From assembly GCF_000003815.2 (NCBI RefSeq), contig NC_049987.1, positions 21,400,187 through 21,464,186 of the forward strand: a DNA stretch of 64,000 bases, given 5' to 3'. Below the pieces are notes generated by a model. It worked only from the letters and a program-made list of their open reading frames with translations. It was not told where the DNA came from and searched no databases. The translations under genes were made by a program, and so were the position numbers. The number at the start of each line of letters is the position of its first letter. Positions within the stretch are counted from its first letter, which is position 1. The DNA is from Branchiostoma floridae (taxonomy: Eukaryota > Chordata > Leptocardii > Amphioxiformes > Branchiostomatidae). This document shows, piece after piece, positions 1-64,000 of the stretch.

Positions 1-140
1 TGTCAAGTGAATACACATTACATCTGTCCAAGAGCTTTCCAAAATAATAACGCCATACTGATTCGATAAAATGGCTGACAATGTCTGGGCATCCCAAAAC
101 AAATGTGAGCATGAAAAACAACATCACAAGCTATCACAAC

Positions 141-186
141 ACAACTCTAACCCTAACTCTAACCTTAACTCTAACCCTAACCCTAC
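141..186. repeat. Degenerate telomere-like (CCCTAA)n tract
   Basis: Short run of CTAACC-type units (CTAACCCTAACTCTAACCTT and similar) ending at an assembly gap. It resembles the metazoan telomere repeat TTAGGG read on the other strand, but units are degenerate, so it is probably interstitial. A longer tract of the same kind lies at 22398-22678. Confidence 0.7.
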
Positions 187-286
187 NNNNNNNNNNNNNN
201 NNNNNNNNNNNNNNNNNNNNNNNNNNNNNNNNNNNNNNNNNNNNNNNNNNNNNNNNNNNNNNNNNNNNNNNNNNNNNNNNNNNNNN
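187..286. other. Assembly gap (100 N)
   Basis: Unresolved bases. The gap directly follows the telomere-like tract, so the tract may be longer than shown. Confidence 1.
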
Positions 287-302
287 TTCTTCCCATCTTC
301 TC

Positions 303-710
303 CCAAAGGGACACAAACTGGATATCCAGAATACGGACTTCCGGTGCCGTCAGCCATGGTGGTTGACAGGACCGTATTAATATATATATATAAAGTGATT
401 CTTTACGCTCAGGTTTCCATATTTGATGCTCGCGACACGGCTAGGGCTACGTATGTGCTATAATGACAGATGCTTACTTCGTAATTTGAGTGATCGATAT
501 CCGCTGTTCTAGATCTTCACGCAACCGTTGAACCTAGAATTCTGACGATTATTTGAGGGTTAAACCGGCCGCTGGACTCCCTAAAATGATTTGGCTTGTG
601 CAAACTGTGTTGATTTAGTGTAAGTTTATGCGATCCAACATTTTGACGTGATTGACGGCACCGGAAGTCCACATTCTGGACATCCAGTTTGTGTCCTTTT
701 TCGGAAAGGG
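303..710. repeat. Foldback repeat with about 52-bp arms
   Basis: The segment near 303-355 reappears inverted near 648-705 with few mismatches; shared cores are GGACTTCCGGTGCCGTCA and its complement. This is a small non-autonomous foldback element. No coding capacity is visible. Confidence 0.6.
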
Positions 711-740
711 ACACGAACCCGATACACCATCGCACGAATT

Positions 741-2020
741 CAGTTTTCAGGGTCTGGCTCAGTTGGACTGTGTAGGCCCTGAAAACAATCTGGCATCCAG
801 GCTAGTTTCATGTTCAAGTATACCGAAACCATTGTATGTTTCTATGTTTTATAAAGTATAGAGAAATGTTATTGTCTTTGGTTCCTACATCAAAAAGACG
901 CTCTGAAAATTGACCTGTTTTTTTTTCGGGCAAACCCGTTGCTCCTCAAATTTACTAAATGACTTTGGACATTAATTTAGAAGGACATTAATTTAGCGTT
1001 CACAGTCACTTTGCAATGCACGGAATATCTACACTCTTGTAACTGGCAAACATTGTATGAAAAGGCATATGTTTAAACACTATGTAGGTCTAGATCTAAG
1101 TAAGGTCTTTCGGTCGCACCGTAGGGCGTTGTTTACACCCATGCAACCTACACCTACTGCCTTCGCGCCCTACCTCTTCCCGGCCCCGCGTCTGCCTCCG
1201 AGGTGCCTCCGCGATGCCTCCGAGATGTTTCGTTACGGGCTTTCGCACAGACAGTCTGAGAACTTACGTATCCCTCCATCATCATTCACTAACAGTTTCC
1301 GCCTCACTGACGTGAATTTAGAATAATCTCATTCCAAAGGCCCTTTCAAGGACTGTGACGCACTACTTATTACCCGAATTTCTATCGAGGATAAATACTG
1401 TATGCACAGTGTTCGGTGTGTCACGAACATAATCTATTCAGGACACGTACGGCTGGGTTAGGCTTAGGTCACATTTCCAAAGCGGAGCCCTGCCGGGATG
1501 TAAGAAACGAAAAATTAAAATATATATTACACAAATCATGCCCATGAATCTTATTTTGACATTTTGTGTATTTTGATGTATTTTATATCATTCTTTTGGC
1601 TCCCAAAAGCTGCCCGGCTGGGCCCGCTTTGGAAATTCCATGACACACATTCCATTTTCATGCACAATGTTAGAAACGTTAGCTTAGACTATGTAATGAA
1701 AATACAAGTATTATCTCTGGCAAATAGCTTTATTTTGTTCTAGTCGGCAGGCCTTAGCAAGCCCACACGCACATTATGCAAATTATTAACACGGAGGTTC
1801 GGTACCGGTGAGACAGTTTAGAAATAGGGGCATTTTAGGAACACTAGAAGTTTCCTAAAAACAAACTAGTCAACAATCATAGGACGTAAGGAAGATGTGA
1901 TTTCATGATCATGTTAAAAACAGTACAACAACAGTACCTGCAGTGTTGTTTCCGAGTCCTCACGATCACGAAAAATCAAACCTGTAAGTCAGTTTACTTC
2001 CGAACGATAAGTTGATGAAA
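741..2020. other. Non-coding stretch, nothing recognised
   Basis: No ORF with recognisable protein content, no RNA gene and no clear transposon ends were found. A short ORF at 1057-1326 has low-complexity Pro/Arg content and no splice context, and is treated as chance. Confidence 0.5.
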
Positions 2021-3600
2021 GAGAGCCAGCCTCCTCTAGCAAATTGTACGATCCTCTTTATATCGACCCTGGTGGTTCGACCGCTAACGCGTAGCAAGCT
2101 TTGTTTGACCGGATGACCTCACAGACATGTGTTGAATTCGTCGTGAGTGCAATTTTGAATGAGGTCAACGGCGACAGAGACGCGTACGATTAACGTCATC
2201 TGAGGCAATGATTTAAGAAAAGAAAGCCAGCCTCCTTTGATAAATTATATTACCTCCTCTACGAACAGCTGCGTTTTGAGTAAGTCCCAAAGCCACACTG
2301 GCTCCTTTGAGCTCTGAAGGGCACGACCCGCCGTACGTGCAAATACATGCTGTCTACGTGCCAAAACGTGGGCAATCTTTTGGGATCCGTAAGTGATAAT
2401 TATAAGTACCGCCTCCGTACGAACTCGTACGGAAACCGACGGATATTGGAGCACGCAGACACACAGTAGAACGTGGAAAGAGGAAAGTGTGCATCTCATT
2501 TTTGTACCGTGTGAACAGCTGATGTTATGACATATTGGTGGAAAATCAAATCACCATCTGACTAAAGTTGGCCGCATCCCTTCTTCTTTCTGAGTTTCCC
2601 AACTTCCTCCCACCACACCGCTCTGAGGCACATAGTCGAACCTCAATAATGCTGACAACCTTTAAGACAGTTTAAATGCCAAACATCAACACGCTACCAT
2701 ATGCCGTCGACCTCTTAAACGCACATTACACAATTAAGTGTCACATTTTAATGATTACTAATCAGATGGACATCCTCTGTGTCATTAAATAAATACACCA
2801 CTACTTTCCCATAACATTTATGACCATTACTCTCAAATACAACCGACTATAAACATACATACCATCCACAAAAAAAGCAATAAATATTTCATGGAGGTAT
2901 GAGGTCCCCGAACTCTAGTTAATTGTCTTTCGTGACATCTTGATCGATCTTTGCTCTTGGAAATCAAGTTGGCATATGCATTTCATGACATTATATATTT
3001 TCCGATATAGTTTTTGCAATCTATGGCACATGCCATCTCATTTCTTTATCTGCTTTGCACGATTTACAGTATGTCAAAACGTCTTATTTTTTGGAAACTG
3101 ACGTAAATTGATGCGCCTGGTAATAATTCCATCGGCAGCTTTCCGGTATCTCTACGGTGCTGAGAGTGTAGCCCACCCGCCCAGTTGATGAAGTCCGCAG
3201 TCCGGGGAATTTTTACGGGGTTGGATGAGATTACATCGCTCCCGATGCTCTGGCGGTGAAAACTCGAAAGGCAAGCTAAAAAGACAGACTGGCAGGCTGC
3301 CTCATCCTGTCGGTCGTTGACCTCTCTTTAAGTTAATGCACATCAAAGACCGACAAACAAAGCTAATGCTACACAGCTAGCGGTCGAAGCCACAGGGATA
3401 TATGTAAAGCTAAGGGCACAACCCGCCCTACGAGCAATTTGTTTTTTTTGGGAGGCCACGTATTTCTGAAAACGTTCAGGCTGTACAGGGCAGGCGCGTC
3501 GCCCGTACTCGCTAGTACGGAGGGCGAATCCGCAGCCCGATGGCACACAAAGTTTTGCCTGCACGTTCTACTGTGTGTCTGCGTGCTCCAATATCCGTAA
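2020..3600. repeat. Cluster of diverged short repeats
   Basis: Near 2030 and 2220 the same phrase (AGCCAGCCTCCTYT) occurs twice in direct orientation. Near 2321 and 3413 a GGGCACRACCCGCC phrase recurs, also direct. In contrast 2440-2474 matches 3563-3597 perfectly in inverted orientation. The block is a mosaic of short repeats, probably overlapping non-autonomous elements. No genes are visible. Confidence 0.5.
2893..2927 (+). repeat. Dispersed repeat end (GGAGGTATGAGGTC type), copy 1
   Basis: A phrase of the type TCATGGAGGTATGAGGTC followed by CGAACTCTAGTT occurs here and in diverged form near 9316-9350, 25690-25715 and 26460-26490. Each copy sits next to AT-rich sequence. It probably marks one end of a non-autonomous element family. 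Confidence 0.45.
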
Positions 3601-3628
3601 TGTCCCCTGAGGCGTCGGAGAACTGCCT

Positions 3629-3728
3629 NNNNNNNNNNNNNNNNNNNNNNNNNNNNNNNNNNNNNNNNNNNNNNNNNNNNNNNNNNNNNNNNNNNNNNNN
3701 NNNNNNNNNNNNNNNNNNNNNNNNNNNN
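3629..3728. other. Assembly gap (100 N)
   Basis: Unresolved bases just upstream of duplication block A. The left border of the duplication may be hidden here. Confidence 1.
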
Positions 3729-4012
3729 TTGTTCGCGTATGCACACTCCCGGCAAACATGACAAGTCACGATATTCAAGTTCTACATCCATGAAGGCCGC
3801 CCCATAATTATAAGTTTTGCATACATGAAACGCATTGTCACGTTTTCTCGCAAAACGCTCCTTACCTCAGGTTACCATGGCCGGGGCGCATGGTTCTAGT
3901 TTGATCGGTGGAGACAGCGACCCCGACCGCCCAGCTTTCAGGGCACCATCGGTGATCGGCAAATACACAAGCCCGCCCCATTAGCTGCCGCTCCCTCGAC
4001 GAAATATGCTAA

Positions 4013-5091
4013 AGCCCCGGTCACAAAGCGCGTACGATTCCTTGCGATGGACTATTCCGCATATCGTACGATGAGCGCAGTACATCGCAACAAAATCGTA
4101 AGCATCGCAAGCCATCGCAAGCCATCGCAACGCATCGGATGGTGTTCAAAATTTTTCCAGCGTCGCACGATTTTTCACTTGTGTCTCTTCTGTATAGCCG
4201 TCTGACCGCTTTTGTGCTTCTTTAACCAACAAACATGTGGACGTAGCTGTTAAATACCTTCCTATAATATCTTTAACTGTAAAAATAAATTAAAAAAGAC
4301 CATGACAACAATATTACAAGCAAAAGTTCAAATCAAGCGTGAGTACTGGTATGGTTATCTCGGCCTGCTTGCCGGCTCTACGTGTCAGGCTCTTTCGAAG
4401 ATCGTATCATGATATGCTATCAACAAAAAGATGCCATCATACAAAAATCAAATGATAAGCATTATATCATATATATTTCCGACTCATAGAGCCTGCCTTT
4501 ATGTTCGAGTTGTCCCCATGGTTATTACGATTATGGTAAACTGACCCAAGAGTGCCAAGACCGACGAGACCTGAGATTTGATCTAATTATAAACTCACGT
4601 GCATGAAGCGATCAAACTATTGTCTGCATCACCTGTGCGTGACGCGCTGTTCTCTGGTTGCGACTGTGGCAGTTGCGACTGATATATTTCCCCTTTTCGT
4701 CAATATCGACAATATCAGGTAAAACTGAAACCATCACAACATACTAAAAAATCATAAATCTATAACCTCATCAGTAGACAAAAATTGCCGTAATGAACTC
4801 TGCTATGGGGGCAAATAAAACCTTACGACGATAGCGAAATTTTGAACATGTTCAAAATCCATTTCAGCTCTATTTTTCGCCATACGACGCTCCCCGATTT
4901 ACTATGATTCACTGCGATTGACACAGGCACGCTCTTATGACCTCATCGTACGATCCACTACGCGCTTTGTGACCACGGCTTTATATACTTAAACCATTGC
5001 TTCCGATTTTCTTCCGACTTACGTCGCACTGCGATTATCCTGCGCATCGGAAGGAATCGCAAGGAATCGTACGCGCTTTGTGACCGGGGCT
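4013..5091. mobile_element. Non-autonomous PIF/Harbinger-like DNA transposon
   Basis: Perfect 35-bp terminal inverted repeats start AGCCCCGGTCACAAAGCGCG and end at 5091. A 3-bp TAA is duplicated at 4010-4012 and 5092-5094, the TWA-type target site of PIF/Harbinger elements. Inside are many TCGCAA/TCGTACG subrepeats and no transposase ORF. The paralogous block at about 22927 lacks the element and shows a near-empty site, so insertion followed the duplication. Confidence 0.8.
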
Positions 5092-6448
5092 TAAGGCTAC
5101 ATTGATACCAACGTACATAGAAAAGAAAGTCTCACCGGTTCACTCACTCCTCGGTTTGGCGAACAGCGGTAGCGGCACTTCTGTCCTGGTTGGCGGAGAA
5201 TTTTGTCAATCTTGCCGGTCGTAACTAACGGGACCCCGCGCACCCGCGGGTGGCCCGGCACAACCGTGTACTCGTCAGTTGTGCGTCCACATCGAGCCTG
5301 ACCAACTTCTTCCCAACACTGCGATGTGACAGTCAACCGAACGTACAGATAATCCAGACCAGAGCTACAAGTAAGCGCCACGGACAGCACCAGTTGCCTG
5401 ACACTCACAACGAACAGCTGTTGCAGGTAGCGGGCACTTCTGTCCCGGTCGGCGGAGAACTTCGGCTTGCCGGCCGAAACAGGAGCCCGACCGGCTCGGC
5501 ACTACCGGCCCATCGCGACGTGACAGTCCAAAAGTTACAAATAATCCAATCCAGAGTTGTATAAACAGAGCGTCATCTGTCTACACGGAAAACACCAGTT
5601 GCATTGGGCTACTCTTTTGTTAATCACACGATATTTTGAAACAGAATCTAGCACATGGGCGCACGGTTTCGCTTCAGCACAACGTGGGTTCCACACCCCA
5701 AATCTTGATCCGCCCAGCAACTACAGGCGATTTCGTGTTGAATGATTTTATACTGTAGCAGGGAGGCGTTCCTCTTCTAACATGATCATCAGGTATCATC
5801 AGGTATGATCGATCTTTCCACGCTCACGCTGATTGGCAGGTAAACCTCATTACTGTAACTGGCCCATCCCTCCCCAGACACCGCGAATGGTATCCGGCAA
5901 GGGAGAACTCGAATCTTGATCAAGACGGAATGTTAAGGGTCACTATGTTAAAAAGTGTTGCAGACCACTACCAAACTCCATTATCCGCCTTAAATCGCGA
6001 GAAATACGACGAGTGGAACTAGAAATGGGCCTATTACAATTATTGGGTAATATAAACAATAAACAATGTTAAAATAGGCGAAATAGGAGTTTCGCGCCAA
6101 AATTCCTCTGAACATTTTGGCGCGAAGGTCTAGTATGCCGATCTGTAGGGGTTTTACTACAATCTGACTGGCAAAGCTTCTTTTTCATAGGACGGTACAA
6201 ATAAGGTTACTAAACAATGCACAGAATAAGGGACCGATATATGAATATTTTATTTGAACCAGGAGGGAATGTAACATTTCAACAGCAGTTATCCCTGTAT
6301 GTCCAGAATCCTGTAATCCTCTATCATACCCCTCGAGCCTCACTCGGTCTCGTTGAAGCTCGTGGTGTCAGACCGGCCTGTTGTCTGGCTTCGTGTCAAC
6401 ACACCATGATGTCAAGAATGTTTCTCAGCTATCAGGAGGTGGAGCATG

Positions 6449-6478
6449 TGACGTCACATGATGACACGGGGAATCCCC
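6449..6478. promoter_or_regulatory. CRE plus kappaB-like palindrome upstream of A20-like gene 1
   Basis: TGACGTCA (6449-6456), a perfect CRE/ATF site, lies 11 bp before GGGGAATCCCC (6468-6478), which fits the NF-kappaB consensus GGGRNWYYCC on both strands. Human TNFAIP3 is a known NF-kappaB target that limits NF-kappaB signalling, so a site here fits a feedback loop. Function is inferred from sequence and position only. Confidence 0.5.
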
Positions 6479-6999
6479 GGTCACATACAGGACCCAGGAC
6501 CTGACAACATGAAAAAGAAATAGTGCGGTAAAACACTAACGTTACAGAGATTGTAAATTAAAAGCCAGCAAATCAGGAAGTGTTCTGTTTGGTGGTCCTT
6601 AAACTTAGATTGTATCCAACAAGAATAACACCAACAGATGAGCTGTATAAACGTTACAACTTCCGTGAGAAGCGAGCTCGCGGAGTGCTACAATCTTGCT
6701 GGTAGTGATTCACTTATTCAGGCTGCCCAACCATACCTTCCTAGTACGTCCCATGTCGTTGGGGACAAGGTAGACCTCGGAAACAAGTGGCTATGGGCCC
6801 AGGAGCAATGAACTAGCAAAGGAGCCAACTCTACTCCACTCATAAATTTACTTCGCCTGGAGACACAGTGTGGCCTGGAGATACGTCACTTTCTAACGGG
6901 CCCGTCAAGGTTCATTTGCATATATTTGTGAACTCCGCTCTGCGATCGCCGTTTCAACGTTCATTTCCCAGCAGCACTGAGGACTGCAGGAGTGACGAC

Positions 7000-7359
7000 C
7001 AACGTTTCAGCTGTTACAGCCTATAACTAAGTAACTTGGCATGGGATTCATCTGCGTGGCCCCGTACCTGCTGTTATAAACAACTGTTCGATCGCTGCTG
7101 TGGAGCGTTGGGGGACAAGGAGCCGGCCGGCGGGGGCCAGCATCGTTACGCCTTGTCCCCCGTCCACCATGCCTCGACCGGATCAGCAACACGGAAACTC
7201 CAGGAAGTGGGACAGAAAAATCATAAATTTCATGCATGCCTGCAATGATCTTACAACATCGCGTTAGTAGGTAACACCCCAGTTTCAACCTACGTTGATA
7301 CACAAGAAGGTGACACTCACTGACATCCCTGGCGGGACCTCAGATCACCTCAAGACAAG
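7000..7359 (+). other. Probable non-coding first exon of A20-like gene 1 (start uncertain)
   Basis: Sequence up to CAAGACAAG followed by GTTAGT is conserved with the duplicated block (which ends at 24867 with the same AAG/GTTAG border). Conservation of the donor-like junction suggests a transcribed 5' exon. The left edge is approximate and no conserved reading frame is visible. Confidence 0.35.
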
Positions 7360-7378
7360 GTTAGTTGTATCTCAGGTA

Positions 7379-8084
7379 CTCTAACGTACGTCACTACTTC
7401 TTGTCGAAACGCCCTTTATTTTTCTTGCTTAACGCACACTGCCCAGCTGGAGTGATATTCATACTCCTGCCCAACCCAAGAACTGAGTTCTTGTCCTTGC
7501 TGTACTTGACACCTGTTATGCAGAACATCTGTGTGTCGTTTGTGCTGGGTTGTGGGGTAACTTGACTTCTTCTTGGCAGCTTGAAGCCTCTTAGCAGTTC
7601 AGTCCCTGGTTACTATTGACTACTAGGACTACTACTAGTATCAAAACGTGGCTTATAAAACGTCCAACCACTTCGATGTTGTATAGCTGTGTTGAGTTGT
7701 ACATGATCATGTAACGCTATGTGTGAAATAAATTAGACCAATCTCTAACGTTATATCTACCAGAAAATCTTTTGTGTCATATTTATGCTCTACCCGTCTT
7801 TATATGGAAACCTGACATGGTTGAATTTATGTATTATACTATAGATCAGGTTCTCCAATCCAATGACTCTTGGAGTCACCAGATATGACCTGTAAACGTA
7901 GTTTAATGTTGCAGTTTAGTTCGGAACAGGAGTCCCATGACCCCATTCCTTTGCCAAATGGTTTCACCCTTTATGACAGATCAGTGATGTATTATATGTG
8001 TTTCTCCTTAATCATACAAATATGGTCCTCATTAAATGTATGTATGTATTGTCCTTATTTGCATAAACTGTATTAGTTTATCCA
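7379..8084. other. Intronic or 5'-flanking stretch, nothing recognised
   Basis: AT-rich sequence without convincing exons or element ends. Confidence 0.4.
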
Positions 8085-8700
8085 ACCTCCTTGGGGTGCC
8101 TAAGCATTTGCATGAACCTTATGGAATTTGTACGAATCTTATGTGATACGCATGAATCACTATGCGACAACGTATGAATTTTCTGAAAACGGTGATACGG
8201 ATCACTATGACATTATTGTGACACGCATGAATCTTTTGTGATTCGCACAAACGGTAAACCTTTATGCACACTGACCAACCGCTGCTGGGGTCACGTGAAA
8301 GACAGAGCGGGATATTCAAGATGGCAGCCTTGATCTTCGGCAAAGGGAAAATACAATGTGATGAACTGAAATGGGCAAAAGAGTAGCTCACAGGTTTTTT
8401 TATAAAAATACGTCTACGTGACAGTATAAGTCAATTCCATTCCTTGAAATAAAAATATCACGGGTAGAAACACTCAGAAACATACCTTCGCCCAACATAG
8501 TGAATAAACTTTGAAACTATAGTGGTCGGCCGGTTGGCATAAGATTTGTGCGTATCACATAAGAGTTGTGCGTGTCACATAGTGATCATACTTATCACAT
8601 AAAGGCCATAGGTTTTCCATAGTGATTAGTGCATATCAATAAGATTTGTACAAATTTTATAAGGTTCGTGCAAATACTTAGTTATCATCCTCCACCCAAA
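8085..8700. repeat. Foldback element of about 0.6 kb
   Basis: Arms at about 8095-8250 and 8535-8690 are inverted copies at very roughly three-quarters identity, built from short phrases such as CTTATGTGATACGCA and GTGACACGCA. No ORF of interest lies between them. It is probably an old non-autonomous element. Confidence 0.55.
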
Positions 8701-9480
8701 TAACAGCTGACTGTATAATAGTAGCTGATCATTTATGCAAATGATTTCCTCATTTGCATAATATGCATTCAACAATATTCATCTTCATGTAACTTCCAAA
8801 TGCCACAAGTATGACACTCCTATAATTTACCACTATGGAATTATAGCATTTGCTAATCAATTATGCAAATTTAGTCTTAATCAATGTTTATCAATTTCTG
8901 TTGGTTACATATGTCACAGGTTCAAATACTAGTAATCCAATCATGGAATGGAGCAGGTTTGAAAAATTTGCTTGTTAATTATGCAAGTTTGATTCCTATT
9001 TGCATAATTACTAATTGCATCTGATTATGACAAGCATCACGTATGCTATCTACATGCCACATACCATGTGGATCTGTCAACCCTTTTTTGAATCATTTTG
9101 CGTAAAGGAGATGATCAACTAATATGATTTATGCACATGAGAACCTTACAGTACTTGCATAATAAATGACAAATACACATGAAATACCACAGTCTCATCT
9201 CCAGGTTGACATCTTACAAAGGTGATTGTCACCTGTTATGTCAATCCTTCCACAAATGTGGTAAAGCTGAATAAAATAAAAATAAAATAAATACCAGTTG
9301 TAAAAGTTAAAATCATTTGGCGAAGGTATGAGGTTGTGGAACTCTAGTTTGCATACTAAGTACTTAATGTTATAAGCAACACTTACTGAATAATCTAAAA
9401 CTTTCTGCTGTTGATAAAGTGACATACTAGTAAATGTAAAACAATACTGTATGTAAACTAATATTTGCATATTAGTCATA
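8700..9480. repeat. AT-rich dispersed repeat with ATTTGCAT phrases
   Basis: TTATGCAAAT and ATTTGCATAA recur several times, and the stretch ends with a copy of the dispersed GGTATGAGGT...GAACTCTAGTT phrase at about 9316-9350. Similar combinations are at 26250-26495. It is likely one family of non-autonomous elements. Confidence 0.4.
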
Positions 9481-9749
9481 ACTTAAGCATGCTTTCCTTT
9501 GAATATTTATTTTCAACTTGACAAGTACACTCACATTTCTGCATGTCTATGGTTTGTACATTAACATGTAGCATGTGTGAAACTGTTTTGTCTTTCTTCT
9601 CTACCATATCTTTGAGATGAATAAGCTGATAGTTGCTAAATTGCTAAATGATAAACTGTAAGTGTACAATCAGACACACGTGCTGTGTACACTTACATTG
9701 TACACTTACAATTATGATGTACACATTGTATACACACTTACACTTACAA

Positions 9750-9776
9750 TGCGTGTGTGTGTGTGTGTGTGTGTGT
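9750..9776. repeat. (GT)n microsatellite
   Basis: Uninterrupted GT dinucleotides preceded by several TACACTTACA phrases, lying in the presumed 5' intron of A20-like gene 1. Confidence 0.9.
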
Positions 9777-10025
9777 TATATTCACTTGCGATTACCTTGC
9801 AAGCTACATGTACCGGTAGCTCCATGGAGGCAAGCTGTTGGCCAGATTTGAAGGACTACTGCAAGCCTTTCCTGTAGTGGAGAATACCTGGTGCACAGTA
9901 CACTGAGGTTGTAAACAAGATCATTTATCAAGTCTGGAGTAGTACTAGTAGCTGCTGGTGATTACTGTAAACAGAGATTCTAGTAATCTGCATTACTTTT
10001 CTGTAAACTTATCCTTTCTTTGCAG

Positions 10026-10070
10026 ATGGACTACAAACAGCACCTGTCTTCCACAGCCTGCTACGTGTAG
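10026..10070 (+). other. Short upstream ORF in the A20-like gene 1 leader
   Basis: The exon carrying the main start appears to begin after TTTGCAG at 10025, and its first bases are ATG. This opens a 14-codon ORF ending at TAG 10068-10070, 45 bp before the main ATG. If transcribed it would be a small uORF. Confidence 0.35.
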
Positions 10071-10115
10071 TCCCCTCCAGTTTAGTCATTCGAAAACATC
10101 ATTCAAGGGAACAAA

Positions 10116-13100
10116 ATGGTGAACATGGGGTCTCTTTCATCTGCAAATATGGAAAAGGCAGCGCGAATCCATCATAGGGTAGGACTAGAACTAGAAAGGA
10201 GAAATATCAAAATGAACATGTACACAAGCCAACTACCGCAAGAGGAGGGTGGCAGAGCAGTCCATACAGCCACAGCAGGCTCTCTTGTTGACACTGACAT
10301 GACCCAGTTTTTGATGCAGGCTGGCATCATCAACGAATGCCTCACTGCACTGCAAACTATTGGTAAGTCCAATAACTATATCTGTAGAAAAAAATGAAAT
10401 ACTGTAAAATTTAATGCAGTTTCACCATGAACTCAAAATCACCATGAAAGTTTCTGTTCTGTCTTCTATACCCGCCTATTCTCCTTCTCTTGTCTAAGAG
10501 AATAGGCGGGTATAATACAGTATGTATATAATATATATACAGTATGTCATTCTCATTAATTATGCAAATAAGGTCCTTATTTACATTGATTGTATGAGTT
10601 GATCATCTTCTCTACCCAAATAACAGAAGCTGACAGTCTTATCTTGTGTTACAAACTCTCCACCCCAAGAGCTATATACTAGTATATCTACCACTCAAAT
10701 ATCACATTAGCATGTCCAGAACACAAGATGTCAGACCAGAAATTCCAGTGCAGTACCGTAACAAGCCATTCTCATTAATTATACAAATAAGGTCCTTATT
10801 TACATTGATTGTATGAGTTGATCATCTTCTCTACCCAAATAACAGAAGCTGACAGTCTTATCTTGTGTTACAAACTCTCCACCCCAAGAGCTATATATAT
10901 CTACCACTCAAATATCACATTAGCATGTCCAGAACACAAGATGTCAAACCAGAAATTCCAGTGCAGTACCGTAACAAGCCACTAGCTACCCCAAAATCTA
11001 ATCATTTCCAGATCTTGTCAAGACCATGCCCGTAGCCAGGATTTTGGTTGAGGGGGTTCTTTTTAGTACTTGTGGGACCATCGAGCGCCGCAGGCGCGAG
11101 ACTCACGCCGAAGGCGTGAGCTGCCTAGGGGGGTCCGGGGGCATGCTCCCCCGGAAAATTTTAAAATATTGACCCTCTGAAACACCGTTTCCTGCATTTT
11201 GACGGGCAAAATTTGCTGGCTAAGTTTAATGGGATTTCTATCAAAATACACAAGGCTTTTGGCATAAGGCAGTTATTTTCACCATGTCTGACACCAAAGG
11301 CGCGAGGCATCGCAATGGACTGAATGGAGGTCCGGGGAAATTTTGAAATCTGGACCCTCTGAAAAGCCATTTCCTGCACTTTCTTGGGCAAATTTTGCTG
11401 ATAGACTCACTAAGATTGAATGAAATGTCTATAAGTAAAAATTGAAAATCAGTCATGCCTTTGAAGAAAATTCTTGGACATGAAAAAGTGGACCTTCATG
11501 CATGAAAAAGCGGACCTTTTCAGCGTGTGGGGGGGTTCTTCCGAACCCCCCCTGGCTACGGGCATGAAGACCTAACCACATACCAAATATCAAAACAAAG
11601 ATTTAGGATTTATGAAGGGGACACCACCCTAACACTTTCCTAGCAAGTAGCATCCTGATTGAAGTCTCTGTCGATAAAGGATTTCTATCACTATAATCAG
11701 CAATATATAATGCTGCCAGAAACTAATCTCTACCCTGACATTTGTATTGGCTCAATTTTGACTGAATTTCTGCAGGTGATGGGAACTGCCTGCCCCATGC
11801 CGTCTCCCTGTACATGTGGGGGGTTCAAGACAAGAAGTTGTCTTTGAGGAGGTACTTGGACTGCACCATGCAGGAGGATGGGGGTGCACTGAGGGAGCGT
11901 TGGGCCCATCAGAGGAGAGCCAGAGATGCAGTGGTGCCAGGGGTTCCCATTGGTGGAGTCGACTATGCCCCAGGGGTATGTTTAAAGTTCTGTAGACAAG
12001 CATGCTGTTCTCTTATGTTGTTGTCTCTCAAAGGATTAAAATTTTGACAGAACTGCTATTCAGTCTTTTTATCATAGAACAATATGTTTCAAAGGTTGTG
12101 CTAATGTTATGATTTAAAAAAAAAAAGGAATACTGTCCCATCCAGTCAAATCTGTAGCTTGCTTAATACATTTCGGCATTGTTTCAGGCCCTGAAGTCAT
12201 TTTGTTAAAAGTAGGAGTCTGCATCCACGTTGTGACATCCATATGACACAAATTTAGATAGATATCGGAGCAATGTAAATTTTTTTATGTTTATTTTTAC
12301 ACACACACTTAGTACACAACACATCACTAGTTATCTTTAAAGCACTTACAGCCAACCTTACCTTGCAGCAGTGGAATGGAGAATGGACCACCATGGTTCA
12401 GATGGCCTCTGCAGCTCCAAACGAAAGTGAACCCAACCAGACCAGGTACAGGCCGCTTGAAGAGTTCCACATCTTCGTCCTTGCCAACATCTTGCGCCGT
12501 CCCATCGTGGTCTTTGCAGACACCTCAGTCCGAGATGATGAAGGCAACTCTTGGGCACCGATCCCATTTGGGGGCATCTACCTTCCTCTTCTCCATACTC
12601 CAGCAGAATGTGTCCGCTCCCCGATTCTTCTGGGCTACAACAACCAGCACTTCACTCCTCTGCTGACCACCCAGACACCCCCACAGAATGGTGCATCTCC
12701 ATCTACCCAGCATCCACCACAGACCATCTCCTTGATGAGGCAGAATGGGGAGAGGCTGCCAGTTCAATACGTTCTCCCTAAAGAGGAGGGTAGAGATTTG
12801 CTGGCTGAGTATTTCAACATCATTCCAGCTGATGACAGTAGCGACAACACCCTGCTTGCTGCACTTGACATCACTCCTATTCCAGATCATCTGAACCTCT
12901 TTAAGGACTTAGTTGAGCATGAAACTCCCCAGCAAAGGAATGCCTCTCCTGACCTGTCTTCATTTCAGAAGCCAGTCAGTGTTGTACGTCCTCTGGCAAA
13001 AGCTACATCTAAAAGGCCTGTTGACAACACATCTGAAAGCATGCCTGTACCATGTACGGAGGATCTGGATGGACCACAAGCCAGTCACAGTCCACTGGAA

Positions 13101-15165
13101 GAGAGCTTCCTGAGGATGAAGCTTCGTCAAGGGGTGCAAACTGCCACAGTGGTGAACTCGGAACAGTTGAGATTGGCACCAACTGACTATGCAGCAGCAA
13201 CTGTACCACCATTGCCTTTGCAAGAGAATGTTGCTATCTTACCAAACGAAGAAAACTTTGGACAATCACAACATACCATAGCAAGACCTTCTGGCAGCTC
13301 ATCGGTCCAACCAAGGGCATCTGCACCACCATTGTCATCACAAGGGAACATGGCCAATCCTTTACATGGAGCAGACACTGGAAGATTACAGGAACATGTA
13401 GCAAGTGAGGAAAGTCAGCACTGTGCTGGCATGACTATGCAAGACATTCACAGTATCCCAAATGATAGAAATGAGAACTCTCAAAATGACGGATCTGTGA
13501 GTGCAGCTTCAAGGCCAAGTTATGCTGCAGCAGTGAAAAGTAATCCTGGACCTCTAATCCGGCCTTCCACACCAAAACCAAAACTTTTCTCTACTCCACC
13601 CAGAAAACCAACTTGTAAGAATCCAGAGTGCAAAGGCTCCCCCTGTCCCCAGAATGGAGGGTACTGTGCTAAGTGCCACAGGAAGAACTCAGCAGAGAAG
13701 AGGAGAGAGAGGAGAGAGAGTTTGACATCTCGGCAGGGCAGCACCTCTAGGGCAGGCACAACTATACATATTGGTAGGGCAGTTAACCAGAAGCACAAGA
13801 GAAAAGCAGCACAGCCGACAAAACCAAACCCAAGGAGGCCTCAGACCACTTCTACATCATCCTTGGTGCAACAGCGTTCTGCGGCACAAATGCCAAACCA
13901 AAGTTACAGTCCTGAAACCCTGCCAAGTAAAGTCGCCAGGGCTTCTATGCAGTCAACTCCAGAGGAACCATCCAGGCTGACAGAAACCCATGGCAGAAAC
14001 GTGTCTTCCCAACTACAAGTGCCTGATTCTGTTCAAGACTCGAATCCAGAAGGAATATGCAGAACACCGGGTTGTACTCAACTAGCACTACCGAGTGCAG
14101 ATGGTTTTTGTGTGAACTGTTGGAGCAGAGAGCAGGATGCAGAAACAGTCAGGGTCCAACAGAGGCAAGCAGCCAACAGTAGTGATGGGGGCAGCTCTAA
14201 TGCATCAAAGAACATTTCCAAGCAAACTGAAACAAAGGCTGCTTCTGCTGCAAGAGGAAATGGAAAATCTTCAAAGCAGAGATGCAAAGCTCCAAGATGT
14301 AAAGGGTTTGTTGATGACAGGATAAATGAGGCTCTTTGTCCCACGTGCAACTCACATCTCGACAGGAAGAACAGAAGTTCAGTGCAGAGCAATTCTGCCA
14401 ATGGGGGTGAGTTGTACAGATTTTGTAGTTCAAAAGTTCATATCTCTCTGATCAATCTCAGTAGAAATGAGAAACTTTTAAGCAGAAAATGAAATACTCC
14501 ACTGCCCACAATCTCCACATACATGTACAAGCAGTTAACGGTAACACAACAGGACTTGTCAGACTTTCATCAGGACTTTGCTTGTATTAAGAATTATGTA
14601 AATTTTATGTTTCTCAGGTGTGAGAGACTCCAATACCCCCAGCCCCTCCATGGGAACCTGGTCTCTTGGTCCGCCAGCTGGTCAGTCTGCAGACAGATTC
14701 TACACACAGCAGCCAGATGGGAGGAGATGTTTAACAAAGGGCTGCAAGAGGAATGGCACAAGAGACAACGGCTACTACTGCAGTGTGCATGCACCAAGTG
14801 GGAACCCTCAACAGGGACAGCAACAGTTTGGCCCACAGAGTTCCACAAACAACACATCTCATCAGTCCAACTCGTATGGCCAACCGCCATCCTCTATCTC
14901 TTCATCTGGAACTATGTCACTAAATTTCCATGGTGACATTCACAATCTGCATGTCCACCACCACCACTACCCCTCCCCAGATGGTTCCCAGCCCAGTGGA
15001 AGGAGTGGGTTCGATACACAGTCTCAGTCTCCATTTTTCAGTGCCCCAGGAGAACAACAGTCGAGTAATCTGAGGGCTCGAGGATCACACTCAGCATCGA
15101 GACCAGCCGGTTCTAGCGGGCAGAGTGCACCATCAGGAGCAGCGGCACCACATGGGCCACAGTAG
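10116..15165 (+). CDS. TNFAIP3: A20/TNFAIP3-like gene 1: OTU deubiquitinase with four A20 zinc fingers
   Basis: Coding exons are 10116-10362, 11776-11975, 12369-14406 and 14618-15165; phases join cleanly to 1010 aa. A20 edits ubiquitin chains in the cytoplasm to restrain NF-kappaB signalling. The OTU domain spans the exon 1/2 junction, giving GDGNC with nucleophile Cys87, followed by YMWGVQD; exon 3 carries NILRRPIVV, GGIYLPL and NNQHF with catalytic His243. Zinc fingers start at Cys565, 713, 788 and 866. Finger 3 is C-x4-C-x12-C-x2-C and finger 4 ends in His (C-x4-C-x11-C-x2-H). A basic, NLS-like tract follows finger 1. The long linkers are Ser/Pro/Gln-rich and probably disordered. The N-terminal 80 residues do not match A20 well, and no Asp sits where A20 has Asp70. 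The start ATG (AACAAAATGGTG) is conserved with gene 2. OTU family assignment is secure; enzymatic activity is inferred. Confidence 0.88.
10467..10514. repeat. Perfect 17-bp hairpin in intron 1 of A20-like gene 1
   Basis: TATACCCGCCTATTCTC at 10467-10483 is followed after 14 bases by its exact reverse complement at 10498-10514. It is embedded in AT-rich intron sequence and could be the ends of a very small foldback. Confidence 0.8.
10558..10980 (+). repeat. Tandem duplication, period about 209 bp
   Basis: The unit starting CATTCTCATTAATTATGC at 10558 is repeated from 10767 (CATTCTCATTAATTATAC) almost unchanged through AGTACCGTAACAAGCC. The high similarity suggests a recent event inside intron 1 of A20-like gene 1. 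Confidence 0.9.
11027..11564. mobile_element. Non-autonomous TIR transposon in intron 1 of A20-like gene 1
   Basis: Terminal repeats TGCCCGTAGCCAGG and CCTGGCTACGGGCA are perfect 14-bp inverses. The flanks share AAGACC, with a near 8-bp match TCAAGACC/TGAAGACC that would fit a hAT-type duplication. Inside, the phrase around GGACCCTCTGAAA is repeated twice, and there is no transposase ORF. Confidence 0.7.
11976..12368 (+). other. Intron 2 of A20-like gene 1
   Basis: Starts GTATGT and ends with a TTGCAG acceptor. No exon or repeat of note is visible inside. Confidence 0.7.
12369..12371 (+). promoter_or_regulatory. NAGNAG tandem acceptor of exon 3, A20-like gene 1
   Basis: The acceptor reads TTGCAGCAG before TGGAATGG. 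Splicing at the first AG includes an extra Gln codon (12369-12371) and splicing at the second omits it. Both keep the frame just before the Trp of the OTU core. Confidence 0.6.
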
Positions 15166-15266
15166 GGTCACCAGTCTGCCCCAAGTATGAACATTATACT
15201 CAGCCTGGTAGTCCTAATGTTAAGATTGGGTTTGAGACTGTACAAATTCTTCTTTAACTATTTTGT

Positions 15267-15450
15267 GAACCCTCGTGGTCGCCTCAAGAGGAGATGGGTA
15301 GACAATGTCAAGGAAGTTATTCGAAAACTGAACTTGCAAAAAGCCAACCCCCTTGTCAGAGGCAGTTGGAGAGCAGCAATCAGACCTAAATGGCATCCCG
15401 CAACTTTCAACACTTCCAAGACAGGGAACAACGGATGCTACACTGGATAG
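15267..15450 (+). pseudogene. C-terminal fragment of a non-LTR retrotransposon protein
   Basis: The translation from about 15267 reads PRGRLKRRWVDNVKE, then a Leu-rich spacer and RGSWRAAI, resembling the GR(P/L)xxRWxDxVKxD...A..R..WR tail often found at the C-terminus of LINE-type endonuclease/reverse-transcriptase proteins. Only this tail is present, 100 bp after the stop of A20-like gene 1, so it may be carried in that gene's 3' UTR. The family assignment is from memory of the motif. Confidence 0.45.
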
Positions 15451-16066
15451 TGAGTGAGTCTGTGAATATTGTAATACAGAAATGTTTGCGGTGGTTTTAT
15501 GTTTGAAGTTTTCCTGGTAACCACAAACTCAAAACTGCAACTAAGATTTTTATCTGTCTTCTCCATGCCTTTTCCCCCTTGTCTACGTGCTAATGTTACA
15601 TGTATGTGCTATACATTGTAACATTACAATTTACAGCATCGTGACAACATGTTTTGGGGGCACCTGTTGCGGTGAAGACACACGTATAACTACAAAGAAC
15701 AACTTTGAAGAATTGAACCCAACTTTATCTTTGAACATTTAACACATTTATGAAGAAGTGCTATGTATCCAGAGGGAATATTATGTGATGATTAGTTGAC
15801 AGGTGATCATACCAGCACTGCCAAAAGTGACTGTTCTGCAAAGTTACTACATACTAGGTGGTTTCCACTGGCTGTTTGTTGAGGCTCTGGGATTTGAAAA
15901 GTTTAAAAAGTGAAGAGAATATGGTATATGTATGCACTTAAATCAAGCACAAAAGCATGCACACTTGTATGCTTGCACTATTTGCTAAATTATGATACAT
16001 AATGAATGTCATGCTAATCAGCTGATCGTTCAGAAATATTCTGTGAAATTGCAGTGGCCAGTGAGC
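15451..16066. other. 3' flank of A20-like gene 1, nothing recognised
   Basis: AT-rich sequence with no exon-like reading frame. A clear AATAAA close to the stop codon was not found. Confidence 0.4.
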
Positions 16067-16074
16067 ATTACAAT

Positions 16075-16413
16075 CAGGGCTTTAGCCAGCTCGAATTTTT
16101 TTCCGTCAGCCAATTACAATCGTCGCGAAAACCTCAAAAATTATTTAGAAAGACGGAAATGAGACCTGGAAAAACGGGTTTTAATGAGATTATCGTATGC
16201 GAAAGGGCGCCGACACATATTGTCAACAATCATAACAATAGCAAAACAAACAGTGTGTGGCTTTTACGGTCGTGGACGGCGTCCCCAAGCCGCCTGTAGC
16301 TTCCACCAAGGATTTTTGTCCGTCAAGGTTGACGGATTGGTTTTAAAATTTTTCCGTCAGACGCAGCAAATTTCCGTCAATTGACGGAAAAACAGACGCT
16401 GGCTGGAGCCCTG
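16075..16413. mobile_element. Non-autonomous hAT-like transposon with perfect 8-bp duplication
   Basis: Begins CAGGGCTTTAGCCAGC and ends GCTGGCTGGAGCCCTG. The 8-bp target ATTACAAT is duplicated exactly at 16067-16074 and 16414-16421, typical of hAT elements. Internal TTTTCCGTCA/TGACGG subrepeats may be transposase-binding sites. At 339 bp it has no transposase. Confidence 0.88.
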
Positions 16414-16654
16414 ATTACAATAATGATAAAACAAAAAAATGGAAACAAAAAAAAGTGAAAAGAAAAATACAACATTGTCAAGGATTGGAGACAATTGGTT
16501 GACAACTGTTGACAAAAAAACGTAAAGAAAAAAACATGAAAAAAAGGTGTTGATAAAAAAACCATAAAAGAAAAAAATGAAAAAAATAGAACATGTTAAT
16601 AATTATTACTTGATTTTAGAATATTTTGCATAGTTTTACATGTAGATGTGTGGC

Positions 16655-16850
16655 CTCGTGTGGCATAATGATGTGTGACGAGTTTTGCTTGAGTCAAGAA
16701 GTTCTTGGTTCAAACAACATGGCCTATGTTGTACCCCTTGGGAAAGGAACATGAATTTCCTCTCTTCCCTCAGGTGAAATTGAGTGTCTTGTTTCAACTA
16801 GGGATAGCCCTCAGATAAGGTGTTCAATAGATGTCTCGTATTTGAAGAGA
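16655..16850 (+). mobile_element. tRNA-derived SINE-like copy
   Basis: The head has A-box-like TGGCATAATGATG and B-box-like GGTTCAAAC, followed by a CTTGGGAAAGGAAC...CCCTCAGGTGAAATTGAGT body. The body matches the inverse of 34720-34985, so both are copies of one family. Confidence 0.45.
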
Positions 16851-16988
16851 GCTATACCTTTAGCACTTTAAAAGAACTTACCAAACTTGTCATTATTTCC
16901 TGGTGTGAGTTGTTCAAAACTTAGTCCTATGGCTGTGCCAATTATACTGTAAGTTGTTGATATATATATATATCTTCAATACATCTGC

Positions 16989-17069
16989 AGGGCTTGAAAT
17001 ACCACCTGTATATGCAGGTTGGTGCAGGTAATATTGGATCTGTGCCTTGATCGAGCCCTGATCTGAAAA
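16989..17069. repeat. Very short CAGGGCTTGA...TCGAGCCCTG element
   Basis: About 80 bp bounded by CAGGGCTTGA and TCGAGCCCTG, with a similar left end seen at 57151. It may be a minimal hAT-type derivative. No clean target duplication was found. Confidence 0.35.
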
Positions 17070-18785
17070 GTTAATTTACCTCTGATAGAAGCCAGTATTT
17101 TTCCTAGATCACTTGCCAAAAGTAGAAACCTATTTTTGATGATGTGAAGGGAAAATTTTGTGAATTAGAAGATGTGTACATAGTATATATTCAAGATAGA
17201 TTATGTCAAGAGTTAATGGCTGTGTTCCGCACAAAATTACATCACCTGCCAATGGTGGAGGTTTGTACTCTTAGAGTACTTTGGAGGAAAGTAAGCTGAG
17301 GTTGTGCTGTTGTACTGATTACATCTTATTATATAATTGTAATTCTTCAAGGCTGTACTGCACAGTATAGCCATTTGTACTTCAATTTCATAGAAGTCAC
17401 TAACTCTACAAACAAAATAACCTTTCTTATACACACACATACATGTTTGTGCTATCCACCTAATTTAGAAAATCACTTTGTCTGAAGATCACGAAAGCAG
17501 CAAAATTCACCTGTGCCTTTCCAACACTAATCAATATACCACTGATTCTATTAGCCATTATAGTTAATCGCGTTTATAGCAGTTTCCCAACTATCTGTCG
17601 GCCCCCAAGCAGTGTCCAGCTGAGTCTGAGCTTCACAGGCTAAGATTCTTTTGATCTTTCATACACTGCCATTTTGTATGTGTAAGAAAACTTGTGATTT
17701 TGCACTTGCAATTTGTGATTTTCACAGATGTTAACATTTTAACTATTTTCATGATAATGTTTCATGCCTGCTGCAAAGAAGCTGCTTCTGATGATAGGTT
17801 ATTTTTCTACGTTATCTTTCCATCAGCTTTCTTGATTCCACAATGAAATAATTCAATTGTATCATTATATTCTTGGAATGGCTTACGACATGATTTCTGG
17901 AAAACAATTCTGATTTGACTGCAAGGTTGTTCAAAGTGAATATTCTGTATAATATTGGGACATAGTGCTTCTATTGATGCGGATTACCAGATTTACCATA
18001 TAGGCCACAGTCACACCAATTAAACTTTTGTAAAGTTGATCTTTGGACCTGCTAATACACACACATACATACACATGCACGCGCGCACCCCCACACACAT
18101 ACATACACATACACACACATATTACATACACACAAACACTGCAAAGAACAAAGTTCAATAACTGCATGCACACAAACACACATCACTTTTTTAAATTTCT
18201 GGCCTACTCTATGTTTGACTTCTGCATCAAACTTATGTATAATCTTATGTTGGTTTCTGGCAACTAACATAAGTATAATGTCCATCAATTGTTGTCAAAG
18301 CACCTTGATTAAGTTCAGATTAACTCTGCCATTTCCATGTTTGGAAAGGCCTGTATGTGCATCATATTCTGTGTCTTTATTACTCAATCTTTTTTTTTAC
18401 TTTGAAGTTCCTTTTTGTCCTACTGTCCAAACTAATAAATCTGTAAAGAACTTGGTGTGGCCATTAGCAGCTGCTGCTGTAGATATAATGTGTACTACAT
18501 TGAGGTATATTCAATGTTCAAATGGTTCTGTATTAGATTTTTACTGAAACGGTGAAAGTACACAATGGTGCAGGGTTTTGACATTGAAGACTATTGTATA
18601 TTGTATGGGTGTTTTATGTGAAGAAATTTATCCAGCAATTATAAATAATGATGCAGAGCAGATGGTATAATTCCCTTTGGAAATTTATTGTTATGATGTT
18701 AAATCATTCCAACTTGAAAAGGTATTTTTGGATGATGATTGATATATTTTGTTATACAATAATAAGTATGTAATGTGTCATTAAG
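17070..18785. other. Intergenic stretch with CA-rich tract, nothing else recognised
   Basis: Contains a CA/TACA-rich simple tract at about 18055-18135. Short ORFs here are low complexity. Confidence 0.5.
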
Positions 18786-18885
18786 NNNNNNNNNNNNNNN
18801 NNNNNNNNNNNNNNNNNNNNNNNNNNNNNNNNNNNNNNNNNNNNNNNNNNNNNNNNNNNNNNNNNNNNNNNNNNNNNNNNNNNNN
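18786..18885. other. Assembly gap (100 N)
   Basis: Unresolved bases between the two A20-like genes. Confidence 1.
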
Positions 18886-19056
18886 CATCTTTGAAAAGAT
18901 ACATGTTTTAGAAGTGGATTCACTCAAGGAGGTTATCTCTATATAACCTCCTTGATTCACTAGCCACAGTACTACTGTTGAATCACCTCATTGTGACATT
19001 AATACAATGTACTTCACAATATCTAGATGTACAATGTCATGCAGTTGTTACTTGCC

Positions 19057-19165
19057 TGGGTACCATGCTATTTCTATCCGGGCCCCTTGTACTCGCAGTG
19101 CAAAAAAAAAAAAGATTTCATAGGCCAGTGAGTGCAAATTGCAAGGAGTAGGATGGTACCCAGGA
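19057..19165. repeat. Small foldback with CCTGGGTACCAT ends
   Basis: CCTGGGTACCAT near 19057 is mirrored by ATGGTACCCAGG near 19155, with a poly-A tract between. No coding sequence. Confidence 0.5.
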
Positions 19166-19509
19166 TAGTTCTAACAACATTGGTCATATATCTTCAATAG
19201 TTGGATTCATACCCTATGACAGTTGTCTATCATTCAACATATTCAACTGACTCAGAGGAAAATTGCTAAGCTCAACTGTATAGCAATGATTCAACATCAG
19301 TGAATGCTTACAGTATCCATACATTGTATACAGGCTGGTCAATCAATGCATATTTTGATCTTTCTGTTGAAGTAAAATCTTATTTCATTAGATATACTTA
19401 AAAATCATATTTCGTTAGATATACTCAACCTTAACTAGATCTGTTATAAGGAGTATTATTAAGTTAAGCAGCTTGTTTGAAATATCTTAATAAAAATGCC
19501 AAAAAAGAG

Positions 19510-20037
19510 AATGCAATCACTTACCAATTATATGCCATCCAGTCTTGGGCTGGTAACAAACATCCTCTTGCAAACCTAAATGACATTGAGATGAGATCAA
19601 ACAAAAAAGGTTAAGTCATGAGCCAGCCATTTGTTAACAATTCCATTACAGTTGCAAAGGTACAGCATTGTACGAAGGGCCATATTAATGGGTTTTACGA
19701 AAGGGCCATATTACTTAATCCAAGGACATCACACAGTACATAATATTCTTGCTTGACAGATCTGTTTGTACCAGTCCTCTGACTTGGATGTATTGCCCAT
19801 CTTAGAAAGAAAAAAAAGAGTTTTTTTTTGTGTTTTGGGGGTAGGCTAAGATCAATCAGGCCTAAAATCAGTCATTGTGAAGGTACACTATAATATAATT
19901 TATTGAAGTAAATAAAAAAACTCAGTTATTTTCTTGTATGCAATCATTGCAACAAATTATCATACCGTTTTTCATTCGCAAGTTACAGGATGGTTGCAGG
20001 GTAAATGTATAGATGAAGTGTTGCCAATCTAGACCAT
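19510..20037 (-). CDS. Candidate exons of an unrecognised minus-strand gene
   Basis: Three short exon-like segments on the minus strand have plausible splice sites. One is 20037-19966, with acceptor CCTTTTAG and donor GTATGA, translating as GLDWQHFIYTFTLQ...LRMKNG. The second runs from 19800 to about 19735 (acceptor TTTCTAAG), giving DGQYIQVRGLVQTDLSSK. The third is about 19570-19510 (acceptor CATTTAG, donor GTAAGT), giving LQEDVCYQPKTGWHIIG. Phases can be joined, but the second donor (GTGTGA) is weak. No start, stop or family was found. It could be a fragment, a pseudogene or chance. Confidence 0.3.
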
Positions 20038-20049
20038 CTAAAAGGAAAA

Positions 20050-20670
20050 TGATGGTATTTTCCAACTTTGAATCCAACCTTCTGTCTGCAGGCAAGGAGA
20101 AGGTTGAATTTCACAAAATTATGACTTATGTTTAATGTGGTGATTAGGAAAGTCTACAATTGGCAATTCTTCACTTGGATTACTTAAGGTATGAACAAAA
20201 CTGCAGAGATATTGCCTTTGCTGCAGCATGTTTCATTTGGGCTTCAATAAATGGTGTCAACCTTCTATTTGTTCATTGTCGTTTATGTGTGTTCCACTAA
20301 TATAAGGTATCACTTAAATGCTACCATTTATGAAAAGAGAGGAAAAATATGTGACTGTACAGATGTAATATAAGACAATTATTACTATATGTGTGGCATA
20401 TATCATTTATTTATCAATCTTCATCTCCTAAACTTAAATCGTGCCAACCCAAAGAGGCATCTAGTAGGCTGCCATCAAGCCTCCACATCTACCTGCAAGC
20501 ACGTCTAGCTCTCGCCTGACAGACATTAATGGACTATAAACTGGGATATGTATTCATTAGATTTGGCAATGGAGACATAAATACACATAATTAGTTAACT
20601 TGGAAAACATTTCTCTTTGCAGTTGCTGTGACATGAGTGTTAGACAATGGAAGTTTCAGATTTACAATCA
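20050..20670. other. Intergenic stretch, nothing recognised
   Basis: No convincing exon, RNA gene or transposon end is visible. Confidence 0.4.
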
Positions 20671-20678
20671 TCAGTTCA

Positions 20679-21045
20679 CAGCACCCCCTATTGCTGCACA
20701 GCTGAACTGCACATATCAGAACATTTTGTTTTCTAGGGGCACATTTATCGAGGTCTACTCAAGCTCCTTGGTCTACATAAAAAGGCCTAGTAGAAAAGTT
20801 GAACTTAACATCAGGAGATTCTTGGTGTGTCTAGGTGATAATAAAACAATTACCGTTTTATTTTTACCTAGACATTGCATTGTCTACGTAAATGCAATTA
20901 AATGTCAATCTGGAAAATGCTATTACTATATTTCTACCAGGCCTTTTTATGTAGAAAAAGGAGCTTGAGTAGACCTAGATAAATGTGTCACTAGAAAACA
21001 AATATTCTAAAGTGCAGTTCATCAGTACATCAATAGAGGGTGCTG
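20679..21045. mobile_element. Foldback MITE, possibly mariner-like
   Basis: Ends are CAGCACCCCCTATTG and CAATAGAGGGTGCTG. Arms of about 120 bp match in inverted orientation (for example GGTCTACTCAAGCTCCTT versus its complement near 20960). The right flank is TA and the left CA, compatible with a decayed TA target. No transposase. Confidence 0.7.
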
Positions 21046-21376
21046 TAAACCAGGCCCAAACCTGCATACCTGGTCCAGTAATACCTGTAGACAGCTGATA
21101 TGTACAGGGATTACTCACACAAATTCTGTCTGCAAATTTTGTTTCTAATATGCAAAAGTTGCTTGAAATACAGCAAGAATATAAGATTTTATCTCATCAT
21201 TCTGCATTAGTACAAAATTTGAATGAGAAAGTCAAAAGCATAATTTTATTTGTACAGTACAAATAAAATTATTCTTTTAGCTTTCTAATCCAAATTTTGT
21301 CTTTCATCATCTTCTTGATAACACTAGACCAGACTACCAAATTGAATGTTGCCTATCCATGGAACTAAATTATATT

Positions 21377-21615
21377 TGGTGCCCAAAGACTACCTAAACC
21401 TTTTAAAAAAAGCAAACAAAACAATTGCAACATGTATTCAGTATGATTTATCAAATGACAAAAAAGTGACTTTACTGTAACATATTTGGTGACCAAAGAA
21501 TACTTCAGCCATTAAAAAAAGGAAACAAAACAATTGCGCTAAACAGTTAAACAGCATAATGTTACATGTACTCAGTATGATTTCTCAAATGACAAAAAAG
21601 TGACTGTACTGTACT
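21377..21615 (+). repeat. Two diverged tandem units of about 110-130 bp
   Basis: Each unit runs from TTTGGTGMCCAAAGA through an A-rich part with AAACAAAACAATTGC to CAAATGACAAAAAAGTGACT. The second unit has a short insertion. Confidence 0.7.
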
Positions 21616-21832
21616 CTATGATCTGCCTATATATACTTGTCACAGGATTTGGCAGTATTTCTTAAACCTTTATTGTGTGCCAGAGGCCTGCAATAAAGAT
21701 GTCTGCAAGAGGGACTTGAAGTCTCTTGATATTGAATTCTGGGAGGACCTAGCCAAAGACAGGGCCAGCAGGAGATGCACACTGTCCAGGCAGCAGTAAG
21801 ACCGGGAGAAGCCAGACTGATGTACATAGTAG

Positions 21833-21985
21833 TCTCCAAGCAGTCCCTACAGTGCCTTAGAGGTAGTATCAAAGCTGGCAAAGAAGTATAGCCGGCCAAA
21901 GGGAGTCAAACGGGTGCCGCTATACTAAGTCCCTTGCCAGCTTTGATACTATTTTGAAGGCACCGTAGGGTCTCTTGGAGACTAG
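21833..21985. repeat. Hairpin repeat with about 60-bp arms
   Basis: CTCCAAGCAGTCCCTAC...AGTATCAAAGCTGGCAA at about 21833-21885 is mirrored at about 21930-21985 with a short spacer. It is a probable small foldback element. Confidence 0.65.
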
Positions 21986-22271
21986 TATACACAGTTGAAG
22001 AAAATTGGATCCAAAGAAAAGAACTTTGCAACAGACCCGAGTAAGTTTAGAGATGTGCCCTATATGTGCACATGGCAGAGATCTAGACTGTCATTCTCGT
22101 ATCAGACTGTCTGATCCATAGCTCAAGCTGTACGGCTGATATCAATTAGGCACTTAACGTTACATGTACCAAGGTCAGAATGACCGAATAGGCCATGCAT
22201 TGTGTGCTAGAAACAATGAAGTTGACCCAACAATGTCAAATAAAAAAAAAGTTGACCAATACATTTATAAT

Positions 22272-22371
22272 NNNNNNNNNNNNNNNNNNNNNNNNNNNNN
22301 NNNNNNNNNNNNNNNNNNNNNNNNNNNNNNNNNNNNNNNNNNNNNNNNNNNNNNNNNNNNNNNNNNNNNNN
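22272..22371. other. Assembly gap (100 N)
   Basis: Unresolved bases just before the telomere-like tract. Confidence 1.
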
Positions 22372-22397
22372 ACGAAAATATCGTTCATTGAATGGGG

Positions 22398-22678
22398 AGA
22401 CTAACCCTATGCTAATCCTAACCCTGCTAACCCTAACCATGTAACCTAACCCTAACCCTGACAGTTACCCTAACCCTAACCCTCTGCTAACCCTACCCCT
22501 CTGCTAACCCAAAGCCTAACCCTAAATAACCCTAACCCTGACAGTTACCCTAACCCTCTGCTAACCCTAACCCTATTTAACCCTAACCCTAACTGACCCT
22601 AATCCTAATCCTGACGGTTACCCTAACCCTGAGTTACCCTAACCCTAACCCTCTGCTAACCCTGACCCTCTGCTAACG
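22398..22678. repeat. Interstitial telomere-like (CCCTAA)n tract
   Basis: About 280 bp of CTAACCCTAACC units, interrupted by GACAGTTA and CTCTGCTAA spacers. It abuts the left edge of duplication block B exactly where similarity to block A begins, so it may mark a breakpoint. Confidence 0.85.
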
Positions 22679-24499
22679 ATATTCAAGTTCTACATCCATG
22701 AAGACCGCCATAATTATAAATTTTGTATACATGAAACACGTTGTCACATGTTTTCTCCAGTTACATGCAAAAACGCTCCTTATCTGAGGTTACCATATGG
22801 CCGGGGCGCATGGTTCTAGTTTGATCGGTGGAGACAGCGACCCCGACCGCCCAGCTTTCAGGGCACCTTCGGTGATCGGCAAATACACAAGCCCGCCCCC
22901 ATTAGCTGTCGCTCCCTCGATGAAAGATGGCTACATTGATACAAACGTACATAGAAAATAAAAATTCCTCACCTCACCGGTTCACTGACTCGTCAGTTTG
23001 GCGGACAGCGGTAGTCGGTAGCGGGCCTGGTCGGCGGAGAGCTTCGGCAATCTTGCCGACCGTACGGGACCCCACCCGTCAGCGGCCCGGCACTACCGTA
23101 TGCCCGTCGGTTGTGGGTCCATCGCGACGGACAGCCAAAACTTACGGATAATCCAATCCACAGAGTTGTAACAAATCGTCATCTGTCTACACGGACAACA
23201 CCAGTTGCATTGGGCTTCTCTTGTTTATCACCCGATATTTTGAAACTGAAACGAAACTAACACATGGGCGCAGGGCCTCGCTTCAGCACAACGTGGGTTT
23301 CACGCTTGTGACCTGGAACCGCTTGCAGCTGACGGTCGGGGCGATGTTGATGTTTTTATACTGTGTCTGGGATGACGTTCCCCCGCTTCTTCTACGCTAT
23401 TGGCCGAGTCCGCTGTCAATAATGTTGACCGCGGGGCTGTAACCAATGAGGCAAAACTCCTTGTTGTAACGATGGTAGAAGTTGCTCCTCCCCTCTAAGA
23501 TGAATGTTGCTGGGATGCAAATATGCAAAATAGAAGTTTCGCGCCAAAATTCCGCTATGTCGATCATGATGGGCCAACTGGGGATTTTACTACAACCGGT
23601 TTGACAAAGATCTCGTTGAATTGAGATTCAAAAGATAGTACATGTATGGACAAGTCCGTAGCAATACACAGATATCTTATTTGGAATGCAACATACGTTT
23701 AAATACTGCCAGCAACGTTAATCGTTTTATATCCAGAATCCTCTATCAAAAATACCCCTGTCACCAGATCGGTCCTTTCACCCTACCCATGGGCCCCAAG
23801 GAGGAGGTGGACCCTGTGAGCTCATATGGGGTAGTCCAAAGTCCGTTCCTTTTCATCTTTCATCCTGAGTGACGGACGTTCAGTTCCGGTGGACTCTGCT
23901 GTGTGCAACTAGCCGGTTCTGATCTTACACAGTATGCCACAAGTGGAGCATACGAAGGAATTTGTTGTCCATATCGTATGGATTTTGTCTCTTTTAGTAC
24001 TTTGTGCATATATTAAATGACGTACAGGATGGACGACTCTAAATATATATCGTGCGCAGGTGGCCACTCCTTGCTATAAAGAATCTAGTTGGCTAATTCC
24101 GTTAATTTGCACTACCCATTTTGACATATGCAGCATACATTTATACTTAATATATATTGCAATCGGATATACTATAATCATTATATATTGGTAGTCCTTT
24201 GATAGAAATTATGCTCGGGAACAACACCTCTTATTGACTTTGGCAGTGCCCGCACTGAAGACGGGATAGTCCAACTTGGGAGGGTACCGCCCTCCATATA
24301 GCACACGTTTGCGTTTAAAAGTACTCTAAAAATAAATGATTGATTTATCACAGAGTATTACAAATCATAATAATCATAGAAGCTATGGTAATAGCTGGTA
24401 TAATGACAATGGCATGGGATATATTGATAAATGCGAACATAATACTGTGTACGAAATTAAAAGAACACCCCTTTCATTAGAATATTCCAAATGAGAAAT

Positions 24500-24509
24500 G
24501 GGATTCCCC
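24500..24509. promoter_or_regulatory. kappaB-like site upstream of A20-like gene 2
   Basis: GGGATTCCCC matches the GGGRNWYYCC consensus. A CRE half-site context (CACGTCAC) follows within about 25 bp. The paralogous gene 1 region also has a kappaB site and a CRE, which supports a shared regulatory design. Confidence 0.45.
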
Positions 24510-24599
24510 CCCAGCCGGCCGGCACGTCACACAAAAGTCGTAATCAGTTCTCCTTTTCGCATGTGTTGCATTTCCGTGTCCCCGTGCATGCTAGAGTTT

Positions 24600-24867
24600 A
24601 GTATGGTACTAAAATCTTGTTAAATCTTGAAGATGGAAGTACTGTACTCAACCTCCTTGGACTGAGGGACAAAGCAACGTTAGCCCTGTCCTGGCCGGGT
24701 GAGCAACACCGAAGCTCCAGCTCCCGGAAGTGGGGCGGAAAAATAATCTGGATCGGATGCTCTAATACAACATCGCGTTACATGTCCGTAACGCCCCAGT
24801 TTCAACTAACGTGGATGTGCAACACAGTGGCAATCACTGACATTCTCTGGCGGGACCTAAAGACAAG
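24600..24867 (+). other. Probable non-coding first exon of A20-like gene 2 (start uncertain)
   Basis: Matches the presumed first exon of gene 1, ending AAAGACAAG before GTTAGA. The open frame starting at 24617 is not conserved in the paralogue, so the exon is treated as untranslated. Confidence 0.35.
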
Positions 24868-24879
24868 GTTAGATAGTAT

Positions 24880-27004
24880 TTTTGTGCTACCTGAGCCTGT
24901 ATATGAAGTACTACGTAACTACGCCAGTCTTTTATTTGTCGGACGTAATGTTACACCTGCAACAGTGGGGTTCCACCACCAACTGTTCCAAAGCCTACTC
25001 GCCTCCAGGCTCCAGTGTGTTTCATTTGTGCTAGCCTGTCAACAAGAACTTCCCGCACTAGTCTATTGATAGGTTAAGCCTGTCAATAAGAATTTTTTTC
25101 ACCATTTTTTTAAACAATTGACAGACAGTCCCGGCCCTGTACATTTGTTGCTGGGATTTCGGAAAAACCGTAACTTTGTTGCTGTGCAAATGAGGCTTTG
25201 GAGGACTCATGGGCATGGTATCAAACATGACATGGGGTCGACCACCTACGCCCATATTTGGCTGCCTGTTTACTCACCCAGGCCATATATAAAACAGTTC
25301 ACTGATTTTAGGTTTTTGGTATGAAGTTAACACGATCATGATCTAACACATAACGCATGATTAATGAGGAAAGCTAATAAACCCAATGCGGTCCATGATA
25401 GGGCTATTCAATCATGTGACCTTTATGATTAAGAAGGAAAGGAACATTGTAAGAATTATAGATATAGATTATACAAATTCACAATAGTAATGGCGAATTC
25501 TACTGAGAATGTGTAGACTATTGGAGATGGTTAGGAAACGGTTAGGACATGGTTGACGCAAAATTTCATATCTATGGCATGTGTCATATTATGAAATTTT
25601 GCGTCCATAAATGTTAACTTAATGTCTCCATGCATGGATTATGTAGATGTAGAAGACATCTGAATAAAATTTAAAAATGCACTGGATATTCTATGGAGGT
25701 ATGACATCTCAGAACTCATTTGTTTATTTCCATGAAAAATGGAGATATAGTTTTGGGAGTGTCTGTGTTTCTGGATTTTTGTAGTCAGCATAAGTCAATA
25801 ACCTCTGGGTGGATTACGATATTTGATATGTGGGTAGATGTTGGGAAAACGAATGTCAAAATGAATTTTGGCCTCCTCGTATTCGACCTTGTTACTGCAT
25901 CATAACTTCTGTTTTTTTTGTCTTTTGACCTGGACGTGCTATGGTCTTGATTATTTGGTTGCAGATAGCTTGTGGTGTAAGGAAGAAGTGGTGTATGTTT
26001 GGGCCCCCTAACAGCTTGCTATGGAACTGCAGGGGCATTTCTGTCAATCTTCCAAGGGGAATAACAAACTTAAGGATTGATGGATTTCCATGATATCTAC
26101 TATGCAAGTAGTTTGGACAGAGATGTAAACGATGAATTGTGAATTAACAAATTGATACTTGATTTGAATATTTCATGAGGAAAAATCTATAATTGTAGTG
26201 TTTTTCATTATAGGACTCAAATACATGTAACATAGTTTGTGGCTGGTGTAACATAAACAGATAACAATTATGCAAATATGTGCTTAATTTGCATACATAA
26301 AAGTGCAATAATTCCTCTAAATGTTAAATGATTGTCAGACTATCAACACAGTGTGATGGGTGTATTACAGTTATTCAAAGGTGAACATAACCAACCATAG
26401 AATCTAGATTATGTATACAACTATACATAGAAGACATTTGCATAATCAGGATACTAGTATTTCATGGAGATATGTGGTCTCCGAACTCTTGTTGTAAATT
26501 CATTGGGTTGAGGAGGTGGAAGACATACACACATTGATGAACTGTCCGAGGGTGGATGCCGTCGTTCATTCGGTCAACCGGCCTTTAATATGACATTGTA
26601 TATGTACAACAAAGGAAAGCAGGTCATTTATATCATTATCACTTAGACATTGTCATATATCTAGCCGTGACGACTCAGTTTCGGAGGGCGCATTACATTA
26701 TATAGTAGCCCACAGACGAGATCCAGTTTTAGTTCGTTCAACCTGTTTTCTTGCTGGCCAGGCCGAATTCTTGCTCTTCCTGCTTTCTGAACCCTTTAAC
26801 CTATAATTAGCCTGACTAAAATCATGCCCCTAGCGGCTGGCCCTACAATTACCACTGCCCGACAGTTTGGTAGCTCTTGTTCCTAGGAGTATAAGATCCT
26901 CTACTCACTAATGATTGACAAGATATAACCCTAAGAACACCTATACTCCGGATGCGGGTCCATATGGGACCTGGGCTATGGGGAAAATGGAGCCTACTAT
27001 TGGT
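24880..27004. other. Presumed first intron of A20-like gene 2 with repeats
   Basis: Contains a short palindrome near 25548-25611 (GACGCAAAATTTCATA and its inverse) and two copies of the dispersed GGAGGTATGA-type phrase near 25690 and 26460. No exon was recognised. Confidence 0.45.
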
Positions 27005-27480
27005 NNNNNNNNNNNNNNNNNNNNNNNNNNNNNNNNNNNNNNNNNNNNNNNNNNNNNNNNNNNNNNNNNNNNNNNNNNNNNNNNNNNNNNNNNNNNNNNN
27101 NNNNNNNNNNNNNNNNNNNNNNNNNNNNNNNNNNNNNNNNNNNNNNNNNNNNNNNNNNNNNNNNNNNNNNNNNNNNNNNNNNNNNNNNNNNNNNNNNNNN
27201 NNNNNNNNNNNNNNNNNNNNNNNNNNNNNNNNNNNNNNNNNNNNNNNNNNNNNNNNNNNNNNNNNNNNNNNNNNNNNNNNNNNNNNNNNNNNNNNNNNNN
27301 NNNNNNNNNNNNNNNNNNNNNNNNNNNNNNNNNNNNNNNNNNNNNNNNNNNNNNNNNNNNNNNNNNNNNNNNNNNNNNNNNNNNNNNNNNNNNNNNNNNN
27401 NNNNNNNNNNNNNNNNNNNNNNNNNNNNNNNNNNNNNNNNNNNNNNNNNNNNNNNNNNNNNNNNNNNNNNNNNNNNNNNN
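27005..27480. other. Assembly gap (476 N)
   Basis: Unresolved bases in the presumed 5' intron of A20-like gene 2. Confidence 1.
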
Positions 27481-27939
27481 TCAGAGAATAAAGTCATTGA
27501 CTGTTGTCCTAACAGTAGTAACACTTTTGATGTGCTAAACTAATTTTGAGAGTACTAGCTACAGTGGAGGACATAAGCCCTAAGTATATGTTTTGTTAAA
27601 TCAAGGTTTACAAAATTCTTTGGTCAACAAGTAACTTTTTCTTCATGTTGCAATATATCTCCAAGCAGATGTTTGGCTGCCCAGATTTTTGCTCATTTGT
27701 ATTTGAATTGATTAATGGACGAATGTCAAAGATGATGCAAACATTGGAAAATTAGTGTGACAGTCTGTGATGTAATTACTTAAAATTGAAGTTTGAGTTG
27801 GTTACTAATTACTTTGTTCTCTTTCCATTTTACAGCTAAATTTGGACAATTTGACAGAACAGTCTCCAGATAAAACAGCTTCCAATACCAAAGGTCAGAT
27901 TTGTAACATTTACTTGGTTAGAGATGAAATTATAACAAA

Positions 27940-30900
27940 ATGGTGCGAGCAACATCTTTGGCATCCTTTAACCTGCAAAAGTCAGACAGAATTCAGTCTC
28001 TTGTAAAAGATGACGTCGACAGAGAGTCAATTTACTTCGGAGGAATACACCGCTATACCCTGAGGCTCCCTGCAAATGTGGCATGTGCAGACATCTGGCA
28101 TGTGATGGCAGACCTGTTGGATGGGACAACACAACAACATCTGGAGAGGAGAGGAGTTCTCAACTGGCACCCTGCTTTAGGAAGACTGGTGGTGATGAAT
28201 ATGTCAGGTAAGTGTGGAGGAATCTGATTAGGTGACATAGTTTAGATATCACCCTAGCACACAAGTTGTAGCCCATCAGACCATCCCCATTCAGAAACAA
28301 TCTTGCAGACATAGGTTGTAACAGTTGAAACATCACCTCCAATGACAGGCATATGTGGTCTTGCATATAGGAAACTTTTCGCACACATAAAATCCATTTA
28401 GACATTAACCTTGTATTTAATGTGTATTTAATTTTTGTACATTGTATGTTACATTTCACTTCAAGTAATGAGTAAACCTATTGGGTACTATACTTCAGAA
28501 CAATGTAGTACATGTACTAGGAAGTGAGATTGTTCATGTATTCTTATATTAAACATTTCTCATGTTTCTTTCCTTGCTCCTAAGGGATTAGGAATGCCAC
28601 ACTACCTCAACCTGTGGTATGGAAATGTTCTAATAAAACATACTGTACATACCAAAAAATATTCTTGAAATAGCTAGCAGTATACATGTAGCTTGCAAAC
28701 TGCCAACTGTAGGAATATTCTTACTAAATAGAGCTTAAGGTATTTCACCTTGCTGAATTGGCATTTTGATATCCCATTGTTTTCTTATTAGGCCACAGCA
28801 AGTAAATTTTATGGATGACATCCTCTGCAGACTGCAAAAATCGTGCGATAGGTCGGAAAAAAACGATGGGTGAAAAAAACAACAACAAGATAGCTACATT
28901 TTCAAAAATAGGCACCATAAAGTTGTGATGGCTGTTGTAAAAAGAATTAAAGAGACAAAACAAGGTATCAGAGCCAACAAGGCATTCATTCCTGTATTTA
29001 AGATATATACTGGTGTGGTAAAAGTGACACTAGTGTGGTAGAATGGCATCATCAACAAAGTTAATTGGCAACCACACTCATAGCTTCCATATTGGTGTCA
29101 CCTTTACAACTATCCAATAAATTTAATTTCTAAAACTACAGTCGTGGGTATCTCGCAAGTGTCACTTCTACAAGTACAATTTTTAGGATACAACACAATA
29201 TATTTGCTCATTTTGGTACTTTATCGTCATGTTGACCATCCCTGCAGAAGAAAAAAATTCTTGTTTTTTTTCTGAAATCAGGCAAAAAATTAATGCACGC
29301 GCTGATGTCATCCATAAAATTTACTTGCTGTGGCCTTAATGAATTAAGAAAGAATGGAGCCCTAATGAATATTGATACACATGCAGATGGGCATGAAAGA
29401 ATTCTAAATATAGGGGCCATATGGATGATGTCATCAGGTTTTCTTGCCCCTAATATTATTTTTTTCTATGAGAAAATACAGCACTTTGGTACATACTACT
29501 TCAATGGAGCTATGTTTTTCATGTACATAATGATGAAAGCTACAAACTCACATTTGTGCAAATTGATATCTTGTAATGATCTGTAGTACATTATGATTAG
29601 AAAAAATTTGTTCTCATCTTTAAAAAAAATCATTTTCTACTTACTACAGATCATTACAACTTACAAGATATCAATTTGTGCAAATGTGAGTTTGTAGCTT
29701 TCATCATTATGCACATGAAAAACATAGGTACATAGCACTGCAATGAAGCTAAGTGCTGTATGTTCTCATAGAAAAAAATAATATTAGGGGCAATAAAATC
29801 TGATGGTGTCATCCATATAAAAATAGAATTATTTCATGCCCATCTATCAATATTCGTTACAGCTCCATTCTTTCTTAATTCATAAATGAGAAAACAATGG
29901 AAAGTCAAAATGCAAATTTAGCAATGTGAAATATCTTAATTTTCAAGGTCGTTTTGGTGAAAAGTTCTGTCAACATGTAGCACAAACTATTGATTTAGTT
30001 AAAGTTAAGTTCAATTTATTTTTCAAGCTGTGTTCCTGTCACAAACCTGTTTCATTGTCCAGTTAAATACTATCAGTTTTTTGTACATTTCTATGTGTAC
30101 ATCTCTATGTTTAGTGGTCAACTTTGTTCAATGTTCAGTTTTGTAGTTCTACATGTAGATTGCCAACTTTTGGAGCTTTTTTGACATTGTATGTCATAAA
30201 TAAGCCCCATCTTGTTGATCTTTAATCATCTTGAGACCTACACTACAAGTTTACAAAGTAGTTACTGTTAAGCAGTTTGGTCTCAGTCAGGTGTCTGTAA
30301 GAGTATCTATTGACATACATTAAAGTCACACTCTGTAAAATGTATTGTTTCCTCCTCATCACTTTTCCTCAGGAAATGGGAACTGTCTGCTACATGCCAT
30401 CTCTACCTATATGTGGGGGGTCCAGGACAGTAGCCAGACACTGCAAAATCTACTTTGCCGGGCCCTGACTGAGCCGACAACAAGCAGAACTCTGAGGAAG
30501 CGTTTCATGATGGGAATGGAAAATGCAAGATGCCAGTCATCACAAGAGGTCAGTTAAGCCAACTGTTCCTATTCTATATGATTTCTAGACCAAATCTCCC
30601 TTGACATCTATGTGCAATCTATGTATATATAGATTTATATATATATATATATATAAATATATAGATAGATAGATAGATAGATATACATAATTTTTATATA
30701 TAGATAGATAGATACATAAAGAAATATTGATAGATAGATATCAGACACAATGTACATAGAAAGCTGGCATGCCATGACAGATCATGTTTGCACGTTTACT
30801 CAGTAATAATATTTGCCTGCATGAGACCTAACAAGTAATACCAAATAATTTAAAAGCTTGCTCTTATCTATTTAATGTCCTAATCACTACAGTTTTTTCC

Positions 30901-33900
30901 ATTTTTTCCCTAGGACCCGCAAAGAAAATGGGATGCTGTTGTTTCCATGGCCTCCTCTGCACCCAGCCAACAAGTAGAGAATGATCTCTTGCTCAGAGCC
31001 TTTGAGATCTACATCTTCACCATGGCCCAGATCCTCCGGCGACCCATTGTTGTTCTAGCTGAGAACGTGCCCCTCAGTGATGGAGGTCCCTCATTGAGCG
31101 GCATCTACCTGCCACTACAATGGCCAGCAGAAGAGTGTGTGAAGAACCCCATCATGCTTGCCTATCACAGTGGCCAGTTCTTCCCACTGCTCTCTACCCT
31201 AGCTCCACAGCAGGCCACATCTCCTGTCCCCATTGATGCAGTTCCACTGATAAGGCAGAATGGAGAAAGTCTTCCAGTGCATCTACTGCTACCGGAGGAA
31301 GCTGGCCATGTCCAGGAGTACCTAAACCAGCGCATTGATACCGTCCAGGTCCAAGATCACCATGACAATCGCCTAGTAGGAGCAAGGCTGGGCATCCTAA
31401 CACCTCCTGATGAGTTGAACCTCTTTTTGGACATCTTCCAGCAGACTGGGGGAAGGTCAAATCCCGCAGAAGCCAGAGAATCATCCCCTGGGCCTGCTGC
31501 TTTCGAGAACAGGAATGGAGGGGCTGACCAGAGCATATCTGTCTCCTGCACCCAAGGAGCAGATGGTCTGACATCTCGTGGCGCAGACCTCGATCAGCAG
31601 ATGCTCAGAATGTCCATTCAGAAGGAAGTTGTGAGCCATGGTAACAGTCACTCTCATGTCTCACAGGTTCCATTGGCGGAACGGGCAATGACATCCACAG
31701 CAAACCCATGTACCACTGATGGCAATCAACACAGCCCTGGCATTGTGCAAGTTCACAACATGCCTCCTGCAAGTCAGCAAAGCATCCACACCAGTCACAG
31801 CACCAACCAAGATGAAGGTAACAACCACAAGACAACCTCAAGCAAGCTGGGAGAATGGCAACAAAACAACGTCTTACCAAGGGATGTGTCAGCCACAGCA
31901 GAAGGCAACCCAGATGGAAATCATGCCTCAAGAGCCAATAGTAGGTCCTCAAGAATGGCCTGTGACAACACAGTACAGTGGGATGCAACTGGAGCCAAAC
32001 CAAAACAGTATTCATCCAGATCTAGGGATGGATCAAAGAAGTTTGGAAATCCTCCTGCTCGTGACAAGTCCATCTGCAAAATGGAAGGGTGTGGTGGAAT
32101 CGCAGAGCCCCGTCTTGGTGGCATCTGCAGGGACTGCAACACCAAGAAGACCCAGAAAGAAAGGGAAAAGAGAAACAAAAAGAGACTTTCCATTGAAAAT
32201 CCCTCAGCAGAAGGGCCCGCATCCCAGTACAGAGAGGCCAGAAAAACCTCAAGATCAGCTGGTCAAGAAAGAGAACAGCAGACACAGTCAGGCCAGAGGT
32301 CGGTTTCATCAGCTCCAACAAGCAAGAACTCATCATTAGCTAAAGCGATCAAAGAACGAAAGTCAATGCAGCCAGTGAACACACCAACTTCAACAGCAAA
32401 CACAAGTTGCAGATCATCAGCAACTGACGATGGCACATTGATGAGGCCAGAAGTGCTTGGGCTGCAGACTACACCTAAGCCAGAAGTGCCTCAGTCCAAT
32501 GATGCTGGAAGTCGCCCTGAGACTACATTCCTACCTAACAGTGGACCTCCCAGTTCTATCATCTATGCAAGTTCAAGTGGCCAATCATCAGCGACAAGCA
32601 CCCATGGCACTGACCCAAGTGTCAATCAAATGATACTGAATGGAAGAAATCACCATGCTGTAAATCAGTCGACCAATGATAAATCTACGTCCAGCACGCA
32701 GCACAATGCAGATGGACCCCTTGGACCTCCTTCGCACTATTCTAGGACCACTGCACAACATTCTGCTGACGGTGCTGTCCCAGAGAATCGTAACTCCATC
32801 CCAGCAGATAAAAAGTGTTCAGCTCCAAACTGTGACAGACAGGTGAACAAGGACATGAATGGCTCTCTCTGTGGAGTGTGCCACCAGGTCCTTGGGCAAT
32901 TCAACCAGATGTCTCTTCCCAATAGTGGCACACTCATCTTGGGACCAGGAAACACTATTTCTGCAACTACAAGACCAATATCAATTGGTAAATTTTATAT
33001 TTCATAACAAACTTGAAAATGTTGTTTCTTCTTTCCTTTTCACATAATACTCTGTGATGTAAATGTTTGTATCTTAACCTTTTGATGTCCCAGAATGAAT
33101 GAAGATTCAACATATTTCAGGTGCAGCTGCAACAATGACTACAAACCAGCACCCTGCCATGGCTTCAGTTGTCAACCCACCCATGAGGAACCAACAAGCT
33201 GGTATGTCTGTGGATGATATTTGTGCTCATTGGCATATGCAGCAGCTATGATATTTGTGTATATGAAATTCAGTTAATTGCAAATTCTTATTTATCCATG
33301 AATTTCATTAATACATGTAATTAACATTTATCTTTGGGAAGTATACTACTTACCAGACTTTCTAATTCAGATACATATTTAGACCTACTCAAAGTCTGAC
33401 TTAGTCCTAAAAAAATAGTCTTATTTTAACAGTGCACACAGCATCTGAACTGCCATCCGCACATCAATATCCACGATCCTTGCTGCAGCAACGGGGCACA
33501 GGCCACCACCAGACTGTACCATCACCAGGCCAGTCCACAGAGCAGTTAGCTACCCAGCCTTTAGTCACTGGGGGTTGCAGATATACAGATGAGATGAGTG
33601 CTTTGGCTTCCAACAGCTTTGATGCATCTCGTAACATCTCACTGCATACAGATCCTGAGCCCTGTAGTCAGCCTGCATCAATGCCCCAATCCATTTCTTG
33701 TACTAATTATAATTACTATAACTTTGAACGTGGATCTGTTCAAACTTTCATCAATAATCCATCACCCGCAAGAACACGAGCACGAGGGTCACCCTCCCCG
33801 CAAAATGGCCAAACTCCACTTTTGAGGAATAGCCCCTCTCCACCTTTACCTGCAAGACAGGGTCCCTCCACACATACAATGTATGGCCAATCCCCAAGGA

Positions 33901-34196
33901 ATGGTCCTCCCCCAACCCCAAGCTATGGGTTTCCTCAGGGCCAAGGGTACCGGCAAGCCCCTAGAACCCAGTGGAACAATCTTTCTGCATGCTCAAATGA
34001 AACAAAACCATTTACTCAACATCCCATGCAAGACCCGGCCCTGCATTCAAATTCTATTGGCCCACGAAATACCCCTTCTCCTTCCGTGCCTATTTTCAGA
34101 TGTAACATGCGCGACTGCAACCAAAAAGGTGACCCCGCATATAGTGGGTTGTGCCCACAATGCTTTGACTTTATCCAAAGGAATAGGAAATGCTAA
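27940..34196 (+). CDS. TNFAIP3: A20/TNFAIP3-like gene 2: OTU pseudo-deubiquitinase with three A20 fingers
   Basis: Coding exons 27940-28207, 30373-30548, 30914-32987, 33121-33201 and 33433-34196 join in phase to 1120 aa. The start exon opens at 27836 after TTACAG. The N-terminus follows A20 closely (HRYTLRL; VLNWHPALGRLVV), with Asp61 exactly 33 residues before nucleophile Cys94, as in human A20. However the loop reads GNGNC instead of GDGNC, and the catalytic His position is Gln236 (YHSGQFFPLL). Each change needs one base. The fold landmarks YMWGVQD, ILRRPIVV and GIYLPL remain. Zinc fingers start at Cys536, 783 and 1090; the last is at the extreme C-terminus, like the final finger of A20. 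A basic tract follows finger 1. Predicted role: non-catalytic ubiquitin-binding regulator of NF-kappaB-type signalling. Loss of catalysis is inferred. Confidence 0.88.
28735..29939. mobile_element. TTAA-flanked foldback transposon in intron 1 of A20-like gene 2
   Basis: TTAA occurs at both ends (28735-28738, 29936-29939), followed by about 50-bp inverted ends (GGTATTTCACCTTGCTGAAT; inverse near 29885-29935). Inside, arms of about 250 bp at 29317-29590 and 29640-29885 fold back around an AT-rich centre, and the segment near 28790-28826 is a further inverted copy of 29301-29342. TTAA targets are typical of piggyBac-type elements. No transposase ORF is present. Confidence 0.7.
30620..30745. repeat. 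(TA)n and (GATA)n microsatellite
   Basis: TATATA runs followed by GATA repeats in intron 2 of A20-like gene 2. Confidence 0.9.
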
Positions 34197-34719
34197 CTCT
34201 CCACTTTCTGGCGACTCCATTCCAAAGATATTACTACTTTGGCTCAAAAATCACTATATTGAGGTTTGGACATAAACTCTGCCATCATCTACAAGTCATG
34301 TAGACTTGTCAAGTACTAACAAAAAATTAACATACAATTTTGTGTATGATAATTTTATCAGGGACCACTTTGCGAAGAAAAGGAATATCTAGATAAGTCT
34401 ATTATAATATGACTAGATAATCAAGAAGTGCTGAACAGGACGTATCTTTTGTAATAAGATACATCTGTCTGTGTAAATTTATTTTTGATGAAGAGCTTGT
34501 ATTTTCCTAACATTTAGTAAAAGCGTAGATATACTTTTGAGAGGAAGCTGTATTGTCAGGTGTAGACTAAGTGTTATGAGAGAAACTGCAAAAGTTTTCC
34601 TCTTTTTGATTGTTCTGCATAACCAAAACAAAGAAGAAGAAGATAATTGTCAACTGCCTTAGGCTTAATACACCAGTTTTGTACAATTTAAGTACAAGCT
34701 GCATAGGTCAGCAATTTAA
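34197..34719. other. 3' flank of A20-like gene 2
   Basis: Non-coding, probably the 3' UTR and flank. No clear AATAAA was found near the stop codon. Confidence 0.4.
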
Positions 34720-34985
34720 GTTGATCCACTCACAACAGGATAGCCCCCTGCTACAGTTACTGTAGTGGGTTATTCAATGTGTGGCTCTCCTCAAACATGG
34801 ACCTTCGTCTTTACGTCCCATCCAAGAGTATGTTATTACTAGTAACCACAGCTAGGTACTCATTTTCACCTGAGTGAAGTGAGGTAATAGGTACCTTTCC
34901 CAAGGACACAAAACAGGGTTGGATATTCAAGCCAAGAACGTGTAGATCAACAACCCTAACCACAAGATTACGTATACCGTATATA
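34720..34985 (-). mobile_element. tRNA-derived SINE-like copy, minus strand
   Basis: Read on the minus strand, the head has TGGTTAGGGTTG (A-box-like) and GGCTTGAATATCC (B-box-like), then CCTTGGGAAAGGTACC and CACTCAGGTGAAAATGAGT. The body matches the copy at 16655-16850. Confidence 0.5.
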
Positions 34986-35251
34986 CGCTTCCTAATGTAC
35001 TTCTTAAAAAACATTAGAGTTATATACGGATTGTATATAATGACCTGACAGATTCCCTTGATTTACCTGGAAAACTTTACCTTTTCCAGTCAACAGAAAA
35101 TATTGGTTGCTTTGTGCACATGTCTCGTATCTATATATGACAGTAGATATTTGTATTGAAAAAGTTTAAACTTTGTTCCAACGCAAAAGGGAACTCACCA
35201 TAAATTTTCGGCTGAATACTCTGACCTTCTTCAGATGAATGACTCGCTGCA

Positions 35252-35950
35252 CTATTCCGGAAGTCGTCGGATGACGTCAGGTAGCAGCGAATCATAAAAG
35301 GCGGGAAGGCGAAACCTGCCACCATCACGGTTCAACGAGGGTTGATGTGCCCTAATGTAAATAGCCTCCTTGACGCCCCTCACGAACCAATCCTGTTCAG
35401 AGTCCAAGATGCGAACTTGGTCCAAAGACACAGAGTGGCCCGGAGATTCAACGAGTAAGTGTTGAGATACCTCTGACGTAGTTGAGCTGCGACGTCTGTG
35501 TTCCATGAAACGGGTTTCCAAAGATCGTGCCGTTTCCCCAATGTACGATTCGGTACACGGGCCTCTGTTGTTCTGTCCGTTGCACCTGATGTGGTACACC
35601 ACACCACACTTGTGCTCTTTGGGCGTCTTGTCTTTAGGCGCTACCAGCAGCTGCCTAAGAGTCCTCGTTGGCCTAAAGCAGGTCTTTATGCTGTGTGTGT
35701 TGAAGATTCTACGTAAGGCTTCCGACACGTTCTTAACATAGGGTAGCACCACTAGCCCTTTTGTCTGGGAAGTGGACCGATTTTGATTGCCAGTCCTAGT
35801 AATTTTGGGTGCTATCGCCCTGGACACTGCCCAATCGGGGTAGCCACACTTGCGCAGTGCCTGAGTTATGTGCTCCTTCTCTCTCTCCCTATCTTCAGGG
35901 TTGGTAATAATAGAATCAGCCCTATGAAACAACGTACTGATGTCACCCAA
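35252..35950 (-). pseudogene. Penelope-like element ORF fragment (GIY-YIG endonuclease)
   Basis: The 232-aa frame from the internal Met contains the GIY-type start (CGVVYHIRC), the YIG core with Arg (YIGETARSLETR), a downstream Glu-His, and a Cys/His-rich insert (CNGQNNRGPC). The frame continues upstream of the Met into HPLEHKLG and stays open into the inverted repeat, so the Met is not the true start. The protein is a 5' truncation without the catalytic reverse-transcriptase motifs. Confidence 0.8.
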
Positions 35951-36048
35951 TTTGTGTTCTAATGGGTGACTAGAATTGAAATTTAAGTTTATGATTCGCT
36001 GCTACCTGACGTCATCCGACGACTTCCGGAATAGTGCAGCGAGTCATT

Positions 36049-36087
36049 CATCTGAAGAAGGTCGGAGTATTCGTCCGAAAATTTATG
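36049..36087 (+). ncRNA. Hammerhead-ribozyme-like motif, Penelope terminus
   Basis: Order: CAT (36049-36051), CTGAAGA, imperfect stem II (36060-36076), GAAA (36077-36080), then A-TT-T and ATG (36085-36087). Stem I pairs CAT with ATG and stem III pairs AA with TT, as in a type I hammerhead with a 2-bp stem III. An extra A before stem II and a U-U mismatch are deviations. The inverted copy at the other end (about 35195-35235, minus strand) has the same core with a weaker stem II. Confidence 0.5.
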
Positions 36088-36181
36088 GTGAGTTCCCTTT
36101 TGTGTTGGAACAAAGTTTAAACTTTTTCAATATGGATTCTACCAACACAGATGAGCTTTCATTCGGATAGTAGATATTTGT

Positions 36182-38918
36182 GTCCCTTTCACATACAATG
36201 GTAAATTCACATGGAAATATATATAGTGTTAGATATGGGACTGTAAAGTTTGTAAGCACATGAAAAGAGGCTCAGCATAAAATGTTCGAGTGTGTACAGC
36301 AGAATCTACTGCATTATTAGTTAATATATGGCTTTGTACAATTGCTTTGAGCAGTGGAATTGAAATCTTTCTTGCTATATAAGCTAGATACAGGTTTCTT
36401 GCGATTTCTATTTTGACTAGAGCCATTGTAAAATTTTTATGTGCTTGTTGTTACTCTGTGAGCAAATATGGCATTACGTATTCCATTTGTACAGCCTGAG
36501 GCTGTTGAGCCCCTATGTCATCAGCAATGAGTGTATTGAGATTATTAAGAGCTGGTTGCATGGTATGTCTATCAAATTTTAGTTTGGGTACCATCTGATT
36601 ACTTGTATGGAGTGTAAGAACCCCCGGTAGCAATTGGATTATAGCCAGTCTATTACATTTGACTCTAAAAATTGTAAAAAAAAGTGAAAGTCAAGTTTAT
36701 AACTTTCTATGTTCTGTTGAAAGAATTCATACTATAATGGGTTTTATGATAATTGTTAATGATACCGGTTGAAGAACCTTTCCAGTGAAATATCTCATGT
36801 GGGGAGGCTAAAAAACATATCACCAAAAATGGGGAAATGGTATGCAAAGAAAAGGAAGTTGCAATGTTTTTGACAATGATATAGTTGAGTGTGAAAATTG
36901 AGAAAAATTGTATATAATGGAGGATGACAGACATTGAAAGGTGTTTGCTCCCCCCTGAAAGTTTTAACTGAATGGTTCTAAATGGTTTGAGGTTAAGACC
37001 AGCGCTGGCAGCTGAAAGTAGAAATATTGACTCAGGTTACCAAAAGACTTAAATGTCAATAATGTATAATTATGTGTCTGCTTTATGATCTTGTCATCAT
37101 TAAGATACACATTCCATTTTATATGAGTTGTCAATCTTAACGGAGATAGGAAAGTTACTGATGTACAGATATTCCAGTTTCTTGCCTTCATGTTTATAGG
37201 CTATGCAAAAGACTGTATACAATATGAAGATTATCAGAGGTTCTTGGAAAATGCATGTCTTTAAACATCATGAAGATATTTTGAGGTTCTTGAAAATGGA
37301 TAGTCATTTTGTGCTTGTGGCCAAAGGTACTGATGTATAGATACTGCTTTCATGTATACAATATGAAGATTTTTAGAGTTTCTTAAAAAAAGTATAGCCA
37401 TTTTCGTGTTGGTGGCGAACATGTTGGACTGAAGAAGGTGAAAGGTTTGGTTCAGAAGTCTACTATACTCATATGGAGTGTACTACAAAGTCAAGTTATC
37501 ACCTGTATTACACACTCCTTCGAACTTAACAATGTTTGAAAGTTGCACTGCAAACAGGCACCTGGGTCTTGCTGCCACTGCTTGACATTGCCCAGGAAAT
37601 CTAGCCCATACCAAAATGCAGGAGGGTATAATTATTTCATCTGTGGGTGTAGTAGGCTTTTGAACCTAACCTTTTGTTTCCTTTAAATAGACACTACAGA
37701 TCAGTTTTAGTTGTACGATATAAAGCTGGAATTTTATGACTACTTAACATGTTTTTTTGCGGGCTTTAAATGCAAAGATGTACTTAAAAGTTTAAGATTC
37801 TAAGACAATTTAAGCCAGGGAGTGTGAAGTGAAAATACAATCATGTAGCACTGCTTTATTTTATATTTGTTACCTATGACAAGCAGAGAGCAGAAATTTG
37901 ACAAAATTAATGTGTTAATGGAGAAGCTTATAATGGCAATTGAAACACAGTACGGGAACAATGCACTTACATACATACATAGTATATGTTTTACATACAT
38001 TGTATGCCCTGAAATGTTGTAAATGTTTCATTCATGAAGGTTAGACATCCTGGTAGACAACATTAAAAGAAATACAATTCAATCTCTACAACTGATAAGA
38101 AAAAAAAAAAGAGATTTACTACCTGACTAAACTTGAGATGTTTCCACATTTTTTTCATGGTTTTTTAATACTGTAAGATGGAGGATGGAGGATCGCAAAT
38201 TGGCGATAGAAGTGACCAGATTTTCACGGCGTTCTCGTGACACAGTGACATCGAACTTTCGCTCCCCGAATGTCGGTATGGAATGGGGTAGGGTTGATTC
38301 ATCTTAGAACGTAAGAAAGTGCCCAGAAAATTCTAGTTCTACTGCCCTGGGACGAGCAGATACCGCTTTGGTTGCCTTTAACACCGCAATTGCATGTTTT
38401 GCAATTCTACTGTATAACAGAATTGTTTCAGCTTCAAGCTTTGCCCTCTTGTCATGAAATAAATGGTTACCAGTGACAGCAAAAGTGAATGCATTTTATG
38501 TTGTACATTATTCTATATAATTTTTATTCAGAAAGTGCATGTTGTAACAGTCCAAACTGATGTAGAGCACTATTACTCTGATAGTGAAGACTATTTCTAC
38601 ACTATAACAGTTACCTTGTTTGCTACTATTGGCAACATTTTATGTACAGTACAGTAGACCGGAGTTTCAACACCACACCACCACAACTTCTAATACTTAT
38701 CTTACAGAACAGTATCTACATAATGTAACTCATCAGGTAATGATAATAATAATGACATGATGGTAATAGAATTTTTATACATCAATTTATATTTTAAACA
38801 AACTGAGAAAATGTTTTATTTACAAGTCAAATTCCTGCCCCTTCTGGTCCAGACTGTGAGATACATGTACGTGTGTTAAGTAAATCTCCAAGCAATTGCA
38901 AATCCAGCTGATTACACA
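36182..38918. other. Intergenic stretch with minor repeats
   Basis: Diverged direct repeats near 37150-37430 share phrases such as TATACAATATGAAGATT and TACTGATGTA. A slightly GC-richer patch lies near 38180-38300. No gene was recognised. Confidence 0.4.
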
Positions 38919-39385
38919 NNNNNNNNNNNNNNNNNNNNNNNNNNNNNNNNNNNNNNNNNNNNNNNNNNNNNNNNNNNNNNNNNNNNNNNNNNNNNNNNNN
39001 NNNNNNNNNNNNNNNNNNNNNNNNNNNNNNNNNNNNNNNNNNNNNNNNNNNNNNNNNNNNNNNNNNNNNNNNNNNNNNNNNNNNNNNNNNNNNNNNNNNN
39101 NNNNNNNNNNNNNNNNNNNNNNNNNNNNNNNNNNNNNNNNNNNNNNNNNNNNNNNNNNNNNNNNNNNNNNNNNNNNNNNNNNNNNNNNNNNNNNNNNNNN
39201 NNNNNNNNNNNNNNNNNNNNNNNNNNNNNNNNNNNNNNNNNNNNNNNNNNNNNNNNNNNNNNNNNNNNNNNNNNNNNNNNNNNNNNNNNNNNNNNNNNNN
39301 NNNNNNNNNNNNNNNNNNNNNNNNNNNNNNNNNNNNNNNNNNNNNNNNNNNNNNNNNNNNNNNNNNNNNNNNNNNNNNNNNNNNN
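38919..39385. other. Assembly gap (467 N)
   Basis: Unresolved bases downstream of the minus-strand A20-finger gene, probably within its 3' region. Confidence 1.
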
Positions 39386-39519
39386 GGATGTGGGCTGTGT
39401 TGACAGGATGTTGGGCTGAATTGATTTGGCCAAGTTGGTAAAGGGCTGAGTTGTCTTCATCCCCCTTGACAGAAGCTTGCACTAAGTCTTGCAGACTGCA
39501 TACACATGTAGATATATGT

Positions 39520-41781
39520 TCACACATAGTCCTCCCTTCCCATCGCACTAGTGTTCCATGATAACAACTCTTTCTCCCTGCCAGAGAACACCCTTTCTCC
39601 ACCCGTCTCGAACTCTGACTCTCCAAAGGAGGGGAACCTGACTAACGGTTCTGTCAGTGGACCCTGGATTGCCGGAATGCTAGACCTCACGACATGGGGG
39701 AGAACCCCTGGATTGGGCACCCACATAGAGGGTGTGAATGCTGATGGATGGATGTACGTGTTAAATGTGAACTGATTGTCGTAGACATCAACATGCACAG
39801 GTGTAGGTGGGTCAGACGTGACTGTGATGTTGTCTTGCCTGTGAGCGACGGAGGGCAGGTAACGAGGGACGTTCGCTGGCCTACACCCTGCTGTCTCTGT
39901 TGTAGTGGCACGGGATCCTTAGTTTAAAAGAATAGGAGGACACATATCAGATTTCGATGAGAATTACTACTAAGTACCAAATGGCACCAACTTAACCTTT
40001 GCTTACACAGCAGTTTAAGGTGTGTGCTGCCCCTACGGCTGATTAAAAGGCTATGGGACGAACGAACGAACACAGGTAATGTTGGTAAAATTACTAGTAC
40101 AAACAGCATTGTTCAAAACTTTTTGTCAAAACATTTTGTTGTATTATCATTTACTTAGGCCAAAGCGGCATCCCCATAAACGTCAGTCTGTATTGGTTTA
40201 GTCCTAAGTGTCTAAAGTAACATCAAACCCAAGTTCCATCTCTCTGTTTCTGAAACTGAGCGCTGAGCATCATGTCACCCTCTGATGACCCGTATGGATT
40301 AAAGCAGTAGAAAAGGAAGTTCCAGTCTGCAACCCAGTAATCATCAAGGTCAAGGTCACAACACTAACACATCAATGTTAAAAACTTTTCTACGTTGTGA
40401 CATGCAAGATATCAGCTCATGAAAAACATTAACTGCAGTACCACATATTAAATATATTCAATTTTCCGTGCTATACTCCACCCCACTGATTAATTGAAGA
40501 ACACAATATGAGCCTATCTGCTTACCATGCATCAAATGCCCCTCTCTAGGCCCTGTTTCCCTCCCCTCATGCTGTATCCAGAAGCAGGGAAAACAGAACC
40601 CTCCACGGTCAGGGTCAGCAAAGTTGCTGCAGTATGGATTCCTACAGAGTTTCCTGTCACCTGGGTCTTCTGCGGGGTACCCTAGGTATGCAGCACTGAA
40701 ACATTGAAAAGGAAAGTCTGACATGACCTGCTGGAACTAGCAGTAAGCGGAAGCCTGACTAAATTGCAGTCCTAGCACCAGCACCGGCAGTTTCCACCCC
40801 TCACTCTTGGGGAGGGGGTCATACACCCCAGCCAGCGAGAGATGCATCACGATATATGTGATGGCAAAAGTGATCCTTTTTTTATGTGTAATACATATTT
40901 TTGAACTACATGCCACAGCGTTCTCTGTCTGATTTCCTGGGTAACTTTCTGGGTTCTAATTGTAAATACATTACATCAATCTCCTAATCAATCCTCATGT
41001 TGAGTGTGGAAATTCTGTGGCATGTACAGTTCCGAGAAAATTTGTGTTACCTGGATTGGTCTTGTCCGATGTCTCCAGAAGTCTGTGACTGTACATAAGT
41101 CGGGGCTCTAGATCCTGCTCCACCCTGTCTCCCTCCAGCTGGACTGCCCAGCCGTGGCCTGTCTCCTCCTCCTTTTACCTCCCTCCTCTCTCCTGTCGTC
41201 TTGGCTCTGATTGGCTGAGCTGATGTTGGGCAAACTGCAGCTCCAACAGGAGGGGCACTGATGTACCGTCCTCTCATTGGCTCCCTGGGATGTTCCTGAT
41301 AGGGGGACACAGCAGGCAGAGAGCGTTCCTGCCATCTACTGCCTGTGTGTGGAGATGGAGGGATGTGGGTAGGCAGAGTGCTGTATGACGGGGGTGGGGA
41401 TACGACACCAGACCTTGGGGAGCTTGGCTTGGTGTAGAGGATTGAAGCATCTTGCCTTGGCCGGCTTGCAGCAGAGACACTTGGGATACTGCTGGGCATG
41501 TTGACCTGTGAATTCTCCCTGTGAGCTCGGTCACTGCGGAACAACTCCTGCTTGAATTTCTCGTAGCACTCCCGGCAAAAGGACGTCCCCCGAAACCCTC
41601 CAACTTGGTAGCAGTCCTTTTTTTCACAGACACCGTTCCTATAGATGCCGGAGTCTTGTACCTTCTCCTCTAGATGATGGATACTGGAGTCTCCAGGGTA
41701 GGCTGGTGAGGACTGGGGCTGCAAACCATGGTAATCTCCAGTCATAGCCTGGTAACACTCTCCATGGTCCTGATTTGCCAT
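39520..41781 (-). CDS. A20-type zinc-finger protein without OTU domain
   Basis: Minus-strand exons 41781-41051, 40695-40526 and 39896-39520 join in phase (AG|T, G|AG) to 425 aa ending GREDYV. The start ATG lies one base after the acceptor TTGTACAG at 41783, so a 5' leader exon upstream is likely. Two canonical fingers, C-x4-C-x11-C-x2-C, start at Cys52 (CEKKDCYQVGGF) and Cys261 (CRNPYCSNFADP). Between them is a Pro/Ser/Gly-rich, probably disordered linker; the C-terminal part is unrecognised (PVHVDVYDNQFTFNTY). No GDGNC-type OTU core was seen on this strand up to 46 kb. A20 fingers bind ubiquitin in other proteins, so a ubiquitin-binding adaptor is inferred. It converges tail-to-tail with A20-like gene 2. 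Confidence 0.78.
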
Positions 41782-41944
41782 CCTGTACAACAGGGAAGAA
41801 ATGACGAAAGATTTGTATGTGTAAGTGTTGTAGAACACTGACAGGTAAATCATCAAACAGTTCAACTGTACTTAGTAGTCACTTAAAGTTGCTTAGTGGA
41901 CTGATATATTCAAATCACAGTGCACAACAGAATGTACATATAAC

Positions 41945-42290
41945 CAGTACAATGGCCAGGTGGGTAGAGAGCATTTGCCTTGCAGTCGATAGCTTTAGAC
42001 TTTGATCCTCGGCCAAGTCATACCAAAGACTTTAACAATGGTACTACCTTTGCACTTTGCAGAGTATTGTGTACAGTAGTTGAGCACACACCACTACCAG
42101 TGGACTAACCCTCTGCTGTACGTGGTAGTGACTGCACAAATCTATGTGGCCCACTGGGCTAAAGAAACAGAGATGGGCGCCACCCTATGCACCATTGAGT
42201 GCAGGAGGGACTTAAACTTAACAACAGAATGTACAAGGTCCCTCTGTCCCAAACACCTGCACACGGCCATCCTGCATTCTCTACATTTAT
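41945..42290 (+). mobile_element. tRNA-derived SINE-like copy
   Basis: GGTGGGTAGAGAGC (A-box-like), GCCTTGCAGTCGATAG and TTTGATCCTCGGCCA (decayed B-box) resemble a tRNA head. The body runs to GAGATGGGCGCCACCCTATG and ends near 42290. Different family from the two copies at 16.7 and 34.9 kb. Confidence 0.5.
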
Positions 42291-42363
42291 GACTGTTTGC
42301 TAAAAAAAAGTGAAAAGCTCCAAAAATAGTTTCATCAGGCGAGAAGCAGAACTCCAGTTAGAA

Positions 42364-42402
42364 GCTCTGAGGAAGATGTCTGACAGACATAGAAACGTTA
42401 GC
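42364..42402 (+). ncRNA. Hammerhead-ribozyme-like motif, solo Penelope-type terminus
   Basis: GCT (42364-42366), CTGAGGA, hairpin ATGTCT-GAC-AGACAT, GAAA (42392-42395), C-GT-T, then AGC (42400-42402). Stem I pairs GCT with AGC and stem III pairs AC with GT. The bases joining the core to stem II are irregular (AG and A unpaired). The surrounding about 42310-42440 looks like a solo terminus of a Penelope-like element, as no ORF is nearby. Confidence 0.5.
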
Positions 42403-42439
42403 AGGTGAGAAAAAATTGGTTGTGTAAAAGAAAACTCTT

Positions 42440-44860
42440 ATATCCTAGAAGTTGAAAGGTTTCACTTTCACTTTCAGGGAATGTTGGCTCTACATCAAGT
42501 TAAACTACTTTTACAACTCATAAGATGATTAAACCAATTTCAAATTGAACAATTCTAGCCAATCATCTATCTGAAAAAGAAAAAAAAACTATCATAAGTG
42601 AAGGAAAAACACTGGTAACTTGCAGATTTAGTCTTCACTGAATCCTCCAGCCTATTTTTCAACAGGAGCATACATAGGGATTTCCCTTCTAAGCAGTGAA
42701 ACTGGGGTTTTTTCTTAGTATCAAAAAGGCAGCTGGGAGTGGGAGAAAGTTGGATGTTATTAATCACCCTTTTGTTTGCAAACTGGTAAAAAATGGGGAT
42801 TTTTATTATGTTTTGGCAAGGCCTGCTGTCTGTATAGAAAGATTAACATACTTTAACTACTGGAAATTTAGGAAAAAAAAAACACAAGGCACGGCTGACA
42901 AATAAACAGCAGGAACTGGGAAACAAGTAGAGTGCTTTTGTTGTACTAGCTGAACTGGGACTTTCCTCCTTTCCTCCTCAAAATAAAGTTATGGCAAATT
43001 TAAATTCTTATAGCTTTTACTTTCATTTTCCCTTGACATGCATGTTGTCAGTTGTGAAGAACAGACCACAAAGTAAAGTGCTTATAACATTACTGCAAAT
43101 ATTATGTATAAACTAACCTTAAAGTCAGCTGAAATGGCAGGAGCTAGGAAACCAGTCTGCACTTTGCAACTGTTTTATTTGTTGTGGTCATAGCTATGGT
43201 CAATGTGGGACTTTCCTACACGTATTGTACTGTAGGGGGAAATTTCTGAGTACTACTCAGAAACACTGTGTCATAATACACCTGGCTCACAACGCCACCT
43301 ATGAAAGTCATTTGGAATTACAGTTTTTGTCAAGTTTAAACCTGTAAATAAAGTATTAGGTTTGCCCTAGATTGGGATGTTTTTAGTTTTGTAAATCATG
43401 TCATATTACATATATTACATAATTATATTTCAAGAAATGTTAGACTTGAATTTGTCACAGAGGTCAAATTTTCAGGAGCTCTAGCAAGCACAGTATCATA
43501 TAAATAACACAATAAACTAAGTCCGCACCAACTTAAATTATATTTGACAGACTGAGTGAAATCTAATGAGAAATTACTTACTAAAAGGTACATGTAATCC
43601 ATTTTAGTCCTCTTTACTGCAGATTGTGTAGCACTCGAAGTTTCAGCAGGACTTCTCTTTCACTTTCCATGGGCATGTTTCCTACATGAAAGGGCATCCA
43701 ATGCAGGTGTTACACAATAGGTCTTTACTAACTGCACAATGAAAGGGCTGAAACTTGACTCAGGTCTGTTCCAATTGAGTGTTTAGGCCACATCAATTTC
43801 ATTTGTTGCTTCTCGGATTCGCCTGTCCATTTTTTTTCATTAAAAAAGAATAAGTCTGAAAAAATAATGCAGGTTTTGCTATCACAAACCTGTAAATATT
43901 ACTATTCACAGCCACATACATTTAATTTCAGTCTAAAAATGCCTTTCATGCAGGACATTAGCAAAAATAAAAGGAAGGGATTTGCTGCATAAAATGTGCC
44001 ATTAAACTCCTCAGGCTGTTTTTAATGTTGTTATTATATTCACCCATATTTTCACCCCTAACCTTTTGAAAAAAATTATGTTTATTTTATTTTTACCTTT
44101 CAGTCCAATTTTTTTCTGAAAACAAATAATAACTAACAAATAAATTTGATGTGGCCTTATATGGATTTACAAAATGTAAAAGGCTAAAAGCAAATTCCAA
44201 AGTACTCTGCTAATCCAATAATAATCTGCTTGCTGTTTATTACAATCATAGAAATGTATTTTCATGGTGATTTCTTTGCAGTAAGAGTAGAAAGGATATT
44301 TTTGGTGCACTGTTTTAAGTTTGAAGTTGAAACAATACTCAGTAGCACACCAAAAACTGGAAAAAAAGAAAACTTCTGTGAATGTTTCAATATTTACAGT
44401 TTGTTTGGTTAGCATCGTCATCTTTGGGGGTTGGGGTGAGTCCACACACAACTGATCTCCACAGCAATCATACACAGTCACTCAAAGGTGACCCTACATG
44501 ACTGTTATTGAGTTTTTTTTAAAGAAGGTGGACTTTCTTGAGTAGGTTCTTCTTGGCGTTCACAGAATGAGCTATAAGAGATTACTTCTTCACTGATTGC
44601 CCAATGATCTAAGAAACCAGCAAATCAGGCATGCCTCTGTGGGACACTTGAGGAAGCTTACCATAAATGCTGGTAGATGTTGTTTCCAGCTGATGCTTTG
44701 TGCTCTACCTAAGAGTATTGTATAATTTATAGATCTTGTATGTGGTTTTGCACAATCACTGAACGACTGAATCCTAAACTTAGGGCAACTAGTAATATAA
44801 TGCACTCTTAGTAGATATGGGGGTTAGCACATGAAAGACTGAGCCAGGAATTACTAAGGA
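42440..44860. other. Intergenic AT-rich stretch, nothing recognised
   Basis: No conserved reading frame, RNA gene or clean transposon ends were recognised. Confidence 0.4.
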
Positions 44861-44873
44861 GGCTGGAACCCAG

Positions 44874-45023
44874 TACTCTCCAAGCAGAGGTTAGGCTCCA
44901 GCTGTTTTTTTAACGTTTCTTTAGTCATTTTTATCGGGCTTTCTATTTTTTTTAAAGCCCGATAAAAATGACAAAAAAAATGTTAAAAAAACAGCTAGAG
45001 CCTAACCTCTGCTTGGAGAGTAG
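44874..45023. repeat. Near-perfect hairpin with 70-bp arms
   Basis: Left arm 44874-44943 (TACTCTCCAAGCAGAGGTTA...ATCGGGCTTTC) and right arm 44954-45023 are inverse copies differing at very few positions around a loop of about ten bases. It may be a hairpin MITE or a template for structured RNA. Confidence 0.85.
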
Positions 45024-45029
45024 GAACTC

Positions 45030-46170
45030 AGGCTGAAAGTAAAAAAAATGTACTATTTTACACAATTTAGCCTACAAGAGGCTGTGATGTTTTACAAATA
45101 AATCATTCTCATTCTTATACTGTATTTGAGTTAAGTATTAACCTAAGGATCTGTTTTGTATCAAATGTGTATTGACTATAGAGTTAGGCAGCAGGGGCAA
45201 GGTTAAGGCTCTTTATGTGTAAGATTTTTGACAATCTAACAGAAAAGATGTTTCACAAACTGTTGTGACAATGAACAAAGGCCGGAAGCCGGTTAGACAT
45301 GTTCTCACCCAGTCCTGTGACACATATTAAATATTTTAGACAACTTCTGCATAATTCATACCATCAGACTTTGAGACAAAGAAGCCACACAATCATTTAG
45401 AGGTGTGAAAGCATGCAGTGTCTGATAATTGTGAGCCACATTGTTTAGCCACTTGTTGTAGTTGAAGTTTTGGACACATTGTGCATGTGTAATTGATGTA
45501 ATTAGAACTTAATTATACCCCGGAGGTGTATTGCTATCTATTAGACAACTCTCTCAAAACCCCACCTGAGAAATAGGGCAACACTTATCACTTTAGATTT
45601 TCAAAGACTCTTTATCTAATACTTGCTACCTGAAGAAAAAAATTCAAAGCCAAAAATCTTTACTGGGTATGAATATTGACAAGAATAAAGATGTGATATA
45701 TCACATAGGTTCTGTTTATCCCACAGTCATGCAGAGATGCTTGTTCATGTTGAGAAGGTTGGTTGTCATACCAACAGCCTGAGGGCAAGTCAAATCTTCC
45801 CACCAAGGGTCTGCTATCAGATAAGGACCAAAATATGTCAAAGGAGTAATTAAATTTGCTTGGCCTAAACCATCCAGTTAACTAGGTGTGGTCTAATGCC
45901 TCTTCCTTTCATCGCCCCACAATCAACTGACAGATTTATCACCGCTCCGCCCTCTCGTCCACATCGCCAGGGAAATACGAATAGATAATGAGAAACGTGG
46001 TCATGTGACCAGCAACCTGACCTGTCAGACAGGTGGGTTGACTCTTTGTCTCCCTTGCGCACAACCTGGTGTGGGCCAGCCGCATTTTTCACTCTCCTCG
46101 GATTTTCGCAAATCCGACTCTTCTTCTCCGACGTTCTGCCGCAGTTTGGTGAACCTCTCCCAAGGACATC
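45030..46170. other. Upstream region of the coiled-coil gene
   Basis: No exon was recognised. From about 45900 the sequence is less AT-rich and CpG appears more often, consistent with a promoter region. No TATA-type element stands out. Confidence 0.35.
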
Positions 46171-49100
46171 ATGATTCGCGACCTCTCTTCTCCCGGTGAG
46201 ACGATCAAGTACCGGATCATAGAGAGGGAAGGTGTCAAGGCGTCACGGTCGCTAACGTCATCCTTCTCACAAGAGGTGAGTTCAGTTAGCACCAACATTT
46301 CGACCGGGTCGTCTTCAAAGACCAGCCTTTATGCGACTTCCCAGGCTAAGCAATTTGAGGGGGCCATCGCAGGTAGCAGTGCAGAGAAGGAAGGGAGGGA
46401 GTTGGTGACAACGCTGCATGAGAAAATTGAGTCTCAGGAAGAAAGGGGTGTGATTTCCGGCTTCAAGGGCACCAACATTTCGATCGGGTCTTCAAAGACA
46501 GTCCTTTATGTAACTTCCCCGGATAAGCAATTTGAGGGGGCCATCGCAGGTAGCAGTGCAGAGAAGGAAGGGAGGGAGTCGGTGACGACAATTCATGAGA
46601 AAACCAAGATTCAAGAGTCCCAAGAAGGAAGGGGTGTGATTTCCGGTGTCAAGGGCATTACTGGAGCGCAAAATGGGGCTCAATCGCAAATCTCACTTCC
46701 TGCCAATGGGTCCGCCTCCGCACGGTTTCAGAGCTCGAGCCAGAGCGGAATTCAAGCATCGTCATTTGGAAAGACGGAAAGCTATGGCAGCGTGCAGACA
46801 ACTTTCACTAGTTCTGCATACACCTCAAGCACTTCTCAATCAAGCACTGGAGCCAAAACTGTGTCAGGGCAAAGCACTCAGGTGGGCGTAACGAGGGAGG
46901 GTCTCAAGGCAGGTGTAGCATCAGGAAGTCTTAACTCAGGTCAAGAAAGTGAGCGGGACATAATACGGATTCTCCAAGAAGAGAACAGACAACTGAAGCT
47001 GAAGCTGGCAAGCATGGGAGTCGGTTCTACACAGGGAGGCGGGGTTAGTGTGTCTACCACATCTGCCTCCGGGCAAATCTCGTGGGACGAAGACTTCAAA
47101 GCACTCCAGGGTTGCAGCAGAGATGAGCTGATTATCAAAATCACACACCTGTTGGAGGAACGCAAGACCCTCAAACTCCAGAGTGAGTACGTCCTGATTA
47201 GCACCCAGTCTTTGAAAGAAACGACTGAGACCGACGGCAAATATGTGGCCACACAAGGGAAAGTGGAAAGTGGCGGAGCAGTGCAGGTAAACACAGAAGA
47301 GAAAGGGACATCCCTCCAGGCAGAGCTTGATCAAGTGACCCAATTGTACAAACAGATTCTTGCAGAGAAGAATCAGATGGCAGAGGAACTCAAGCGTTTC
47401 AAGGCTTCTCAAGAACAGAATGAAGAAATGAAGACAAAAATCAAGACCCTTGAAGAAGAGAAGGTGACGCTGGCCACGCTTAAGTCCGAAAACAACAGTC
47501 TCAAGACAGAGAAAACCAAAGCAGAGAAAGAAAAACTGGCTAAGATTGAAGAAATGAAGGGGCTGCAACAGAAGCTTACAACACTAAAACTTGAGAATGA
47601 AAATCTACAGGCACAGAACGTCAAGATTGAAAAGGAAAAGGCATCCCTCTTTGTCAAGAAGCAGACAACAGAAACAACAACGACTGTAAAGGTACAAGGA
47701 AAACAGGAAACTCATGAAAAACAGATGGAAGAAATGAAGCTGAAGATAAAGGCACTTGAGGGAGAAAAGGCAGAACTTCTCACAGCAGCAAAGCAAACTA
47801 CCAAGACAAAGGCAGGTCCTGTCGGAAACAAAGATGCAGACATCAAGAAGGTACGTGAAGAGTTGACATCCTTGAAGACAGAGAACAAGACCTTGATGAT
47901 GCAGAAGACCAAACTGGAGGAAGAGAAGGGGGCCCTTATGGCAGAGGCACAGGACAACTCAATGTTGCAGGGGGAGATAGATGACCTCAAGTTCCAGCTG
48001 AACAGCCTGATATCCGAGAACACCATCCTTACAGCGGAGAAGACAAGCGCACAGAAAGAAGGATCCACAAAGGCAGAGGAGGAGAGGAAAAGGCTTCAGC
48101 GTGAACTGGACACTCTTAAGAATAATAATCAGTCAGGAGACAAGAAGGTACAGGTGGAACTGTCATCTTTGAAAAGAGAGAATGAAGTCTTGAAGACCCA
48201 GATAGCTGAGTTCCAAGGGCAACAAGGAACTGTTGCAGCTGGTGCACAGATGAATTTCAAGGGAGATAAGAAGACTACAAAACAGCAATCCGCTACCTTT
48301 CACACTACCAGCCAGGTGGTCACGGTGACGAACACACAGCAGGGAGATATAACATCCCTGCGGCTGGAAAATGAAAGCTTGAAAAACAAAAACGCCATGC
48401 TAGAGAGGCAGAGAGCCAGTCTTCTCGCCAAGGAGGAAAAACTCACAACCCTGGAGGGGGAAATGACACGGATGCAACAAGAACTGTCCACACTACACAC
48501 AGACAATGCAAGCCTGAAGGAAGACCACGCAGCGTACGCTAACACAGACGTGAAGAAGGTACGTGTGGAGCTGAAAGCACTGAAGTCTGAGAACGACACC
48601 TTGAAGACACAGAAGAGTAAACTGCAGAAAGAAACAGGAAGCCTTCAGGCAGAGGTGCGGAAGAACACGACTGTGCTAGGAGAGATGGAAAAGGTACAGA
48701 GCCAAGTGAAGAGCCTCGTGTCTGAGATAGAGGTTCTGAAGGCAGAGAAGACAAAGGTGATGCAACAGGAGGCAAAGAAGGCAGAAGAAGAGACTAAAAA
48801 GCTGCAACAAGAACTGGCTACCCTTAGAAATACCGACCAAGAGTCAGTCATTGCCAGGATGGAGGCAGAGCTGACTAGTCTGAAATTGCAAAGAGAAAGC
48901 TTGGAAGCTGAGAAGGCTAAGCTGGAGCGAGAAAGAAATGCCGCCACAATAAAGGTGGAGGGGATGAACAGGATGGAGGAAGAATTGTCTTCTTTCCAAT
49001 CTGAGGTTAGAGTCCTAAAGAAAGAGAAAGTGGCAAACAAACAAGTTGATGTAAAGAAGCTACAGAAGGATCTGGCATCCCTGCAAGCAGAGAACAAAGC

Positions 49101-52100
49101 CATGAAGACAGAGAAGAGTAAAGTGGAGGAGGAAAGAAGGAGGCTTGTAGCTGAGACACAGAAAAAGATGACCACGAAAGTGACAACACTTGAGGAGCAG
49201 CTGACTGTTCTCAGATCTGAGAATGAAATCTTCAAAGAGGATACGAGGAAGCTGAAAGAAAAAGAGGCTGAGAGGATGGCAGAAGAGAGAAAGAAACTCC
49301 AGGAAGAAATGGCAACAATGAAAATCACATACCAAGAGCAAGTGGCCAAGACCATGCAAGGAAAACTCGATTCTGTCCTGTTGGAAAATGAAAGCCTGAA
49401 ACAAGACAAAGCAAAACTGGAGAGGGAAAGAGCCAGTATGAGTAGGGAAATGGCTGTAGAAGGTGGAGGTGCAGGTTTTATGGTCCAGACAACAAGCAGA
49501 AGGGAAGTGCAGAAAACAAGTGAATCAGTTTCCTTCAGGTCAGAGGCTAAAGGTCTGAATGAGATAGAGGTCATCAAGAAAGAGATGGAAGGAGGGAGAG
49601 TGACACAAGGAGACAAGAAGATACAGGTGGAACTGTCATCTTTGAAAAGAGAGAACGAAATCTTGAAGGCCCAGATAGCGGAGATCCAAGGAAGACAAGG
49701 AACTGTTGCAGCTGGTGCACAGATGAATTTCAAGGGAGATGTGAAGACTACAAAACAGGAATCCACTACGTTTCACACCACAAGCCAGGTGGTAGCAGTA
49801 ACCAACACACAGCAGGGAGACATGACATCGCTGCGGCTGGAAAACGAAAGCTTGAAAAACAAAAATACCATGCTGGAGAGGCAAAAAGCCAGTCTTCTCG
49901 CCAAGGAGGAAAAACTCACAACCCTGGAGGGAGAAATGACGCAGATGCAGCAAGAACTGTCCACCTTACACACAGAGAATGCGAGTCTAAAGGAAGACCA
50001 TGCAGCGTACGCTAACACAGATGTGAAGAAGGTACGTGTGGAGCTGAAAGCACTGAAGTCTGAGAACGACACCTTGAAGAAACAGAAGACTAAACTTCAG
50101 GAAGAAACAGGAAATTTTCTGGCAGAGGTACAGAAGAACACCACTGTGCTGGGAGAGATGGAGAAGGTACAGAGCCGAGTGAAGAGCCTCGTGTCTGAGA
50201 ACGAGGTCCTGAAGGCAGAGAAGACAAAGGTGATGCAACAGGAGACGAAGAAGGCAGAAGAACAGACCAAAAAGCTGCAACGAGAACTGGCTACCCTTAG
50301 AAATACCGACCAAGAGGCAGTCATTGCAAGGATGGAGGGAGAGCTGTCTAATCTGAAATTGGAAAGAGAAAGTTTCAAAGCTGAGATGGATAAAGTGATG
50401 CGAGAAAATAACACCCTCACAATTAAGGTGGATGGAATGAAGAGGATGGAGGAAGAATTGTCTTCTGCACAATCTGAGGTTAGAGTCCTGAAGAAAGAGA
50501 AAGTGGCAAACAAACAAGTTGATGTCAAGAAGCTACAGAAGGATCTGGCATCCCTGAAGACAGAGAAGAGTAAAGTAGAGGAGGAGAAAAGACGTCTTGT
50601 AGATGAGACACAGAAGAAAATGAAGATGCAAGCGACGACACTTGAGGAGCAGCTGACTGTTCTCAGATCCGAGAATCAAGACTTCAAGGAGGAGAATAGG
50701 AAGCTGAAAGAGAAAGAGGCTGAGAGGATGGCAGAAGAAAGGAAGAAGCTCCAGGAAGAAATGGCAACCACTGAAAATCACATACCAAGAGCAAGTGGCC
50801 AAGACAATGCAAGGAAAACTAGATTCTGTCCTGTTGGAAAACGAAAGCCTGAAACAAGACAAGGCAAAACTGGAGAGGGAAAGAGCCAGCCTGAGTGGGG
50901 AAATGGCTGTAGAAGGAGGAGGTGCAAGTTTTGTGGTCCAGACAACAAGCAGAAGGGAAGTGCAGAAAACAAGTGAATCAGTTTCCTTCAGGTCAGAGGC
51001 TAAAGGTCTGAATGAGATAGAGGTCATCAAGAAAGAGATGGAAGGAGGGAGAGTGACACAGTCGGTCAGATGCAGGGGAGGTCCGCTGTCTCACTGGATG
51101 TTACAAAAGTTCAGGAGGAAATTGCATCCCTCAGGGCTGAAAACCAGAGCCTGAGATCTGAGATGTCAAAGCTGAGGAGGGAAAAAGAGACACTCCTCAG
51201 CCAGGCACAAACTATAACCTTGACAGAGGTGAGGGAAGTGGGGAACACTCAGCACACCACCATCATATCAGAGAGCTCAAGCCAGGTCATGGGAGAGAGG
51301 CAGGAAAGGGAGACAGTGGACCTGTCGAAGGAACAAGAAGCGACAGACAGCACCTTGGAGCGCATAAAAGCAGAGATGAGCACCTTGCAGACTCTCCTGG
51401 AGGAGAAGGATGAGCTACATGATGCTGATGAAGCTGGAGTAAAGCAAGCTACAACAGACAGTAGGACGACCGGTAAGGGTTCTGATACTGCATCCTACAT
51501 CAAGGAAATCGATTGCTCAACCGAGTTAACTCTGAGGAACGAGAAGGAGAAATACGAGACGCTGGTGATGGGGAAGTGGCAGGTCATCGACCTGCAGGGT
51601 GATGGCGCTCTGCAGCTTCTGCAAGAGGAGAACAGGAAGCTGCGGGCGTACATCGAAGAAAATGACATGCAGATCGCAGCGATGCAGAATTCAGGAGCCG
51701 GAGCGGTTAAGGTAGAGGTCCACAAAGAGGAAACCTCTACATCATCTACATCATCATCAACTGTGAAACAAGGTTCCCAGTCTACAGAGGAGGAGACCAA
51801 GATGCTGAAGAAGGAGATTGCAGAGCTACACGGGTCCAGGGAAACCTACAGCAGGCCCTGGCGTCAAAGCTGGAGGAAAGTTCAGCGAACGTGACGAGGA
51901 TGCAGCTGTTGGAGATGGAGGTGACGCAGCTGTATCAGGTGCTGCTGCAGCACGGAGTGTCTAAAGCAGACGTCAAAATAATCACCTCGTCTGCGGAAGG
52001 CACCGAGGAAGCTGAAGATGCCATGGCAGCAACGAGTTTGCAGGTTCAGACCGTCGAGGTGACCCAAAAGAGCAAAGAGGTCCAAAGCCAAACCACAAAG

Positions 52101-52733
52101 AGTGCCGCAAAATCCTCAAAACTGAGCAGGCTGGAGGAAGAGGCTGCGAAGATGGCACAGAAGAGGAAGAAGCTGCAGCAAGAGCTGGCAAGTCTGAAGA
52201 CTACATACCAGGAGGATGGAGCAGCCAAAACACAGCAGGTCCATTCACATAGGAGCGAAACTGTCATCACCCAAACCACAACCGCACAGGGTACCGTGAA
52301 TACATCACTGAGCATGGAGCTCGAAGGAGAAATGTCATCTCTGAAGACAAAGCTACAGGATTACGAACAGCTCCAGACAGAGTTAGCGGAGACAAAGAAG
52401 GAGCTAGCAAAGCTCATGGAAGAGAAACACAGCAAAGGAAACAGTAAGAAGGCGGCCAAGGAAAGCCAAGCGGCTCAGGAGAAGATGGACATGCTCCAGA
52501 TGCAGGTGAAGGAGCTCTCGTTGCAGGTGAAGATCTTGTCGACCAGTAAGGCCGACCTTGACGACACGAGGAAGAAGCTTGCACAGCTGCAGAAGGAAAA
52601 CACGAGCCTCAGCGGACAGCTGGGTAAGATGAAGGCCATGGAGAGGGAGGTGACCATCGCAAGGAGCGTCATCCAGCAACTCAAGGACGACAATGAGCAG
52701 ATGGCGTTGAAGCTAAAGAAAAGCAAAAAGTAA
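46171..52733 (+). CDS. Giant intronless coiled-coil protein (three apparent frameshifts)
   Basis: The ATG at 46171 (GACATCATGATTCG) opens 1601 codons; after single-base shifts near 50770, 51065 and 51835 coding continues to TAA at 52733, about 2190 codons in total. The N-terminus MIRDLSSPGETIKYRIIERE is followed by two 60-aa repeats (46291-46470, 46471-46656), then a Ser/Thr/Gly/Gln-rich head (aa about 170-260). From aa about 265 to the end the protein is almost continuous heptad-like coiled coil rich in Lys, Glu, Gln and Leu. Codons 656-1146 are duplicated in tandem. No intermediate-filament helix-initiation motif, motor or kinase domain was seen. A structural filament or scaffold role is inferred. 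The family was not recognised. Confidence 0.75.
46291..46656 (+). repeat. Two in-frame 180-bp repeats in the coiled-coil gene head
   Basis: Units begin ACCAACATTTCGAYCGGGTC at 46291 and 46471 and encode TNIS.GSS.KT.LY.TS and KQFEGAIAGSSAEKEGRE in both copies. The second unit is slightly longer. Confidence 0.9.
48136..51061 (+). repeat. In-frame tandem duplication of 1473 bp inside the coiled-coil gene
   Basis: The segment 48136-49608, starting GGAGACAAGAAGGTACAGGT, is repeated from 49609 to about 51061. The second copy lacks 21 bp (seven codons near 50550) and contains the first frameshift. The period equals 491 codons, so the heptad frame is kept. Confidence 0.92.
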
Positions 52734-53246
52734 AAAAATGACAAAAATCTATAGAGACAGTTATGCAACCTAGGAGAAATGGTGGCTGTTAGGAATCATA
52801 GTTACCAAGAGGTGATTTTATAAATTTTACAGAACTTTTTTTTCCATTACCATGAGGTGATGTAAGACTGTTTAGTGATGGCTTGAGAAGACTTCTGATA
52901 TAGACTCAGTTTTTGGTATGGTGAAAGGAAAATTTGTTTGCAAATAGTTGGAGGTCTACATAATTTTTATTAGTATTGGTAGAGGAAAATTCGTAGAAAC
53001 ACTGAGAAATAGTCGTGGCATTGCAACATAATTTTGAATTTCTATACAATTCAACAGTTAAAAACGTTTTGACATAAACATTTGTCTGGAACATCACAAG
53101 CACCTCCTGAATCTAACCACAAGTTATGGCAACAAGGAACATTGAACAGGCTCTTCAGTCTTACAGAGTAGTTCTGCATTAGCATGTTTATCTTAGTTTC
53201 AGATATCTAGAATCATTATGAGCACAAGGTGGTGTTTGTTTGTTTT

Positions 53247-53252
53247 AATAAA
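53247..53252 (+). terminator. Poly(A) signal of the coiled-coil gene
   Basis: AATAAA about 515 bp after the stop codon, followed within 30-40 bases by a TG-rich stretch (TCTGTCTTTGGTG). Confidence 0.55.
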
Positions 53253-53539
53253 ATTGAGTTTGATGGGTCATTCTCTGTCTTTGGTGATTTCCTTCGTCTG
53301 ATGTTTCATACATGCATGAAATGTAATTCAATTGTCTTCACTTAGGCCATGTTCATTTGAGCATATAGATGACAAACAACTCCCAAACTGATGCAAACAT
53401 GCAAATAAAAAAAAATTTGCTAAAAAAAGTTATATTATAAATTCTAAGTGGTCCGAAACATTGAACAAATGAAACAGTTTATGGCATATAGTTATCCCTT
53501 TTGCAACAGCTTTGTACGATTTATAGTAAGGTCGACTTT

Positions 53540-53573
53540 TTGTGTGTGTGTGTGTGTGGGGGGGGGGGGGGGG
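53540..53573. repeat. (GT)n-(G)n simple repeat
   Basis: GT dinucleotides running into a long G homopolymer. Confidence 0.9.
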
Positions 53574-54570
53574 TGGCAGGGAGAACAGATGAAAATTGAT
53601 GCACACAAGAATGCCATCTAATTATCGAAACAACATGGCCTTAGAAGAAATTTCCTTCATGGGTGCATCAAAATTTAATGAAATAAATAATAATAATAAA
53701 TGACTTTATTACAAGAGACTTTCTTCATAGATTCGGATTGACTTATCTGAGCTCCTTAGATATCCTTTCTTCTGAATATAAAAGTTTTTAAAAGGTACAC
53801 ATTTTCTGGGTAGCAGTCACTGTGGCTGTTTGCTACAAGCCCACCAAGACCTGAAACATTTCTCCACGAGATGTCATTGCAACTCGGTAGGGGACGCACC
53901 AAATTTCTTCCCGGCATGCACAGCTAAGGCAGAATTAGCAGCCTATCCGACATCTTTTTCGGACATACAGAGAGGTAAAAAAAATTGTAAGTACATTGTA
54001 CATTGTTCTTGGACATGATTACACCTATCTAGAATTTGATTTAAGGTACCATAGTGTAACCAGGTGTTGCTGATGTAACAGTAGCCTAATTAAATCTCGC
54101 TTTAAAGCAGCTCGCCCGCCAAACATCCGCCGGCCTCCCAGAATGGCCCCAGACAGCAGATTTTGTGTTACACAGAGTCTGACTTATATAACAGGTAGAG
54201 TGAGAATAGTGTCGCACATGGTTGCTGGATCAAGTGTTTGAAACACTGGCTTTGAAGGTTTTTAGAATTAGTTTCATTGGTTTCTTAGGTCTACACAATG
54301 CATTGATACCTGAGCCAGTGACTTAATCATATTACGGTGACCTACACATGCAGTGCCAGGCTGAAACGGATAGGAATTGTTCTCAATGTCCATGTTTTTA
54401 TGTTTCTCATTATGCAACTCGAGCCATTTAAAAATGCAAGTTAATCTTGGACAAAAAGTGAGTTTTGCGAGGAAAAATGAGATACGCACTTGCTTAAGAG
54501 TAATACAGTAAATGCTGGTTCCCATTGATGATGTATTCCGAACCCAAATGATGTAACTGTTATTTGCAAG

Positions 54571-55557
54571 GTGTTGAAGGGCGTACAACACCAAAGTACA
54601 ATTTTTCTGTTTATAGTCCACAACCAAGATGGCTTTATTCAATTAACATACACGTTCGCATTTGTACCAAATGAGAAACGGGGCGAAGTTTGGGTAAAGG
54701 AAGAGGACGTAGATGAGGTTGTTCTTCCACGATTCGAAGGACGCGATGGTTTCTGATTTTGTTAAGGCCCATTGAGAGCATGATTCATTCCTGCCATCAC
54801 GGTTGTTAGATGTACTAGGTATCCCGAGAATTTGTTGTCTTGGTGGGTAGTTCGAATCCTTATTGGTGCTACCACGTCAGTATGCGAGGACGACTCGAGT
54901 GAGGTTAAAATGCAACTCGGTTTTAATGTGCTTGAGCCAGGGTTTACAAGAAAATGGAGAAACACATCCGGGGCCTTTCGGCGACATAACAGTAGACTAA
55001 TGCATTAACATAACGGTGACGTCACAACATATTATATATCATAACTGTGGCGCACCCTTTTCCTGTTATTAGACATTGCGCCATCAAAAAAACATTCTTC
55101 AGACTCAAGGATTTTGTTGCAAGGTAATCCAATTAAGCATGTAGGTGACTTCCTATTAAACATGTCAACTAGTACATAAACGAGGTTTATGAAAAACAAT
55201 TGAGAAGCAAACAGTGATTAATCACGATTGCAACATACTACAATTATTATATTTCCTTTTGCGGCTTTTTGCAGCTCTTTAAGAGTACATTTTTCTTGAG
55301 CCACTGTGCTGTGTTCCAAACTGGTTGCCCATCGTTTGATATAACGTCACTTACATGCTTAATTGGATTACCTTGCAACAAAATCCTCGATTTTTGATGG
55401 CGCAATGTCCAATAACAGGAAAAGGGTGTATGTACATGTACTAGTATTTGGTGCAAATACGAACATGTAATACAGTATACTATGTTAATTGATACTGTAT
55501 AATCATGGTTGTGGAATATAAACAAGAAATGTTGTACTCTGCTTTCCTACGCCCTTT
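54571..55557. repeat. Nested inverted repeats upstream of the methyltransferase-like gene
   Basis: Outer arms lie at about 54571-54634 and 55501-55557 (GGTTGTGGA..TATAAACA shared). Inner arms lie at 55053-55149 and 55346-55428 (CACCCTTTTCCTGTTATT... inverse); the inner left arm has a 14-base insertion. No transposase ORF. The arrangement suggests a foldback element inserted inside another. Confidence 0.7.
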
Positions 55558-55681
55558 AAATGTAAAATGTAACACTCAAATCTTATGTTCATACTATACT
55601 GACACACACTTTCAAATGTCTTATATATATAATGTTGCAGATTCTGGAGGCATTCGAAATTTCTGCAAGCAAAAATACAAC

Positions 55682-58600
55682 ATGGCACATGCTCAACCAG
55701 AAAATCGGGAGGATAATCATTGTACAGTTGGGAAAATCATTGACCGATGGGTCCGTTACAAGCAAGCAGAATATTGGGAAATAGAAGTTCGTGAATGTTA
55801 CTGTTTGGAAGAAGAAAAACAACATGAAGAACATTTCTGTGAACAGGTCCGAGATGCCTTGGATAAACTTTTCAAGGCACATAAAATCGAGTCTTTAGAA
55901 AAAGGAATACAAGATATAGAGTATCATAATGGATTTTTCCAGTTTGCATATATGTACAAGCATTCAATGTTTTCGGCTCGAAGTCTTACAAAGATCATGC
56001 AGAGTCCTGTGGTTGTGGAAAGGTTTATTAAAGTGCAAAACAAAGACAACGGTATCATCAACGTTGCCTGCCTGGGCGGGGGACCTGGGTCCGATGTCCT
56101 GGGTGTTCTGGACTACTTCCTGAAGGCTGGTTTCGAGGGGAAACTCAACATTCATTTGTTTGACAAGATGGACAAGTGGGGACGATGTTGGGTATGTATC
56201 ATAATCACTAAAGGTTTTTTCATTTTCCCCAGTATACAAAGTTCACGTAGTTAAAAATCTAAATGCACAGGCTGCTGATCCTCAGATGCTGTTGTCCACA
56301 ATCATGCAATGCTATTTCATAAGAAATTTATTTTTCTTATAGTCTGCTGTGAGAAAAAGAAATTTGTGACCTACAGTCAAACCTGTCTATAGCGGCCACT
56401 CAGGGGACTAGAGAAATGTGGACGCTATTAAGTGTAGACAGGTGGCCACTATAGAGAAAATGGTGATCAGTTGACTACGAGCAATTTACACATGATTTCA
56501 ATACCCTCTGATCTTTGTCACCATTTAGTAACTAAAGTAACATTGTCTTGATCATCTCAAAGTTCAACTGCCAGACCCTGCTAAAGTCAAATCTACTGAA
56601 AATGATTGATATCGCCATGTGCAATGTTGGTAAATTTGCTGACAAAGACTTGCGCTATAACATTTCAGGCACGCGTTCCTTCTGTTACCTCCAAAATTAC
56701 CCTGTCAGGAACTCTAAATCCTCGCAAACTACCATTTTAGCCTCGGCGCAGGGTGACATACGGCCAATGTATGGTTGCAATAGGAAGTATTTCTGTATCT
56801 ACGGGACTGGAAATCGTGTGGCTGTGGCCGCATTGGACAGGTGGCCGCTATAGACTATTTCTTAATGCTTATGTCAATGGGAAAAATCTAAGGGGCCGGC
56901 AAAAAGTGACTGCAATGGCCAAGTGGTCACTATGCAAAGGTTTGACTGTATACATGAGCCTGTACAAACATTAAGTTGAAAATTATCTACATTCATTTTT
57001 TTGTTTAATTCATCTGTGATCAAACATGTCAGATGATCTGAATTGACGTTGTGTCTGTTGTCAGTAACTGTTGTTACAAATCACAAAATATGCTGGAGGT
57101 TTCTTGAGGTTAGACTACTTGAATTTGGTGGAAAGGTACTGAAGACACAGGGCTTGAAATTCATTTTTGGAATTAGGTGCCCTGGTGTACCCAACCTATT
57201 AGAAGAAAATTGGGTGCACCAAAAATATTTTGGGTGCATCACATAAGATAGACTAGAAATGTCAGAAAGACCTAATTACAAAGCCTACAGCCCCAATATG
57301 AGCTTTGATGATCTTGAATCTAAAATGGGAGCTCTGTGACAATGTGGCCTGGGCCCATAAGTGGCAGTTCCCATCACCTCCCTGCTGCCAACCAGTCTTA
57401 TGGCAGGCACAGGGTCAAAATGTCTTGATGGATGGTTTACTCAATGATATTGTCTTCAGACTTATGAGATGGGTCAAGACAGGACCACCTGCCAGTGGTC
57501 TGTTCTGACTCCACCAGCATTCATCAGATAATGACTCTTCACGCCCTGCTGTGTGTATGGGGATTGTCTACCGTGCCCAGTTTTGAAGAATAAAAATTGA
57601 TGAACCCAAATTCCAACTTTACAATCTTAAACAACTATTATCTTTTTAACACTTCAATGTCGAGAAAATGATGTATACAGTTACTTAGTATACAGTCATG
57701 TACTTTGAATACTTTACATACACAAAAATATTTTGGAGCACTGGTGCACCCACAGAAAAGAAATTGGATGCACCAAGGTGCACATGCTCCCAGTATTTTG
57801 AGCCCCAAGACAGATGAGATTCTTAGCCTATGATTGGTACATTTGAGTGTCAATTGCAAATAATCGACATCTGTCACCACAGGAGACTCTGGAGACTGCC
57901 ATAAAGGCAGAGCTCTCTGAGGACAGGGTCACAGTCAGCTTCCACGACTTTGACGTCACTGCAGATGACAAGAACAACCCTGACGTTGAGAATGCTGATA
58001 TCATCACAATGCACTACTTCATGGAGGAAGTGTACTCTGAGAGGGACAACCCAAATGGTGAGCCCACTCTCATTTGCAGTTATTAGGGTGTACAATATTC
58101 AATAGGGTAACATGCAACTGGCAACACTTACAATACTAACTGCCGTGTATTGTATACTAAATATTTTGCCAAAAGTTGTAATTTCTTCTTTCCATCACAT
58201 TGTCCTTCACTTCAGTGAAGGCATGCTAAGACATAATCCAGAATGCTAAACCCGGGGCATTGTTCCTGTACTCTGGAATGTTCATGATCCAGGCCATGGA
58301 CTGGGTACATCAACTCCTGAAAGATGAATGCCAACTTCTGAACCATATCCTAACCATGTCCCAATCAGTAAATGACTTACTCCTGACTGTGCTCCAAATG
58401 CTATCTAACCTATTCCTAACCAGCCCGACCTCTAGCCGCAGACTGTCGAATCACTCCTGACTGATCCCCAACCGATGGCCGAACCTCTCACGACTTGAAA
58501 TGGAAATTAGCGATTTTCAAAACAGTGGTCATTTTGGTCTTTAATCAAAATAATCCTTTTTTCTAATCATCACCAAGAGATTGAATTTGGATCACAGATA

Positions 58601-60357
58601 GCTCCAATAATTGGCATTTATGGTTCTTTTTTGTTCTTGGGTGGATGTCGGTCGTGTGAAGTTTGGGGGGTGATTCGCGTACATCCTGGTAATAGTCATT
58701 TTGCTTGAATAAATTAGCAGAGATTTATCTGGACTTAGGGTGAATTGTAGGTAAGTTGGAAACAAATGGGAGTATTAAATAATTAAATGTCAACTGAAGT
58801 GTTCATGGCGTAGTTAAGATTTAAATTTGACTGCTGACTTACTCCACATTTACACTTTTTCTGTTAACATTGTGACATGGCCTTTGAATTGGGTTACCTT
58901 TAATTTATTTGATATTGAGTTATGTACGGTACCGTATCAAATGGCCAACTTGAATTCCGTTCAAAAAGTTGATATTTATTTCTTAACATTATCTTTTGTT
59001 CATTTAGACTGAACTATCCGTTTCTCGTTTTTTATCAATGTAGCTTATTGTTTAATTTGCATGTTTAGTTGTGTTTATTTATATCTATACCATTGTACCA
59101 ACCCATTCCAGACCTGCCGATCATAGCCGAATGTTTTGAAAATTTCAAAACATTTGGATGGCTCAGATGAACACCACCCGACTCAGCCGAATGCCAGCCG
59201 ACTCAGTCGAACGCCAGCCGACTTAGCTCCTGAATCACTCCTGATCATAGTCGGGTAAAAAAAGGGGCATTTCAGTATCACTGAGCAGAAGGGGACAATA
59301 ACAACTTAATACAAATAGTAGTTGTTAGTAGTTGCTAGCCAAATGAAAGTCATTTTTACCTGGTGAGACTTCTGGTCAAGGCATATTTCAGCAAGTGGTT
59401 TCCCTATAAACAGAGACCAACCAAGCATAACTTATTTAGAGTGTAAAAGGATAATGTTATGTCCCACCCAAATCTTTAGATTATCTACTTCAGGTACTAA
59501 TCATTTTGTTACATCATTGTAACACAAGAAAGAAACATGCCAGGCTTGTTGGTAGATGGGCCTAAACCACAATGGGGTACATATCACAGAAAAGGAGCCC
59601 TTGATGTTTAAGCTAGTCAAGATAGACTAGGACTATGTTAAAGTACTGGATCAGGATTCTGACTCGTTTGCACATGATGGTCAACAACATCTAGAGAACA
59701 CCAAGATGAGATCTGACTTACAAGGTTGAAGAGACAGAGAGGGTAACAAAAGCTCCCAATGTATCAACATTATTTTATTGTGTGTAAAGTTACAATGTAA
59801 GTATTTTGCCAAAAGTTTAATTTCCTCTTTTCATGACTTTGTCCTTCAGTAAAGGCCTGCTTTCACTACATAATCCAGAAGGCCAAACCTGGTGCCTTGC
59901 TCCTGTACTCTGGGATGTTCTGGTACCAGGTAATAGGCTGGGTACATCAACTCCTGACTCCCAACTGCAAACCTCTGACACCAGGAACTGAAGTGACTGG
60001 CCGGTGGATTGGCCCAGATCCAGCAATTCAGGTGAGCAAATTCTTACGATGGAAAACAGTTTATGGATTCAAGGTGCATGTACTACAATGTAAGGTGCTA
60101 CAGTAACTACAATTTGTATTGAGTATGTACTTGAATTTCTAGAAACAGATTTTTCTTTCAGTCTTTCAATCTGGTTTGGTAATAGTAATACACATATTCA
60201 TCACATTCTTTAGGTTGACTTGAAGCAAGAAGTAGACTTGAAGCTGTTTGATGACATCAGGGATAAGCTGGAAAACTACATGTACTATAGTGACGATAGA
60301 AGGGAGGTTTCTCAGAGATATAAAGGCAGAGTTATCTACCGCCTTTACCAGAAGTAG
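55682..60357 (+). CDS. SAM-dependent methyltransferase-like protein
   Basis: Exons 55682-56191, 57883-58057, 59850-60031 and 60214-60357 join in phase to 336 aa. The first exon begins at about 55640 after a TTGCAG acceptor; the ATG at 55682 (CAACATGG) has good context. An upstream in-frame ATG at 55505 lies in a repeat and is not preferred. The motif VACLGGGPGSDVLG near aa 128 is a glycine-rich class I SAM-binding loop, followed by LNIHLFDKMDKWG with the acidic position ending strand 2. Later parts are VTVSFHDFDV, ADIITMHYFMEEVY and KPGALLLYSG, matching the strand 3-5 pattern. The substrate is unknown. A small exon in the 1.7-kb intron 1 cannot be excluded. Confidence 0.75.
56374..56948. mobile_element. 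Mariner-like non-autonomous element in intron 1 of the methyltransferase-like gene
   Basis: Bounded by TA plus CAGTCAAACCTGTC on the left and AGGTTTGACTG plus TA on the right. Inside, GTCTATAGCGGCCACT and GTGGCCACTATAGA form further inverted phrases. TA target sites are typical of Tc1/mariner. No transposase remains. Confidence 0.75.
57151..57810. repeat. Possible hAT-type remnant
   Basis: The left end CAGGGCTTGAAATTCA and a right end TATTTTGAGCCCC are rough inverses, and GGTGCACC phrases recur near both ends (57215 and 57745). No clean target duplication was found. Confidence 0.35.
58208..58330 (+). pseudogene. Dead duplicate of methyltransferase exon 3
   Basis: Matches 59842-59970, including intron sequence just upstream (ATATTTTGCCAAAAGTT). 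The reading is VKAC, stop (TAA), then DIIQNAKPGALFLYSGMF and WVHQLL. The in-frame stop and the loss of similarity downstream show it cannot serve as a functional alternative exon. Confidence 0.8.
58331..59849. other. Intron 2 remainder with degenerate repeats
   Basis: A CCTAACC/CCGACTC-rich patch occurs near 58340-58490 and another near 59105-59255 (CAGCCGACTCAGYCGAA twice). These may be the ends of an element that disrupted the duplicated exon. Confidence 0.35.
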
Positions 60358-60403
60358 ATTGGTTGTACACAGGTCATGTAACATCTTCTCTAACATCATC
60401 ATC

Positions 60404-60409
60404 AATAAA
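60404..60409 (+). terminator. Poly(A) signal of the methyltransferase-like gene
   Basis: AATAAA 47 bp after the TAG stop codon, running into an A-rich stretch. Confidence 0.5.
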
Positions 60410-60419
60410 AAAAAAAAGA

Positions 60420-62176
60420 TGTTTTTTATCAGAACAGAATAGTTTAAGAATGCAGGATGATAAGTTTGATATATGATAACTTTTAAAGTGAAATGGTTTT
60501 AAGATCATATTATAAAATGTGGTTTATAAAAACACACTCAATAATAAGAACACAGGATACATTTCATGTATGATCATTTTTAGAGTAACATATAATTTAA
60601 GATAATATTTATAAATATGGTTTTGTTAAAAAAATGACTAAAGAACACATGACTAGAAATACTGGATGATAAGTTTCAGATCTAATTTTAATTCTATATT
60701 CATAAAAACATATAAAGCAATTTAAGAACACAAAATGAAAAGTTTTAGATCATGGTTAACATGTACACTGATGTGTAGTGGATAGTTCTATAGTTTGTGC
60801 AGATGGGAGAGGATGAAAACAAGTGATGGATACAATGTCATCATCATGATAATAATATTAGACATTGAAATAAATAAATCTGATGTACACTCAATTTGAT
60901 TGTTTTTTTCTGAACCTCATTTACTTTAACTTGAGAAAGAAAATATCCCTACATTATATCTAACGGACATCAATGTATTACTTTAAGAGATATAAAATCC
61001 TTTTGTTAGGTCTGGAATGAAATGAAATTACAGTTAATGTACAAGCAAAAAAAAATCAAAGATGGTGACATACATGAGGACCTGAAGTGAGAGTGTTGTA
61101 TAGTCAGCATTTTTTTAATGGATAGATCTCTTCTTCAAGTTCTTGTCCATATAGATAATGTCAAAAACTCTGGGAAAGGAGCAGCTTGTTGAAGTGACCT
61201 GAAATTTATTACTTGACCAGCCATGCTGAAAAGACACATCTTCCTAATAAAGACAGACTGTCACAAAGAAGATACTACAGTCTGTCTAACACTATTGAAC
61301 TTCATCTGATTCCACAACAATACTAGGCAAAATTTGACGAGATGTGCAGAAATTCACAGTCAAACTTCCAACGGTGTTTCTGCATTATGCATAATGTAGC
61401 TAAAAACCCCCTGATGACTTAGTAATACTGACATTTGTTGTGCAATTCTAAGACAACTAATTGAGAGTATTTCTGAGACAGTCGTGGATGTGTTATTAAG
61501 AATTAAGCTGTCTTCAGACAGAAAGGGTTGTTCACGGTTGCTAAAAATCCTGTTACATGATAACCATAATACTATCATGATGATGAATCTGAGTGTGCAT
61601 CCATGACGTAATTAAATTAGCCCTAAGGGCAACCTACAAGTGAGAAGTTGTTAGTCTTGTATCTCTTAACCTTCTACCTACCAAGGTTGCCTATTGCCAC
61701 AAAATTTGTATTGTTTATGGGGTTAAGCAGTATGAAAAAGGTTAAAGGATTTGTCAAGCATTCAAGTCGGCTGCATGATTGTGATATTGTTTGGTAGTTA
61801 ATTGTGGTATAATATCTTTATAAAATAGCCTTATAGTTAGAAAGACTACATTAAATCAAATGAGAGGCAATTGTTTCTTAAAATAATGCAAATCCATTAC
61901 ATTAAAGGGAAGTCTCACTGTATCTGTACAATCTGTAACTTTGACTCAGTGATGACACGACCTATGCATCAAATGCACATGGCCCAGTGGGTCGAACAAG
62001 ATTTAGTTCCACGACACTGAATGTCATATGATCAACGTTGTACATTATACCCTGCAAGTCAGACAACTACGAGCTATAGTGTCACTGTCTGCCCGCGGAA
62101 CCTACGCCAGACAAGTCTTTCACAATCTTTCCTGACATGGGTTTTTTGGCATGTCTGACTCTTATTTCGGGAAAAC
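60420..62176. other. Intergenic region upstream of the last ORF
   Basis: AT-rich, with no recognised gene. The promoter of the gene starting at 62177 should lie at its right end; no clear core element is visible. Confidence 0.4.
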
Positions 62177-63634
62177 ATGATTCGTGAGAAGACAGCGCGT
62201 GGACTCTGGCAGTCCTACAGAGTTGTGGAACGCTCAGATGCGAGAAATTTGGCTGCTGCCCCTTCAACTGAAAATGTGAGCTCCCTCAAGCTCCGCAGAA
62301 CAACTGTCATCGCTACTGTTTGTGACATTGATGACGACGACAATGGCAGCCAAGGCGAGCCCGAGTACATCACCTTGGTGATCTCTGAAGAAGTTCAAGG
62401 TCAAAGGCTATCGGAAAATGGTGGGGAGACACCACAAAGTCAAGGGCATGGATCTCCGATTTTGGAAGGTCACCCAACATCAGCAGATATGGTAGCGGCA
62501 GATGAACTTTGGACAGGTCAAATTACAGAGACCGGAGTTAATGTGAACATTGCCGATCAACGTGCCATCTTCATGAAAACAAGGATAGATGAAACTGGCA
62601 ACAAGGCTACAACGGACGATGGCATGAACTCTGGACAGACAAACTCCAGACAGTTGAACTCTGAGGTCAGTGTGACATCAAATATGCAGGCCTTTGCAAA
62701 AACACCGCAGGCAAACACAACAATTATAGGGGGAGGTGACAATGGCGGACTGACATGTTCAACAAAGAGTGAGCACGCATCTGACACACTGGCGGTTCGG
62801 ACACACGAATCTGATAGGGGTCAAAGTGCTGGGGGTCATACACCTGCAGTTGAGAGTGGGACATATAGAGGTCACGAAACTGTAACAGCTGTATTACAGA
62901 ATGACCATAGGTTGACACCATTGTCTGTGGCAGACAGCATGTATGAAGGTCATGTCTCCAAAACTGGGCTTCATGCAAACACTGACAAGCGAAATGACAC
63001 TTTTGAGATTGACAACAACAATCTGCAACAAGAAGGGAAAGACTCAGACCAATCTTGTTCTCCAGAGGTCAGTGTGCCCCAAGGTGGACCATCGAGTGCA
63101 CAAGCCTCGGGCACAACACCGCAGGCACACGCAACAACAAGTGAAGACGAGACAATGTGTTCAGCAGACAGTAGTCCGATATTCAACACACCAGTGTTTA
63201 ACACATCGGTGGTTCCAGTAGCGACAGATACACCGGATATGGGTCAAAGTGTCGGAGAGACACCTGCTGACAGGAGTGGAAGAACCGGTGATTCCATGCC
63301 CCTAGGTTGCGAGAATCAGGTCGCAGAGATCAGTTACTGTAGCTCGGTGCAAACAGCAGGGTCCTATCAACAGCCAATTACTTCAACTATCTCCAAGAAC
63401 CTGCCTCAATCGAGGAAAAGGAGAAGAAGGCGGTTGCCATCCATTCCGGAGGAATTTACGGATGTCACAGACACCAACATTGAAGATCTGCGACCAGAAA
63501 AACTTCAGGAAGTAGTCGTCCTTACTACTGGGAGTGAGACAACAGAGGAGTTAGAAGATGATGCAAGACACAATACAGAGGAAGCGATGACGGAAAAAGG
63601 ACGTGAAGGTGTGGTGGAAATGTCTTCTGCTTGA
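62177..63634 (+). CDS. Disordered acidic Ser/Thr-rich protein sharing an N-terminal motif with the coiled-coil gene
   Basis: The ATG at 62177 opens 485 codons without an intron. The first 19 residues follow the pattern MIR[DE]x5-G-x4-YR[IV][IV]ER seen at the start of the giant coiled-coil protein. Then comes LKLRRTTVIATV, an acidic DIDDDDN and YITLVISEE, followed by a long Thr/Ser/Gly/Asp-rich part with two repeats (62498-62860, 62930-63280) and a basic RKRRRRRLPSIPEE segment near aa 414. TGA at 63632 ends the frame, yet the same frame stays open to the window edge with similar composition. No known domain was recognised. The gene may continue beyond the window. Confidence 0.6.
   Translation: MIREKTARGLWQSYRVVERSDARNLAAAPSTENVSSLKLRRTTVIATVCDIDDDDNGSQGEPEYITLVISEEVQGQRLSENGGETPQSQGHGSPILEGHPTSADMVAADELWTGQITETGVNVNIADQRAIFMKTRIDETGNKATTDDGMNSGQTNSRQLNSEVSVTSNMQAFAKTPQANTTIIGGGDNGGLTCSTKSEHASDTLAVRTHESDRGQSAGGHTPAVESGTYRGHETVTAVLQNDHRLTPLSVADSMYEGHVSKTGLHANTDKRNDTFEIDNNNLQQEGKDSDQSCSPEVSVPQGGPSSAQASGTTPQAHATTSEDETMCSADSSPIFNTPVFNTSVVPVATDTPDMGQSVGETPADRSGRTGDSMPLGCENQVAEISYCSSVQTAGSYQQPITSTISKNLPQSRKRRRRRLPSIPEEFTDVTDTNIEDLRPEKLQEVVVLTTGSETTEELEDDARHNTEEAMTEKGREGVVEMSSA
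62498..63280 (+). repeat. Two diverged in-frame repeats of about 350 bp
   Basis: Shared landmarks are CACCGCAGGCAMACRCAACAA near 62703 and 63117 and GGGTCAAAGTG near 62818 and 63240. The matching protein phrases are EVSV...TPQA.A.T and GQS.G.TPA..SG. Confidence 0.65.
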
Positions 63635-64000
63635 CCGAATGGTCTGAACGGTAATGAGGAAGGTGGAAAGTCTGGAATTTCTGGTGATAGCGCAGATATC
63701 GCAGGTGTTCAAATGCAGGGTGCAACCAAATCCTGTAAGTCAGATCGAACAGTACTGTCTGAAACTGAATCAACTTCAAGCACAGCCAAGACTAACCCAA
63801 GTTGCACAGATGAAGTTGAAAGCAAAAACGATAAAGAGTGTGCTGATGAAAAGACAATGACGGCGGAGAAAGCACCAGGCACAAAGGTAGCAATTTTTTC
63901 TGACATGGTTGAAGATCTCCATTATAATGCAACAAACACAGTCAAGACGGACCCAGCATTATTGTCTAAGGGTGAATCACTTGGATTAACTCCTCCATTG
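63635..64000 (+). other. Open frame continuing after the in-frame TGA
   Basis: All 122 codons after the TGA are open in the same frame to the end of the window and encode the same Ser/Thr/Asp/Glu-rich type of sequence (for example SETESTSSTAKTNPS). The TGA is followed by C. A nonsense mutation, a sequence error, a selenocysteine-free readthrough site or a spliced-out stop are all possible. Confidence 0.5.

Follow-up and report, generated by a model that had tools for sequence, protein, structure and literature searches.

A conserved peptide at the start of two genes in the window (the whole 64,000-nucleotide stretch of DNA analyzed here, C9:21400187-21464186) marks a real, apparently undescribed family of long coiled-coil proteins, as judged from sequence. 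The original prediction treated it as a feature of two otherwise unrelated genes whose remaining sequences do not align. Neither part of that description holds: a second conserved block of the window coiled-coil gene is also found in the downstream frame of the second gene, and this block and the coiled-coil homology are common to them. Thus, the motif is inherited in paralogs rather than being a tag on unrelated genes. The proposal that the conserved N terminus marks an undescribed family is borne out, because a third paralog carries the motif and because no relative was found in Pfam or PDB at the thresholds used. The suggested function in docking or assembly is plausible. On the combined sequence evidence, the three genes are almost certainly paralogs that form a single family of long coiled-coil proteins.

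Both ATGs, with their frames and peptides, were located in the window ORFs as originally claimed: MIRDLSSPGETIKYRIIERE at position 46171 and MIREKTARGLWQSYRVVERS at position 62177. The shared MIR[DE] start therefore stands, but its spacing needed correction: the motif is MIR[DE]-x4-G-x4-YR[IV][IV]ER, whereas the form with x5 has no match in the window. In the six frames of the window, MIR[DE] occurs only at 46171 and 62177. The N-terminal block occupies positions 46171 to 46233 (plus strand) in the coiled-coil gene (MIRDLSSPGETIKYRIIEREG) and 62177 to 62239 (plus strand) in the second gene (MIREKTARGLWQSYRVVERSD), and the pair has 7 identities among residues 2 to 19 in a single register from the first Met. 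The codons of conserved residues differ between the two starts (for example, CGG and AGA for Arg15, AGG and CGC for Arg19); thus, the peptide is what is kept, and the two starts do not reflect a recent DNA duplication. An in-frame stop lies exactly seven codons 5' of both ATGs (46153 to 46170 and 62159 to 62176), which is probably a coincidence.

On the one hand, whole-protein BLASTP of the window pair ranks the motif first, with the alignment beginning at residue 1 of both proteins, at an E-value of 0.25, so the two window sequences by themselves are only suggestive. Similarly, when 65,703 pairs of ATG-started window frames were scored, the motif pair fell outside the best six listed, which were mostly repeated or duplicated DNA. 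On the other hand, the fixed-register prefix score of the pair (36) was reached in just 4, 31, and 60 of 2,000,000 random pairs under three composition models and in 47 of 1,000,000 under a fourth, and at least 7 identities were seen in 93, 162, and 724 of 2,000,000 and in 448 of 1,000,000; these rates are per pair, and the number of pairs a reader might compare is not counted in them. For the N-terminal block, the reciprocal best scores were 64 and 34, compared with 27 or less elsewhere in 10,379 sequence windows. Together with the third gene and the second block, both found in genome-wide searches, these rates and scores contradict a chance match between two unrelated starts, which we consider extremely improbable.

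The assembly searched comprises 513,431,437 bases in 431 contigs and represents one species, probably a lancelet. At E ≤ 10, the 23-residue N-terminal peptide of the window coiled-coil gene matched only itself (4.5e-8) and the start of the third gene (0.41); each match lies at the first ATG of a long coiled-coil frame. A query with residues 1 to 367 of the window protein identified one other place at E ≤ 0.001, which is the frame of the same third gene, and residues 1 to 366 of the latter returned, besides itself, the window gene in two pieces (E = 0.0014 and 0.066). In BLASTP comparisons, the window gene matched this protein over residues 1 to 21 (57% identity, E = 0.001 to 0.005), over a 40-residue block (45%, E = 5e-4), and between its coiled-coil C-terminal end and residues 664 to 773 (37%, E = 7e-9), all E-values referring to a small set of seven sequences.

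The third gene, which we call the giant, lies 9 Mb from the window on the same contig (C9:12469588-12491579). Its open frame of 7,195 codons (C9:12469480-12491064) has a first ATG that reads MIRDTSSPFQKIKYKVVRKEGED. Exon 1 extends over 21.4 kb from 12469588 to 12490984; a predicted GT-AG intron of 221 bases (gtaagt...cag) then joins it in phase to a short predicted exon 2, which starts with VFGRVQQWWRG, ends with EGILGLLVVASVWFLGGLIYVNTNHGF followed by a stop codon, and has no other match in the genome at E ≤ 10. Spliced as predicted, the protein has approximately 7,256 residues; unspliced, it has 7,159, with the frame stopping at 12491064 and without a membrane segment. The label "giant," originally given to the window coiled-coil gene, better suits this gene outside the window. 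The description of the window genes as intronless was sound in that the long frames are seen uninterrupted by introns; for the giant, one or more introns are predicted at the 3' end. Internally, the giant contains near-identical repeats approximately 545 residues apart (e.g., at residues 3993 and 4538), five repeats of the form K[ED]IQT[DE]-x-G[VI]A[RK][KR]RA[AS]KL, and approximately 20 short Trp-rich amphipathic motifs such as GPFRRLFRWWSSGY, a number counted by eye from 39 Trp clusters.

The second block begins the coiled coil of the window gene (LQGCSRDELIIKITHLLEERKTLKLQ, positions 47104 to 47181, plus strand). Its aligned versions are SLKTLSKEELIAKITELTQENITLK in the frame downstream of the second gene's product (P0003), TLQNYSKEELLTKVTQLITENKTLK in the giant, and ALQGCSRDELIIKITHLLEERKTLK in the window gene, with the consensus S-[KR]-[ED]-E-L-[IL]-x-K-[IV]-T-x-L-x-x-E. 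A 28-residue query from the giant matched, at E ≤ 10, the giant itself (5.3e-10), the window gene (0.49), and the P0003 downstream frame (0.79). These are exactly three genes, all on the plus strand of C9 and all with the match downstream of the N-terminal block, in a search that scores best candidates only, so that a divergent member could escape. An E-value of approximately 0.5 is unimpressive alone; however, both other matches in 513 Mb fell on genes already linked through their N termini. The block is reciprocally best among 10,344 sequence windows drawn from these same proteins (scores of 69, 67, and 58; next 44, 33, and 22). Thus, the N-terminal block is at the first ATG in three of three genes, with every start reading MIR[DE], and the S[KR][ED]EL block is at the opening of the coiled coil in the same three and nowhere else in the genome at E ≤ 10. 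A block that opens a coiled coil could be partly convergent. The reading of two unrelated genes is rejected on the basis of the second block. A scan with tblastn (E ≤ 0.05) and a pair of regular expressions, covering a distinct total of approximately 332 kb of C9 around both loci, gave no further tandem paralogs.

The N-terminal link between the second gene and the giant is weak. The first 38 residues of the second gene found nothing in the genome besides themselves, and in the comparison of sequence windows its N terminus scored low against that of the giant, outside the best five. Its membership therefore rests on the window pair and the second block. Moreover, P0003 was not matched by the window-protein query (E ≤ 0.001) or by the giant 1-366 and 23-residue queries (E ≤ 10), and P0003 proper (residues 1 to 485) matched, besides itself, a single place at chance level (E = 2.2). 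Its downstream frame, in contrast, matched itself and the giant (E = 0.0017). The gene has a disordered-looking N-terminal part followed by a coding signal in the same frame that leaves the window (62177 to 64000, plus strand). Past an in-frame TGA (63632 to 63634, plus strand) the frame reopens for 530 codons, 34 of which are N, and an assembly gap hides its far end; the second block is located at C9:21464577-21464651 (window-equivalent 64391 to 64465), approximately 390 bases beyond the window edge. The coding that begins at 62177 thus seems to extend in frame beyond 63634. The in-frame hexamer signal is 0.511 after the TGA and 0.263 before it, whereas the other forward frames give -0.29 to -0.65 and the best reverse frame is slightly positive (0.06 and 0.16); two intergenic stretches give -0.13 to -0.18 and -0.32 to -0.01. 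Because the two other family members served to train the hexamer model, the P0003 signal is partly shared composition.

The window coiled-coil gene has an open frame of 1601 residues (46171 to 50976, plus strand). Near its N terminus is a repeat (46311 to 46616, plus strand) of two 129-bp copies (46311 to 46439 and 46488 to 46616), and further along is an in-gene tandem duplication (48135 to 51060, plus strand), whose 1.47-kb copies, 48135 to 49607 and 49608 to 51060 (aligned to 51062), are identical at 1320 of 1452 aligned bases. Compared with the first copy, the second carries a frame-breaking 1-base insertion near 50768 (plus strand), past which the last approximately 69 codons of the open frame are out of frame; further frame changes occur near 51061 and 51838. 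After the 50768 break the coding signal passes through frames 2, 1, and 0, in that order, up to a TAA at 52731 to 52733. The coiled-coil coding signal in these other frames (50977 to 52733, plus strand) includes the C-terminal part that is homologous to the giant. By a crude, non-validated heptad measure, the fraction of residues is 0.70 in the window gene, 0.43 in the giant, 0.38 in P3b, and 0.07 in P3a.

The three frame changes in this gene and the in-frame TGA in the second would be expected if both window genes were decaying pseudogene copies of the giant and the motif a fossil. We regard this as improbable. The dN/dS ratio between the tandem copies is 0.25 over 482 codons, which is evidence for constraint after duplication; the 42 codons of the small N-terminal repeat give 0.47. 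In addition, 4.6 kb and 1.5 kb are open ahead of the first break in the respective genes, and the coding hexamer signal persists past each break. Assembly errors, or polymorphism in a heterozygous genome, would likewise account for isolated breaks.

The predicted exon 2 of the giant ends in ...LGGLIYVNTNHGF, with the final residues NTNHGF a few residues past the membrane span. Its best 19-residue mean hydropathy is 2.38, compared with 1.32 or less in exon 1, and the giant is thus likely to be tail-anchored in a membrane if the predicted exon 2 is used. For the two window genes, a search revealed no such tail: hydropathy in their frames is 0.75 or less, and the scan downstream, which was limited, additionally demanded a Trp/Arg motif. 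Nesprins and other KASH proteins are giant tail-anchored spacers, and extreme length combined with a predicted C-terminal transmembrane tail would suit a nesprin-like linker of the nuclear envelope or an organelle, the N terminus of which binds the cytoskeleton or another organelle. However, judged against the features of KASH tails, the ending in NTNHGF so soon after the membrane is not KASH-like, and Pfam gave no spectrin or KASH hit at E ≤ 0.01 for exon 1 or at E ≤ 1 for exon 2. The resemblance to nesprins is therefore one of giant spacers, without the KASH-like tail or spectrin hit, and a role of this kind seems a rather poor bet.

Comparison with proteins of other animals was made via Pfam and PDB. 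No family member has a Pfam hit above the curated cut-off. Below it, DivIC, TolA_bind_tri, At5g48480-like_C, Mto2_bdg, CATRA-C, Shugoshin_N, DAGK_cat, DUF7491, and TMF_TATA_bd were treated as composition effects of coiled coils. In PDB, no chain was found at E ≤ 1 for residues 1 to 393 of the window gene or for P0003, and P0002 had none at E ≤ 0.001. Searches with profiles (E ≤ 10) returned 18 sequences for the second block, with GCN4 constructs best at 0.17 and optineurin, for example, at 1.3. For the N-terminal block they returned 5, the best being a glycine receptor at 0.10. All of these were treated as chance. None of 4227 Rfam families matched at the gathering score, and among the titles covered by our literature search there was none on these genes.

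Three Pfam hits elsewhere did pass the cut-off: OTU domains in two neighboring genes on the plus strand (window 12279 to 14492, E = 4.4e-9, and 30914 to 33007, E = 3.1e-6) and a reverse transcriptase outside the window (C9:21474280-21477135, minus strand, RVT_1, E = 3.7e-40). By eye, the OTU genes, an ORF at window 41047 to 41871 (minus strand), and ORFs in C9:21350000-21399999 look like what we presume to be A20-type zinc-finger genes; perhaps they belong to a local A20/TNFAIP3-like array that adjoins the coiled-coil genes. An ORF at 35252 to 36001 (minus strand) has no Pfam hit at E ≤ 0.01 and is presumably, by eye, the GIY-YIG-type end of a retroelement. An exon-like ORF at 55493 to 56254 (plus strand) with GGGPGSDVLG is methyltransferase-like by eye and also has no Pfam hit at E ≤ 0.01. 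Two tandem single-frame genes at C9:21480472-21482328 and C9:21483425-21485323 are RING/TRIM-type by eye. Repeated DNA in the window includes an element seen at two ORF starts, 3877 and 22797 (plus strand), which agree in their first 25 residues (MAGAHGSSLIGGDSDPDRPAFRAPS), a 20-bp unit in three tandem copies at 59169 to 59227, and a diverged direct repeat (58165 to 58341 with 59804 to 59978, approximately 1.64 kb apart).

The members have a common layout: a conserved extreme N terminus, a variable low-complexity linker, the second block, and a coiled coil of very different length. The long coiled coils would also accommodate a cytoskeletal or filament scaffold. Its N-terminal block would be a head for self-assembly, such as filament proteins have, and the chains would be stapled into dimers at LC8-like linker sites. 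LC8-like sites were read in the giant and the linkers with regular expressions, using the DYNLL consensus of PMC3078936. The five K[ED]IQT[DE] motifs of the giant fit it at positions -3 to +2, although not at -4. The linkers of all three proteins contain SVQT, their sole common tetrapeptide (residues 207 to 210 of the window protein, 46789 to 46800, plus strand; residues 390 to 393 of P0003, 63344 to 63355, plus strand), and none of 20,000 triple shuffles reproduced that tetrapeptide. However, SVQT was picked afterwards, and any shared tetrapeptide arises in 151 of 2000 triple shuffles; it is thus weak evidence, a hint only. A tail anchor also makes the giant ill-suited to a free filament, and there is no intermediate-filament Pfam hit. 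We therefore view a scaffold as possible but unlikely.

The best explanation overall, which we favor with some reserve, is a paralogous coiled-coil family with N-terminal docking and a tail-anchored giant. The docking or tethering mechanism itself is tentative and is drawn by analogy. The N terminus would be an exposed linear docking peptide for a partner; hydrophobic and polar positions alternate along the conserved stretch of it (IKYRIIER, IKYKVVRK, and QSYRVVER), the pattern of a strand that joins a sheet of such a partner. The coiled coil would act as a spacer that keeps the peptide away from the anchor point. Predicted exon 2 would give the giant a C-terminal transmembrane tail, so that the protein would extend from the membrane with its N terminus distal, like golgin tethers. 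The two shorter paralogs, without a visible anchor, might be soluble and either compete with the giant for one and the same docking site or act there as its partners.

What began as a 19-residue look-alike has become a three-gene family with testable parts, including an exceptionally large coiled-coil protein that is probably membrane-anchored and is encoded nearly entirely in one exon. If the peptide is indeed a docking motif, it would be a new example, beyond the known golgin motifs, of partner or cargo recruitment by long coiled-coil proteins via the first 20 residues. More speculatively, these may be undescribed, possibly cephalochordate-specific membrane tethers: a tail-anchored protein of approximately 7,250 residues, mostly from one 21.4-kb exon, with a docking peptide, an LC8-binding ladder, and approximately 20 amphipathic Trp motifs, and two shorter paralogs that share the docking peptide and opening block and regulate the giant or bind the same partner.

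The closest likeness is to golgins (golgin-97 and golgin-245; golgin-84, GMAP-210, and TMF), which also combine long coiled coils with an N-terminal motif. According to PMC5267433, six golgins are established to capture by means of short motifs at the extreme N terminus, and the extreme N-terminal 20 to 50 residues are common to some otherwise different members; golgin-97/245 and TBC1D23 are cited beside the docking reading (PMC6611411). The sequences, however, are unlike: the golgin capture motifs given in PMC5267433 are M-S-W-L/F or have a conserved Phe2, whereas here the start is MIR[DE]...Y[RK][IV][IV] without Phe2. Thus, the family may work like golgins, but it is not thereby a golgin family. 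Golgins are anchored via the carboxy terminus (PMC4707255), whereas two of the three members here have no visible anchor. A Pfam search gave no GRIP domain hit at E ≤ 0.01, or at E ≤ 1 for four sequences. Giantin (GOLGB1) is, like the giant, a very large coiled coil, and it has a C-terminal transmembrane tail. The giant differs from it in its approximately 7,256 residues, nearly all in one 21.4-kb exon, and in its Trp-rich motifs, approximately 20 by eye.
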